From Terebella lapidaria (Eukaryota > Annelida > Polychaeta > Terebellida > Terebellidae): 64,000 nt of DNA. Below are positions 1-64,000 of this stretch, piece by piece. The DNA lies in contig OX424556.1 in NCBI GenBank assembly GCA_949152475.1, forward strand, positions 61,648,451-61,712,450, in the 5' to 3' direction. The notes under the pieces were generated by a model. That model saw only the letters and a list, made by a program, of their open reading frames with translations, was not told the origin of the DNA and searched no databases. The number at the start of each line of letters is the position of its first letter. Within the stretch, counting starts at the first letter, position 1. A program made the translations under genes and the position numbers.

Positions 1-35
1 GGAAGTACATGTACTTGACCTGCAGTAGTACCCAC

Positions 36-140
36 CTGTACCGTGCTGTTTGCCTCTGTCAGTTTCTCTGTCAGCTCGGCACTCTCCGTCCTAGACACCT
101 CCCGCTCAGACTTGGTGCTCGCTAGTTGTGCCTTTAGCAC
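36..140 (-). CDS. HIP1: HIP1 exon 23 (105-nt coiled-coil module 7, last in window)
   Basis: Residues 730-764: starts VLKAQLASTKSEREV and ends EANSTVQ. The acceptor is aaacag and the donor CAG|gtgggt. The gene continues beyond base 1, so more modules may follow before the THATCH/I-LWEQ domain. Confidence 0.86.
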
Positions 141-3100
141 CTGTTTGACACAACAGAGTACTGTACAACAGTACAATCCCATCTACTCAGTGTGATTTAC
201 ACATATACATGTAAAAACCATGTTACAATTCTCACGGTGCTGACCTTGAGTTCACTGAGCACCTGTTCTCGTTCCTGAGAAACTGACTCATGAGCAGCCT
301 CGGTCGTGTTCTTGGCCTCCTCGACTGACTTCAATTCCGTCTCAAGGGTCTGCAGATTTGATCACCACACTTTCAGTGACATGTGTTGACAGATTTATAC
401 TGACAAAGTAACCCCGTAGCCCCATACAACCATGTACCTGTATCGTGTTGTTGGCCGCGTCCCGTTGCTCTGTCAAGGTCTTGCACTGACCCTGACTGGT
501 GATGAGTTGCGACTCCCGCTCTGCCAGCTGGCGCTCCAGCTCCTGGACATACACAGAGTCACAGTCAGCAGAGATCAAACCTGGCTTACCATCTCAGGTG
601 TATATGGTGTATGTACCAAGATGTACAACTTTCTGGGAATGAGAACCAGTCCATGCTGACCTGTATTTTGTTGAGAGCATCGCTATTTCGCTTCTCTGAC
701 TCCTGCAGAGCCCCTTTTGTGTCGCTCTGTGCTTGTTGTGTGCTTTTTAATTCTTCTTCCATGTTCTATGAATACAAGGTCAAGATGACAACGAACATTT
801 TGATCAATAAATGGTTGCTGTTATGAATACAGCAGTCATGTCTGCTATGAATACACAAATTTCATAACCTGATGATATTATAACACACCGCACCTGTATT
901 GTCTGCTTGGCTTTGATCTGTTTTGTCTGGAGATGTTCACACTCAGTCTGAGAATTCTGAAGCTCCTCGCTTGTTTTCTGTAACTCACCCTCAAGCAGCT
1001 GCAATGTCAAACTTCTGTGCACGCATGCAAACACATAAACAGATAACGTGTTACTGTGGAAATCTACAAATGTACGGAAACAACCAAAAGGTAACCACCC
1101 CACAAAGCACAAAAAGTAATTTAAAAAAGATCAAGCAAAATATGCAATGGCAATGCATTTTATTGTTGTTCTTTTTGGGTGGGGGTTTCTGTGCACAAGT
1201 TCGAAACCAAACTGAGTATGTAAAACAACAAGCAAAACTGATAGAAAAGGTAACAGAAGACAATGAAAGACGACATGCTGTACATGTCCAAACATAATCT
1301 AAAAGTTCATGCAAAATCAAACGCCACCAAATATCCCCAGCACGATATCGCGATCATGCAGACTGGAATATGTAAAGAGGTATGACAGTTGGAGTGATCC
1401 CTGCTGCAGCCGACTGTCACTATTTGGTCATTTTGTAGTACATTATGATGAGTACATGTTTGGTTTTGTAGAACATTATGATGTGTACATGTTTGGTTTT
1501 GTAGAACATTATGATGTGTACATAATTGGTTTTGTACATGTAGAACATTATGATATGTACAGGTTTGATTTTTTAGAACATTATGATGTGTACATGTTTG
1601 ATTTTGTAGAACATTATGATGTGTACATTTTTGGTTTCGTAGAACATTGTGATGTTTGTCTAGCCCATGCAGTCCTTTTAAATCATTAACAACGGTCCTT
1701 AAAAAAACTCAAGGGAAAAGAAATGTGTGAACATATGATCTTGAGAAGCCTACATGTAAAACCGCCTTAACTATCAATAAGAATGGCACCATGACTCCAC
1801 AAGTCACATTTGGCATTCACATCTCTTGCATCAGAACTGAAATGTATGCACCTGTATCAAACCCCACTCCTGACAATAATAGCTACAGTGACAGACTCCT
1901 GACAAACCTGTATTTTACTCAGGGCCTCTGAGTGTTTGTCTCTCTCGGAGCTGTAAGATTGGTCGACACCTGCTTTCTCTGACTTGATCTGTTCGAGTTC
2001 CGTCTCCAGAGTCTGGAATATCACATGATCAGCCACGGATTATTTGCGGAGTTGCTGAGAGAAGCGTGTGTACAGTTTGTTGGGTGGTCTGTACCTGTAT
2101 CTTGCCGAGTGCCTGCTGTTGTTTCTCACTGATTTCCTTGAAGTCTGCCAGAGTTTGTTCTTTCTCCGATGTGACTTCCTGCAACTCAGCCTCTAGAGAC
2201 TGAAACAGCGACACAGAACTGTCACCAACTTGTCAACGCTGATGTTCAAACAGATGTTTAATAATGTCTTGGGTTTACTGTACATCATTTATTCCAATAT
2301 GGTGTTGGTTTTTGGACATGGTTCAGGGGAAATAATAAAATGTGAACAACATTCATGCAAAGAACACAAACAAACTGACAATTCTGAACAGCAACATCAA
2401 GACAAATAACTTTACTTCATCACATTCCGCCAATTTTCCAAAAGTGGAAACCACAGCAACATAACTCACTACACCGGAAGTAGTTCATCAAAATATGCTG
2501 AAAAATTAAGTTTGACAAAGCATATTTTATGGGCATAAATTGACAAGGTTTTTGGCTGAACAATCACAAGCCCTGCCGGACCTGCTGCATGTACTGAGCC
2601 TGTTGGGAGGCACTTTGATGTATACCATACTACGCTTTCTTAACTGTTCACAAATTTCTTGCACAAAATTGTGTTGGGACCCGAAAATCCCACAATGGAG
2701 CTAAAAACATTGAAGTAAAAAGCCAACGTTTGATATTTTTGAGAAAGAAGTGCCAACATGCTGAAACTTGGTGAAGAAAGTTCTGTTTAAGTATGTCTAG
2801 TTACATGGTGATAACGTTCACCGTCATAGAACCAGACTAATAGGTTCAGAAATCAGAATGTCACATGCTAAAAGGTATGACACTTCCTGTACTAAACACG
2901 GTGGCTAACATCTCAATCAGTGAACTAAAAATACTTTATCCCACAGAGCTTCACATACTGCCAGCATCTACATCTTTGTTAGACTAGACCCAGGAGAGAG
3001 TCTACTTTAGACGAGGATGACGAATATAGAATGAACAATTCATGTAAATGATGCATGAACAATATCCATAGGTATGACAACGTATTACTAATTCAAAATA

Positions 3101-6100
3101 AAGAATGTGATTGAAAATAAAATTTGACTGAATTCAGTGCTCAGGTGATGAGGATTTGTGATAGATGTCAACATGTTCTTGGTAGACTACGAGAGTCACT
3201 AGTTCTACAGTTCATGCACACATGCGGGGAAAGTTTGGCAATACCCCTGAATGACGGGCCACATACATGTACTAGCTGCCACCACATCTATTGTCAAGTT
3301 GTCCACCCAGGCCTCCCAGCAACCAGCAATACATGATGTTAATTTTATACACGATGCACACGGAATTATTATGCTTGGGATAAGGCATCTGTGGACAACT
3401 TTTGACTTGCTTTGCACATGCTACATGTGCTAACATACAGTGTACAGAGCTGATCTCAATCCAGTTCACCTTTCAGAGCTAGCTGATATTTGTCCATCTA
3501 TAACTTCCCCTTTAATATTTCACTTTATTTTGATAATCTAATTTATGCTAACTTACAGAAAATAGCCCAGTTCATGTCTTATGGGTTCACAATATAGTTT
3601 GAGAATATGTGCTCGCTACCCCCACCATCCTCCAAAAACCTTGAAGTGAACTGAAACTGAGAGCACCTCTATGTGTTCATTCACAAGCATAGTAAAACGT
3701 CACCTGGGTTCTCACTTCAAGCTGCAATGTAAGCACAAGTATTTTGTTTTTCATGTGACAAATTAATTTGTTGGCCACAACACCATGAAGACAAATACTC
3801 GGTTTATTTACAGTGATTCTGTGATGAAAATCTATCGCATAAGAAAGTGAAAATAATCAATGGTCTTCCAAATGACACCATTCACCATGAATCAAGTCAA
3901 AGCAGGAACCAAGCTAGGGTTTCTATGACAACCACATGGGATTGGTATGGGCCTCGCATTGAACCACAGCCACAGTAATCACGAAATATAAAGTAGAAAT
4001 TATTCCGTTCTCAAAACTTCACCAAGAAAAGTTATCTTCATATATGAGTATGTTATATTCTCTTCCAATGAAATCATGAAGTACACAACAGCATGTACCC
4101 CCCCCCCCCCCCACACACACACCGGACTCCTGTCACACCTGTTTTTTGGCCTCAAGTTGCTCCCGGGCAGAGGTAATGGCAAGAATCTCGGCCGCATTCT
4201 CTGCAGAGCTCTGTTGAAAGGTCGACTCAACGGAACTTTTCTCGTGTGTGAGTTCTTGGACCTGCTGCTCCAGAGTCTGCAACACCACTGACAGTCAGTC
4301 GGGCTTATATCAAGTACAAATAAGTGGAACTTGGCAACATACAGAATGAAACTGATTCACAAAAATACTATCACTAAAACACATCACATTGTTTTCAATA
4401 TTTACATGACATGTACACATCTGAGTATTTGTTAATGAACAAATGCTACATGTACAAAACTTGTGGATCCTTCATACTTACCTTGTTTGTTTCATCAAGT
4501 GTTTCTTTCGCCAGTTTCTCGACAGCCAATGATTTGTTGACTTCAGCATGCTAGGAGATAAATAAACACTGATTACGAGTCATTCAGAAGAAGCTGTGCA
4601 TGGACTACCTAGACGAGAGTTTGTGTACACACCGAGCGCAGCAGTTCCACATGCTCTTGCTTGATCCTTGTGTACATGTCTTTGATCTTCTTGAACTTCT
4701 CTTCGTTGGTTTTAGCTATTTCTGTAATTAGAGTGATTGCCATCAGTTTGCAGGTCCTTGACACCATGAATCACTAATTCCTCATTCGGAAAACTCCCCG
4801 TCACAAAACTCCCCCTGAATCACAAAACTTCCCGTGAACCACCAAACTTCCCCTGAATGCTGAATCACAAAACTCCCCCCTGAACCACCAAACTCTCGCT
4901 GAATCACAAAACTCCCCCTGAATCACAAAACTTAGCATGAACCATTAAACTCCCCCAGAATCACAAAGCTCCCCCTGAACCAGCAAACACTCGTTGAATC
5001 ACAAAACTCCCCCCACCCTCCCCTGAATCACAAAACTGCCCGCTGAATCACCAAACTCCCCATGAATCACCAAACACAAACTGAATCACAAAACTCCCCC
5101 TGAATCACAAAACTCCCCCTGAATCAGAGAACTCCCCCTGAATCACAAAACTCCCCCTGAACAAACACCAAACACATGCTGAATGACAAAACTCCCCCTG
5201 AATCAAAAATCTCCCCAATGAATCACAAAACTCCCTGTGAATCACCAAACATATTCTGAATCACAAAACTCCCCCTGAATCAGAAAACTCCCCTTGAATC
5301 ACAAAATTCCCCATGAATCACAAAACTCCCTGTGAATCACCAAACACATGCTGAATCACAAAACTGCCCTTGAATCACAAAACTCCCCCTGAATCACAAA
5401 ACTCCCCCTGAATCAGAAAACTCCCCCTGAATCACAAAACTCCTCCCTGAACCACCAAACTCCCGCTGAATCACAAAACTCCCCCTTGAATCAGAAAACC
5501 CTCCTAAATCACAAAACTCCCCGTGAACCACCAAACACATGCTGAATCATGATACTTCGCCTGAATCATAAGACTTCCTCTGACCCATGTGGACCTACTT
5601 TCCATGGCCGCAAGTCGAGCAGCAGCATCTTTGTCCTTCTCTCCCGCTTGCAAAACATTGCGCAAATCTTCATTTTCCTACGTATGTAGAAAAATATTTA
5701 ATTATCAGCTGATTATATTTGGCATGTAAGTGATATTGATGTAGTTACTACATGTAGAACAGGTGAAATCAATAGCTGTATGAAATTGTAACAGCCATCA
5801 GAGCTGCCTGCCATACAATGTACCTCCTGTGTGGACTCTGCGATCTGTTTGAGTTCAGTGATCTCAAGCTCCAGCTCCCGGATGCGGTTGTGAAGCGACT
5901 CGGACATCATCCTCTCCTCGGCCTCCAGGCGTGAGATCTCCTCCCGCAGGCGTGTCACCTCAGCTATCAGCTGCTGAATCATCACGTCCCTGCCCAGAGG
6001 GAGAGGGCAACAGATATAAGTCTACCCATAAAACTATAAAATATGGTGTATGATGGCGGCCATTTTTAGATTTCGTGTTTTCGCCCATGGAAATTATGCG

Positions 6101-9100
6101 AAAATGCGAAAACACGAAGCGGAAAGTCGAGAGGACGAAGCGAAAACTCGAAAGTAAGAAACAAAAAGTCGAGGTCTAAAAAAAAGTGTAGGCGAAATCC
6201 AGAAAACACAAAGCGAAAAGACGAAATCGCAAAGCGAAATCACGAACGAAAAGTCGAAATTACATTATTTCGCCTTTTCGCTTCGTGTTTTCATCATTTC
6301 GCTAAGTAGTTTGTTCTTTCGATAGTATTCATCGGGTAACATGTGCACATGCACATATTCACATTGTAAAACAGATCTTCAGACGGAGAGAAGTGCGGGC
6401 TTTTACTTTAGTTTGACTCCTAAGTTTATGAATGATACTCATTCAACTATCAATTAAACTATAGTATCATTCACAAACCTAACAATCAAACTAAGGCCAT
6501 TATTTTTTGATTGATTGTTTTACAAACCCGCCGACTCCACATAAAATTGGCCGATGAGAAATAAATTCAGCAGTTCTTCTTTATATTTTTATTTTACCTA
6601 CCGACTGTGAAAAAATGCACAGATAAAAATATGCAGCATCAAAAGGATATTCTTTGCCTTCATGGTTGTGCGAAGGAATATAGTCTCTTTTCAGCAATTC
6701 AAACCGATTATATGTATGTCTGTCTGCCGTTGCTTTCGACTATGGTTTTGCTACAATGACTTGCTCATATTTTTTTCCAGATATCACGGACATGTCCCAT
6801 CTGAATATAACTGATAATCATGATAATCCATATAATTTAGGTTATACAAGAGTGCAATATTCAACTATCAATTCTTATTCAACTATCATTTCTCTGTGTA
6901 CTTTTACAGGTAGATCTTCAGAGTTTGAGCCCGTATGTATAATATGTGACTTTTCTCCCAACTGTCAGCTTTCATGGCCACATTGTCTCGTTGCCAAGTG
7001 GTCAGTCACCAAGTGGCAGCACTGCAGCAGTTTTCGAGACCTGTGGCAAGTACATGATGAAATCTTGTTGATTTTTATTATTTTTGATAAAAATAAACTG
7101 CAATGTGGGATGGTTGGTTGTCGTTTTCCCGATGTTATCACTTTGTATTAATTTATATTATCCACAAGTTGAATTTTGATATTTTACTCACTGTCACCCA
7201 AATACATTCATTGAGGTCAAGCTGAAAATTTGGTACATGTAAATCATGTCTTAGTTTGGTTGTGACAAAACTGAATCGTGAAAAAACAAACTTTTTCCAT
7301 CTCCATGTTCATACTAACATGACTAAAGGTGGGTTTTGACTATGTGTTTATGTCCAGCGGTATTTCTGGGCCGCATAAACACACACGTGAGTCTATGCAC
7401 ACAGTTGCGCTGGCAACTGCAAGTTCAAGGAATGACCAATTTTTCACTGCTGCAATTTTTTTATTAGCCCGACCACACATTTCCAGCAACTTTCATTTTT
7501 ATTCCTTCCTACCGACCGACTTGAAATTTTTAGAACAAAAAAGTTTGTAAAACAATTAATTAAAAAATGATGGCCTAAAGTAAAAGCCCACACTTCTCAC
7601 CTTCTGGACATCTGTTTTCATGGTTTTACAGTGTGAATCTGCGTATGCGCACATACATGTAACACCTGATAATTACTATCGAAAGAACGAAACTAAGAAG
7701 CGAAATGACAAAACCGAAGCAAAAAGGCGAAATTATGAAGCAAAATAATGAAATGTACAGTGGATCCTGTGTTAAAGACCACCTGGTTTGAGAGACCACC
7801 CTGTGTTTAAAGACCACTTGGTCTTGGTCACTTGGTCCCAAGTGGCTTTCAATTATGTAAATGAACCTGTCATGATCGAGAGACCACCTGTCATTTAAGA
7901 CCACCTTTTTGGGGTCCCTTGGGTGGTCTTAAAACACAGGATCCACTGTATTTTCAACATTTTGCTTCGTGTTTTTGTGATTTAGCTTCGTGATTTCGTG
8001 TTCTCACCTTATTTTTAAGGGCGAGAACACAAAATCTAAATATGGCCGCCATTGTACACCATAATAAAAGCAAATTGTGCTGACACAAGAACTAGTACTT
8101 GACATCAAGCACTAACCGTTCATCAGGGGTGGGGGGTGATGGAGCTCCGTTCTCCTGTGGCGCGGACGTGTCCACCAGCAGGTCGACACTCGTCTCCTCA
8201 ACATCTGGCTCCGGCTCCGGGTCTGGCTCCACCACGGCCTCCGGCTTGACATGGCTCGACAATTCTGATGCCACCAGAAAGTTTGGCGACTCCTGCCACG
8301 AAACAAAACATCAGACACCCCTGTAATCAGCTCCCTTGCACACATCTCCCTCGCACTCAGCTCCCTCAAACTCAGATCAATTGCATTCAGCTCCCTCACA
8401 TTAAGCTCCCTTACACTCATCTTCATTACACTCAGCTCCCTTACACTCAGCTCCCTCACATTCAGCTCCCTTACACTCAGTTCCTTGCATTCAGCTCCTT
8501 ACACTCAGCTCCCTCACACTCAGCTCGTTGCACTCAGCTCCTTGCACTCAGCTCCCTCACATTCAGCTCCCTTACACTCAGCTCCCTCACATTCAGCTCC
8601 CTTACACTCAGTTCCTTGCATTCAGCTCCTTGCACTCAGCTCCCTCACACTCAGCTCGTTGCACTCAGCTCCTTACACTCAGCTCCCTTACACTCTGCTC
8701 CCTTACACTCAGCTCATTGCACTCAGCTCCTTGCACTCAGCTCCCTCATACTCAGCTCCTTACACTCAGCTCCCTTACACTCAGCTCCTTGCACTCAGCT
8801 CCCTCACACTCAGCTCGTTGCACTCAGCTCCCTTACACTCAGCTCCTTGCACTCAGCTCCCTCACACTCAGCTCCTTGCACTCAGCTCCTTGCACTCAGC
8901 TCCCTCATACTCAGCTCCTTGCACTCAGCTCCCTCACACTCAGCTCCCTTGCACTCAGCTCCCTTACACTCAGCTCCCTTATACTCAGCTCCATTACACT
9001 CAGCTCCCTTACACTCAGCTCCTTACACTCAGCTCCCTTACACTTAGCTCCTTTCACTCAGCTCGATTGCACTCAGCTCCCTTACACTCAGCTCCTTACA

Positions 9101-12100
9101 CTCAGCTCCCTTACACTCAGCTCCTTTCACTCAGCTCCCTTGCACTCAGCTCCCTTACACTCAGCTCCCTTACACTCAGCTCCCTTGCACTCAGCTCCTT
9201 ACACTCAACTCCCTCACACTCAGCTCGTTGCACTCAGCTCCCTTACACTCAGCTCCTTGCACTCAGCTCCCTCACACTCAGCTCGTTGCACTCAGCTCCT
9301 TGCACTCAGCTCCCTCACACTCAGCTCCCTTACACTCAGCTCCCTTGCACTCAGCTCCCTTACACTCAGCTCCATTACACTCAGCTCCCTTACACTCAGC
9401 TCCATTACACTCAGCTCCCTTACACTCAGCTCCCTTACACTCAGCTCCTTGCACTCAGCTCCCTTGCACTCAGCTCCCTTGCACTCAGCTCCATTACACT
9501 CAGCTCCCTTACACTCAGCTCCCTTACACTCAGCTCCATTACACTCAGCTCCTTACACTCAGCACCTTACACTCAGCTCCATTACACTCAGCTCCCTTAC
9601 ACTCAGCTCCCTTACACTCAGCTCCTTACACTCAGCTCCCTTACACTCAGCTCCCTCACACTCAGCTCCCTCACACTCAGCTCCCTTGCACTCAGCTCCA
9701 TTACACTCAGCTCCTTACACTCAGCACCTTACACTCAGCTCCATTACACTCAGCTCCCTTACACTCAGCTCCTTACACTCAGCTCCCTTACACTCAGCTC
9801 CATTACACTCAGCTCCTTACACTCAGCACCTTACACTCAGCTCCATTACACTCAGCTCCCTTACACTCAGCTCCCTTACACTCAGCTCCCTTACACTCAG
9901 CTCCCTTACACTCAGCTCCTTACACTCAGCTCCTTACACTCAGCTCCCTTACACTCAGCTCCATTACACTCAGCTCCCTTGCACTCAGCTCCCTTACACT
10001 CAGCTCCTTGCACTCAGCTCCCTGACACTCAGCTCCCTTACACTCAGCTCCTTACACTCAGCTCCCTTGCACTCAGCTCCCTTATACTCAGCTCCATTAC
10101 ACTCAGCTCCCTCACACTCAGCTCCTTACACTCAGCTCCATTACACTCAGCTTCCTCACACTCAGCTCCCTTACACTCAGCTCCTTGCACTCAGCTCCCT
10201 TACACTCAGCTCCTTACACTCAGTTCCTTGCACTCAGCTCCTTGCACTAAGCTCCATTACACTCAGCTCCTTACACTCAGCTCCCTTACACTCAGCTTCC
10301 TTGCACTCAGCTCCCTTACACTCAGCTCCCTTACACTCAGCTCCTTACACTCAGCTCCTTCCACGCAGCTCCTTACACTCAGCTCCCTTACACTCAGCTC
10401 CCTCACACTCAGCTCCCTTACACTCTGCTCCTTACACTCAGCTCCTTGCACTCAGCTCCCTTACACTCAGCTCCCTTGCACTCAGCTCCTTACACTCAGC
10501 TCCCTTGCACTCAGCTCCCTTACACTCAGCTCCTTACACTCAGCTTCCCCAGTCAGCTCCCTTGCATTAGCTCCTTGCATTCAGCTCCTCGCACTCAGCT
10601 CCGTCACATTCAGCTCCCCATACTCGGATCTACCACACTCAGTCCCCCTAGCACTCAGGTCCAACATACTCAGCTCCCCATACTCGGCTCCTGACCTACC
10701 TTGATGTGACACAGGTGATTGTACTTGCCTCAGGTAGCACTGGTACCCGAATCAGGTTCTTGAAGTACTGAAGATTGGCGGAGTTGAAGTAAAATCGCTT
10801 CAAACTGAAACGTTCAACAAATGAACATGATTCCATGAACATCTTGGTGGCCTGTACCCTAAGACATTGATCTATGGACGCTGTGGATGCAGAAATGCAG
10901 CTTACTTTTTGTACTGTTTGTAGAAGCGGTCCCTGTGGCCTGTCAACGTGTCTGGTGGAAGACCTAAAACATCAACAAACATGCACTCACTTTTCCATGA
11001 CAATGTTGAGTGATCAGTTTTAGCTCAACCATGGAAACTAACTGAATCCAAACTCGGGGCAAAAACCAAATATAACAACTACTGTAAATAAGGCTGTAAC
11101 GACTTAAATCACAATATTACATATTCTCATAGTGACTTTAATACAATATAGATTTGAGTAATGAGTAACATGACTAATATATCGGACGTTGTACATGACT
11201 AATATATCGGACGTTGCAGGTGATTGGTAGTCAACTGAACGAAAACCTCATCAACTTAACTATGAACACATTTGTGACCAGTGTCAGCTTTGTTGTGTAG
11301 CAAAATTAACTTTATTCCGGTTATAGTCCACTGGGTAACCATGGTAACACCACACAACAATAAAAATTAGCCCAAGGGCTAAGATAGGTTACCGGAAATT
11401 TTGGTTTTAAGCATTGTAGCTGACATATGACTTTGAGATTTACCAGTCGAGGTCATCTTTGTGAATTTCAATGTCTTCATTAGGTATGCTGCATATGACT
11501 TCATATATTCATAATACAAACATATAAGCTTTATCAACAAGTATTTTGTCTTTAGAGGCAAATCTACACATGCCAGGTCAGGCAAGATTTTGAGATTTGC
11601 CTTTCAAGGTCATTTAACATGTTTAAGGTCAAGTTCAAGGTCACCAAAAGGTGTGTCATATATATACATGACTTTTTACAGGCTTATACACAATCCTAAC
11701 CTGTATGTGCAAGTGTTAAAGCCTCAGAGGCCAATTACAGATTTCAAGTCAGACATAGCACTCAAGGTCATCCAAGGTCAAGATCAAGGTCATCATTAGT
11801 TGTTCCATATACCGGTATGACTTCCTATATATTCATAATGCAAACTAAAGCTCTATCTACATGCATTTCATCTCCACTTCACAGATTTCAAGTCAGACAT
11901 TTAGCACTCAAGGTCATCACTGTAGACAAGCGGTGGCGCGGTAAAATAATTTTGAACGGGCTTGGTGATCAATTTCGAACGGTTGGTGATCAATTTCGAA
12001 CGGTTAGTGATCAATTCCGAACGGTCCGCACACTGAAACAGGGTGAAAAGTGTGTAAATTGTGAAGTAATTTCAGATTTATAGACATAAACTTTTAATTT

Positions 12101-15093
12101 TTGGGACAAAGAAATGATCGTATGTCATTTGTAAGCAGTTGAGGGTTTCCAGGTAGATGTGGAAACACAAGTCATCTTGTATTTCCTGATGATTCCAGTT
12201 CGATGACAATTTGCGTAATATATAGACCAATTTTATCATCGTATATTGATAATTTTCAAAGAACATATGGCCCACAACCTATATTTAAAAATTGAAGTAT
12301 GGAGATCAAAGGATAAAGATGCTAACACCGTGATAAGAATAATATTGATAAGCGATCAATTTCGAACGGGCGGTGTGGATTTCGAACGGTTATTTTTCAT
12401 AGGCGATCAATTTCGAACGTTCAAAAAATATTTTATTCCTCCTGTATAACGTTTTCTATGGGTTCATATCGGTGTCATCATGGTCAGTTTTTGGTGATAC
12501 CACTGTAAGATTCCTTATGATGACACAGAACACGCGGAAATGAGAATTAGCATAATTGTGCAAAGATAACTAGACGTCAAGTCCTAAAGATGCCTTGGAG
12601 GCATTTCGGTGTTAGGACTAATTCGTAATATTTAAAACATGTTAGCCATGGGCTCTATGACACATCGTTTCCTAGATATGGATGAAAATGAAAAATGTCG
12701 ACTCAGCAAAAAAACATTTCAGGTCAAGGTCAAAGTTCATCTGTAATACCCCTTAGACATGTTTGTCTAGAGCCACGAGTCCGAAAACAACGTCCGTTTC
12801 GCTCTACAATGCACCGTTTCCGAGATATCAACGAAAACGAAAAATGCTGACTCAGCAAAAAACCTCAAGGTCAAGGTCAAAGTTCATCTATAATACCCCT
12901 TAGACATGTTTGTCTAGGTCGCCGAGTCTGAAAATGACGTCCGTTTCGCTCTACGACTCATCGTTTCTGAGATATGGACGAAAACGAAATATGCCGACTC
13001 GACAAAAAAATTTCGGGTCAAGGTCATAGTTCATCCATAATACCCTTTAGACATTTTTGTCTAGGGCGACGAATCCGAAAATAACGTCCGTTTCGCTCTA
13101 CGACGCACCGTTTCCGAGATATCGACGAAAACGAAAAATGCCGACTCGGCAAAAAAATTTAAGGTCAAGGTCAAAGTTCATCCATAATACCCCGAAGACA
13201 TGTTTGTCTACGGCGACGAGTCCGAAAATAACGTCCGTTTCGCTCTACGACGCACCGTTTCCGAGATAGCGACGAAATCGAAAAATGCCGACTCGGCAAA
13301 AAAATTTCGGGTCAAGGTCAAAGTTCATCAATAATACCCCTTAGACATGTTTGTCTAGGGCGACAATCCGAAAGTAACGTCCGTTTCGCTCTACGACGCA
13401 CCGTTTCCGAGATATCGACGAAAACGAAAAATGCCGACTCGGCAAAAAAATTTAAGGTCAAGGTCAAAGTTCATCCATAATACCAATTAGACATGTTTGT
13501 CTACGGCGCCGAGTCCGAAAATAACGTCCGTTTCGCTCTACGACGCACCGTTTCCGAGATATCGACGAAAACGAAAAATGCCGACTCGGCAAAAAATTTC
13601 GGGTCAAGGTCAAAGTTCATCCATAATACCCCTTAGACACATTTGTCTAGGGTGGCGAGTCTGAAAATAACGTCCGTTTCGCTCTTAGACGCACCGTTTC
13701 CGAGATATCGACGAAAACGAAAAATGCCGACTCGGCAATAAAATTTCGGGTCAAGGTCAAAGTTCATCAATAATACCCATTCGACATGTTTGTCTAGGGC
13801 GACGAGTCCGAAAATAATGTCCGTTTCGCTCTACGACGCACCGTTTCCGAGATATCGACGAAAACGAAAAATGCCGACTCGGCAAAAAAATTTCGGGTCA
13901 AGGTCAAAGTTCATCAATAATACCCCTTAGGCATGTTTGTCTAGGGCGACGAGTCCGGAAATAACGTCCGTTTCGCTCTACGACGCACTGTTTCTGAAAT
14001 ATCGACGAAAACGAAAAATGCCGACTCGGCAAAAAAATTTAAGGTCAAGGTCAAACAAAGTTCATCCATAATACCCCTTAGACATGTTCGTCTAGGGCGA
14101 CGAGTCCGAAAATAATGTCCGTTTCGCTCTACGACGCACCGTTTCCGAGATATCGACGAAAACGAAAAATGCCGACTCGGCAAAAAATTTTGGGTCAAGG
14201 TCAAAGTTCATCCATAATACCCCTTAGACATGTTTGTCTAGGGCGACAATCCGAAAGTAACGTCCGTTTCGCTCTACGACGCACCGTTTCCGAGATATCG
14301 ACGAAAACGAAAAATGCCGACTCGGCAATAAAATTTCGGGTCAAGGTCAAAGTTCATCAATAATACCCATTAGACATGTTTGTCTAGGGCAACGAGTCCG
14401 AAAATAACGTCCGTTTCGCTCTACGACGCACCGTTTCCGAGATATGCAGGATGCCTCCAGGATGACTCAGCAAAAAATTATGCGACCTCTAGGTCAAAGG
14501 TCGTTTGAGGTATCGATCCCAAAATCAATAGGGTTCTTCCCTGGTGATATATAAACCTCCGTGCAAATTCTGCAACTATTGCCTGTATATTTTTCGAGTT
14601 ATCGTCCGGAAACCAAGTTTCAAGATCAGCCTCGATTTCATCCTCACGGACCTCACGGACCTCGGAGGCGGATCAAAAAAAAAAATTCCCCTTAGAGATG
14701 TTTGTCTAGGGCGACGAGTCCGAAAATAACGTCCGTTTCGCTCTACGACGCACGGTTTCCGAGATATGCAGGAAGCCTCAAGGATGAACGAGCAAAAAAT
14801 TATTTTGACCTCTAGGTCAAAGGTTGTTTGACGGATCGATCCCAAAATCAATAGGGTTCTTCCCTGGTGGCATATGAACCTCCATGCAGAGTTCTGCAAC
14901 TATTGCGTAAATATTTTTCCAGTTATCGTCCGGAAACCAAGTCTCAAAATTAGCCTTGATTTCATCCTCACGGACATCGGATCCGGCTCAAAAAGAATAG
15001 GGTTCTTCCACACATCATTTCTGACTTGTGGTGAAAATTTGATGAGGATCCGTCAAGGCAATCTAAAGTTATCGTCCGGAAACCAAAATTGGG

Positions 15094-15125
<32 letters not shown>

Positions 15126-18100
15126 CTGCTAAAACCATAAAGGCATTTCTGCCGAAATGCCTTAATAAAGGCTATAAGCCTTGCACTACAAATGTATGGC
15201 AAAGGATATGCCAAGTGATGTTTGCACGGTTGAAGAGGGTTGACTGATATTCAGACAAAAGACTTAAGACACAAGAAGCCCGTTGAAAAAAATACCTGAG
15301 CAAAGGTATTTGTCAACCCCTAGAAATGTCAGATGTGTCTAAGAGACTGGTGGTTAAAGATGTACCACTGCCAATGGATGAAGATGGTGATGACTACGAC
15401 TTTGTGGGATCAGATGTGACATCATCGTCCATTCAAAGATATTTTTTAACAGTTTAATGTTCATTAGATATAGTATCACATTCAACGATAGAGCCTTCAT
15501 ATATATACTATCAGTGTTTATATGAAGGACCGAAATGAGCTGGCCCGCCACGCCGGGACACCATACACCATAGCCTATGTAACTTTTGGGGATGTTGACC
15601 TGTATGTGCATATACATGTATATTATTCATGCATATACAGTTACATTTCACTACTACGGGATAGTGATTCAATGCTTGCGGATATCGATTATGATAATGC
15701 TTTATTCACAAAGGCCAACGGGCCCATATATATGCGTAGAAACATACAATATATCGTGGTTTGAGACAAATAAAATACAGCGTACATCACAAGTAATGGT
15801 ATTTATCACGAGTAATTTCAGCGTTATATATAAAGGCAGCTAAACTTCTGATACATTCATCTTTCTTGTGTGACATGCTAAATTGAAAGCATGCTACTGT
15901 GCTACAGTTTGGTACAATGAATTTGTTTAAGTATTTCTGACTTAAAGTATACATGTAGTGGGCAAATTAGGACAAAATGACATTCATCTTCTATTAAATT
16001 GATATTATTTACTGATTTACAATACTGGCAAAAGCGTGCATTTTGTTTTGTTTTGTTGTGCCTGTTCTTCTCTATACCAAGTTTATGATTTGAACATCGA
16101 AATCTGGCCACAGATATTATGTGTTTCCAATTACAAATTAATGAACAAATACTTTTCTAGAGTCAGTTCTGTTTTGTAATTTCGGTAGTAGTTTGACTTT
16201 TTACTGACAATTTTGGATGCCAATTTTGTGTGCAAAATCTGTTACCCTCTGCCGAAATGTATTCACAAATAGTTCTGTATTCTTTATAAATACCACACAT
16301 CCCCAAACTCGTGAGACAACATCATGCGAACATCAGTTACCCAGATTTTACATCCGTTTTCCTCGTAAACTTTCAATATATTATACATTGCATTTTTTGT
16401 CCTTTTCACATCTCCATTTTGGACAATACTGAGCCAGAATTTGATACATTTCACATTGTATATGTATACCGATTATGCGTTTTCCAGACATATTTTATAC
16501 CCACCCGTACTACTAGACTAAGCACCTCATGTACTTGGAGAGGAGAGGGAGAAGGGGAGGTGGCTAGATGCTCAACATGCGTTTAATCAAGTTTACAGTG
16601 TCATGTACAGTGTATGTAGATAATCCTTTCATTGCTAAACACCAAATAGAATTTTGGCTTGTCATAGGCTTATCCGAGAGATAAAAAGTAATGAAAAGTA
16701 ATAATGACTAACCTACTAATATTTGTAACCCCCCACCCCCCACCCCCCACCCAAGAAACAGAAATCAGCAGAAATCACAACACATACACAATTTTCACGG
16801 TGAAATAGTTCAGCAGAGCTATCAACAAACCGTTCGAAATTACTCGCATGAGCGTTCGAAATTATCCGCCTGTCATTTATGAGCGTTCGAAATTGACCAC
16901 ATTTAAATTTTCTATTCTACTTGATTCGGGCAGGTTTTGAAGAATATGCATCAATCAAACAGCATTACATGATTCACTTTAGCTATGTCTAGGTACACGT
17001 TTAATTTAACGGACTCATCAAACATTTGCACACACTAATAACCATATTACACATTAATGACATGTGTACTGTTCTCGCCATTCAAAAATAAACTAGACAC
17101 TTCCGGTCGCCTACGACCGCTTGGGTGTATCCCCCGTAGCCCTATCATCTCTGTTGCCCCAAATATATCACTGTCAAGTGTGAAAAACTAGAGCAAGGGC
17201 TAAAAAAGATTACCAGAGAAATGGTAAATCTCAAATCACAACTGTTTTCTTTTCCCCACCAAAATTGCTGCACTGATTTTCCGAGGTTATTGAAGGTCGA
17301 ATTCAAAATCACCTCTGAAATCTCTTTATATGAATTTCCATTCGACATGTTTGATAAAATAACGAAAACACAGATAGATCAATCTTTTCACCTATTTATA
17401 TTTCAACTCAGAATATTTTACAAACTTGGTTCCAAGTTGAAATTCAAAGTAAAATTTGACCAAAAATGCATTTCAAGATGACAAAATTGGAGCTAGATTG
17501 AACTTCTCACCATAAGTTATATTTCGATTCATAATACATGTATGTGCCAAACATGGTTTCAAGTTGAAATTCAAAGTAAAAGTTAATCAAAACTGCATTT
17601 CAAGATGACAAAATTGGAGCCAGATCAAACTTTTCATCATGAGAAATATTTTAACTCATAATACCTGCCCAACTTGATTTCAAGTTGAAATTCAAATTAA
17701 AGTTGACCAAAACTGCATTTCAAGAAGACGAAATTGGAGCCAGATCAAACTTTTCGCCATGAGTTATATTTCAACTCATAATATGTGCCAAACTTGGTAT
17801 CAAGTTGAAATTCAATGTAAAAGTTGACCAAAACTGCATTTCAAGATGACGAAATTGGAACCAGATAGAACTTTTCGTCATAAGTTATATTTTAAGTCAT
17901 AATATGTGCCAAACTTGGTTTCAAGTTGAAATTCAAGCTAAAAGTTTACCAAAACTGCATTACAAGATGAAGAAATTGGAGCCAGATCGAACTTTTCATC
18001 ATAAGTTATATTTTAACTCATAATATGTGCCAAACTTGGTTTCAAGTTGAAATTCGAACTAAAAATTGACCAAAACTGCATTTCAAGATGACGAAAATGG

Positions 18101-21100
18101 AGCCAGATTGAACTTATCACCATAAGTTATATTTCGACTTATAATATGTGCCAAACATGCTTTCAAGTTGAAATTCAAAGTAAAAGTTGATCAAAACTGC
18201 ATTTCAAGATGACGAAATTGGAGCCAAATCGAATTTTTCACCATAAGTTATAATTTAACTCATAATTTGTGCCAAACATGGTCTCAAGTTGAAATTCAAA
18301 GTAAAAGTTGATCAATGTTTTCATAAAAAGCTATTGTGATCAATAATAGACTTAACTAGCAAAAAAATAATGTTAACTTATTTGGTCACAGCCATAAAAA
18401 TCTGGACAAAGCCTTCACCTTGTTGAGCCCAATAATAACTAGACGCTTCCGGTCGCCTACGACCGCTTGGGTGTATCCCCCGTAGCACTATCATTCCTCA
18501 TGCCCCAAATATATTACTAATAAGTGTGAAAAACTAGAACAATTAAGGGATAGAGATTACCAGAGAAATGTAAAATCTTAGGCCACAACTGTTTTTTTTC
18601 CCACCAAAATTGCTAAATTAATCTTTCAAGGTTATTGAAGGGTGAATTCAAGATCACCATTGAAACCACTGCATATGAATGTCCATTTCGACATGTTCGA
18701 TAACATAAACGAAATCACAGCCAGATCAAACTTTTCACCTGAAGTTATATTTCAACTCAGGATTTTTGACATACTTGCTCAATTTTTTGGTTGAAAAATT
18801 GACCAAAACTGCATTTCAAGATCACGAAATTGGAGCCAGATCGAACTTTTCACCATAAGTTATATATCAACTCATAATATGTGACAAACTTGTTTCCAAG
18901 TTGAAATTCAAAGTAAAACTTGACCAAAACTGCATTTCAAGATGACAAAATTGGAGACAGATCGAACTTTTCGCCATAAGTTATATTTTAACTCATAATA
19001 TGTGCCAGACTTGGTTTCAAGCTGAAATTCAAAGTAAAAGCTTACCAAAACTGCATTTCAAGATGATGAAATTCGAGCCAGATCAATGTTTTAGTAAAAA
19101 AAATGTTAACTTATCCAGTTACACCCAGATATCTCTACTGGACAAAACCTTTACCTTGTTGAGCTCAATAATAAATGTTTCTCGTCTTAACTATTATTAT
19201 TGAGGTCAATGATAAAGTCAACTAGCAAAAATAATTTTAACTTAATTTGGTTACAGCCATAAAATCTCTACTGGACAGAACCTTGACCTTGTTGAGCCCA
19301 ATAATAAATATTTCTTGTCTTAACTATTTTTATTGTGGTCGATAATAGACTTAACTAGTAATAATAACGTTAACTTATTCGGTTACACTCATGAAATCTG
19401 TACTGGACAAAACCTTCACCTTGTTGAGCTCAATAATAAATGTTTCTCATCTTAACTATTTTAATTGTGGTCAATAATAGACTTAACTAGTAAAATTAAG
19501 GTTAACTTATTCGATAATATCGATCTGTTTTCACTAAAAACATCAGTCCTCTATTCTGAACAAGAATCCAGTGCTATTTGTTTTCATAGTACAGGGTATT
19601 GGATTGATCACAGATGTTCAAGTAGGTATTTTAACGGTCGTAATAAGTTAGTTCGTTAACTAATTAATATTTATTCGATCATTCTGAAAAACGATAGGTT
19701 TCGTGTGAGGGTCTTTCTCTCCGAGTCTGTGCGATTTCATCATCATTCATTGAAAACTCCCACTCGTAGAGCGTTCACAAGCCATGTGTGTTAGACAGGC
19801 TAATTTGAGCACAAAATGTGTCGCCAATCGGCCAATTTGGTTGCTATGGCAACCAAAATCGATTGGTGTCGGGATCTTACCATAAGATGTGTCTGTATAA
19901 AAAATTATTAGAATCGGTTAAGATTTGCAACCTGTAGCGCGTTCACAAGAAAGTGTCTGCGGACGCGGACGCGGCGGCGGCGGCAAGACGAAGACAAATC
20001 CATAGTATCCGCCGAACTTCGTTCGGGGGATACAAATATTTCTTTTCTTAACTATTTTCATTGTGGTCAATAATAGACTTAACATGTAAAAATAAAGTTA
20101 ACTTATTCGGTTACACCCAGAAATTTCTACCGGACAAAACCTTAACCTTGTTGAGCTCAATAATAATTATTGTTTCTCATCTTAACTATTTTTATTGAGG
20201 TCAATAATAGACTTAACTAGCAAAACTTTTTTTAACTTATTTGGTTACAGACATAAAATGTCTACTGGACAGAATCTTTACCTTGTTGAGCCCAATAATA
20301 AATATTTCTTGTCTTAACTATTTTTATTGTGGTCAATAATAGACTAAACTAGTAAAAACTAGACATAAAAGCCTATAGGCTTTGTGGCATCCCCCAATTT
20401 GTTATTATTTCAAATGGTCATACTGGACTGAGAAAAAAGGATACATAGGCCATTGTATGTGGGTAAGAGTGAGAGCTCATCAGACAGTTTCTTACCAGAA
20501 CTTATCATCTTGACAACTTGGCCCACCAGACATTTGCCACCCAAAATGAATGGACAATTACCCAGCCAATATTCAGAGTACTACCCAGCCAATATTCAGA
20601 ATACTAGTATATTTAATCAGGATGTTCGTGATATTTTCAGGTGCTCCTGTCAAATGTAAAATGATACGTGACTAAAAGAATGCTGTGTCATCTTGGCCAA
20701 TTTTGTGATTTCAAAACTTGTACAATACAGCGGAATTTTCGCATTCACATTATAACCAAAGCCAAACATTTCCCAGCTAACCAAAACAATGATGATTTGG
20801 TCATTGCATGTGAAATAGAGTTGGATAACAAAACATTCAAACAATACATGTTTGTACAATATAAATGCAGACAGGGCAAATCATCCCCCAAGCATGTTGT
20901 GTCATGTGTGTGGCTCATTAACCAACTATTGTATTCTGTGGGGTGGAACTTCATTCTTTTACCATGTACACACACTAGTAAACCAGGCTTTGGAGGGGGG
21001 AGTGAGGGATTATGCATGGATATGAGCCTGGGGTCAAGTTGGACATGCTAGCTGTATCACTTGTCAGGCATGACTGAGCAGGGCTGGCTAAGAGGGGGGA

Positions 21101-24100
21101 GTGAGGGATTATGCATGGATATGAGCCTGGGGTCAAGTTGGACATGCTAGCTGTATCACTTGTCAGGCATGACTGAGCAGGGCTGGCTAAGAGGGCGGAG
21201 CCTATCTTGCTGTGCTGGACAGACTGGCTGCTCTTGTAAGGCTAACTGAGCAGGGCTGGCTGAGAGGGGCGGAGCCTATCGCTGTGCTGGACAGAGTGGC
21301 TGATCTTGTAAGACATTACTGAGCAGGGCTCTCATATACTGCACTAGCTGAGAGGGCAGAGCCTAGCCTCATGCTGGACATGCAGGCTGCAGTCAGTGAA
21401 TACAGTAGCATGGCTCAGTTACAGTATTACATCTGCATGGGGGCAGGCAAGGGAAAAATTCCAAGACATTGACAGGAATCGCCCGATTTTTTTTTCCAAA
21501 ATGGCCGCTGGCGGCCATCTTGGATTTCAGATCTCGACGAAAAACAATAGGGGTTAGGAGCAAAGTATTTCGGATGAGCTGTGAAAATTTCAGAAAGATA
21601 GATCAAGGCGTTCAAGAGTTATGATCCGGAAACCAAACGGCGGAAGAAAAAAAAAAAAACAAAAAAAAAAAGAAGAAAAAAAAAAAAAAAAAAACAGACA
21701 AAAACATAAGGCCTCCCGATTTTCAATCGGGATGTCTAATAATGTTAACTTATTCAGTACACCCATGAAATCTGTACTGGACATACTTTCACCTTGTTGA
21801 GCTTAATAATAAATATTTCTCATCTTAACTATTTTTATTGTGGTCAATGATAGATTTAACTATTTTTATTGTGGTCAATAATAGACTTAACTAGTGAAAA
21901 TAATAGTGAAAACTAGACGTCAAGGCCTAAAAATGCCTTGGAGGCATTTCGGTGTGATGAATAATTTATAATACTAGATATCGACGAAAATGAAAAATGT
22001 CGACAAATTTCGGGTCAAGGTCAAAGTTAATCCATAATACCCCTTAGACATGTTTGTCTAGGGCGACGAGTCCGAAAGTAACGTCCGTTTCGCTCTACGA
22101 CGCACCGTTTCCGAGATATCGACGAAAACGAAAAATGCCGACTCGGCAAAAAAATTTCGGGTCAAGGTCAAAGTTCATCCATAATACCCCTTAGACATGT
22201 TTGTCTAGTGCGACGAGTCCGAAAATAACGTCCGTTTCGCTCTACGACGCACCGTTTCCGAGATATCGACGAAAACGAAAAATGCCGACTCGGCAAAAAA
22301 ATTTCGGGTCAAGGTCAAAGTTCATCCATAATACCCCTTAGACATGTTTGTCTAGTGCGACGAGCCCGAAAATAACGTCCGTTTCGCTCTACGACGCACC
22401 GTTTCCGAGATAACGACGAAAACGAAAAATGCCAACTCGGCAAAAAAATTTCGGGTCAAGGTCAAAGTTCATCAATAATACCCCTTAGACATGTTTGTCT
22501 AGTGCGACGAGTCCGAAAATAACGTCCGTTTCGCTCTACGACGCACCGTTTCCGAGATATCGACGAAAACGAAAAATGCCGACTCGGCAAAAAAATTTCG
22601 GGTCAAGGTCAAAGTTCATCCATAATACCCCTTAGACATGTTTGTCTAGTGCGACGAGTCCGAAAATAACGTCCGTTTCGCTCTACGACGCACCGTTTCC
22701 GAGATAACGACGAAAACGAAAAATGCCGACTCGGCAAAAAAATTTTGGGTCAAGGTCAAAGTTCATCAATAATACCCCTTAGACATGTTTGTCTAGTGCG
22801 ACGAGTCCGAAAATAACGTCCGTTTCGCTCTACGACGCACCGTTTCCGAGATATCGACGAAAACGAACGAGTCCGAAAATAACGTCCGTTTCGCTCTACG
22901 ACGCACCGTTTCCGAGATATCGACGAAAACGAAAAATGCCGACTCGGCAAAAAAATTTCGGGTCAAGGTCAAAGTTCATCCATAATACCCCTTAGACATG
23001 TTTGTCTAGTGCGACGAGTCCGAAAATAACGTCCGTTTCGCTCTACGACGCACCGTTTCCGAGATATCGACGAAAACGAAAAATGCCGACTCGGCAAAAA
23101 AATTTCGGGTCAAGGTCAAAGTTCATCCATAATTCCCCTTAGACATGTTTGTCTAGTGCGACGAGTCCGAAAATAACGTCCGTTTCGCTCTACGACGCAC
23201 CGTTTCCGAGATATCGACGAAAACGAAAAATGCCGACTCGGCAAAAAAATTTCGGGTCAAGGTCAAAGTTCATCAATAATTCCCCGTAGACATGTTTGTC
23301 TACTGCGACGAGTCCGAAAATAACGTCCGTTTCGCTCTACGACGCACCGTTTCCGAGATATCGACGAAAACGAAAAATGGCGACTCGGCAAAAAAATTTC
23401 GGGTCAAGGTCAAAGTTCATCCATAATACCCCTTAGACATGTTTGTCTAGTGCGACGAGTCCGAAAATAACGTCCGTTTCGCTCTACGACGCACCGTTTC
23501 CGAGATATCGACGAAAACGAAAAATGCCGACTCGGCAAAAAAATTTCGGGTCAAGGTCAAAGTTCATCCATAATACCCCTTAGACATGTTTGTCTAGTGC
23601 GACGAGTCCGAAAATAACGTCCGTTTCGCTCTACGACGCACCGTTTCCGAGATATGCAGGATGAATCAAGGATGACTCAGCAAAAAATTATTTCGACCTC
23701 TAGGTCAAAGGTCGTTTGAGGTATCGATCCCAAAATCAATAGGGTTCTTCCCTGGTGATATATAAACCTCCGTGCAAAATTCTGCAACTATTGCCTGAAT
23801 ATTTTTTGAGTTATCGTCCGGAAACCAAGTTCCTCGATTTCATCCTCACGGACCTCACGGACCTCGGAGCCGGATCAAAAAAAAAAGTACACCCTAGAGA
23901 TGTTTGTCTAGGGCGACGAGTCCGAAAATAACGTCCGTTTCGCTCTATGACGCACGGTTTCCGAGATATGCAGGAAGCCTCAAGGATGAATCAGCAAAAA
24001 ATTATTTTGACCTCTAGGTCAAAGGTCGTTTGACGGATCGATCCCAAAATCAATAGGGTTCTTCCCTGGTGGCATATGAACCTCCATGCAGAGTTCTGCA

Positions 24101-24312
24101 ACTATTGCATAAATATTTTTCCAGTTATCGTCCGGAAACCAAGTCTTAAAATTAGCCTTGATTTCATCCTCACGGACCTCACGGACCTCCGATCCGGCTC
24201 AAAAAGAATAGGGTTCTTCCTCATATCATTTCTGACTTGCGGTGAAAATTTGACAAGGATCCGTCAAGGCAATCTAAAGTTATCGTCCGGAAACCAAAAG
24301 TGGCGGAAGAAG

Positions 24313-24343
<31 letters not shown>

Positions 24344-25123
24344 CTGCTAAAACCATAAAGGCATTTCTGCCGAAATGCCTTAATAACTTATTCGGTTACA
24401 CCAATGAAATTTGTACTGGACAAAACATTTACCTTGTTGAGGTTAATAATAAATATTCCTTGTCTTAACTATTTTTATTGTGGTCAATAATAGACTTAAC
24501 TATTAAAAATAATGTTAACTTATTCAGTTACACCCATGAAATCTGTACTGGACAAAACCTTTACCTTGTTGAGCTTAATAATAAATGTTTCTCGTCTTAA
24601 CTATTTTTATTGTGGACAATAATAGACTTAACTAGTAAAACTAATGTTAACTTATTCAGTAATATTGTCCTGTTTTCACTGAAAACTTCAGTTCTCCATT
24701 CTGAACAAGAAACCAGTGTCATTACCTTCCGTTGTACAGGCTATTGGAATGATCGTACATGTCAAAATGGATATTTCAAAATTCTGTAATAAGTTAGGCT
24801 GTTAACATATTAATATTTATATGATCATTCTAAAAAACGATTGGTTTCGTGTGACAGCCCTTCCCAACAACACTTCCAAATATTATCGAGATTCGTCAAA
24901 AATTGCCATCTGTAGAGCGTTCACAAGCCATGTGTCTCAAACAGGCTGTTTTCAATGCAAAATGTGTCCCCAAACGACCAATTCAGTTGCCACGGCAACC
25001 AAAATCGATTGGTGTCGGGATCTTACCATAATATATGTGCCTGCAAAAAATAATGGTGATCGGGTGAGAATTGCGGCCTGTAGCGCGTTCACAAGAAAAT
25101 CTCTGCAGACGCGGACGCGGACA

Positions 25124-25157
<34 letters not shown>

Positions 25158-28100
25158 AGCCAAATCCATAGTATCCGCCGAACTTTGTTCGGGGGATACA
25201 ATAATAAATAATCATTAAAACTGCCGATGTGCTTCAAAAGCATTCCACAGGTCAGTAAAGTTTCAGCGAGGTGGTAAATATAAATATTTGTGACATAAAC
25301 ATCAGACAAATATACTTTTCACCTACTTTAACTAATATGTGGACCGTTCAAAATAGATCGCCAACCGTTCGAAATTGACCATCAACCGTTCGAAATTGAT
25401 CACCAAGCCCGTTCGAAATGATTTTACCGTGCCACCGCTTATCTACAGTGGTCATCCAAGGTCAAGATCAAGGTCATCACTAGTTGTTCCATGAACAACT
25501 AGCGTGAAATTTTTTTTTTTGCCTAGAAATGGCCCAAAATGGATAGTAATGCGATTTGGGGCGAAAAATTTCTTTTTCGCCGACTCGTCAAAAATTCAAA
25601 ATGGCCACCACATGGAGACCAGCGAATCAAGGGCAACCAAACTTATACACATCACAGAGGTACATAAGGGGAATCTTTTGAGTAGTAGTAGTAATTTATT
25701 TCCAAACTATACAAGCATAACATGCCTCAAATAATATCGAATATAATACAGTATAGTTTGTGGTTAAGACCAAGGCAATTCTTTGCCTGTTGACCCCAAA
25801 ATAAGCATAGTAACATAAAAATAAAACAGGGATGCTGGGGCTGGACTGAACCTCAGAATAATGATATATACAATTAAGAACGAGCTACATGAGAGAATGT
25901 TGCCCGCGTCCGTCCACGAGCGTCCATCACCCCGGGTGCCCCACGCGTATCTGTTTTTTTTTTTTTCGAAGGATTAAACATTTTGATCATACTCAGATAT
26001 AAAATAGTTTTTCAGACGTGAGTCGAAACCAGTAAGAGTTTTTGAATTTTTTAGTTGGGTTGGTAAGCGTGACCATATTTCAGGTCCTTTGAAGAGGAAG
26101 CTGTCACATACTGTTTTCCGGGAAATCGGAAATCTATGCACATCATTACGTTGTCGTGTATTTATTGAATGCACTCGATCGTTGAGCAGGTAAATGCTAC
26201 TCAGAGAATTGGGCAATTTGTTATTAATGTGTCGATAGACGAACTGGCACAATTGTGAATTATAAATATCATTTCGATTCAGAATTCTTAATTTTCTGAA
26301 AAGGGGCATTGTGTGTGAATTATATGGTGCTTTGGCTACTGCCCTGATACATTTTTTTTGTAGTACTACCAGTTTGTTCAGATAAGTTTTACACGCAGAA
26401 CCCCACAATAAATTGCTAAATATGAAATGGGAGTGGACTAAAGAAAAATATAGCATTCTTAGGTTATTTACAGATAAATATTTTTTGGCTATATTCAGGG
26501 CATACAGACCGCTTCGGACTTTGTTTACGCATTTATTTATATGTTCGTGCCATTTCAGCTTATTGTCAATAAAGACGCCTAAAAATTTTACAACACTGAC
26601 TTGGTTGATTTGACAACCATCTATGATAATATCATTCCCGTTGGTTACTTGTAGATTATCAGTGTAATAAAATAGCATGTGATTAGTTTTCGAGACATTT
26701 AAAGATAATTTATTTGCTTTAAACCAATCTGACAGAGTATTAAGTTGTATATTCATATTGTTAACCATTTCATCAATACTATCAGAAAACAACTATTTGA
26801 TACTATTTGAAACAAAAATCTCAAAACTGTCTGAACGGTTTTTGAGAAAATGGCCATCAAAGTTCAAAACGGGCAATTTTCAACGAAAATAGCCGCCATT
26901 TCGAGGAAAATGCGAAAATAAAAAAAACGAGAAAAAAAACCTTTCCCGGGAATATTTTCAGCTATTTTTGTGCAAAAATTTCAGAAAGATTCGACCGCAA
27001 ACTTCAAAGATGAAAATGTGGACGGACGGACGGACGAATGGATGCCGGACACAATGCCATGCCAATAGGTTATCGGACCATAGGTCCGAAAACCTAAAAA
27101 TAGCAATCAACCAAGCTGTACAGTCAATTCGTTAGAAATGTACATTGTACATGTATCCTTACAGACTATATGTTAAATGTCAAAACTGATCATCTTACAA
27201 TTTACAGGATCATGTTTTTGATGTATTTCAAAGCCGAGTCAAAGGCTTTTTACTCCCATTGGTTAAAATCAATGATTACCATGATTACTGGTACTACCCA
27301 TATTGATCCATGTAATTCCCACATGCCAAAATGGCGGCAGACGGAAAGGTGTCCGTACACACATGGCACATAACCATGATAACAGTTTGGTGGGACACGG
27401 AGCGCGGGTCATGAGATAAACACACAAATTTTCCCCACAGGAATTTTCTATCCAGAAAGATGCAGGGCGAGAATTTCATAGTATTTTGCGAGAATCAAGG
27501 GACATTTTGCGAGAATCTTTACGAGAATCAATTCTCGGATTCTGGCCGAATTTCTAGCCCTGTCAGGTCAAAAGGATCGAAAAGGAACATAGTAGTATGT
27601 GTAGTTTAGATTGGCAATGTGTGGGATAAACTGCCATTTTATCAGCGTCTTTTACAAGCCAACTGACACAGATCCTTTCAGTAAGCAGCAGCAAATTTGT
27701 ATAAGTTTTATATCCCACAAGCCAAGGTATCCAGGTGGTCATAAACGTTACCATCCCATGAACTAAACACTTAAATATGAGATGTCAGGCTATATACAGA
27801 CTCGTATCAAGCACACGTATCACCCCTCACACAACATACCCCTGGCAGCGACATCTGGTGACAAAGAAAGCAAACACATGCAGCACAGTGACTTCAAATA
27901 CCAGCAAACCTGTTCGTTTCCCTTGTATAAATTTGTTTTGTATTCCCTATAAAATGTGAATTACATCCCCATATATAAATTTTTTTGTATCCCAATGTAA
28001 AACTTGACTTGTATCCCCATGTATACGTTGTTTTGTATCCCCATGTATACGTTGTTTTGTGTCCCCATGTATACGTTGTTTTGTGTCCCCATGTATACGT

Positions 28101-31100
28101 TGTTTTGTATCCCCACGTATACGTTGTTTTGTATCCCCATGTATACGTTGTTTTGTGTCCCCATGTATACGTTGTTTTGTATCCCCATGTATACGTTGTT
28201 TTGTATCCCCATGTATACGTTGTTTTGTGTCCCCATGTATACGTTGTTTTGTATCCCCATGTATACGTTGTTTTGTGTATCCATGTATACGTTGTTTTGT
28301 ATCCCCATGTATACGTTGTTTTGTATCCCCATGTATACGTTGTTTTGTATCCCCATGTATACGTTGTTTTGTATCCCCATGTATACGTTGTTTTGTGTCC
28401 CCATGTATACGTTGTTTTGAGTCCCCATGTATACGTTGTTTTGTGTCCCCATGTATACGTTGTTTTTGTCCCCATGTATACGTTGTTTTGTGTCCCCATG
28501 TATACGTTGTTTTGTGTCCCCATGTATACGTTGTTTTGTATCCCCATGTATACCTTGTTTTGTGTCCCCATGTATTCGTTGTTCTGTATCCCCATGTATA
28601 CGTTGTTTTGTGTATCCATGTATACGTTGTTTTGTATCCCCATGTATACGTTGTTTTGTATCCCCATGTATACGTTGTTTTGTGTCCCCATGTATACATT
28701 GTTTTGTGTCCCCATGTATACGTTGTTTTGTGTCCCCATGTATACATTGTTTTGTGTCCCCATGTATACGTTGTTTTGTGTCCCCATGTATACGTTGTTT
28801 TGTGTCCCCATGTATACGTTGTTTTGTATCCCCATGTATACGTTGTTTTGTGTCCCCATGTATACGTTGTTTTGTCTCCCCATGTATACGTTGTTTTGTC
28901 TCCCCATGTATACGTTGTTTTGTGTCCCCATGTATACGTTGTTTTGTATCCCCATGTATACGTTGTTTTGTATCCCCATGTATACGTTGTTTTGTGTCCC
29001 CATGTATACGTTGTTTTGTATCACCATGTATACGTTGTTTTGTGTCCCCATGTATACGTTGTTTTGTGTCCCCATGTATACGTTGTTTTGTGTCCCCATG
29101 TATACGTTGATTTGTATCCCCATGTATACGTTGTTTTGTATCCCCATGTATACGTTGTTTTGTATCCCCATGTATACGTTGTTTTGTGTCCCCATGTATA
29201 CATTGTTTTGTGTCCCCATGTATACATTGTTCTGTATCCCCATGTATACGTTGTTTTGTGTCCCCATGTATACGTTGTTTTGTATCACCATGTATACGTT
29301 GTTTTGTGTCCCCATGTATACGTTGTTTTGTGTCCCCATGTATACGTTGTTTTGTGTCCCCATGTATACGTTGTTTTGTATCCCCATGTATACGTTGTTT
29401 TGTCTCCCCATGTATACGTTGTTTTGTATCCCCATGTATACGTTGTTTTGTGTCCCCATGTATACGTTGCTTTGTATCCCCATGTATACGTTGTTTTGTA
29501 TCACCATGTATACGTTGTTTTGTGTCCCCATGTATACGTTGCTTTGTATCCCCATGTATACGTTGTTTTGTATCCCCATGTATACGTTGTTTTGTGTCCC
29601 CATGTATACGTTGTTTTGTATCCCCATGTATACGTTGTTTTGTGTCCCCATGTATACGTTGTTTTGTGTCCCCATGTATACGTTGTTTTGTGTCCCCATG
29701 TATACGTTGTTTTGTATCCCCATGTATACGTTGTTTTGTGTCCCCATGTATACGTTGTTTTGTATCCCCATGTATACGTTGTTTTGTGTCCCCATGTATA
29801 CGTTGTTTTGTATCCCCATGTATACGTTGCTTTGTATCCCCATGTATACGTTGTTTTGTATCCCCATGTATACGTTGCTTTGTGTCCCCATGTATACGTT
29901 GCTTTGTGTCCCCATGTATACGTTGTTTTGTGTCCCCATGTATACGTTGTTTTTGTCCCCATGTATACGTTGTTTTGTGTCCCCATGTATACGTTGTTTT
30001 GTGTCCCCATGTATACGTTGTTTTGTATCCCCATGTATACGTTGTTTTGTATCCCCATGTATACGTTGTTTTGTATCCCCATGTATACGTTGTTTTGTAT
30101 CCCCATGTATACGTTGTTTTGTATCCCCATGTATACGTTGTTTTGTGTCCCCATGTATACGTTGTTTTGTGTCCCCATGTATACGTTGTTTTTGTCCCCA
30201 TGTATACGTTGTTTTGTGTCCCCATGTATACGTTGTTTTGTATCCCCATGTATACGTTGTTTTGTATCCCCATGTATACGTTGTTTTGTCTCCCCATGTA
30301 TACGTTGTTTTGTGTCCCCATGTATACGTTGTTTTATGTCCCCATGTATACGTTGCTTTGTGTCCCCATGTATACGTTGTTTTGTGTCCCCATGTATACG
30401 TTGTTTTTGTCCCCATGTATACGTTGTTTTGTATCCCCATGTATACGTTGTTTTGTATCCCCATGTATACGTTGTTTTGTGTCCCCATGTATACGTTGTT
30501 TTGTATCCCCATGTATACGTTGTTTTGTGTCCCCATGTATACGTTGTTTTGTATCCCCATGTATACGTTGTTTTGTGTCCCCATGTATACGTTGTTTTGT
30601 GTCCCCATGTATACGTTGTTTTGTATCCCCATGTATACGTTGTTTTGTTTCCCCATGTATACATTGTTTTGTATCCCCATGTATACGTTGTTTTGTATCC
30701 CCATGTATGAACTTGTTTTGTATCCCCATGTATACGTTGTTTTGTGTCCCCATGTATACGTTGTTTTGTGTCCCCATGTATACGTTGTTTTGTGTCCCCA
30801 TGTATACGTTGTTTTGTGTCCCCATGTATACGTTGTTTTGTATCCCCATGTATACGTTGTTTTGTGTCCCCATGTATACGTTGTTTTGTATCCCCATGTA
30901 TACGTTGTTTTGTGTCCCCATGTATACGTTGTTCTGTGTCCCCATGTATACGTTGTTTTTGTCCCCATGTATACGTTGTTTTGTGTCCCCATGTATACGT
31001 TGTTTTGTGTCCCCATGTATACGTTGTTTTGTATCCCCATGTATACGTTGTTTTGTATCCCCATGTATACGTTGTTTTTGTCCCCATGTATACGTTGTTT

Positions 31101-34100
31101 TTGTCCCCATGTATACGTTGTTTTGTGTCCCCATGTATACGTTGTTTTGTGTCCCCATGTATACGTTGTTTTGTATCCCCATGTATACGTTGTTTTGTGT
31201 CCCCATGTATACGTTGATTTGTCTCCCCATGTATACGTTGTTTTGTGTCCCCATGTATACGTTGTTTTGTGTCCCCATGTATACGTTGTTTTGTATCCCC
31301 ATGTATACGTTGTTTTGTATCCCCATGTATACGTTGTTTTGTCTCCCCATGTATACGTTGTTTTGTGTCCCCATGTATACGTTGTTTTGTGTCCCCATGT
31401 ATACGTTGATTTGTATCCCCATGTATACGTTGTTTTGTATCCCCATGTATACGTTGTTTTGTATCCCCATGTATACGTTGTTTTGTATCCCCATGTATAC
31501 GTTGTTTTGTGTCCCCATGTATACGTTGTTTTGTATCCCCATGTATACGTTGTTTTTGTCCCCATGTATACGTTGTTTTTGTCCCCATGTATACGTTGTT
31601 TTGTGTCCCCATGTATACGTTGTTTTGTATCCCCATGTATACGTTGTTTTTGTCCCCATGTATACGTTGTTTTTGTCCCCATGTATACGTTGTTTTGTAT
31701 CCCCATGTATACGTTGTTTTGTGTCCCCATGTATACGTTGTTTTGTATCCCCATGTATACGTTGTTTTGAGTCCCCATGTATACGTTGTTTTGTATCCCC
31801 ATGTATACGTTGTTTTGTATCCCCATGTATACGTTGTTTTGTATCCCCATGTATACATTGTTTGGTATCCCCATGTATACGTTGTTTTTGTCCCCATGTA
31901 TACGTTGTTTTGTATCCCCATGTATACGTTGTTTTGTATCCCCATGTATACGTTGTTTTGTATCCCCATGTATACGTTCTTTTGTGTCCCCATGTATACG
32001 TTGTTTTTGTCCCCATGTATACGTTGTTTTGTGTCCCCATGTATACGTTGTTTTGTATCCCCATGTATACGTTGTTTTGTACCCCCATGTATACGTTGTT
32101 TTGTATCCCCATGTATACGTTGTTTTGTATCACCATGTATACGTTGTTTTGTGTCCCCATGTATACGTTGTTTTGTGTCCCCATGTATACGTTGTTTTGT
32201 GTCCCCATGTATACCTTGTTTTGTGTCCCCATGTATACGTTGTTTTGTATCCCCATGTATACGTTGTTTTGTATCCCCATGTATACGTTGTTTTGTGTCC
32301 CCATGTATACGTTGTTTTGTGTCCCCATGTATACGTTGTTTTGTGTCCCCATGTATACCTTGTTTTGTGTCCCCATGTATACGTTGTTTTGTATCCCCAT
32401 GTATACGTTGTTTTGTATCCCCATGTATACGTTGTTTTGTGTCCCCATGTATACGTTGTTTTGTATCCCCATGTATACGTTGTTTTGTGTCCCCATGTAT
32501 ACGTTGTTTTGTATCCCCATGTATACGTTGTTTTGTATCCCCATGTATACGTTGTTTTGTGTCCCCATGTATACGTTGTTTTGTGTCCCCATGTATACCT
32601 TGTTTTGTATCCCCATGTATACGTTGTTTTTGTCCCCATGTATACGTTGTTTTGTATCCCCATGTATACGTTGTTTTGTGTCCCCATGTATACGTTGTTT
32701 TGTCTCCCCATGTATACGTTGTTTTGTCTCCCCATGTATACGTTGTTTTGTGTCCCCATGTATACGTTGTTTTGTCTCCCCATGTATACGTTGTTTTGTG
32801 TCCCCATGTATACGTTGTTTTTTGTCCCCATGTATACGTTGTTTTTGTCCCCATGTATACGTTGTTTTGTGTCCCCATGTATACGTTGTTTTGTATCCCC
32901 ATGTATACGTTGTTTTTGTCCCCATGTATACGTTGTTTTTGTCCCCATGTATACGTTGTTTTGTATCCCCATGTATACGTTGTTTTGTGTCCCCATGTAT
33001 ACGTTGTTTTGTGTCCCCATGTATACGTTGTTTTGTATCCTCATGTATACGTTGTTTTGTATCCCCATGTATACCTTGTTTTGTGTCCCCATGTATACGT
33101 TGTTTTGTATCCCCATGTATACGTTGTTTTGTGTCCCCATGTATACATTGTCCCCATGTATACGTTGTTTTGTATCCCCATGTATACGTTGTTTTGTGTC
33201 CCCATGTATACGTTGTTTTGTATCCCCATGTATACGTTGTTTTGTATCCCCATGTATACGTTGCTTTGAGTCCCCATGTATACGTTGCTTTGAGTCCCCA
33301 TGTATACGTTGTTTTGTATCCCCATGTATACGTTGTTTTGTATCCCCATGTATACGTTGTTTTGTGTCCCCATGTATACGTTGTTTTGTGTCCCCATGTA
33401 TACGTTGTTTTGTATCCCCATGTATACGTTGTTTTGTATCCCCATGTATACGTTGTTTTGTGTCCCCATGTACATTATGTATACGTTGTTTTGTGTCCCC
33501 ATGTATAACTTGTTTTGTGTCCCATGTGTAAACCTGCTCTTTATTCCGATGTGTAAGCTTGTTTTGTGTCCCATGTGTAAAGGTTCACACTGAGATTTTG
33601 CTTTTTCCAGCATGAGTTAGAAACTGAATGGTCAAAATATTAGGAAAATAAACAGAGAGAAATTGAAATTTTGCCTGAAATATTTTGCTTTGAAAACAAC
33701 AAAACTTTTAATGTTCTTGATTCACCGACAAACATGATTTATGCATGAATATCTGTGCTTCAAACTTTGGATGAATAATACAAATCAATTTCCAAAACAT
33801 TGACAACATGCAAGTATATGTTCTATATAATCATAAGTATGATGATGGCATTAGGAATGAGGAATGCTCAGATCAAGAGACTACATGCTCACTTAACTCC
33901 GACTTGCCTGACATGGACAGGTAAGGCGACGAGTGAGAGGTACTCACTGGAGTGGAGTTTGAAGAGGATTTTGACAATGGCATCATAGAGCTGACATGAG
34001 TCTTGTATACACGGGATCAGTGGTGACAGGCGACACTGGCCAACCGGGGTCATAGAGTTAGCCCGCGACATGTCCAGGGACCCAAACACTGAAAGACAAC

Positions 34101-37100
34101 CAGTAAGCAAGATCAGAGAGGTTGAGATCATGGAGGTCACAATCACAGCGGCCATGGAAGTCAGAAAGGCACAGTCGTCAAGGTCACTGATTTCAAGGTG
34201 ACAAAGATAAAGGTCACGAAAGTCAAGGTGGGAGTGGTTGAGGTTGCAGAGTTTGAGGTCAAGGTGACAGTGGTCAAAGTCATAATTGTCATGGTCAAAG
34301 ATGTCATGAGATGTCATGACGTTAAGGTTACAAAGGTCATGATCACAGAAAACAAATAACAAAGATCAAGGTTGGAGTGGTCATAGTCAAAAAGGTCAAG
34401 GTCACAGGGACAAAGTCGCGGTGGTCAAAGTTACATTGGTCAAGATCAGAAAAGTTATCATCACAGAGGTCAAGGTCACAAAGGTCAAGGTGAGAGTGGT
34501 TGAGTTCCCATAGGACAAGCTCACAGAGATCATGGTTATAGCGATCAAGGTCACAAAAGTCATGAACACAAAGTTCAAGGTGACATTAGTCAAGGTCACA
34601 GAGAACAGAGTCGCAGAGATCATGCAGAGAGGTCGATATCATGAAGTTTGTGGTCACAGAGGTCACTCTGTGCTGGAGCATGATCAGGTGGAGTTGTGGT
34701 GACCACTTCTCACCTGCGGCCTGCAATGCCAGTATGTCATCCATGTAGTCCAGCAGGTCCACCGACATCTCAAAACTGACCACGAAACACAGACAAGAAC
34801 CATGTTCACATTTGATGTTCCAAGAAAACATAGTCACATGAATATAAGGAAAAATAGACACTATTTCATTTTACCATGTTTACCATGTTTACCAGCATCG
34901 AAAAATGAGAAATTTCCAGATGATCACATTATCAGTCATTGAAACACAGAAATAATGTGGCAATAGTATTGACTATTCAGCTTATGTACTAGTACTCACT
35001 ATGCATTGATATCGTTGTTGCAAACCTTCGCCAGCAGATCATCATCAATCAGCAAATTACCCGGAATCAAGGGGTACTGTAAACATTGAAACAAAAATAT
35101 TATTGTGATATGGAAACAGAAAATAACACGAAAAGTACACCTAACAAGGAAACTCTCCTATTGCCGATGACCGCGTGGATGTCTCCCACTTATGCCCTAT
35201 CAACCCTAATGCCCAAAATATGATACAGGTAATTCTGACAAAACATCATTACTACCAGGACAGTATCTTTCAGCAAAGTCAGTAATAAAAGTTCCAAGCC
35301 TTAATTATTTTTACTCCATGCAGCTATACCCTCAGTGGCTTGAATATTTATTAACTATTATTTGACAAATACTTTCCAGTAAACATGGTCAAAGATTTTC
35401 TATACCAAGATAGCCCACTCAGGCCAAAACGGAAGCGAACAATCCCCCTGGCGGTCAGACTGAGGAATTACTACATTTTCGTTTTTATGAATGAATATTT
35501 GTGACCAAAACATCATTTTATGAATGAAAACCGCCGTCACTATTGGAAATACGTCCAACTTTCAGTCTCACCGCCAGGATCGACACTATTCAAATGTTCG
35601 CTTCCGTTCTGGCCTGAGTGGGCTATCTTGGTATAGAAAATCTTTGACATGGTAAAGTTTTTTCACAAAATTGGAATATGAAATCTTGTTCAATCCTCAA
35701 CATTTACAGGTGATTTCAATATCTATATTTGGGGATATTGAATATGTACGTGTACATGTACTGATCAATGTAATAAGTTTGCAAAGTTAATTACCTAATT
35801 AACTAACTAGACACTTCCGGTCGCCTACGACCGCTTGGGTGTATCCCCCGTAGCCCTATCATCCCTGTTACCCCAAATATATTACTGATAAGTATGAAAC
35901 ATAGCACCAAGGGTGCTGTAGCTTACCGGCAATCATGAGAAACGCAGAGTATTGATTTTCCAACATATAAATTGTTACACTGATCTTGAACTCTAAATGT
36001 CAAAACATGTTCGTAAATGTTGCTGGAAACACATTTTCTGCATGGACTATAATACGAAATCAAATACCACATCACAAAGGTAGATAAAGAGAATCATATA
36101 CATTATTTTGAGAAAAACTGTCTGAATAGATTTTGACAAAATGGCCACCAAAGACAGAATTCATCGTTTTTGACCTTTCAAGGTCATTGAAGGTCAAATT
36201 CAAGGTCATCACTCAAACTGCAATATATGATTTCCCATTTGAATGTGCCAGTACTTAGGCTCTATCTTCAAGTTTTCTATGAGTTTACTCTGCACAGCTC
36301 CCATTATGAAGGAAAATTGGGTGAAATTTTCTAAGTCCAAAAAATTTTTCAATGGCCAAAAAAGAATTTTTTATTTTTTTTTGCTGGAAATGGCTCAAAA
36401 CGAATAGTGACTTGATTTGGGCCATGAGTTATATTTCAACTCATAATATGTGCCAAACTTGGTTTCAAGTTGAAATTCAATGTAAAAGTTTACCAGAACT
36501 GCATTTCAAGATGACGAAATTGGAGCCAGATCGAACTTTTCGGCATAAGTTATATTTTAACTCATAATATGTGCCAAACTTGGTTTCAAGTTGAAATTCA
36601 AACTAAAAGTTAACCAAAACTGCATTTCAACATGACAAAATTGGAGCCAGATCAATGTTTTCACAAAAAGGTCTATTTTCACCCGAAATATGTTCCAAAT
36701 TAGATTTGAATGTGAAAATCCATTACCTGGTTCAGCTCAATAATAAACATTTCCCGTCTTAACTATTTTTTGAGGTAAATAATAGACTTAACTAGCAAAA
36801 ATTATGTTAACTTATTTGGTTACAGCCATAAAATCTCTACTGGACAGAAGTTTTACCTTGTTGAGCCCAATAATAAATATTTCTTGTCTTAACTATTTTT
36901 ATTGTGGCCAATAATAGACTTAACTAGTGAAAATAATGTCAACTTTTTCAGTTACACCCATGAAATCTGCACTGGACAAAACCTTTACTTTGTTGAGCTC
37001 AATAATAAATGTTTCTCGTCTTAACTATTTTCATTGAGGTCAATAATAGACTTAACTAGCAAAAATAATGTTAACTTATTTGGTTAAAGCTACAAAATCT

Positions 37101-40100
37101 CTACTGGACATAACCTTTACCTTGTTGAGCCCAATAATAAATATATCTTGTCTTAACTATTTTTATTGTGGTCAATAATAGACTTAACTAGTAAAAATAA
37201 TGTTAACTTATTCGGTTACACCCATGAAATTTGTACTGGACAAAACTTTTACCTTGTTGAGCTTAATAATAAATGATTCTCATCTTAACTATTTTTATTG
37301 TGGTAAATAATATACTTGAGCTGTGTTCATGTGAATACTAGAAGGTCTGTTGCTACAGGGGACAAGGTTGTATCTCCTCTCACACCCTATATCAGAGCTC
37401 CCAAGCAAGAAGTCTGACATATGTGGAATGACAACTGAACACAAACACGCCAGTCAGGCATCAGGCAGTCTCTGTTCACTGTAGCATTGTGAAATTGATG
37501 AATAGTTACTGTAACATGTGGCAACTAATTTACTTTGATTGCTTGTATTGTTTCTATACACCTAAAACTCAAAAGGATATCAAATTCCCAAATGTCCAAT
37601 GGTAACATAACAAGTTCATGTTAATTCCCAGGAGGCTGAGTTATGAACACTTACCCCCAGGCAGGAACTAGTCTTCAATACAGGTAAATTCAGAACTAGA
37701 CGCTTCCGGTCGCCTACGACCGCTTGGGTGTATCCCCCGTAGCCCTATCATCTCTGTTGCCCCAAATATATCACTGTCAAGTGTGAAAAACTAGAGCAAG
37801 GGCTAAAAAAGATTACCAGAGAAATGGTAAATCTCAAATCACAACTCTTTTCTTTTCCCCACCAAAATTGCTGCACTGATTTTCCGAGGTTATTGAAGGT
37901 CGAATTCAAAATCACCACTGAAATCTCTTTATATGAATTTCCATTCGACATGTTTGATAAAATAACGAAAATACAGATAGATCAATCTTTTCACCTATTT
38001 ATATTTCAACTCAGAATATTTTACGAAGTTGGTTCCAAGTTGAAATTCAAAGTAAAATTTGACCAAAAATGCATTTCAAGATGACGAAATTGGAGCCAGA
38101 TTGAATTTCTCACCATAAGTTATATTTCGACTCATAATACATGTATGTGCCAAACATGGTTCCAAGTTGAAATTCAAAGTAAAAATTAATCAAAACTGCA
38201 TTTCAAGATGACAAAATTGGAGCCAGATCAAACTTTTCGTCATGAGTTATATTTTAACTCATAATACCTGCCCAACTTGATTTCAAGTTGAAATTCAAAC
38301 TAAAAGTTGACCAAAACTGCATTTCAAGATGACGAAATTGGAGCCAGATCAAACTTTTCGCCATGAGTTATATTTCAACTCATGATATGTGCCAAACTTG
38401 GTATTAAATTGAAATTCAATGTAAAAGTTGACCAAAACTGCATTTCAAGATGACGAAATTGGAGCCAGATCGAACTTTTCATCATAAGTTATATTTTAAC
38501 TCATAATATGTGCCAAACTTGGTTTCAAGTTGAAATTCAAACTAAAAATTGACCAAAACTGCATTTCAAGATGACGAAAATGGAGCCAGATCGAACTTTT
38601 CACCATAAGTTATATTTCGACTTATAATATGTGCCAAACATGCTTTCAAGTTGAAATTCAAAGTAAAAGTTGACCAAAACTGCATTTCAAGATGACAAAA
38701 TTGGAGCCAGATAAAATTTCTCACCATAAGTTATATTTTAACTCATAATTTGTGCCAAACATGGTCTCAAGTTGAAATTCAAAGTAAAAGTTGATCAATG
38801 TTTTCATAAAAAGCTATTGTGATAAATAATAGACTTAACTAGCAAAAAAATAATGTTAACTTATTTGGTCACAGCCATAAAATCTCTACTGGACAAAGCC
38901 TTCACCTTGTTGAGCCCAATAATAAATATTTCTTGTCTTAACTATTTTCATTGTGGTCAATAATAGACTTAACATGTAAAAATAAAGTTAACTTATTCAC
39001 CCAGAAATTTCTACCGGACAAAACCTTAACCGTGTTGAGCTAATAATAATTGTTTCTCATCTTAGCTATTTTTATTGACGTCAAAAATAGACTTAACTAG
39101 CAAAAAAAATGTTAACTTATTTGGTTACAGACATGAAATGTCTTCTGGACAGAATCTTTACCTTGTTGAGCCCAATAATAAATATTTCTTGTCTTAACTA
39201 TTTTTATTGTGGTCAATAATAGACTAAACTAGTAAAAATAATGTTAACTTATTCAGAACACCCATGAAATCTGTACTGGACATACTTTCACCTTGTTGAG
39301 CTTAATAATAAATATTTCTCATCTTAACTATTTTTATTGTGGTCAATAATAGACTTAACTGTTTTTATTGTGGTCAATAATAGACTTAACTAGTGAAAAT
39401 AATGCTAACTTATTCGGTTACACCAATGAAATTTGTACTGGACAAAACAGTTACCTTGTTGAGGTTAATAATAAATATTTCTTGTCTTAACTATTTTTAT
39501 TGTGGTCAATAATAGACTTAACTATTAAAAATAATGTTAACTGATTCAGTTACACCCATGAAATCTGTACTGGACAAAACCTTTACCTTGTTGAGCTTAA
39601 TAATAAACGTTTCTCGTCTTAACTATTTTTATTGTGGACAATAATAGACTTAACTAATAAAACTAATGTTAACTTATTCAGTAATATTGTCCTGTTTTCA
39701 CTGAAAACTTCAGTTCTCCATTCTGAACAAGAAACCAGTGTCATTACCTTCCGTTGTACAGGCTATTGGAATGATCGTACATGTCAAAATGGATATTTCA
39801 AAATTCTGTAATAAGTTAGGCTGTTAACATATTAATATTTATATGATCATTCTAAAAAACGATTGATTTCGTGTGACAGCCCTTCCCAACAACACTTCCA
39901 AATATTATCGAGATTCGTCAAAAATTGCCATCTGTAGAGCGTTCACAAGCCATGTGTCTCAAACAGGCTGTTTTCAATGCAAAATGTGTCCCCAAACGAC
40001 CAATTCAGTTGTCACGGCAACCAAAATCGATTGGTGTCGGGATCTTACCATAATATATGTGCCTGCAAAAAATAATGGTGATCGGGTGAGAATTGCGGCC

Positions 40101-43100
40101 TGTAGCGCGTTCACAAGAAAATCTCTGCGGACGCGGACGCGGACACGGACGCGGACGACAAAGCCAAATCCATAGTATCAAGGGGATACAATAATAAATA
40201 ATCATTAAAACTGCCGATGTGCTTCAAAAGCATTCCACAGGTCAGTAAAGTTTCAGCGAGGTGGTAAATATAAATATTTGTGACATAAACATCAGACAAA
40301 TATACTTTTCACCTACTTTAATATGTGGACCGTTCAAAATAGATCGCCAACCGTTCGAAATTGACCATCAACCGTTCGAAATTGATCACCAAGCCCGTTC
40401 GAAATGATTTTACCGTGCCACCGCTTATCTACAGTGGTCATCCAAGGTCAAGATCAAGGTCATCACTAGTTGTTCCATGGTGATTGGGTGAGAATTGCGG
40501 CCTGTAGCGCGTTCACAAGCCATGTGTCTCAAACAGGCTGTTTTCAATGCAAAATGTGTCCCCAAACGACCAATTCAGTTGATACGGCAACCAAAATCGA
40601 TTGGTGTCGGGATCTTACCATTATATATGTGCCTGCAAAAAATAATGGTGATTGAGTGAGAATTGCGGCCTGTAGCGCGTTCACAAGAAAATCTTTGCGG
40701 ACGCGGACGCGGATGCGGACGACGAAGCCAAATCCATAGTATCCGACGAACTTTGTTCGGGGGATACAATTAGCATGATTAGCAAGCCCCATATCACAGC
40801 TCCATATACACATGTACATATATATATATACCATGCAGAATTTGTTCTGCTTATTGTATTCATCTCAAAGTAATTATAACCCTACTTGTATTTATTATTA
40901 TGGTCACATAGAAAATGTAGAAACCTACAACAGCGTGTTTTTGTTAACGGTAAACACGAATGCTTTTTAATTCAGTGTTGTTGATTCAGTTAAGCATAGT
41001 TATTTTGTTGACAAATAAAAACAGGGATCGATTGTTCCAAAAGGAAAACAAGTATAAGTCGCGCCCGCGACAATTGGGCGGGTTGCATCGAGGAGGGCTG
41101 TTAGTGGAAGGAATTGGCATTGTTCTCATGTATTATCAAGTTCGAAGTCCTGCCACGACTTGAAAAATAGGTTAAGGTCACCCATCATCGAACTTGTCCG
41201 AGATCTGCTCATGATGCACCTCCGGTATGATTTTGGCGGTATTTCATTAAAAACTTTGTAAGTTATCGCGTTCACAAGGTACAAAGTCCTGTTTTCATGT
41301 ATTGTCAAGTTCGAAGTCCTGCCACGACCTGAAAAATAGGTCAAGGTCACCCATCATCGAACTTGTCTGAGATCTGTTCATGATGCACCTCTGGTATGAT
41401 TTTGGCGGTATTTCGTTAAAAACTTTGTAAGTTATCGCGTTCACAAGGTACAAAGTCCTGTTTTCATGTATTGTCAAGTTCGAAGTCCTGCCACGACCTG
41501 AAAAATAGGTCAAGGTCACCCATCATCGAACTTGTCCGAGATCTGCTCATGATGCACCTCTGGTATGATTTTGGCGGTATTTCGTTAAAAACTTTGTAAG
41601 TTATCGCGTTCACAAGGTACAAAGTCCTGTTTTCATGTATTGTCAAGTTCGAAGTCCTGCCACGACCTGAAAAATAGGTCAAGGTCACCCATCATCGAAC
41701 TTGTCCGAGATCTGCTCATGATGCACCTCTGGTATGATTTTGGCGGTATTTCGTTAAAAACTTTGTAAGTTATCGCTTTCACAAGAAATTGTTGACGGAC
41801 GGACGGACGGACGGGTGAACGGATGGGCGTTACGGGCGGACCCAATGTTAAATTTCCTATCTTAACTTTCCCCATAAGTCCTGAAAAAATCCCCATAAGA
41901 CCGCACTTTTGGCTTAAACTGTGGTTGTGGGGCGTTTTCAGCTTTATTCCCCCTAAGAAATCCCCATAACTCCGTTCCGTTTGCCCGGCTAGACGGACGG
42001 ATGGACAGACGGACACGCCAATCTAATAGGCGGGTTGGTTGCACGCAACCCGCCCAACAAAGACAAAACTTTCTTGTGATTGGGTGAACTCTAATGAGGC
42101 ATTGCTTACGTCATTAAATTCATGCACTCATTACGCGGTGCCGTTTGTGACGTCAGGAAGGAATGTTTTCTGAGCGGTCCCCGGGAGAACCCGTGAGTTT
42201 TCCCAGTTGAATCCACAGTTTCGTCATTTTGAGACTCATTAGGCACGATTGAATATAAGGAGCAACCCTTTTTCTTTTACCAATTACTAGTACTATGATA
42301 TCATTCATGAAACCATGTATCGGTTCATCATCCATGAGTATGTACCTACCTAGTTATGGGTCGCGGGTCATTTGTCTTGGTGAAATTGTAACTTTTAAGT
42401 TTACCATGTTTACATTTAAGTCGATTGGAAAAGTGGCTCACTGCAGTAGGTATCTTACATGCAATCAGTCCTTAAAACCACACACCAACCTTTTTGTGGA
42501 AGTTTAGTTTCTGGACGAGAAGTTTTGTGTAGTGAGAGTTGAGTCGGCCGTGATGATCCTTTAGGTGTCCCTGTTAGGACAGAAATTCTTGTCAGAATTG
42601 ACCACTCATTAACGAAGTATTGTCTTGTAACTGACACTGAGAATAATTTACCCAGAGCTTGCCCAGATCCGTCAGGAAGCCACAGTATCGGTACGATTCC
42701 GGAATTGTCTGAAACACGTTATCATAATTTTGGTAACAACTGTTACCTAAAGCAATCACAAACATGCGAGTGATGACAAAATTACGAACTGTGTGGGTCG
42801 TGGCGACTTACATTAGCGTGCCCATCTCGCATCAGTTTGTGCAGAACATTACAGAACTTCCAGCAGATGATGGGGTTCCCTTGGAGCTGAAAGCGAAGAA
42901 CAATCGACCAGAACAGACCAGCACCATGCTCCTGGTGACTGCCGATAATCGCACCTTGGTGGGGGGTCAAGGCGTGTAACCATAGTAACACAGCAGAACG
43001 AAAAGAGGGCAAATTTCCACTGCGGCACACCTTTTTTAGTGCTAACATATTTTTGACAGACTGTAATGTTACCACAGTCCTGGTTACAGTCAGGGTTGAC

Positions 43101-46100
43101 ACAAATATATCAAGCTCTTTTTCATCATAGTGGGAATTGCAGCAAATCGTTCCCCTAAAGCAAAAATGGCATACAAGTCATTGTTAGTGGTTTTGAGATA
43201 ATCAGTTTAAAAAGTTTCTTGCCTTTAAATTTGAAGTGAAAGCTTCCGAATTCAGCGACCTATAGCATGAATATCCAAGGAGTGTACCACTGTATTTCAG
43301 TTACCATCAATGTTCTTCTTATTTATAAGTGAATGGCTAATTAACTAAGATTAGCATGACTTACGCCAAAGAAGCTCTCGTTGTCAAGTTACTGGACAGA
43401 ATCACTAATGCAATTTTGGCGTATCTCACGAAGGTCCTAAAGCATTAATGGCGTAACTCAACAGCTAATGCAATTTTGGCGTAAGTCATCACAAACACTA
43501 GAACAGTTTGGTGTAACTCAAGATCAAAATGGCGTAAGTCAAGCCTCGAGATGCCCCATTATGTTATAGGCTTCTAGTTATTCAATGGTGCTGAATACAA
43601 CCAGGAGTAATCTACGAGCAGGTAGTGGACATGTCAAGCATTACTTTGGTATGTCTCACTGAGTGAGTTACGCCAAAAATCGAGTTAAGCCATTTTTGCT
43701 TTAGGGGGATGAAATGTAAATGTCCCTGCATGTAACTATACTGACTTGATGATGAAACTTGTGAACTCATGATTTTGTAAACTTTGTGCGTAGAAATAAC
43801 ATGTGAATTTGGGGAGACATTTTGGGTGTGATTAATCATGTTAGCCTGGTAAAATATTGCCTAGCTATGATGTTTATAACAATATAATACCTTGCTATAA
43901 CTAAGAAAGTAAGGTCAGCTGAAGTGAAGAACATGACATTTTTTCTGTCAGAGAGAGGAGGGGGCACTCTCCCATTTATATAGGGTATATGCTATGGAGC
44001 GTTTTTAGGGTCAATATTCATTGACATACATTGTAGATTTTCTTGTTGTGAATTATTATTTCAATCGCAAAATTCTTTATTCCACATTACTATTTCTGAA
44101 CTTTCTGTGTCGAATTTACATATTCTTACTGGATAGTTCTAATTTCCATCTCCTTACTGCTTATTTCCAAGTTCTCACTGGTACTTTCTCAAGTCTTTAT
44201 TCATCATGCCAAATTCTAACACCTTTGTTCACGCAAACTATTAAAAAACAAATCGCATCTGGCACAATGCATATGGGACTTAGCACATTTCACTTAGAAT
44301 AAAGCACATCGCACGAAGAACAAAGCACAACGAATGACGCATTTCATGTGCCAAAATTACTACTGCACTATTATGACGACAGACGGCGCTGCGGGTCGAG
44401 TGGCCACATTGGGAATGAGAAACTGAAGACTCCCGGATGAAGGAAAGACCTTGCTTCGATGGACCGCTTGTCCGGTGCTGTATTTTTAGCTTACCGACCC
44501 ATGGCCCGATAACTTGGTTGAATCGAAGAAAACTTCTGGGGTTTAGGGGGTTGAAAAAGCTAAAGATAGCCCCTAAACTCACTTTTTATGAGCAGACGTG
44601 TATTTAGGGGATTAATTTGGGGATAAGGGGCTCACACGGGAGAGGAAATTTAATATGGTGAAATCCCTTTAACCTAAAAATTTGGTACGTTCGTCCGTCG
44701 TCCGTCCGGCAAATAACTTTTTGTGCCTTGATGAATTTTTCTGAAAATTTACTAAATCATTCCTTGGACTAATACCCTGAAACTGTTTTTTTTTTCGTTT
44801 TTTTTTATTCAATCCTTTTTGCCGATTGGCAGCCATTTTTTATGAAAAGTGGCTAATTTTGGACTTTGATGGCCTTTTTCTCGAAAACTGTCTGATCAGT
44901 TTGAGATTTTTGTTTCAAGGCATCTCCCTCATGTACATCAATGGCAAGTTTCATTGCCCTTGAATCGCCACTCTGCGTGTGGCAGCCATTTTGATTTTTT
45001 GACGTATCTGCGAAAAAAAATTTTTTTGTCCCAAATCGAGCCACTATTCGTTCTGAGCCATTTCCAGCAATTTTTAGGCTACCGGAACTATGGTCCGATA
45101 ACCTATTGGCATGGCGTTGCGTCCGTCGTCCGTCGTCCGTCGTCGTCGTCGTCCGTCGTCGTCGTCGTCCACTTTTTTGTTTACGGGCGAATTTTTCTGA
45201 AATTTTGCACAAAAATACCTAAAAATAATTCAAGAAGGAGGTATTTTTTAGTTTTTTTATTTTCCCATTTTTTTCAAAATGGCGGCCGTTTTCGACGAAA
45301 AATGCCTGATTTTGGACTTTGGCGGCCATATTCTCAAAATCTGTTCAGTAACTTTTTTTCTTCTTGATACATGAGACTCCTGATATGTACTCCTATGATG
45401 TCTATGAATTTCGTTGCACTTGAATCGCTCGAAGTGGGCCATTTTGGCCCAAACTCGGCCAAAATGGGACTTTGCCATGTTAAATTCTCCTATGCTTTAT
45501 AATGGGACACATTATGCCTAATATCTCACTTGATATTGAGATTAGAGACTAGGAATCAATTGTGGACATATAGGAAATGATATAAGCTGAATATTCTCGT
45601 GACCTTGAATTTGACCTCTGACCTCAGTTTCAAGGTCAGAGCACAAAATGGCTTATATCTCGCTTATTATCTACTCTACAGCTTAGGAATCAATTGTGGA
45701 CATATAGGAAATAATATATGCTGAATATTCTCGTGACCTTGAATTTGACCTCTGACCTCAGTTTCAAGGTCAGAGCACAAAATGGCTTATATCTCGCTTA
45801 TTATCGACTTTACAGCTTAGGAATCAATTGTGGACATATAGGAAATGATATATGCTGAATATTCTGATGACCTTGAATTTGACCTTCGAACTCATTTTCA
45901 AGGTCACAGGACAAAATGGCTAATATCTCGTTTGTTATCGACTTTACAGCTTAGCAATCAACTAGACGTCAAGGCCTAAAGATGCCTTGGAGGCATTTCG
46001 GTGTGATGAATAATTTATAATACTAGATATCGACGAAAATGAAAAATGTCGACAAATTTCAGGTCAAGGTCAAAGTTCATCCATAATACCCGCTAGACAT

Positions 46101-48188
46101 GTTTATCTAGGGCGACGAGTCCGAAAATACCATCCGTTTCGCTCTACGACGCACCGTTTCCGAGATATCGACGAAAACAAAAACTGCCGACTCGGCAAAA
46201 AAATTTCGGGTCAAGGTCGAAGTTAATCCATAATACCCCTTAGACATGTTTGTCTAGGGCGACGAGTCCGAAAGTAACGTCCGTTTCGCTCTACGACGCA
46301 CCGTTTCCGAGATATCGACGAAAACGAAAAATGCCGACTCGGCAAAAAAATTTCGGGTCAAGGTCAAAGTTCATCAATAATTTCCCTTAGACATGTTTGT
46401 CTAGTGCGACGAGTCCGAAAATAACGTCCGTTTCGCTCTACGACGCACCGTTTCCGAGATATCGACGAAAACGAAAAATGCCGACTCGGCAAAAAAATTT
46501 CGGGTCAAGGTCAAAGTTCATCAATAATTCCCCTTAGACATGTTTGTCTAGTGCGACGAGTCCGAAAATAACGTCCGTTTCGCTCTACGACGCACCGTTT
46601 CCGAGATATCGACGAAAACGAAAAATGCCGACTCGGCAAAAAAATTTCGGGTCAAGGTCAAAGTTCATCCATAACACCCCTTAGACATGTTTGTCTAGTG
46701 CGACGAGTCCGAAAATAACGTCCGTTTCGCTCTACGACGCACCGTTTCCGAGATATCGACGAAAACGAAAAATGCCGACTCGGCAAAAAAAATTTTGGGT
46801 CAAGGTCAAAGTTCATCCATAATACCCCTTAGACATGTTTGTCTAGTGCGACGAGTCCGAAAATAACGTCCGTTTCGCTCTACGACGCACCTTCGCTCTA
46901 CGACGCACCGTTTCCGAGATATCGACGAAAACGAAAAATGCCGACTCGGCAAAAAAATTTCGGGTCAAGGTCAAAGTTCATCAATAATTCCCCGTAGACA
47001 TGTTTGTCTAGTGCGACGAGTCCGAAAATAACGTCCGTTTCACTCTACGACGCACCGTTTCCGAGATATCGACGAAAACGAAAACTGCCGACTCGGCAAA
47101 AAAATTTCGGGTCAAGGTCAAAGTTCATCCATAATACCCCTTAGACATGTTTGTCTAGTGCGACGAGTCCGAAAATAACGTCCGTTTCGCTCTACGACGC
47201 ACCGTTTCCGAGATATCGACGAAAACGAAAAATGCCGACTCGGCAAAAAAATTTCGGGTCAAGGTCAAAGTTCATCCATAATACCCCTTAGACATGTTTG
47301 TCTAGTGCGACGAGTCCGAAAATAACGTCCGTTTCGCTCTACGACGCACCGTTTCCGAGATATCGACGAAAACGAAAAATGCCGACTCGGCAAAAAAATT
47401 TCGGGTCAAGGTCAAAGTTCATCCATAATAACCCTTAGACATGTTTGTCTAGGGCGACGAGTCCGAAAATAACGTCCGTTTCGCTCTACGACGCACCGTT
47501 TCCGAGATATGCAGGATGAATCAAGGATGACTCAGCAAAAAATTATTTCGACCTCTAGGTCAAAGGTCGTTTGAGGTATCGATCCCAAAATCAATAGGGT
47601 TCTTCCCTGGTGATATATAAACCTCCGTGCAAAATTCTGCAACTATTGCCTGAATATTTTTTGAGTTATCGTCCGGAAACCAAGTTCCTCGATTTCATCC
47701 TCACGGACCTCACGGACCTCACGGACCTCGGAGCCGGATCAAAAAAAAAAGTACACCCTAGAGATGTTTGTCTAGGGCGACGAGTCCGAAAATAACGTCC
47801 GTTTCGCTCTACGACGCACGGTTTCCGAGATATGCAGGAAGCCTCAAGGATGAATCAGCAAAAAATTATTTTGACCTCTAGGTCAAAGGTCGTTTGACGG
47901 ATCGATCCCAAAATCAATAGGGTTCTTCCCTGGTGGCATATGAACCTCCATGCAGAGTTCTGCAACTATTGCATAAATATTTTTCCAGTTATCGTCCCGA
48001 AACCAAGTCTTAAAATTAGCCTTGATTTCATCCTCACGGACCTCACGGACCTCCGATCCGGCTCAAAAAGAATAGGGTTCTTCCTCATATCATTTCTGAC
48101 TTGCGGTGAAAATTTGACAAGGATCCGTCAAGGCAATCTAAAGTTATCGTCCGGAAACCAAAAGTGGCGGAAGAAGAAGAAGAAGAAG

Positions 48189-48219
<31 letters not shown>

Positions 48220-51200
48220 CTGCTAAAACCATAAAGGCATTTCTGCCGAAATGCCTTAATTATGAACATATAGGAAATGATATATGCAGATTATTGTCAT
48301 GATCTTGAATTTGACCTTTGACCTCATTTTCAAGGTCACAGGACAAAATGGCTAACATCTCACTTATTATCGATTTTACAGCTTAGGAATCAATTGTGGA
48401 CATATAGGAGATGATATATGCTGAATATTCTCGGGACCTTGAATTTGACCTCTGACCTCATTTTCAAGGTCACAGGACAAACTGGCTCATATCTTGCTCC
48501 TCTATTGACTGTATGGCTTGGGAATCAATTGTGGACATGATATATGCTTAATGTTATATATGCTGAATATTCTCTTGACCTTGAATTCAACCAGTGACCT
48601 GGCTAACATCTAAAATATCTAACATTGTCCAGTAACCTATCTTCGGCCCTGGGCCTAATTTTTTTTTTGGCCATTGAAAAAAATTTGGGACTTTTTGGGG
48701 AATATTTTTGAGGAAATTTCACCCAATCATCTTTCAAAATGGGAGCTTTGCGGGAGTAAACTCCTAGAACTTTTCAAGATAGAGCTAGAAGTATTGGCAC
48801 ATTCAAATGGGAAATCATATATTGCGGTTTGAATGATGGATGACCTTGAATTTGACCTTGAATGACTTTGGAAAGTCAAAACGACCTTATTTTGTCAGAA
48901 GAAACGATGATTTTGGTCTTTACTGCCATTTTCTCAAAAACTATTGACAATTTTCCTCAAAATGCATGAGATACTCCCTATGTACCTCTGTGATGTGTAT
49001 AAGTTTTGTTGCCTTTGAATTGATGGTCTGTGAATATAGGCCTATGTCATGACATTATCGGAAGGAACCTTTCAAGATGTAACTTGATTTCGTATTATAT
49101 TCCATACAAGAAATGTGTCTTTGGCAACATTTACGAACATGTTTTGACAACAGGTTTGAAGATCAGTGTAACAATTTATATTTGGGAAAATCAATACCTT
49201 GTGTAATTCTCATGATCTGCCGGTAAGCTGCAGCACCCTTGGTGCTACATTGTCTCTTTATGTGGCAAACAGGTAAATAAGATATATATGTTAAATCCAA
49301 TACAACTACCGTAGCGTAGTTGGACTCGTGCCAAATTAACGGCATGAAGAAACTAGACATAAAAGCCTATAGGCTTTGTGGCATCCCCCAATTTTTTATT
49401 ATTTCAAATGGTCATACTGGACTGAGAAAAAAGGATACATAGGCCATTGTATGTGGGTAAGAGTGAGAGCTCATCAGACAGTTTCTTACCAGAACTGCTT
49501 TCTATCATCTTGACAACTTGGCCCACCAGACATTTGCCACCCAAAATGAATGGACAATTACCCAGCCAATATTCAGAGTACTACCCAGCCAATATTCAGA
49601 ATACTAGTATATTTAATCAGGATGTTCGTGATATTTTCAGGTGCTCCTGTCAAATGTAAAATGATACGTGACTAAAAGAATGCTGTGTCATCTTGGCCAA
49701 TTTTGTGATTTCAAAACTTGTACAATACAGCGGAATTTTCGCATTCACATTATAACCAAAGCCAAACATTTCCCAGCTAACTAAAAAATTAGCCCAAAGG
49801 CTAAGATAGGTTACCGGACAATTTTGGTTTGGCCATGGCAGCATTGGCAGGTAACAGACCTTGAGATTTACCAATCAAGGTTCGCAGTGTAAACATATGA
49901 CCTTGGGATTTACCAATCAAGGTCATCCGTATGAACTTCGATGTAACCATTACATGTATGTGTGCGGCATTTGATATTCTATATGTTGGGTGGAATCGTT
50001 TAGGCTGCCTAGGTCAATTTACACATTCCAAGTCAGACATTTGGCACTCAAGGTCATCTGACGTCAAGTTCAAGGTCATCATTAGTTGTGCCATATATGT
50101 CTTCCTATATGTTCATAATGCAAACATGAGCTCTATCTGCAAGCATTTCATCTACAAAGGCAAATCTGGGCATTTTTTTACCCCAAAATGGCTGTTTTGA
50201 CCTTTCAAGGTCATCGAAGGTCAAATTCAAGGTCACCACACAAGTCGGCATATATGACTTCTCATTTGAAAGTGCCAATTTCTAAGCTCTATCTTCAAGC
50301 GTTCTATGAGTACAGTCCTGACAGCTCCCATTATGAAGGAAAAAAGTGCCGAAAATTTTCTAAGTCCAAAATTTTTTTCAAAGGGTGAACATTTTTTTTT
50401 GCCTAGAAATGGCCCAAAATGGATAGTAATGTTATTTGGGGCGAAAAATTTTTTTCTCGCCGACTCGTCAAAAATTGAAAATGGCCGCCACACTGAGATC
50501 GGCGATTCAAGGGCAACAAAACTTATACACGTCACAGAGGTATATGAGAGGAATCTTTTTAAGCAAAAATCTCAAAACTGATCAGACAGTTTTTGAGAAA
50601 ATACAGACCAGGTGCAAATTTGAGCGTTTTTCGACCCAAAAATGGCTGTTTTGACCTTTCAAGGTCATCCAAGGTCAAATTCAAGGTCACCACACAAGTC
50701 GCCATATATGACTTCCCATTTGAAAGTGCCAATTTCTAAGCTCTATCTTCAAGCGTTCTATGAGTACAGTCCGGACAGCTCCCATTATGAAGGGAAAAAG
50801 TGCCGAAAATTTTCTAAGTCCAAAAATTTTTTCAAAGGGTGAAAAAATTTTTTTGCCCTAGAAATGGCCCAAAATGGATAGTAATGAGATTTGAGGCGAA
50901 AAAAAGTTTTTTTTGCCGACCCGCTAAAAATTCAAAATGGCCGCCACACGGAAACCGGCAGATTTAGGGCAACCAAACTTATACATATCACAGAGGTATA
51001 TGAGGGGAATCTTTTGAAACCAAAAACTCAAAACTGATCAGACAGTTTTTGAGAAAATGGCCGTCAAAGTCCAAAATTGAGCGTTTTTCGACAAAAACGG
51101 CCGCCATTTTGAAAAAAATGCGAAAATCAAAAAACAAAAAAATACCTCCTTCTCAAAATATTTTTAGGCATTTTTGTGCAAAATTTCAGAAAGATTCGAT

Positions 51201-54200
51201 CGTTAACTTTAAAGATAAAAATGTTAACGCCGGACGGACGGACGGACGGACGGACGGACGGACAGACGGACGGACGGACGGACGGACGGCTAGACGGACG
51301 GACGGACGGACGGACGACGGACGCAACGCCATGCCAATAGGTTATCGGACCAAAGGTCCGGTAACCTAACAATGATGATTTGGTCATTGCATGTGAAATA
51401 GAGTTGGATAACAAAACATTCAAACAATACATGTTTGTACAATATAAATGCAGACAGGGCAAATCATCCCCCAAGCATGTTGTGTCATGTGTGTGGCTCA
51501 TTAACCAACTATTGTATTCTGTGGGGTGGAACTTCATTCTTTTACCATGTACACACACTAGTAAACCAGGCTTTGGAGGGGGGAGTGAGGGATTATGCAT
51601 GGATATGAGCCTGGGGTCAAGTTGGACATGCTAGCTGTATCACTTGTCAGGCATGACTGAGCAGGGCTGGCTAAGAGGGGGGAGTGAGGGATTATGCATG
51701 GATATGAGCCTGGGGTCAAGTTGGACATGCTAGCTGTATCACTTGTCAGGCATGACTGAGCAGGGCTGGCTAAGAGGGCGGAGCCTATATTGCTGTGCTG
51801 GACAGACTGGCTGATCTTGTAAGGCTAACTGAGCAGGGCTGGCTGAGAGGGGCGGAGCCTATCGCTGTGCTGGACAGAGTGGCTGATCTTGTAAGGCATT
51901 ACTGAGCAGGGCTCTCATATACTGCACGAGCTGAGAGGGCAGAGCCTAGCCTCATGCTGGACATGCAGGCTGCAGTCAGTGAATACAGTAGCATGGCTCA
52001 GTTACAGTATTACATCTGCATGGGGGCAGGCAAGGGAAAATTCCAAGTCCAAAAAAAAAAAAAAATACACCCAAAAAATTTTTTTCTCCTGGAAATTGCC
52101 TGAATCAAATTATGACATTGACAGGAATCGCCCGATTTTTTTTTCCAAAATGGCCGCTGGCGGCCATCTTGGATTTCGGATCTCGACGAAAAACAATAGG
52201 GGTTAGGAGCAAAGAATTTCAGATGAGCTGTGAAAATTTCGGAAAGATAGATCAAGGCGTTCAAGAGTTATGATCCGGAAACGAAACGGCGGAAGAAAAA
52301 AAAAAAAGAAGAAAAAAGAAGAAAAAAAAAAAAAACATAGCACCAAGGGTGCTGTAGCTTACCGGCAATCATGAGAAACGCAGAGTATTGATTTTCCAAC
52401 ATATACATTGTTACACTGATCTTGAACTCTAATTGTCAAAAAATGTTCGTAAATGTTGCTGGAAACACATTTTCTGTATGGACTATAGTACGAAATCAAA
52501 CTAGACGTCAAGGCCTAAAGGCCTTGGAGGCATTTCAGGGTGAAGCATGAAAAAAACAAAATGCTGACATGATAAGTTCCCAATGAGACCGTTTCCGAGA
52601 TATCGACAGAAACGAAAAATGCCGACTCAGTGAAAAAATTTAAGGTCAAGGTCAAAGGTCATCCATCATACCCTATGTACATGTTTGTCTAGGGCGACGA
52701 GTCCGAATATAACATCCGTTTCGCTTTAAGACGCACCATTTCCGAGATATCGACGAAAACGAAAAATGCCAACTCAGCGAAAAAATTTAAAGTCAAGGTC
52801 AAAGGTCATCCATAATACCCCTAAGACATGTTTGTCTAGGGCGACAAGTCCGAAAATAACGTCTGTTTCGCTCTACGACGCACCGTGTCCGAGATATCGA
52901 CGAAAACGAAAAATGCCGACTCAGCGAAAAAATTTAAGGTCAAGGTCAAAGGTCATCCATAATACCCCTAAGACATGTTTGTCTAGGGCGACGAGTCTGA
53001 AAATAACGTCCGTTTCGCTCTACGACGCACCGTTTCCGAGATATCGACGAAAACGAAAAATGCCGACTCAGCGAAAAAAATTGAAGGTCAAAGGTCATCC
53101 ATAATACCCTATATACATGTTTGTCTGGGGCGACGAGTCCAAAAATAACATCCGTTTCGCTGTACGACGTACCATTTCCGAGATATCGACGAAAACGAAA
53201 AATGCCAACTCAGGGAAAAAATTTAAGGTCAAGGTCAAAGGTCATCCATAATACCCTTAAGACATGTTTGTCTAGGGCGACGAGTCCGAAAATAACGTCT
53301 GTTTCGCTCTATGACGCACCGTTTCCGAGATATCGACGAAAACGAAAAATGCCGACTCAGTGAAAAAATTTAAGGTCAAGGTCAATGGTCATCAATAATA
53401 CCCTTAAGACATGTTTGTCTAGGGCGACGAGTCCGAAAATAACGTCCGTTTCGCTCTATGACGCACCGTTTCCGAGATATCGACGAAAACGAAAAATGCC
53501 GACTCAGCGAAAAAATTTAAGGTCAAGGTCAAAGGTCATCCATAATACCCCTTAAGACATGTTTGTCTAGGGCGACGAGTCTGAAAATAACGTCCGTTTC
53601 GCTCTACGACGCACCGTTTCCGAGATATCGACGAATACGATAAATGCCGACTCAGCAAAAAAAATTAAGGTCAAGGTCAAAGGTCATCCATAATACCCTT
53701 AAGACATGTTTGTCTAGGGCGACGAGTCCGAAAATAACGTCCGTTTCGCTCTACGACGCACCGTTTCCGAGATATCGACATAAACGAAAAATGCCGACTC
53801 AGCGAAAAAATTTAAGGTCAAGGTCAAAGGTCATCCATAATACCCCTTAGACATGTTTGTCTAGGATGACGAGTCTGAACATAACGTCTGTTTCGCTCTA
53901 CGACGCACCGTTTCCGAGATATGCATGAGAGCCTCAAGGATGACTCAGCTAAAATTATTTCGAGCCCTAGGTCAAAGGTCGTTTGACGAATCGGCCTCAA
54001 AATCAATAGGCTTCTTCCCTGGTGATATATGAACCTCCATGCAAAGTTCCACAGTCATTGCCATAACACTTTTTGAGTTATCGTGCGGAAACCAGAAACA
54101 TTGATTTCATCCTCACGGACCTCACGGACCCCGGAGCCGGCTCAAAAACAATAGGCTTCTTCCACACAACATTTCTGACCAGCAGTGAAAATTTGGCGAA

Positions 54201-57200
54201 GATACATCGAGGCAAACTGAAGTTATCGTGCGGAAACCAAAAAGTGAAAAAAAAAAATAAATAAAAAATAAAAGAAAAAAAAAAAAAAGAAAAAGAAAAA
54301 AAAAAAAGAAAAAAAAAAAAAAAAAAAAAAAAATAAAAGAAAAAAAAAAAAAAAAAAAAATTTTTTTTTTTGACAAAACCATAAAGGCATTTCTGCTGAA
54401 ATGCCTTAATTACACATCACAAAGGTACATAAAGAGAATCTTATACATGATTTTGAGAAAAACTGTCTGAATAGATTTAGACAAAATGGCCACCAAAGAC
54501 AAATTTCATCGTTTTTGACCTTCCAAGGTCATTATAATAATGAGCATTTTATAGTCTAGGATCACCAACTCAAGTCGGTCTCTCTGACTGCACAAGTATT
54601 ATCCCCGGCAGACCTGTTCACTCCGACACATACTCAACCTCCTGGGAGGCATACAGCTCCATGTGCAGCCATTATTTGGCGCAGGGAAACTGTGCATACA
54701 CAATTGCCATCTCTGTCTATTGCCAGGTGCCCAATTATACTGTTTGGGTGAACAGCATACAGCAGCGCAGGTGAATGCACAAACAGGGTCACCCATCCAT
54801 GTATTACCCACGCCTAGCGTTGCTTAACTTCGGTGATCTTACGGGTACCGGTGTGTCATGCGCTACAAGGCCGTCATTGAAGGTCAAATTCAAGGTCATC
54901 ACTCAAACCGCATTATATGATTTCCCATTTGAATGTGCCAATACTTAGGCTCTATTTTGAAGTCTTCTATGAGTTTACTCCGCACAGCTCCCATTATGAA
55001 GGAAAAATTCGGTGAAATGTTCTAAGTCCAAAATATTTTTCAATGGGCAAAAAAAATTTTTTTCGCCGACCCGTTAAAAAAACTAAATGGCGGCCACACG
55101 CAGACCGGCGATTCAAGGGCAACGAAACTTATACACATCATAAAGGTACATAAGAGGAATGTTTTGAAACAAAAATCTCAAAACTGATCCGACAGTTTTT
55201 GAGAAAATGGCCTCCAAAGTCCAAAATTGGCAATTTTTCGTCAAAAATGGCCGCCAAATCGGCAAAAACGATTCAATCAAAAAAATTAAAAAAACGTCTT
55301 TAGATACTGGCCCAAGGTATGTTCTGACAAATTTATGGGGAAATTCATCACGTCAAAAAAAAGTTACAGACCCGGACGGACGACGGACGGACGACGGACG
55401 ACGGACGAAATACCACGACAATAGCTTATCAGCCCAAAGGGCCGGTAAGCTAAAAAAACAGACAAAAACATAAGGCCTCCCGATTTTCAATCGGGATGCC
55501 TAATTATGATCGGAGAGATCATCATATTTAGCCTTGAAGGAGATAGCCATCAGTTCCTGAGAATTTTTTTCTCAATTATCACTGTCCGATCTCAAGTTAT
55601 CACCATTTTTTTGTGTGTTAATTTCAGGCCTATGTCATGATAATATCTGCACCTAACTAGCAACAGTGTATTACATTACAATGAGTATTCATGACGTCAC
55701 ATCGAAAATTGATTTCAAGGAGCATAGAAATCTTAATAATAGGCTCATACTAATCATCTCTCACTATTCTTTTATTTACAGGGAAGATTGCGGGAATTCA
55801 TTGGGGCCTGTGCTCAGCTGAGTGTGGCACCTGTTGGTCGCGCCAAAAATTGACGTGTCCAATGAAGGGAGGTCTTAGTTTCTCATACATCATGTGGCTA
55901 CGCGCGGCCAGCGCCTCCTGTCGTCATAATGTTGCAGTAGTAATTTTGTCCCCAACAATTACTACTGTATCATTATGACGACAGGCGGCGCTAACCGCCG
56001 AGTGTTTCATTCGTTGTTCTTTGTTCATCATGCGATATGCTATATTCTAAATGCAATGTGCTAAGTTCCATATGCATTGTGTCAGATGCGAATTTTTTTT
56101 GATAGTTTGCATGGACAAAGGTGTTAGAATTTGACATGATGAATTAAGCATTGAGAAAGTACCAGTAAGGACTTGGAAGTAAGCAGCAAGGAGATGGAAG
56201 TTAGAACTATGCAATAAAAATATGTAAATTCTACACAGAAAGTTTAGAAACAGTAATGTGGAATACAGAATTTTGCGGTTGAAACAATTATTCACAACAA
56301 GAAAATCTACAATGCATGTCAATGAATATTGACCCTAAAAACGCTCCATAATATGCTTCTATATGGGACCAAAACGGTATATGACTACTGCCTAGAGGGG
56401 AAAGGGGTTGACTCTCCTCTTAGGGAATGTGCTTCTATACAGTTTATGACTACCAGGGGCACTATTCATCATCATGCTTGAAGCTTTGCAAAATAAAATA
56501 TTATAGTTATTAAAATTTCCATACACAATTAACAAGACACCTGGCCACTGATGTTGTTACCATGGTTACCGGGGTGCAGTTTTTCAAGTCATTGATTATT
56601 TTAGAGACCACACTAGATTACACTAGTTGACCATGTTGACATTGATTGCACAAATGGTTGCATTGTGTCAATGAACGGGTCACTTTTATTTGGCTGTGTA
56701 CGATAACAGGAAATGACTGCACACAAAATGTACAGATTAACAAGCACTCGTGACACGACAGCTGATTCGATATTTCCGTCACACTGTCGTACATGTACAC
56801 ACTTATCAGGCTAATACACAACTGCTGGCTGCGGTCAAGGATACGTCTTGCATGCTTTTCTTTGACTGGTGTTTCTTGTGAGTTTATTGCCTTCTGAAGA
56901 CTTGTAAGCTGAAAACAGACAACAAACAATATTAACAACTCCTTGTGTATACTGGCATGCTAGGAAAGAACAACAGAACTTGAAATCATTACCAGATTCA
57001 TACAACAAAATGTATTCTATGAATGACAGAATATTCAGCAACAAATTTAAGTTCTTCAAGCCTTGACCATATCAGATCATGTCAGTTTGAAATATGGGTC
57101 AAATCAGGACAATTTACACGACCTAGCTTCCAACATTGAAAGGAATGCACAGATAATCATGATAATACATGGAAGTTTTTGGTATGGACTGTATGAGATG

Positions 57201-60200
57201 AATTGCCATTTGCATAAAACATGTAATACCGTAGATCTTTGAGTATTAACCGACCCTGAGTATAAGCTGAGGTCGATTTTGAGTAGGAAATCAGTGAAAA
57301 GTGACTGACTTTTGCATAAGCCGAATCGCAGAGGCCTAGATCAACGCGCGAAAATGATCATTGTTATCACACGATCTCTCGGACAGTTGAACACGCCCGG
57401 CCGATCACGGGCCCGGTGCTGATTGCAATCATAGTGCCTCTCAGTGGTATTCAGTGTGAATTTTTTTAGGTGCGTGGAGTGATTGAAGGGTTTGTTTTGT
57501 AAACGATGTGATAAATGTTCACTAAAACGTTCGTATTGATATATTTTGCCCAAGATATATTTCAACTTGTCTCTTTCCAGATCGACTTATATCCTGGTGG
57601 CGAGAATTGGAACTGCATGGGCGAACTAAAAGCAAGTGCAAATTTGAATAATTCCTAAGCGTTATCCCGTATGTCTACAATTGATTCGGTAGATTTAATG
57701 ATGACAATAAAGGGATTCCACTTGCTGTTCACGTTTTTAAATCTGTAAAAACAGAATGATATAACAGCATACGGAGTAACCTTGCCTCTACAGGCTTTTT
57801 TGGTCTTAGGGAGTTCAGCAATTTCAAGTTTGGATTTGCGCCATTCACGAACTTGTTTTTCGTCAACACCAAATTCACGTGCAGCTGCACAGTTGTTATT
57901 CTCTGATGCATATTTAATAACTTTGAGTTTGAAAGCAGCATCGTTAGCACAACGTTTTCTTTTTTGACCAGGCATGTTGAAGTAGCAAGTAAGTTATGAA
58001 TTCGATGTGCATTGGTGAAATATTTATAGTATGCCATTCTAAAGGGAGATGAAACTGTGATTCTTTGATCCTTTATTTATTGTGTAGCAAAGCATATTTA
58101 TCTTAGATAACTACTAATTGAACTGACTCTGTCAGTATGATCTGCTCGTCAGATTTACTTTGCGTGTGGAAGAACAATGGAACCAGTGAGCCGAATCACG
58201 TGTCACGAATGTTCAAGTAACGATCACAGGAGGTTGACCAGACCGTTGGTTGCAATTGACACTGTCAATTATCTTTGATTTACCTTATTGATCTTTCACG
58301 GGAACTGGCATGTGTAAATGAATGAAATAACACTTTTCAAATATTTATTTCAATAGTATTATTTTCTTCTTCTTTTTTTTTTTTTACAATAGATCGATAT
58401 TCGAGAGCAACTACAATGTCTTTTATCCCTTGGCTTCTGATCTGAAAATAAAGTACAATAATTATATTTAAAATAATGGAATACGCATATAAAACCATAT
58501 ATATACGTTATATATATTGATACGCATAGACTCAGAGAACCAGTAAACCGCAAAAGAAACCAACTCACTGTATCATCGCCCACCAATACTGCCAACGATC
58601 GTCAGCGATCGCCAATCGACTCGCTCGAATGGTCAGGAATGTGCAGGTTTTTGCATTGACATGATAAGCCGACCCCATAAATTTAGACCTATTTCGTAGG
58701 TAAAAACCTTCGGCTAATACTCAAAGATCTACGGTACATGCAAATAAACTCATGTACATGTATGTAAATAAACTCCTGAAGTGTTGGTGGGCCTTCGAAA
58801 GTAGCAGATCTGACACTTTGGAATACATGTTAGTCTACTGAGTAAAGAACTTGGTAAGTCTCATAAATAACTAGACATCAAGGCCTAAAGATGCCTTGGA
58901 GGCATTTTGGTAAAAGCATTTATAAGAACACAAAGAGTTTACTCATCAAATAGATTTTAAAACAACGACATTCCTTTGACCTCTCAGAAATGTTCGGCAT
59001 AGGTGACAACTCTGAAAATAAAGTCAGATCCATTCCATGATACTAGAGCCCGGACTCTGGCACCCGAACCCAGAGATTTGCCACCCGAACCCGTGATTGA
59101 TATTAGTAGTAAAAAAAATTACCGGGAATCTTTCAATTATGTCCAAACAAACAAAAACTCTATCAACATGAACAGCCATTTTACATGTTTTATGGGGTGA
59201 TGTGACTAATCTATGCGACCATAAACAGCAACTGATTAATCAGATACCACTCCATACATAGTTTTTGTGTTTATATCAGGCACCAAATCACAGTTTAATA
59301 GTTAAGTAGATTAGTACACATACCCGGCTCGAGTCGGGAATTTACTACTCTTCTTGGTCCTATATAAATCAAGCATATGATACACGACAAAAACTGAACG
59401 AGTGTGTGTGGGAATAAATGGACATTTGCATTATTTTTCTTTTTTCATGGAAATTGCCCAACTAAGACTGAAGCAAAAACACTGCACGATAAATACCCTG
59501 TAACCCATATGACCCAAATACACAGATCAAAATTTTCACTTTGCCCGGCCAGCCACTAGTGTTTGACTCATTTGAAATTGCAAGCTCGATTCATCGTTGT
59601 ATAAAATGAGCGATCATCGAGCCAAGCTCGAGCTCTACAACTACAGATGCCAGTGTGAAAATAAATGATCCCTCAATGATTCAGCGTGCCGGGTATTCTA
59701 AGATTCTAACCGGAAAGGTGATGTCGCAAAGTTGGAAAGAATAATAAAGGGTGTTTGTGTCTTAATAAAATACGGCCTAAACTTCGTAATTGTTGTAGGA
59801 TTTCATACACAATAAATAGGTTAAAATAATTGATTGAAATTCAAGCTCGAAGGCTCAGAATTTAGGAAATAACAAGAGAGTCCTCAATTATTCGAGCGCT
59901 CGACTGAACACTACCAGCCACTGTGACAGTTGCGGTCACAGCGATGTATAGTCTCCGGGGAGGCCACTCTATGATATGAGGTACTCCCATGCTCGAAGAT
60001 GACTTTCAATATAACCCCCTTCCGAAGGATTTTCCATGAAAGAAAACACCCCCATATCAAATATTTTATTTAAATAATAACCCCCTTATTATGACAAATG
60101 GATATTAATGGTATAATGAAGTGATCATTCCAACACACACGTATCATTATGTCAATTGTAACTTTTATTGCCACAATTTACTTGGTTTAAACATGTTAAA

Positions 60201-63200
60201 TAGTCAAATTTTTAAGTGCTCAATATTCTTGGGAATTTTCGGTTCTGGAGAAAGTTCACTTGAATATTACCAATGAAATCACTAACATTCAGGTACACCA
60301 AATCGCGAATTTATTTCAATTTTGACCCCCATAACGCAATCCTTCTCCCCTTTCCTCAAGCATGAGAAAGACCCTCTCTTTCCACGATTTCTTGGTCAAG
60401 CATGGGAGTACTTCATATCACAGAGTAGCCTCCCCAGCGTATAGTCATTACATTGTAATGGATGACGGCCGCTAGGCAGTCCGCGCAACTCGTTTTTGGT
60501 ACCCGCAGTAAAACTGAAACTCGGCTACTTCCGATTTACCCGAGTTGGATGGGTCTCTTTAACAAGGGATTTCAGCCAGTCAGGGATGATCTTTATCAAA
60601 ATAATGCCGGATAACATGGTATGAGGTATCTCTGCAGCCGATAATCATGTTGCCGGGACATTTCGTCCGGGAAAACGGGTGAAAAACTCAATGTAAAGTT
60701 TTGAAAGTTGTAAAATTACCTCATTACGGCGGCATTCGCCAATAAAACGATGATTAAAATTAATTTCAGAGTATCTTTTATCCATTGAAAGTAGCAGAAC
60801 TCGCGAATGCAACCGTACTGATGCACACCATGTGATTTAAAGCGAGTGGGGTCGAGTACAAAACCGGCCATTAGTGGCGAAAGTTTTTGGTTTGTGACAA
60901 AAACCCCTATTATCGCCCACTGGTCGTATCTGTTATTGCATGTCTTTGAGCAGTGAAACCTGAGGAGATTGTTGTCCCTACTGCTCTGGATTATCTAGTA
61001 CACAATATTTATGTAAAAGATTGATTTTTCTTGCGAAAACCACAGACACATGAATGTATTTAGCTCATTCGATTTTCATTTAAGAATCCTGCACCCCCCT
61101 CCCTCCCCCCATTTAAGTTACAGACACTCATTTGTGTGTGTACTGAATAGAATATGCATATAATAGATATATAGTATATTTTTCACATCAACATTCAGAG
61201 ACAAAATGTTTCTAGATGGACACCATAATAGACAGTTACTTGTCAAGCTTGTGTTATCGATAATGTTGCTATTGAAATATAAAAATATTGGAAACCGTGC
61301 ATATACATAATGTATTAGAACCACCATAAAGTATGATATCCAGAAAAATAATGTTGTGACACATTGTATTATTGCTACTGTATGGTAACAAAATATAGTT
61401 TTTGATTTGACAACAGTTAATATTGCATAGCACCTTCAAAACTAGGATCTAGCTTTTCCATGTGAAATGAATAATTGCTCGATTTTGTGTTGGAATTATG
61501 TGATACATGTATTAAAATAATTATTGGTCTAGGATTAATCATATATTTATTAAACTATTGATTGAGTTTCAGTGATTATCAGCTCTCCTGCTGTATGCTA
61601 ATATAGATCTACATGTATGCAAATAGAACGGCATGCCACCACGAAAAAGAACAACAAGTGATGAACAAGCATATATGCTAATACATATGTACACCATCCA
61701 GGAAACCTGGTGAAAAGTTGAAAACCCACTTTTTGGCGACCACATATCACCTCACATAGTCTAGTGATCGAACCCGTGACCAAACAGGCTGTATTGGTGA
61801 GAAGTCAGCCCATATACAGTGGTCCCTGTAAGATAAGACACCTCTGAAATAAGACTTCCCTGTCTGTAAAGATTTTTTTGTAATCCCCAAAAATCAATTT
61901 AACATGTAAATGAACCTGTGAAATAAGACTTCCTGTGAGATAAGACTTCATTTTTCCTGCAAAAGCCTAAGGTGAGGTCTTATCTTACAGGGACCACTGT
62001 ACAGTCTGTGTAAGATAAGACACCTCCGAAATAAGACTTCCCTGTCTGTAAAGACTTTTTTGTAATCCGCAAAAATCAATTTAACATGTAAATGAACCTG
62101 TGAAATAAGACTTCCTGTGAGATAAGACCTCATTTTTCCTGCAAAAGCCTAAGGTGAGGTCTTATCTTACATGGACCACTGTACAGTCCGTGTAAGATAA
62201 GACACCTCCGAAATAAGACTTCCCTGTCTGTAAAGACTTTTTTGTAATCGGCAAAAATCAATTTAACATGTAAATGAACCTGTGAAATAAGACTTCCTGT
62301 GAGATAAGACCTCATTTTTCCTGCAAAAGGTGAGGTCTTATCTTACAGAGATACTTGAACTGTTCCTAGAGGCAACCACAATGATTTGATACCTACCATA
62401 GACATCTCTCTGGTTCATGTTGTTCTTACAAACGCACTTCTTTTATGCGGCCTGAACACACTGGTCAGTGATGATTGGTGTTATTACATATTAATCAATT
62501 ATAGCACATGATTGTTGTTTGATGCAAGTAGATGCATGTTCAAGTGCCACACTTGTGTGCAACCTTTCCTGACCAGTACAATTTCATTGAAGCAACTTGT
62601 ATTGTTTTTATTTGCAAATTATTGTTTCATTTTTGCTGTTTTATTCCCCTCGGTACCTGTATTTCAGAGGCCACCATTCCACCTACTGGTGTCATAGGCT
62701 AATGTAACTCACATATGTTTTTCACACACATTCTTATGTTTCATTTGACATCTTACATGGATATGTACCTCAAAAAATAAGAAAATTGTGACTCATAACA
62801 TAAGAGTTTCAATTTTTCACACTTTTTGAGTTTTTTTCGGGTATTGATACTCATACGGTACCGGCCTTGTAGCTGCCACTACTCAGTGTATGGTCTACAT
62901 AGATCAAAAATGTCTATAGTTCTTGTTTATAGACATCCCAAGCTTCAATATGGCACCTTACTTTCACATTTAGCACCAATAATAAAAAATGTGTCATCCA
63001 TGCTAAATTACAATGATGTGCACAGTAATCGACAGCATGATATTCATTACTGAGACTGAGTGATGTCTGACACGACACACCAATTAAAAGGTCCATGCGA
63101 GAATCAAGTAAATTTGAGAACTGTTTGACGATCAAGGTACACCCAAATTTTCCCGTTTCCCCAACTGGTCCAGACGGGGTTCAGGACCAGAACCAGAACC

Positions 63201-63355
63201 AGCTGAGAACAGGGACCGGAGTCGTGCGGGGGCAGAGAAGGGGCGGACTCACTGCTGACTGCACTCACCTGGTTTTTCTCAAAGTTCTCTCGCTCCACGT
63301 CCAAAGCACTGCGCCCGCGGTACGACATGGCGCGCGGTATGTGCACAGATGACAT
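36..63355 (-). CDS. HIP1: HIP1/HIP1R/Sla2-family endocytic adaptor (23 exons; 3' part outside window)
   Basis: Members of this family link clathrin coats, PI(4,5)P2 membranes and actin during endocytosis. Exons, in transcript order: 63269-63355, 56845-56908, 42812-42954, 42652-42708, 42490-42570, 35000-35076, 34714-34775, 33948-34088, 10906-10963, 10729-10804, 8117-8292, 5824-5989, 5599-5677, 4633-4715, 4482-4550, 4139-4276, 2095-2199, 1908-2012, 894-998, 661-765, 438-542, 245-349, 36-140. Phases agree at every junction and give 764 codons without a stop. Residues 1-282 align along their whole length with the ANTH domain of human HIP1/HIP1R as I remember it (KAINSQETPVKEKH, WKFCNVLHKLMRDGH, VGQCRLSPLIPCIQD, LPPDTLTGHRDRF). 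Residues 283-341 are an acidic/proline linker and 341-764 a coiled coil. The I/LWEQ domain is not in the window. HIP1 and HIP1R are a vertebrate duplication, so the symbol marks the family rather than one paralogue. Confidence 0.93.
245..349 (-). CDS. HIP1: HIP1 exon 22 (105-nt coiled-coil module 6)
   Basis: Residues 695-729: starts TLETELKSVEEAKNT and ends VLSELK. Its first five residues are identical to those of exon 18. The acceptor is ctgcag and the donor AAG|gtcagc. Phase is 0 at both ends. Confidence 0.87.
438..542 (-). CDS. HIP1: HIP1 exon 21 (105-nt coiled-coil module 5)
   Basis: Residues 660-694: starts ELERQLAERESQLIT and ends AANNTIQ. The acceptor is gtccag and the donor CAG|gtacat. 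Phase is 0 at both ends. Confidence 0.88.
661..765 (-). CDS. HIP1: HIP1 exon 20 (105-nt coiled-coil module 4)
   Basis: Residues 625-659: starts NMEEELKSTQQAQSD and ends DALNKIQ. The acceptor is ttcatag and the donor CAG|gtcagc. Phase is 0 at both ends. Confidence 0.86.
894..998 (-). CDS. HIP1: HIP1 exon 19 (105-nt coiled-coil module 3)
   Basis: Residues 590-624: starts LLEGELQKTSEELQN and ends KAKQTIQ. The acceptor is ttgcag and the donor CAG|gtgcgg. Phase is 0 at both ends. Confidence 0.88.
1434..1660. repeat. 33-bp minisatellite in HIP1 intron 18
   Basis: About seven tandem copies of a 33-bp unit around cattatgatgtgtacatg, with one longer variant. The unit is 11 codons long, so the frame stays open across it, but this is not a gene. 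It lies in the one enlarged intron (999-1907) between two 105-nt exons. Confidence 0.85.
1908..2012 (-). CDS. HIP1: HIP1 exon 18 (105-nt coiled-coil module 2)
   Basis: Residues 555-589: starts TLETELEQIKSEKAG and ends EALSKIQ, closely resembling exon 17 at both ends. The acceptor is ttccag and the donor CAG|gtttgt. The intron to exon 17 is 82 bp. Confidence 0.88.
2095..2199 (-). CDS. HIP1: HIP1 exon 17 (105-nt coiled-coil module 1)
   Basis: Residues 520-554: starts SLEAELQEVTSEKEQ and ends QQALGKIQ. Hydrophobic residues fall at module positions 2, 6, 9, 16, 20, 23, 30, 31 and 34, a continuous 3-4 spacing. The acceptor is tttcag and the donor CAG|gtacag. Confidence 0.88.
2200..4138 (-). other. 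HIP1 intron 16
   Basis: About 1.9 kb of AT-rich intron. A poly-C/(AC)n tract lies at 4098-4121, just beside exon 16. I found no further 105-nt exon here on either strand. Confidence 0.7.
4139..4276 (-). CDS. HIP1: HIP1 exon 16 (residues 474-519, coiled coil)
   Basis: A 138-nt phase 0-0 exon encoding 46 residues that start TLEQQVQELTHEKSSVES and end REQLEAKKQ. Its xLExxV start resembles the seven 105-nt exons that follow, so it may be a longer relative. The acceptor is ttgcag and the donor CAG|gtgtga. Confidence 0.88.
4482..4550 (-). CDS. HIP1: HIP1 exon 15 (residues 451-473, coiled coil)
   Basis: A 69-nt phase 0-0 exon encoding HAEVNKSLAVEKLAKETLDE and then TNK. The acceptor is cctag and the donor a consensus gtaagt. 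It continues the helix from exon 14. Confidence 0.88.
4633..4715 (-). CDS. HIP1: HIP1 exon 14 (residues 423-450, coiled coil)
   Basis: Encodes KTNEEKFKKIKDMY, then TRIKQEHVELLRS, matching ATEARYNKLKEKHSELVxxHAELLRK, the most conserved part of the HIP1 coiled coil. The acceptor must be the second AG (aaatag); using the upstream attacag would bring an in-frame stop. Confidence 0.92.
4785..5580. repeat. 19-bp minisatellite in HIP1 intron 13
   Basis: About 40 imperfect copies of tgaatcacaaaactccccc. Interspersed units carry caccaaacacatgctgaat variants. The array fills most of the 883-bp intron between exons 14 and 13. Confidence 0.85.
5599..5677 (-). CDS. HIP1: HIP1 exon 13 (residues 397-423, coiled coil)
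   Basis: Encodes ENEDLRNVLQAGEKDKDAAA, then RLAAME, aligned with DNEQLRHELAQLRAAQ of HIP1R. The acceptor is acgtag and the donor gtaggt. It ends in phase 1; the split codon A|CT gives Thr. Confidence 0.88.
5824..5989 (-). CDS. HIP1: HIP1 exon 12 (residues 341-396, start of coiled coil)
   Basis: Begins RDVMIQQLIAEVTRLREEIS and continues as a heptad-rich helix to QIAESTQE. This is the DDRDLQIESLKREVEMLRSELE position of HIP1R, where the coiled coil begins. The acceptor is gggcag and the donor gtacat. Confidence 0.93.
6044..8061. mobile_element. Long-TIR DNA element O, non-autonomous, in intron 11
   Basis: The ends are inverted copies: left TGGTGTATGATGGCGGCCAT and right, as reverse complement, TGGTGTACAATGGCGGCCAT. 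Homology continues for about 370 bp into each arm, through clusters of cgaaa-type words to gggcttttactttag near 6405 and again near 7585. TA dinucleotides flank both ends (6042-6043 and 8062-8063), fitting a TA target duplication. The right arm is interrupted by element N. The interior (6420-7560) encodes nothing I recognise; the 131-codon open frame at 6756-7151 matches no known transposase motif. Confidence 0.75.
7758..7948. mobile_element. MITE N (191 bp) nested in element O
   Basis: TIRs are CAGTGGATCCTGTGTTAAAG on the left and, as reverse complement, CAGTGGATCCTGTGTTTTAA on the right, flanked by TA on both sides. The CAGTGG-type end and TA target duplication fit pogo/Tigger-type (Tc1/mariner superfamily) MITEs. 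It splits the right arm of the older element O. Confidence 0.85.
8117..8292 (-). CDS. HIP1: HIP1 exon 11 (residues 283-341, linker)
   Basis: Starts ESPNFLVASELSSHVKPEAV, matching GPPNFLRASALxEHIxPVVV at the end of the ANTH region. It continues into an acidic/proline linker (EPDPEPEPDVEE, PSPPTPDE). DLLVDTSA sits where HIP1 carries DLMDMDAS, a clathrin-box region, but it does not strictly fit the L-phi-x-phi-[DE] motif. The acceptor is ggcag and the donor gttagt. Confidence 0.93.
8323..10690. repeat. 14/15-bp minisatellite filling HIP1 intron 10
   Basis: About 160 copies of cagctcccttacact (15 bp) and a 14-bp form lacking one c, with lcctcacac and ccttgcac variants. Mixing of 14- and 15-bp units shifts frames, which explains long overlapping open frames with Leu/Ser- and His/Ser/Ala/Pro-rich translations. 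None is a gene. The array almost fills the intron between exon 11 and exon 10. Confidence 0.95.
10723..10728 (-). other. HIP1: GC-type 5' splice site of HIP1 intron 10
   Basis: Reads GAG|gcaagt on the minus strand; apart from GC the consensus is strong. The paired acceptor at 8293-8297 is ggcag. Protein homology on both sides (LPE and ESPNFL) fixes the junction. Confidence 0.8.
10729..10804 (-). CDS. HIP1: HIP1 exon 10 (residues 257-282, end of ANTH domain)
   Basis: Encodes NLKRFYFNSANLQYF, then KNLIRVPVLPE, aligned with LFYRSSNLQYFKRLIQIPQLPE of HIP1. The acceptor is gtttcag. The 5' splice site is GAG|gcaagt, a GC-AG type donor whose other positions match consensus. No GT nearby keeps the homology. 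Confidence 0.92.
10906..10963 (-). CDS. HIP1: HIP1 exon 9 (residues 238-257)
   Basis: Encodes S-LPPDTLTGHRDRFYKQYK, matching CLPADTLQGHRDRFxEQF in human HIP1/HIP1R. The split codon A|GT joins it to exon 8 across a 23-kb intron. The donor gtaagc leaves AA to be completed in exon 10. Confidence 0.95.
10964..11366 (-). other. Start of 23-kb HIP1 intron 8 (minus-strand 3' end)
   Basis: Ordinary AT-rich intron with a short duplicated phrase (atgactaatatatcggacgt, twice near 11171-11215). No gene is visible. Confidence 0.6.
12569..15165 (+). mobile_element. Helitron-like element A1 with 147-bp satellite core
   Basis: Starts ACTAGACGTCAAGTCCTAAA, then a hairpin atgccttggaggcat. Then come about twelve 147-bp monomers (12700-14440), a unique tail, an A-tract (15094-15122) and a terminal hairpin ggcatttctgccgaaatgcc followed by TTAA. 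The word aggcatttcgg recurs inverted at the two ends. It is inserted between A and T of element G. No open frame is shared with a protein family. Confidence 0.8.
12700..14440 (+). repeat. 147-bp CpG-dense satellite array in A1
   Basis: About twelve monomers spaced 147 bp apart (for example gacat at 13050 and 13197). Each carries gtctagggcgacgagtccg, then cgctctacgacgcaccgttt, then gaaaaatgccgactcggc and a ggtcaaggtcaaagttcatc segment. The monomers are rich in CpG against an AT-rich background. Confidence 0.9.
15902..16155 (-). pseudogene. Fragment of a LINE-type reverse transcriptase C-terminus
   Basis: The minus-strand translation includes WKHIISVARFRCSNHKLGIE, then RFCQYCKS and DECHFVLICPLH. 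The pattern R-F-R-x-S-x-H-x-L-x-I-E...C-x2-C...[DE]-x-x-H-F-[VL]-x-x-C-P is typical of the region after the polymerase domain in many invertebrate non-LTR retrotransposons. Upstream the frame is broken by stops and no polymerase motif is visible. It is an old, short remnant inside element G. Confidence 0.45.
16729..16752 (-). other. G-rich tract on minus strand (possible G-quadruplex)
   Basis: Plus strand reads runs of six C separated by single A (ccccccaccccccacccccc and on). The minus strand therefore carries four runs of three or more G. Confidence 0.5.
17450..18330 (+). repeat. 121-bp satellite in C1
   Basis: About seven units built around aactgcatttcaagatgacg, ttggagccagatc, ataagttatatttc and caagttgaaattcaaagtaa. 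Starts of aactgc are 120-122 bp apart (17590, 17710, 17832, 17953, 18074, 18195). Confidence 0.85.
18438..20035 (+). mobile_element. Helitron-like element C2 nested in C1
   Basis: Starts ACTAGACGCTTCCGGTCGCC and ends catagtatccgccgaacttc, then gttcgggggatacaa, with the same hairpins as C1. It sits inside a satellite unit whose two halves (ttgagcccaataat and aaatatttct) join to the sequence seen uninterrupted at 38910-38930. Contains a short 121-bp array, 132-bp units and a gcggcg tract (19966-19982). Confidence 0.8.
20358..21739 (+). mobile_element. Helitron-like element D1 nested in C1
   Basis: The 5' end is ACTAGACATAAAAGCCTATA (hairpin aaagcctataggcttt) followed by ggcatccc. The 3' end is hairpin cccgattttcaatcggg then atgtCTAA. 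The 3' hairpin plus CTAA is the classic Helitron 3' signature (CTRR). The flanks agtaaaaa and taatgtta join to the uninterrupted site at 39230-39246, so insertion is A^T with no duplication. It contains a two-copy 99-bp repeat (21001-21190) and an A-rich tract before the end. Confidence 0.85.
21912..24383 (+). mobile_element. Helitron-like element A2 nested in C1
   Basis: Starts ACTAGACGTCAAGGCCTAAA. It carries about eleven 147-bp monomers (about 22010-23655), two tail segments with gatatgcagga and ggtcaaaggtcgtttga, and an A-tract (24305-24341). It ends with hairpin ggcatttctgccgaaatgcc plus TTAA. Most monomers carry ctagtgcgacgag instead of the ctagggcgacgag of A1. Confidence 0.85.
25682..26805 (-). 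mobile_element. 5'-truncated LINE inserted in B1
   Basis: Flanked by the short direct repeat tttga (25677-25681 and 26806-26810). The surrounding B1 halves (gaatctttt and gaaacaaaaatctc) are contiguous in B3 and E3. The minus-strand 3' end is a (TAC)n microsatellite tail (25682-25693). Such tails occur in several non-LTR clades. It carries the reverse-transcriptase C-terminal region described separately. Confidence 0.85.
25974..26792 (-). CDS. Non-LTR retrotransposon reverse transcriptase, C-terminal part
   Basis: An open frame of 272 codons. It includes LSDWFKANKLSLNVSKTNHM, FLGVFIDNKLKWHEHINKCV, LYFSLVHSHFIFSNLLWGS, RAVAKAPYNSHTMPL and a C-terminal GPEIWSRLPTQLKN. This order is typical of the thumb and C-terminal region of CR1/Jockey/Rex1-type non-LTR reverse transcriptases; I cannot assign the clade. 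The catalytic [FY]ADD box would lie just upstream of residue 1 and is lost to 5' truncation, so the copy cannot be active. The rest of the frame is open, which suggests a fairly young insertion. It reached the site by LINE retrotransposition and has no role in the host gene. Confidence 0.85.
   Translation of the reverse strand: MFSDSIDEMVNNMNIQLNTLSDWFKANKLSLNVSKTNHMLFYYTDNLQVTNGNDIIIDGCQINQVSVVKFLGVFIDNKLKWHEHINKCVNKVRSGLYALNIAKKYLSVNNLRMLYFSLVHSHFIFSNLLWGSACKTYLNKLVVLQKKCIRAVAKAPYNSHTMPLFRKLRILNRNDIYNSQLCQFVYRHINNKLPNSLSSIYLLNDRVHSINTRQRNDVHRFPISRKTVCDSFLFKGPEIWSRLPTQLKNSKTLTGFDSRLKNYFISEYDQNV
27098..27960 (-). other. HIP1 intron 8 between B1 and the 24-bp minisatellite
   Basis: Intron sequence with short gagaatc repeats near 27468-27535 and no recognisable gene. 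Confidence 0.55.
27965..33530. repeat. 24-bp minisatellite, about 5.5 kb, in HIP1 intron 8
   Basis: About 230 copies of ccccatgtatacgttgtttt plus gtgt or gtat, 24 bp in all. Occasional 23-bp units read tttttgtcc, and degenerate units mark both edges. The unit is eight codons, so nearly every frame on both strands is open for hundreds of codons, switching frame at the 23-bp units. These translations are artefacts. Units also vary at ctcc, gagt and tatcac positions. Confidence 0.97.
33531..33947 (-). other. HIP1 intron 8 beside exon 8
   Basis: A few decayed minisatellite units (to about 33585), then AT-rich intron. No gene is visible. Confidence 0.6.
33948..34088 (-). CDS. HIP1: HIP1 exon 8 (residues 191-238)
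   Basis: Encodes VFGSLDMSRANSMT, then GQCRLSPLIPCIQDSCQLYD and VKILFKLHS. FxSLDMSR is characteristic of HIP1, and GQCRLxPLIxxIxDxxxLY is conserved throughout the family. The acceptor is tttcag and the donor gtgagt. The exon lies directly after the 23-kb intron 8 as read along the plus strand. Confidence 0.96.
34100..34640. repeat. Degenerate AGGTCA-rich tract in HIP1 intron 7
   Basis: Dozens of aaggtca, ggtcac and ggtcaaggt words spaced irregularly by 6-20 bp fill the 625-bp intron between exons 8 and 7. It looks like a decayed short tandem repeat. AGGTCA is also the nuclear-receptor half-site, but nothing shows regulatory use. Confidence 0.6.
34714..34775 (-). CDS. HIP1: HIP1 exon 7 (residues 170-191)
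   Basis: Encodes (Y)FEMSVDLLDYMDDILALQ and then AA, matching the conserved FQLTVEMFDYMDCEL helix of the ANTH domain. The acceptor is gtcag and the donor gtgaga. The final split codon G|TG gives Val. Confidence 0.93.
35000..35076 (-). CDS. HIP1: HIP1 exon 6 (residues 145-170)
   Basis: Encodes YPLIPGNLLIDDDLLAKV, then a stretch ending NNDINA and the first two bases of a Tyr codon. It corresponds to HPQFPAGLEVTDEVLEKA...DVNN in HIP1R. The acceptor is ttacag and the donor gtgagt. The split TA|T codon is completed in exon 7. Confidence 0.92.
35077..35389 (-). other. HIP1 intron 5, exon-proximal part
   Basis: AT-rich intron. A short ccgatgaccgcgtggatgtc stretch near 35164 resembles the start of family C and may be a decayed fragment. 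Confidence 0.45.
35390..35646. mobile_element. MITE M (257 bp) with 7-bp TSD
   Basis: TIRs of about 50 bp start CAAAGATTTTCTATACCAAG, with inverse ggtatagaaaatctttg on the right. ACATGGT flanks both sides (35383-35389 and 35647-35653). No coding capacity. The superfamily is not clear from these ends. Confidence 0.85.
35806..37315 (+). mobile_element. Helitron-like element C4, 3' end missing
   Basis: Starts ACTAGACACTTCCGGTCGCC and runs like C1 for about 95 bp. It is interrupted by E1, resumes in the 121-bp satellite (about 36422-36660) and passes into the 132-bp satellite (36720-37315). It then ends in unrelated sequence without the family's 3' hairpin. Confidence 0.7.
35901..36421 (+). mobile_element. 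Helitron-like element E1 (5' part) nested in C4
   Basis: Starts ATAGCACCAAGGGTGCTGTA then gcttaccggc. The body matches E3 up to gaatagtgacttgatttggg, where it switches directly into C4 satellite. The 3' end is missing. Confidence 0.7.
37316..37694 (-). other. HIP1 intron 5 between C4 and C3
   Basis: Apparently single-copy AT-rich intron; no gene is visible. Confidence 0.5.
37695..40191 (+). mobile_element. Helitron-like element C3
   Basis: Starts ACTAGACGCTTCCGGTCGCC. It holds a 121-bp array (about 38030-38810), a 132-bp array (38820-39690), the unique C tail and a gcggac repeat, and ends catagtatcaaggggataca. The 3' hairpin (ccgaac...gttcgg) of C1 is missing here. It lacks the nested elements of C1 and so gives the uninterrupted reference for C1's satellite. 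Confidence 0.78.
40192..40478. mobile_element. Right end of element G plus B flank (second copy)
   Basis: Repeats 25202-25488 almost exactly: G's right arm with ccgttcgaaattga units ending gcttatctacagt at 40434, then ggtcatccaaggtcaagatc of the B host. The left end of G is absent on this side. This is a duplication that included C3, G and B sequence, not an independent insertion. Confidence 0.7.
40479..40769 (+). mobile_element. Family C 3' fragment (C5)
   Basis: Starts inside the C tail (gagaattgcggcctgtagcg) and repeats part of that tail. It ends with gtatccgacgaactttgttc and gggggatacaa. Confidence 0.75.
41055..42056 (+). mobile_element. Helitron-like/HINE-type element I with 169-bp repeats
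   Basis: The 5' hairpin gtcgcgcccgcgac is followed by gggcgggttgca. The 3' end is ggcgggttggttgcacgcaa followed by cccgcccaac, with hairpin ggttgcacgcaacc. Between them are about four 169-bp tandem units (41126-41790), a gacggacgg tract and a short unique tail. The architecture is the same as families A-E, but the 3' end is not CTAA. The repeated 74-codon frames on the minus strand reflect the 169-bp period. Confidence 0.65.
41126..41790 (+). repeat. 169-bp tandem repeat in element I
   Basis: Four nearly identical units; boundaries 41126, 41295, 41464 and 41633 are exactly 169 bp apart. Each has caagttcgaagtcctgccac and gatttggcggt-like segments and ends gttatcgcgttcacaagg. Confidence 0.92.
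42057..42489 (-). other. HIP1 intron 5 beside exon 5
   Basis: Intron sequence; the short open frames here match nothing I recognise. Confidence 0.55.
42490..42570 (-). CDS. HIP1: HIP1 exon 5 (residues 118-144)
   Basis: An 81-nt, phase 0-0 exon starting GHLKDHHGRL and ending HYTKLLVQKLNFHKK. It matches GHLHDRYGQL...YTKLLLTKISFHLK of HIP1R. The acceptor is taacag. The donor AAG|gttggt is non-optimal beyond the GT. The overlapping frame that starts with Met at 42637 is a shadow. Confidence 0.93.
42652..42708 (-). CDS. HIP1: HIP1 exon 4 (residues 99-117)
   Basis: A 57-nt exon encoding TIPESYRYCGFLTDLGKLW. It aligns with the QRYRSNIREIGDLW segment of HIP1R. The acceptor is tttcag, the donor gtaaat, and both ends are phase 0. 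The introns on either side are only 103 and 81 bp. Confidence 0.9.
42812..42954 (-). CDS. HIP1: HIP1 exon 3 (residues 51-98, ANTH core)
   Basis: Encodes AIIGSHQEHGAGLFWSIV, a short variable loop, then WKFCNVLHKLMRDGHAN, which is almost superimposable on the human HTFWS...WKFCHVLHKVLRDGHPN block. The exon starts in phase 1 after an ag acceptor and ends in phase 0 at a consensus gtaagt donor. Confidence 0.95.
43151..43709. mobile_element. MITE-like element L in HIP1 intron 2
   Basis: TIRs are tcccctaaagcaaaaatggc on the left and its inverse gccatttttgctttagggga on the right. The interior repeats words such as gcaattttggcgta and ggcgtaactca on both strands. No clear target duplication. Confidence 0.65.
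45074..48658 (-). mobile_element. Helitron-like element B2 (reverse) nested in E2, hosting A3
   Basis: In reverse orientation: 5' end ttaggcccagggccgaagat then aggttactgg at 48658, and 3' end ataggttatcggaccatagt then tccggtagcctaa at 45074. Its core is a satellite of about 134 bp (tggacatataggaaatgata, accttgaatttgacctctga) at 45500-45960 and 48260-48610, split by A3. Confidence 0.75.
45961..48259 (+). mobile_element. Helitron-like element A3 nested in B2
   Basis: Starts ACTAGACGTCAAGGCCTAAA. About ten 147-bp monomers (46040-47505) carry the ctagtgcgacgag variant shared with A2. A tail, an A-tract (48190-48217) and ggcatttctgccgaaatgcc plus TTAA follow. The host satellite reads aatcaa before and ttatgaac after, against aatcaattgtggac in intact units: insertion between A and T. 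Confidence 0.85.
49789..51368 (+). mobile_element. Helitron-like element B3, best-preserved B copy, nested in D2
   Basis: Runs from TTAGCCCAAAGGCTAAGATA to gttatcggaccaaaggtccg then gtaacCTAA. Inside are two long direct repeats (about 50165-50630 and 50635-51060) with gacctttcaaggtcat and gccattttgaa-like segments, then a (GGAC)n tract at 51232-51318. The 3' hairpin cggaccaaaggtccg stands five bases from CTAA. Confidence 0.82.
51232..51318 (+). repeat. (GGAC)n microsatellite in B3
   Basis: About twenty ggac units with few interruptions (ggacagac, ggctagac). It sits directly upstream of the 3' terminal segment, as in other B and E copies. Confidence 0.9.
52500..54409 (+). mobile_element. Helitron-like element A4 nested in E3
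   Basis: Starts ACTAGACGTCAAGGCCTAAA. About nine monomers (52560-53920) belong to a different subtype (gactcagcgaaaaaatttaa, ctagggcgacgag). A 130-bp A-rich tract (54244-54360) runs into a T run, then ggcatttctgctgaaatgcc plus TTAA. The host reads gaaatcaaa before and ttacacatcac after, against gaaatcaaataccacatc in E1. Confidence 0.85.
54244..54371. repeat. A-rich low-complexity tract in A4
   Basis: About 115 bp of nearly pure A with scattered G and T, followed by eleven T. The other A copies have a 29-40 bp A-tract at this place. Confidence 0.9.
54534..54872 (-). mobile_element. 5S-rRNA-headed SINE (SINE3 type) nested in E3
   Basis: On the minus strand the first ~93 bp read gacggccttgtagcgcatga, then gatcaccgaagttaagcaac, then tacatggatgggtgaccctg. 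This is a diverged 5S rRNA head, including the internal control region. An unrelated 245-bp body and an attattat tail follow. Both ends are flanked by GTCATT (54528-54533 and 54873-54878). E1 has the same target without the SINE (36179-36192). Confidence 0.88.
55504..55890. other. Interior of element K right of D2
   Basis: AT-rich sequence between D2 and the right arm of K. No gene is visible. Confidence 0.45.
56401..56844 (-). other. HIP1 intron 2 beside exon 2
   Basis: Intron sequence without recognisable features. Confidence 0.55.
56845..56908 (-). CDS. HIP1: HIP1 exon 2 (residues 30-51, phosphoinositide-binding motif)
   Basis: Encodes LTSLQKAINSQETPVKEKHA followed by Arg. K-A-I-N...P-V-K-E-K-H fits the K-x9-K-x-[KR]-[HY] type PI(4,5)P2-binding signature of ANTH domains in CALM/AP180 and HIP1. 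The acceptor is ttttcag. The donor gtatcc is weak but is the only GT that keeps the frame: the split codon C|GT gives the second Arg of HARR, as in human HIP1R. Confidence 0.93.
57229..58733. mobile_element. pogo-like DNA element P, internally reduced
   Basis: TIRs are CCGTAGATCTTTGAGTATTA on the left and an identical 20-bp inverse on the right, with TA on both sides (57227-57228 and 58734-58735). The element is 1505 bp and encodes on the minus strand the N-terminal DNA-binding part of a pogo/Brinker-type transposase, but no DDE catalytic region. It is therefore non-autonomous or an internal-deletion derivative. It lies in HIP1 intron 1. Confidence 0.85.
57655..57975 (-). CDS. N-terminal Brinker/pogo-type helix-turn-helix of element P
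   Basis: Starts MPGQKRKRCANDAAFKLKVI and contains YASENNNCAAAREFGVDEKQ then VREWRKSKLEI. The pattern [YD]AAFKLKV[IV]xYA...AAxxFxVxEKxVRxWR is the BrkDBD-type DNA-binding domain at the N-terminus of pogo-like transposases and of POGK-type proteins derived from them. Homology ends near KKACRGK (residue 65), where CAAG|gttact could be a donor; the remaining 40 residues look like intron read-through. No centromere-protein-B-type or DDE domain follows inside the element. Confidence 0.75.
   Translation of the reverse strand: MPGQKRKRCANDAAFKLKVIKYASENNNCAAAREFGVDEKQVREWRKSKLEIAELPKTKKACRGKVTPYAVISFCFYRFKNVNSKWNPFIVIIKSTESIVDIRDNA
58870..59040 (+). mobile_element. Family A 5' fragment (A5)
   Basis: Starts ACTAGACATCAAGGCCTAAA then atgccttggaggcatt. 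Only a single diverged monomer-like stretch follows (gaaatgttcggcataggtga). No satellite array and no 3' hairpin: an old or truncated copy. Confidence 0.6.
59041..59953 (-). other. HIP1 intron 1, unique sequence
   Basis: Nothing recognisable beyond short cacccgaaccc repeats near 59059-59092. Confidence 0.5.
59954..60438. mobile_element. MITE R (485 bp) with 8-bp TSD
   Basis: TIRs of about 40 bp: TCCGGGGAGGCCACTCTATG on the left and, as reverse complement, GCTGGGGAGGCTACTCTGTG on the right. Both continue to gtactcccatgct. GTATAGTC flanks both ends (59946-59953 and 60439-60446). An 8-bp duplication fits hAT-type transposition, though the terminal bases are not classical. No coding capacity. 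Confidence 0.85.
60447..61816 (-). other. HIP1 intron 1, unique AT-rich sequence
   Basis: About 1.4 kb without recognisable genes or repeats. Confidence 0.5.
61817..62348. mobile_element. Three head-to-tail MITEs (family Q)
   Basis: Three units start at 61817, 62002 and 62184. Copy 1 has TIRs CAGTGGTCCCTGTAAGATAA and inverse ttatcttacagggaccactg. Copies 2 and 3 start CAGTCTGTGTAAG and CAGTCCGTGTAAG. Neighbouring units share the TA between them. Each unit is about 182 bp and carries aataagacttcc and gtaaatgaacctgt. The repeated 61-codon minus-strand frames follow from the period. Confidence 0.85.
62349..63268 (-). other. HIP1 intron 1 beside exon 1
   Basis: AT-rich intron, with a C/A-rich accagaaccagaaccagc stretch at 63185-63203. 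No gene is visible. Confidence 0.55.
63269..63355 (-). CDS. HIP1: HIP1 exon 1 (residues 1-29, initiator)
   Basis: Encodes the N-terminus ending DVERENFEKNQ, which matches the EAEREQFDKTQ lead-in of human HIP1R. The donor is a strong CAG|gtgagt and the exon ends in phase 0. Two in-frame Met codons are possible. The first, at 63355, has a T at -3. The second, at 63328 (MSYRGRSALD), has a G at -3 and would give a protein nine residues shorter. I number from the first, but the second is at least as likely to be used. Confidence 0.85.
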
Positions 63356-64000
63356 GTAGCCGGTCTTTTATGTCCCTGTACTTTGGATTACTCAATATTT
63401 CCACTGATAACAGGAAAAAAGACCAAAGAACTTTCGTCGACTGTTGACTTTTGACAGATCTGGGTCAATTAGCACCCCCTGGCGAATATATAAATTGGAG
63501 GCAGTCGCACGACTAAGTCATTCTCTGAACGCACGAATGAAATTTGGCTGCTTGAATGTGAGACTTGAATCATTTTTCACTCCGCAGACGAGATCAGGTT
63601 AATAGTACAGGTAATTTCCATCAATTATACATCAAATACATACATATTATAAGCTTAGAGGTAGCCTGAAAAATATAGTCAACACGAACTTCAAATGATT
63701 TTTGGCCATAACTTTCATCGGATCAATTTGATATTTTATACGTTTCTATTCGACATAAAACCGTTTTTTTCGCCAAAATTCAGAATTCTGTCTTGAAAAC
63801 TGAAAAAATGGCAAAAATACCACAATATTAAATTTTGATCCTAAATTGGAAACGGGTCTTCGAGCAAATTTTGGGATTCCATGATCTTCATTCTGATGAA
63901 GAATGCATCAAATTAATTGTTAAGTTTTTGAGTTAGAGGCAACCAACAGGTATATTCCAATAAAATATCGTTTTCACAAAATACAGTGTAATTCTAACAC
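63356..64000. other. Upstream flank of HIP1
   Basis: AT-rich sequence 5' of the HIP1 start. Apart from the TATA/initiator candidate I see no gene. Confidence 0.5.
63487..63522 (+). promoter_or_regulatory. TATA box plus initiator-like sequence, divergent from HIP1
   Basis: TATATAAA at 63487-63494 is followed by AGTCATTC with its A at 63520, 33 bp from the first T. This matches TATA-to-initiator spacing on the plus strand. It lies about 130 bp upstream of the HIP1 start codon and points away from it. Downstream, AGTACAG|gtaatt near 63605-63618 could be the donor of a short 5' exon. No coding sequence follows inside the window, so the divergent transcript is inferred. Confidence 0.35.

Follow-up and report, generated by a model that had tools for sequence, protein, structure and literature searches.

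An annelid HIP1 gene with a row of eleven 105-nt coiled-coil exons, probably an old duplication that lengthens the rod

The window analysed here is a stretch of 64,000 nucleotides from the annelid Terebella lapidaria (C2:61648451-61712450 of a 761.6-Mb genome; window coordinate x is C2:61648450+x). It holds the middle part of a HIP1 gene that lies on the minus strand and exits the window on its left side, and the scans therefore covered 154 kb, the window plus 90 kb on its left (Table 1). Linkers of the HIP1 family couple actin to the membrane in endocytosis. Two exons match the ANTH domain above the cut-off and three places match the actin-binding I/LWEQ domain (E 1.6e-19, 4.5e-13 and 1.6e-5), collinear with them. 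Two of the three I/LWEQ matches contain one stop each, and that of E 1.6e-19 extends past the exon end, judging by its coordinates. From the first coil exon to I/LWEQ exon p9, 25 exons of compatible phase can be joined to give a stop-free reading of 944 codons, and the joined gene model matches Pfam I_LWEQ at E 4.1e-34. The original prediction held that the gene is HIP1 and that an array of repeated coil exons separates its ANTH end from its actin-binding end; the domains flanking the array on one strand and the unbroken chain of exons between them bear this out.

Splice sites outside the array were chosen by eye, the p3 donor and the p9 acceptor at least with frame and homology in mind. The linker exon on the ANTH side, also read by eye, ends in a phase compatible with the first coil exon, and human HIP1, used as bait, brought up more ANTH, linker and C-terminal exons, in order. 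The I/LWEQ side of the joined model amounts to 243 residues, 21 fewer than the 264 of human HIP1, so a small exon may be absent from the model. PF16515 (HIP1_clath_bdg) matches neither the gene nor the joined model, its sole match being a sub-threshold one on C5; it is taken here as non-defining, family membership being set by ANTH, coil and I/LWEQ. Matches of eight further Pfam families to the joined model all stayed below the cut-off.

No second HIP1 paralogue was seen in a search of the genome for I/LWEQ, in which all 15 candidates were scored. The remaining I/LWEQ matches are a cluster on C3, which I take to be talin, and, on C8, one match below threshold that contains stops; the remaining ANTH matches are a gene on C4, presumably PICALM-like, and a weaker match on C1.

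Table 1. Exons and domain matches of the HIP1 gene, in the order of the minus strand. Positions are window coordinates unless prefixed with C2.
Feature	Position	Strand	Length	Phase	Remarks
ANTH exon match	42800..42949 = C2:61691250-61691399	-			PF07651 positions 26-76, E 8.2e-7
ANTH exon match	33946..34065 = C2:61682396-61682515	-			PF07651 positions 175-212, E 1.8e-4
First coil exon	5824..5989	-	166 nt		starts DVMIQQL; placed by phase chain
Coil exon	5599..5677	-	79 nt		placed by phase chain
Coil exon	4633..4721	-	89 nt		ends ELLRS, first half of presumed clathrin-light-chain site
Coil exon	4482..4550	-	69 nt	0-0	starts HAEVNK, second half of presumed clathrin-light-chain site
Coil exon directly upstream of array	4139..4276	-	138 nt (46 aa, 35+11)	0-0	
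Module M1	2095..2199	-	105 nt (35 aa)	0-0	
Module M2	1908..2012	-	105 nt	0-0	A type
Module M3	894..998	-	105 nt	0-0	B type
Module M4	661..765	-	105 nt	0-0	A type
Module M5	438..542	-	105 nt	0-0	B type
Module M6	245..349	-	105 nt	0-0	A type
Module M7	36..140	-	105 nt	0-0	B type; last within window
Module M8	-169..-65	-	105 nt	0-0	left of window
Module M9	-1217..-1113	-	105 nt	0-0	left of window
Module M10	-2204..-2100	-	105 nt	0-0	left of window
Module M11	-3349..-3245	-	105 nt	0-0	left of window
Coil exon next after M11	-3687..-3507	-			
I/LWEQ exon p9	-15600..-15371	-			
I/LWEQ matches	C2:61632600-61632740, 61632794-61633078, 61640057-61640158	-			PF01608

The array had been predicted as seven exons. 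All seven are indeed 105 nt long, free of stops, preceded by AG and followed by GT, and in phase 0 at both ends, but the count was too low: four more lie within 3.4 kb to the left of the window edge, bringing the total to eleven modules and 385 amino acids. These four, M8 to M11, came from a scan of the sequence left of the window for open AG-105-GT/GC frames, which are common in their own right (the minus strand of the 154 kb has 172). Introns within the array measure 82-1040 nt. A profile of the eleven modules, whose own E-values in that search are in-sample, finds no twelfth in the 154 kb, on both strands and in stop-to-stop frames of at least 15 codons; the next match has E 0.12. Searched with the 385-aa array, the genome gave the array's own eleven exons and six matches of E 0.03-2.8 among the 107 of 594 candidates scored; these six are taken for generic coils, and a weak second array may exist among the rest. 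The module profile run against the PDB drew 17 weak matches, the best at E 0.11, mostly to generic or designed coils.

Three introns of the gene carry repeats that resemble their own splice junction. In the intron before p9, a 48-nt minisatellite (-15360..-8479) has a unit that matches the 3' splice junction of p9 (TTCCCTGGCAG|TGACGCGGC); counting the real junction, 27 copies are exact, 91 lie within 2 mismatches and 99 within 4, and there are none elsewhere on the minus strand of the 154 kb. With a unit length divisible by 3 and the frame of p9 open over a long stretch, use of acceptors further upstream could add units of 16 aa. The intron after M9 holds a 20-nt minisatellite (-2000..-1215) whose unit, CAGGTGTGACTGG, is nearly the 5' splice junction of M9: the real junction is one base off it, 20 copies are exact and 40 lie within 2 mismatches (42 in the 154 kb), and about 40 donor-like sites thus stand behind one exon of the array. 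After exon p4 there are 3.4 copies (Tandem Repeats Finder) of a 101-nt unit (-6307..-5934) that repeats the 3' end and donor of that exon, with 5 sites at up to 4 mismatches.

The window itself holds further repeats. A 24-nt repeat, in 230 copies that span 5.5 kb and open in several frames of the minus strand, lies among the introns on the ANTH side (27966-33472), and a 147-nt satellite-like repeat stands in tandem arrays at 12652-14445, 22005-23655, 46054-47510 and 52588-53922, with consensus units alike by eye. Elsewhere in the assembly, COX1 of the mitochondrial contig (C438) reads sensibly under the invertebrate code, in which AGA stands for Ser, AAA for Lys and ATA for Met. The tRNA order of that contig, F-E-P-T..C-M-M..V..L-A-S-L..I-K..S..N..D..Y-G..Q..W..H, with Arg not found, is presumably the annelid order. 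Two adjacent trnM genes are described in PMC3282830 for Terebellidae, Trichobranchidae, a pectinariid and some sipunculids. The mitochondrial contig thus marks the animal as an annelid and probably a terebelliform. Another COX1 match, split and with internal TGA codons, lies at C417:44633-46450, on a contig of at least 46 kb, and may be a nuclear copy or belong to another organelle.

Are the modules relatives, or merely coils of one length? Aligned in register, the eleven have a summed pairwise BLOSUM62 score of 1669. Shuffles that keep heptad positions give 608 +/- 80 (maximum 967), and rotation of modules by whole heptads gives 609 +/- 107 (maximum 1068); none of 2000 reaches the real value in either case. 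The interior alone (residues 7-33) scores 823 against 375 +/- 65 (maximum 672, again 0 of 2000 shuffles). Profiles built with one module left out recover each of M1 to M7 (E 1.7e-6 to 0.0067), with no more than 4 of 200 shuffles doing as well. They are marginal for M8 and M9 (16 and 21 of 200 shuffles as good) and fail on M10 and M11 (54 and 142 of 200). Judged by sequence, it is certain that M1-M7, all of them in the window, are relatives, and M8-M11 count as members by length, phase, position and joint score. Read in this way the modules are duplicates, homologous beyond their heptad composition, individually clear for M1-M7 only. The exons on either side gave no such signal. The first 20 residues of the 46-aa exon upstream look like a module by eye; as 106 of 500 shuffles do equally well, the exon is not put forward as seed of the array. 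For the coil exon downstream the figure is 82 of 500.

From M2 onwards the modules tend to alternate in type, even against odd. Mean similarity is 37.7, 36.7, 35.6 and 36.0 between modules 2, 4, 6 and 8 places apart, against 26.9, 19.0, 29.3, 27.5 and 29.5 at distances of 1, 3, 5, 7 and 9; the single pair at distance 10, M1 and M11, has 21.0. The alternation was first noticed in the very matrix that was tested, so the ranks of the parity split are no independent tests: with BLOSUM62 it is the best of 126 distinct 5+5 splits of M2-M11 (2 of 252 counting mirror images) and third of 462 for M1-M11, and by plain identity it ranks 4 of 252 (equal to 2 of 126) and 5 of 462, respectively. Codon positions taken singly rank it, for M2-M7 and M2-M11, at 8 of 20 and 10 of 252 (first positions), 2 of 20 and 2 of 252 (second), and 2 of 20 and 6 of 252 (third). 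When M2, M4 and M6 serve as reference for type A and M3, M5 and M7 for type B, M8 (31 vs 12) and M10 (38 vs 15) fall to A and M9 weakly to B (24 vs 29); against strict alternation, M11 is slightly A (28 vs 25) and M1 is A as well (54 vs 42). The types differ at core position 20 (Y, L, H, L, L in even modules; C, C, S, R, L in odd ones from M3), at core position 23 (E, S, V, L, L; L, L, L, L, M) and at position 31 (L, L, L, L, V; K, N, N, L, D). The simplest history, as these patterns suggest, would be a founder exon followed by the copying of two-exon blocks of 70 residues.

As a rod the array is regular. Hydrophobic residues over the 385 positions give a single strong peak at a period of 3.498 residues, with a power of 7.2 (the next peak has 1.6), while 1000 shuffles reach at most 1.5 between 3.3 and 3.8. 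The claim that five-heptad modules preserve both frame and heptad register is thereby upheld. A hendecad repeat (11/3) can be rejected, with power 0.08, and there is no proline in the array. A single heptad phase fits best from near the end of the upstream exon, through the array and for some 20 residues past it; further upstream the phase differs, and the switch lies in or near the 46-aa exon. The prediction of a core of ten hydrophobic positions in each module fared less well. The 3-4 pattern is real, but hydrophobic residues fill just 67 of the 110 core places (34 of 275 elsewhere). Counting A as hydrophobic, positions 2 and 6 are so in all 11 modules, 30 in 10, 23 and 34 in 9 each and 20 in 6, against 4 for position 9, 3 each for 13 and 16, and 1 for 27. 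With so much of the core polar in the middle of the module, the rod may be soft or partly open. At the standard rise of 0.1485 nm per residue of a coiled-coil helix, the predicted coil would run to about 93 nm (about 626 residues) with the array and about 36 nm (about 241 residues) without it, one module contributing 5.2 nm.

Where in the protein the extra length falls can be judged from a motif upstream of the array. The junction ELLRS|HAEVNK aligns with the motif by which human HIP1 binds clathrin light chain, weakly: the structure 2NO2 is matched at E 0.24 and the stretch itself at 1.5, and the best match in that structure search was Homer 3 (E 0.0079), above 2NO2. In human HIP1, according to PMC3005887, light-chain binding depends on L486 or R487, plus K474 and K494, and conservation of the basic patches does not extend to fly, worm and yeast. 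In the weak alignment with 2NO2, L486, R487 and K494 are present and K474 is replaced by M. From the start of the coil to the LLR motif there are 107 residues here and 111 in human HIP1; from that motif to the I(R/Q)D(S/A)L element that precedes the I/LWEQ side there are 528 here and 150 in human HIP1. The spacing is thus about equal before the motif and very different after it, which puts the extension after the presumed light-chain site and ahead of the actin-binding end, and it agrees with the earlier claim that the array is an addition compared with human HIP1. PMC4357291 cites the Hip1R coil as about 40 nm, near the length predicted here without the array, and gives about 30 nm from the membrane for the C terminus of yeast Sla2 and about 22 nm for the clathrin lattice.

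I propose, as the probable reading, that this annelid HIP1 acquired a long, constitutively spliced spacer by an old tandem duplication of one five-heptad exon. One coiled-coil exon of phase 0 would have been copied in tandem to eleven, probably largely as A-B blocks, long enough ago for introns and third codon positions to show hardly any resemblance now, while the exons held exactly to their length, frame and register. I infer that all eleven exons are normally spliced together, making the coil about 57 nm longer than it would be without them. The coil before the clathrin site would keep about its human length, and actin would be held much further from the coat, or be reached from beyond it.

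The age of the array also bears on a plainer alternative, that it is an ordinary old spacer with no special role, the outcome of neutral exon duplication, common to many annelids or other invertebrates and undescribed because invertebrate HIP1 has been little studied. Third codon positions of different modules are 33.5% identical, where composition alone predicts 27.0%, and no pair of introns between modules is more alike than E 0.019 over 18 nt (plus strand). Both are nearly saturated, so the copies must be old and relatives should share the array, just as an ordinary spacer would have it. A literature search, judged from titles and the openings of abstracts, brought up no such HIP1 exon array, which suits this view as well. 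Yet free drift should leave stops, indels and lost splice sites, and all eleven exons have remained open, in register and exactly 105 nt long despite silent sites that are near saturation. A spacer without a role is possible but doubtful.

The original prediction went on to a rod of adjustable length: the array would be alternatively spliced, module number would vary, and the coil would be tuned in steps of about 5.2 nm. Every one of the eleven exons is symmetric and made of whole heptads, so any subset would join in frame and in register. The donor sites speak on both sides. Of the 4 consensus bases at +3..+6, which make up their intronic halves, the modules match a mean of 2.0 and 14 further exons of the gene 3.14, so these halves are weaker in the modules (Mann-Whitney p 0.0008), but their exonic halves are perfect, 33 of 33 bases fitting MAG against 23 of 42 in the other exons, and the total match comes out equal (5.0 vs 4.8 of 7; p 0.26), which rules out an overall weakness of donors in the array. 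On this balance, alternative use of the modules is unlikely. The same sites explain part of a protein motif. Among the seven modules first predicted, the start x-L-E-x-[EQ]-L holds strictly in 5 and the end [KT]-[IV]-Q in 6, much as had been claimed. The conserved terminal Q or K stands, but as a feature of the module alone it does not, being also the exonic half of a 5' splice site: the eleven end in CAG (8) or AAG (3), and the conserved final residue reflects, at least in part, a signal for splicing that shows up in the protein.

A more specific extension would make HIP1 a molecular ruler, whose spliced length sets the distance from clathrin to actin, rather than that from membrane to clathrin, in steps of 5.2 nm or, by A-B pairs, 10.4 nm. 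I regard this as quite improbable.

Mutually exclusive splicing, as in Dscam-type clusters, would put one module into each protein and give diversity of sequence while coil length hardly changed; homologous exons that stand in tandem and agree in length and phase are typical of such clusters, and a coil of about 36 nm without the array comes close to the 40 nm or so cited for Hip1R (PMC4357291), but it is very improbable, since the introns, at least 82 nt long, permit all exons to join, a length divisible by three means that inclusion of several exons brings no frameshift, and no common selector-like sequence was found in the introns (plus strand). The A/B order, too, fits neighbours that coexist in one protein best, though block duplication alone would leave it as well.

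How does the proposed long, constitutively spliced spacer compare with systems already known? With HIP1, HIP1R and Sla2 the gene shares ANTH, a coil in compatible frame and I/LWEQ, in that order on one strand, and an LLR..AEV.K motif at the place of the human light-chain site (weak alignment); unlike them, it has 385 more coil residues, carried by eleven tandem 105-nt exons, and PF16515 goes unrecognised. Duplicated or alternative in-frame coiled-coil exons are familiar from tropomyosin and from the 35-residue insert of CLIP-170, where coil segments likewise come from in-frame exons. Here, however, there are eleven copies in a row, they tend to a two-exon alternation, and they belong to an endocytic actin linker.

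If the spacer is made as proposed, nature has provided a HIP1 whose coil is more than doubled in length, with the whole addition lying beyond the presumed clathrin site, towards actin, and it would offer a direct test of whether that distance matters. The exon array would be a clean case of a rod that grew by exon duplication under exact constraint of length and register.
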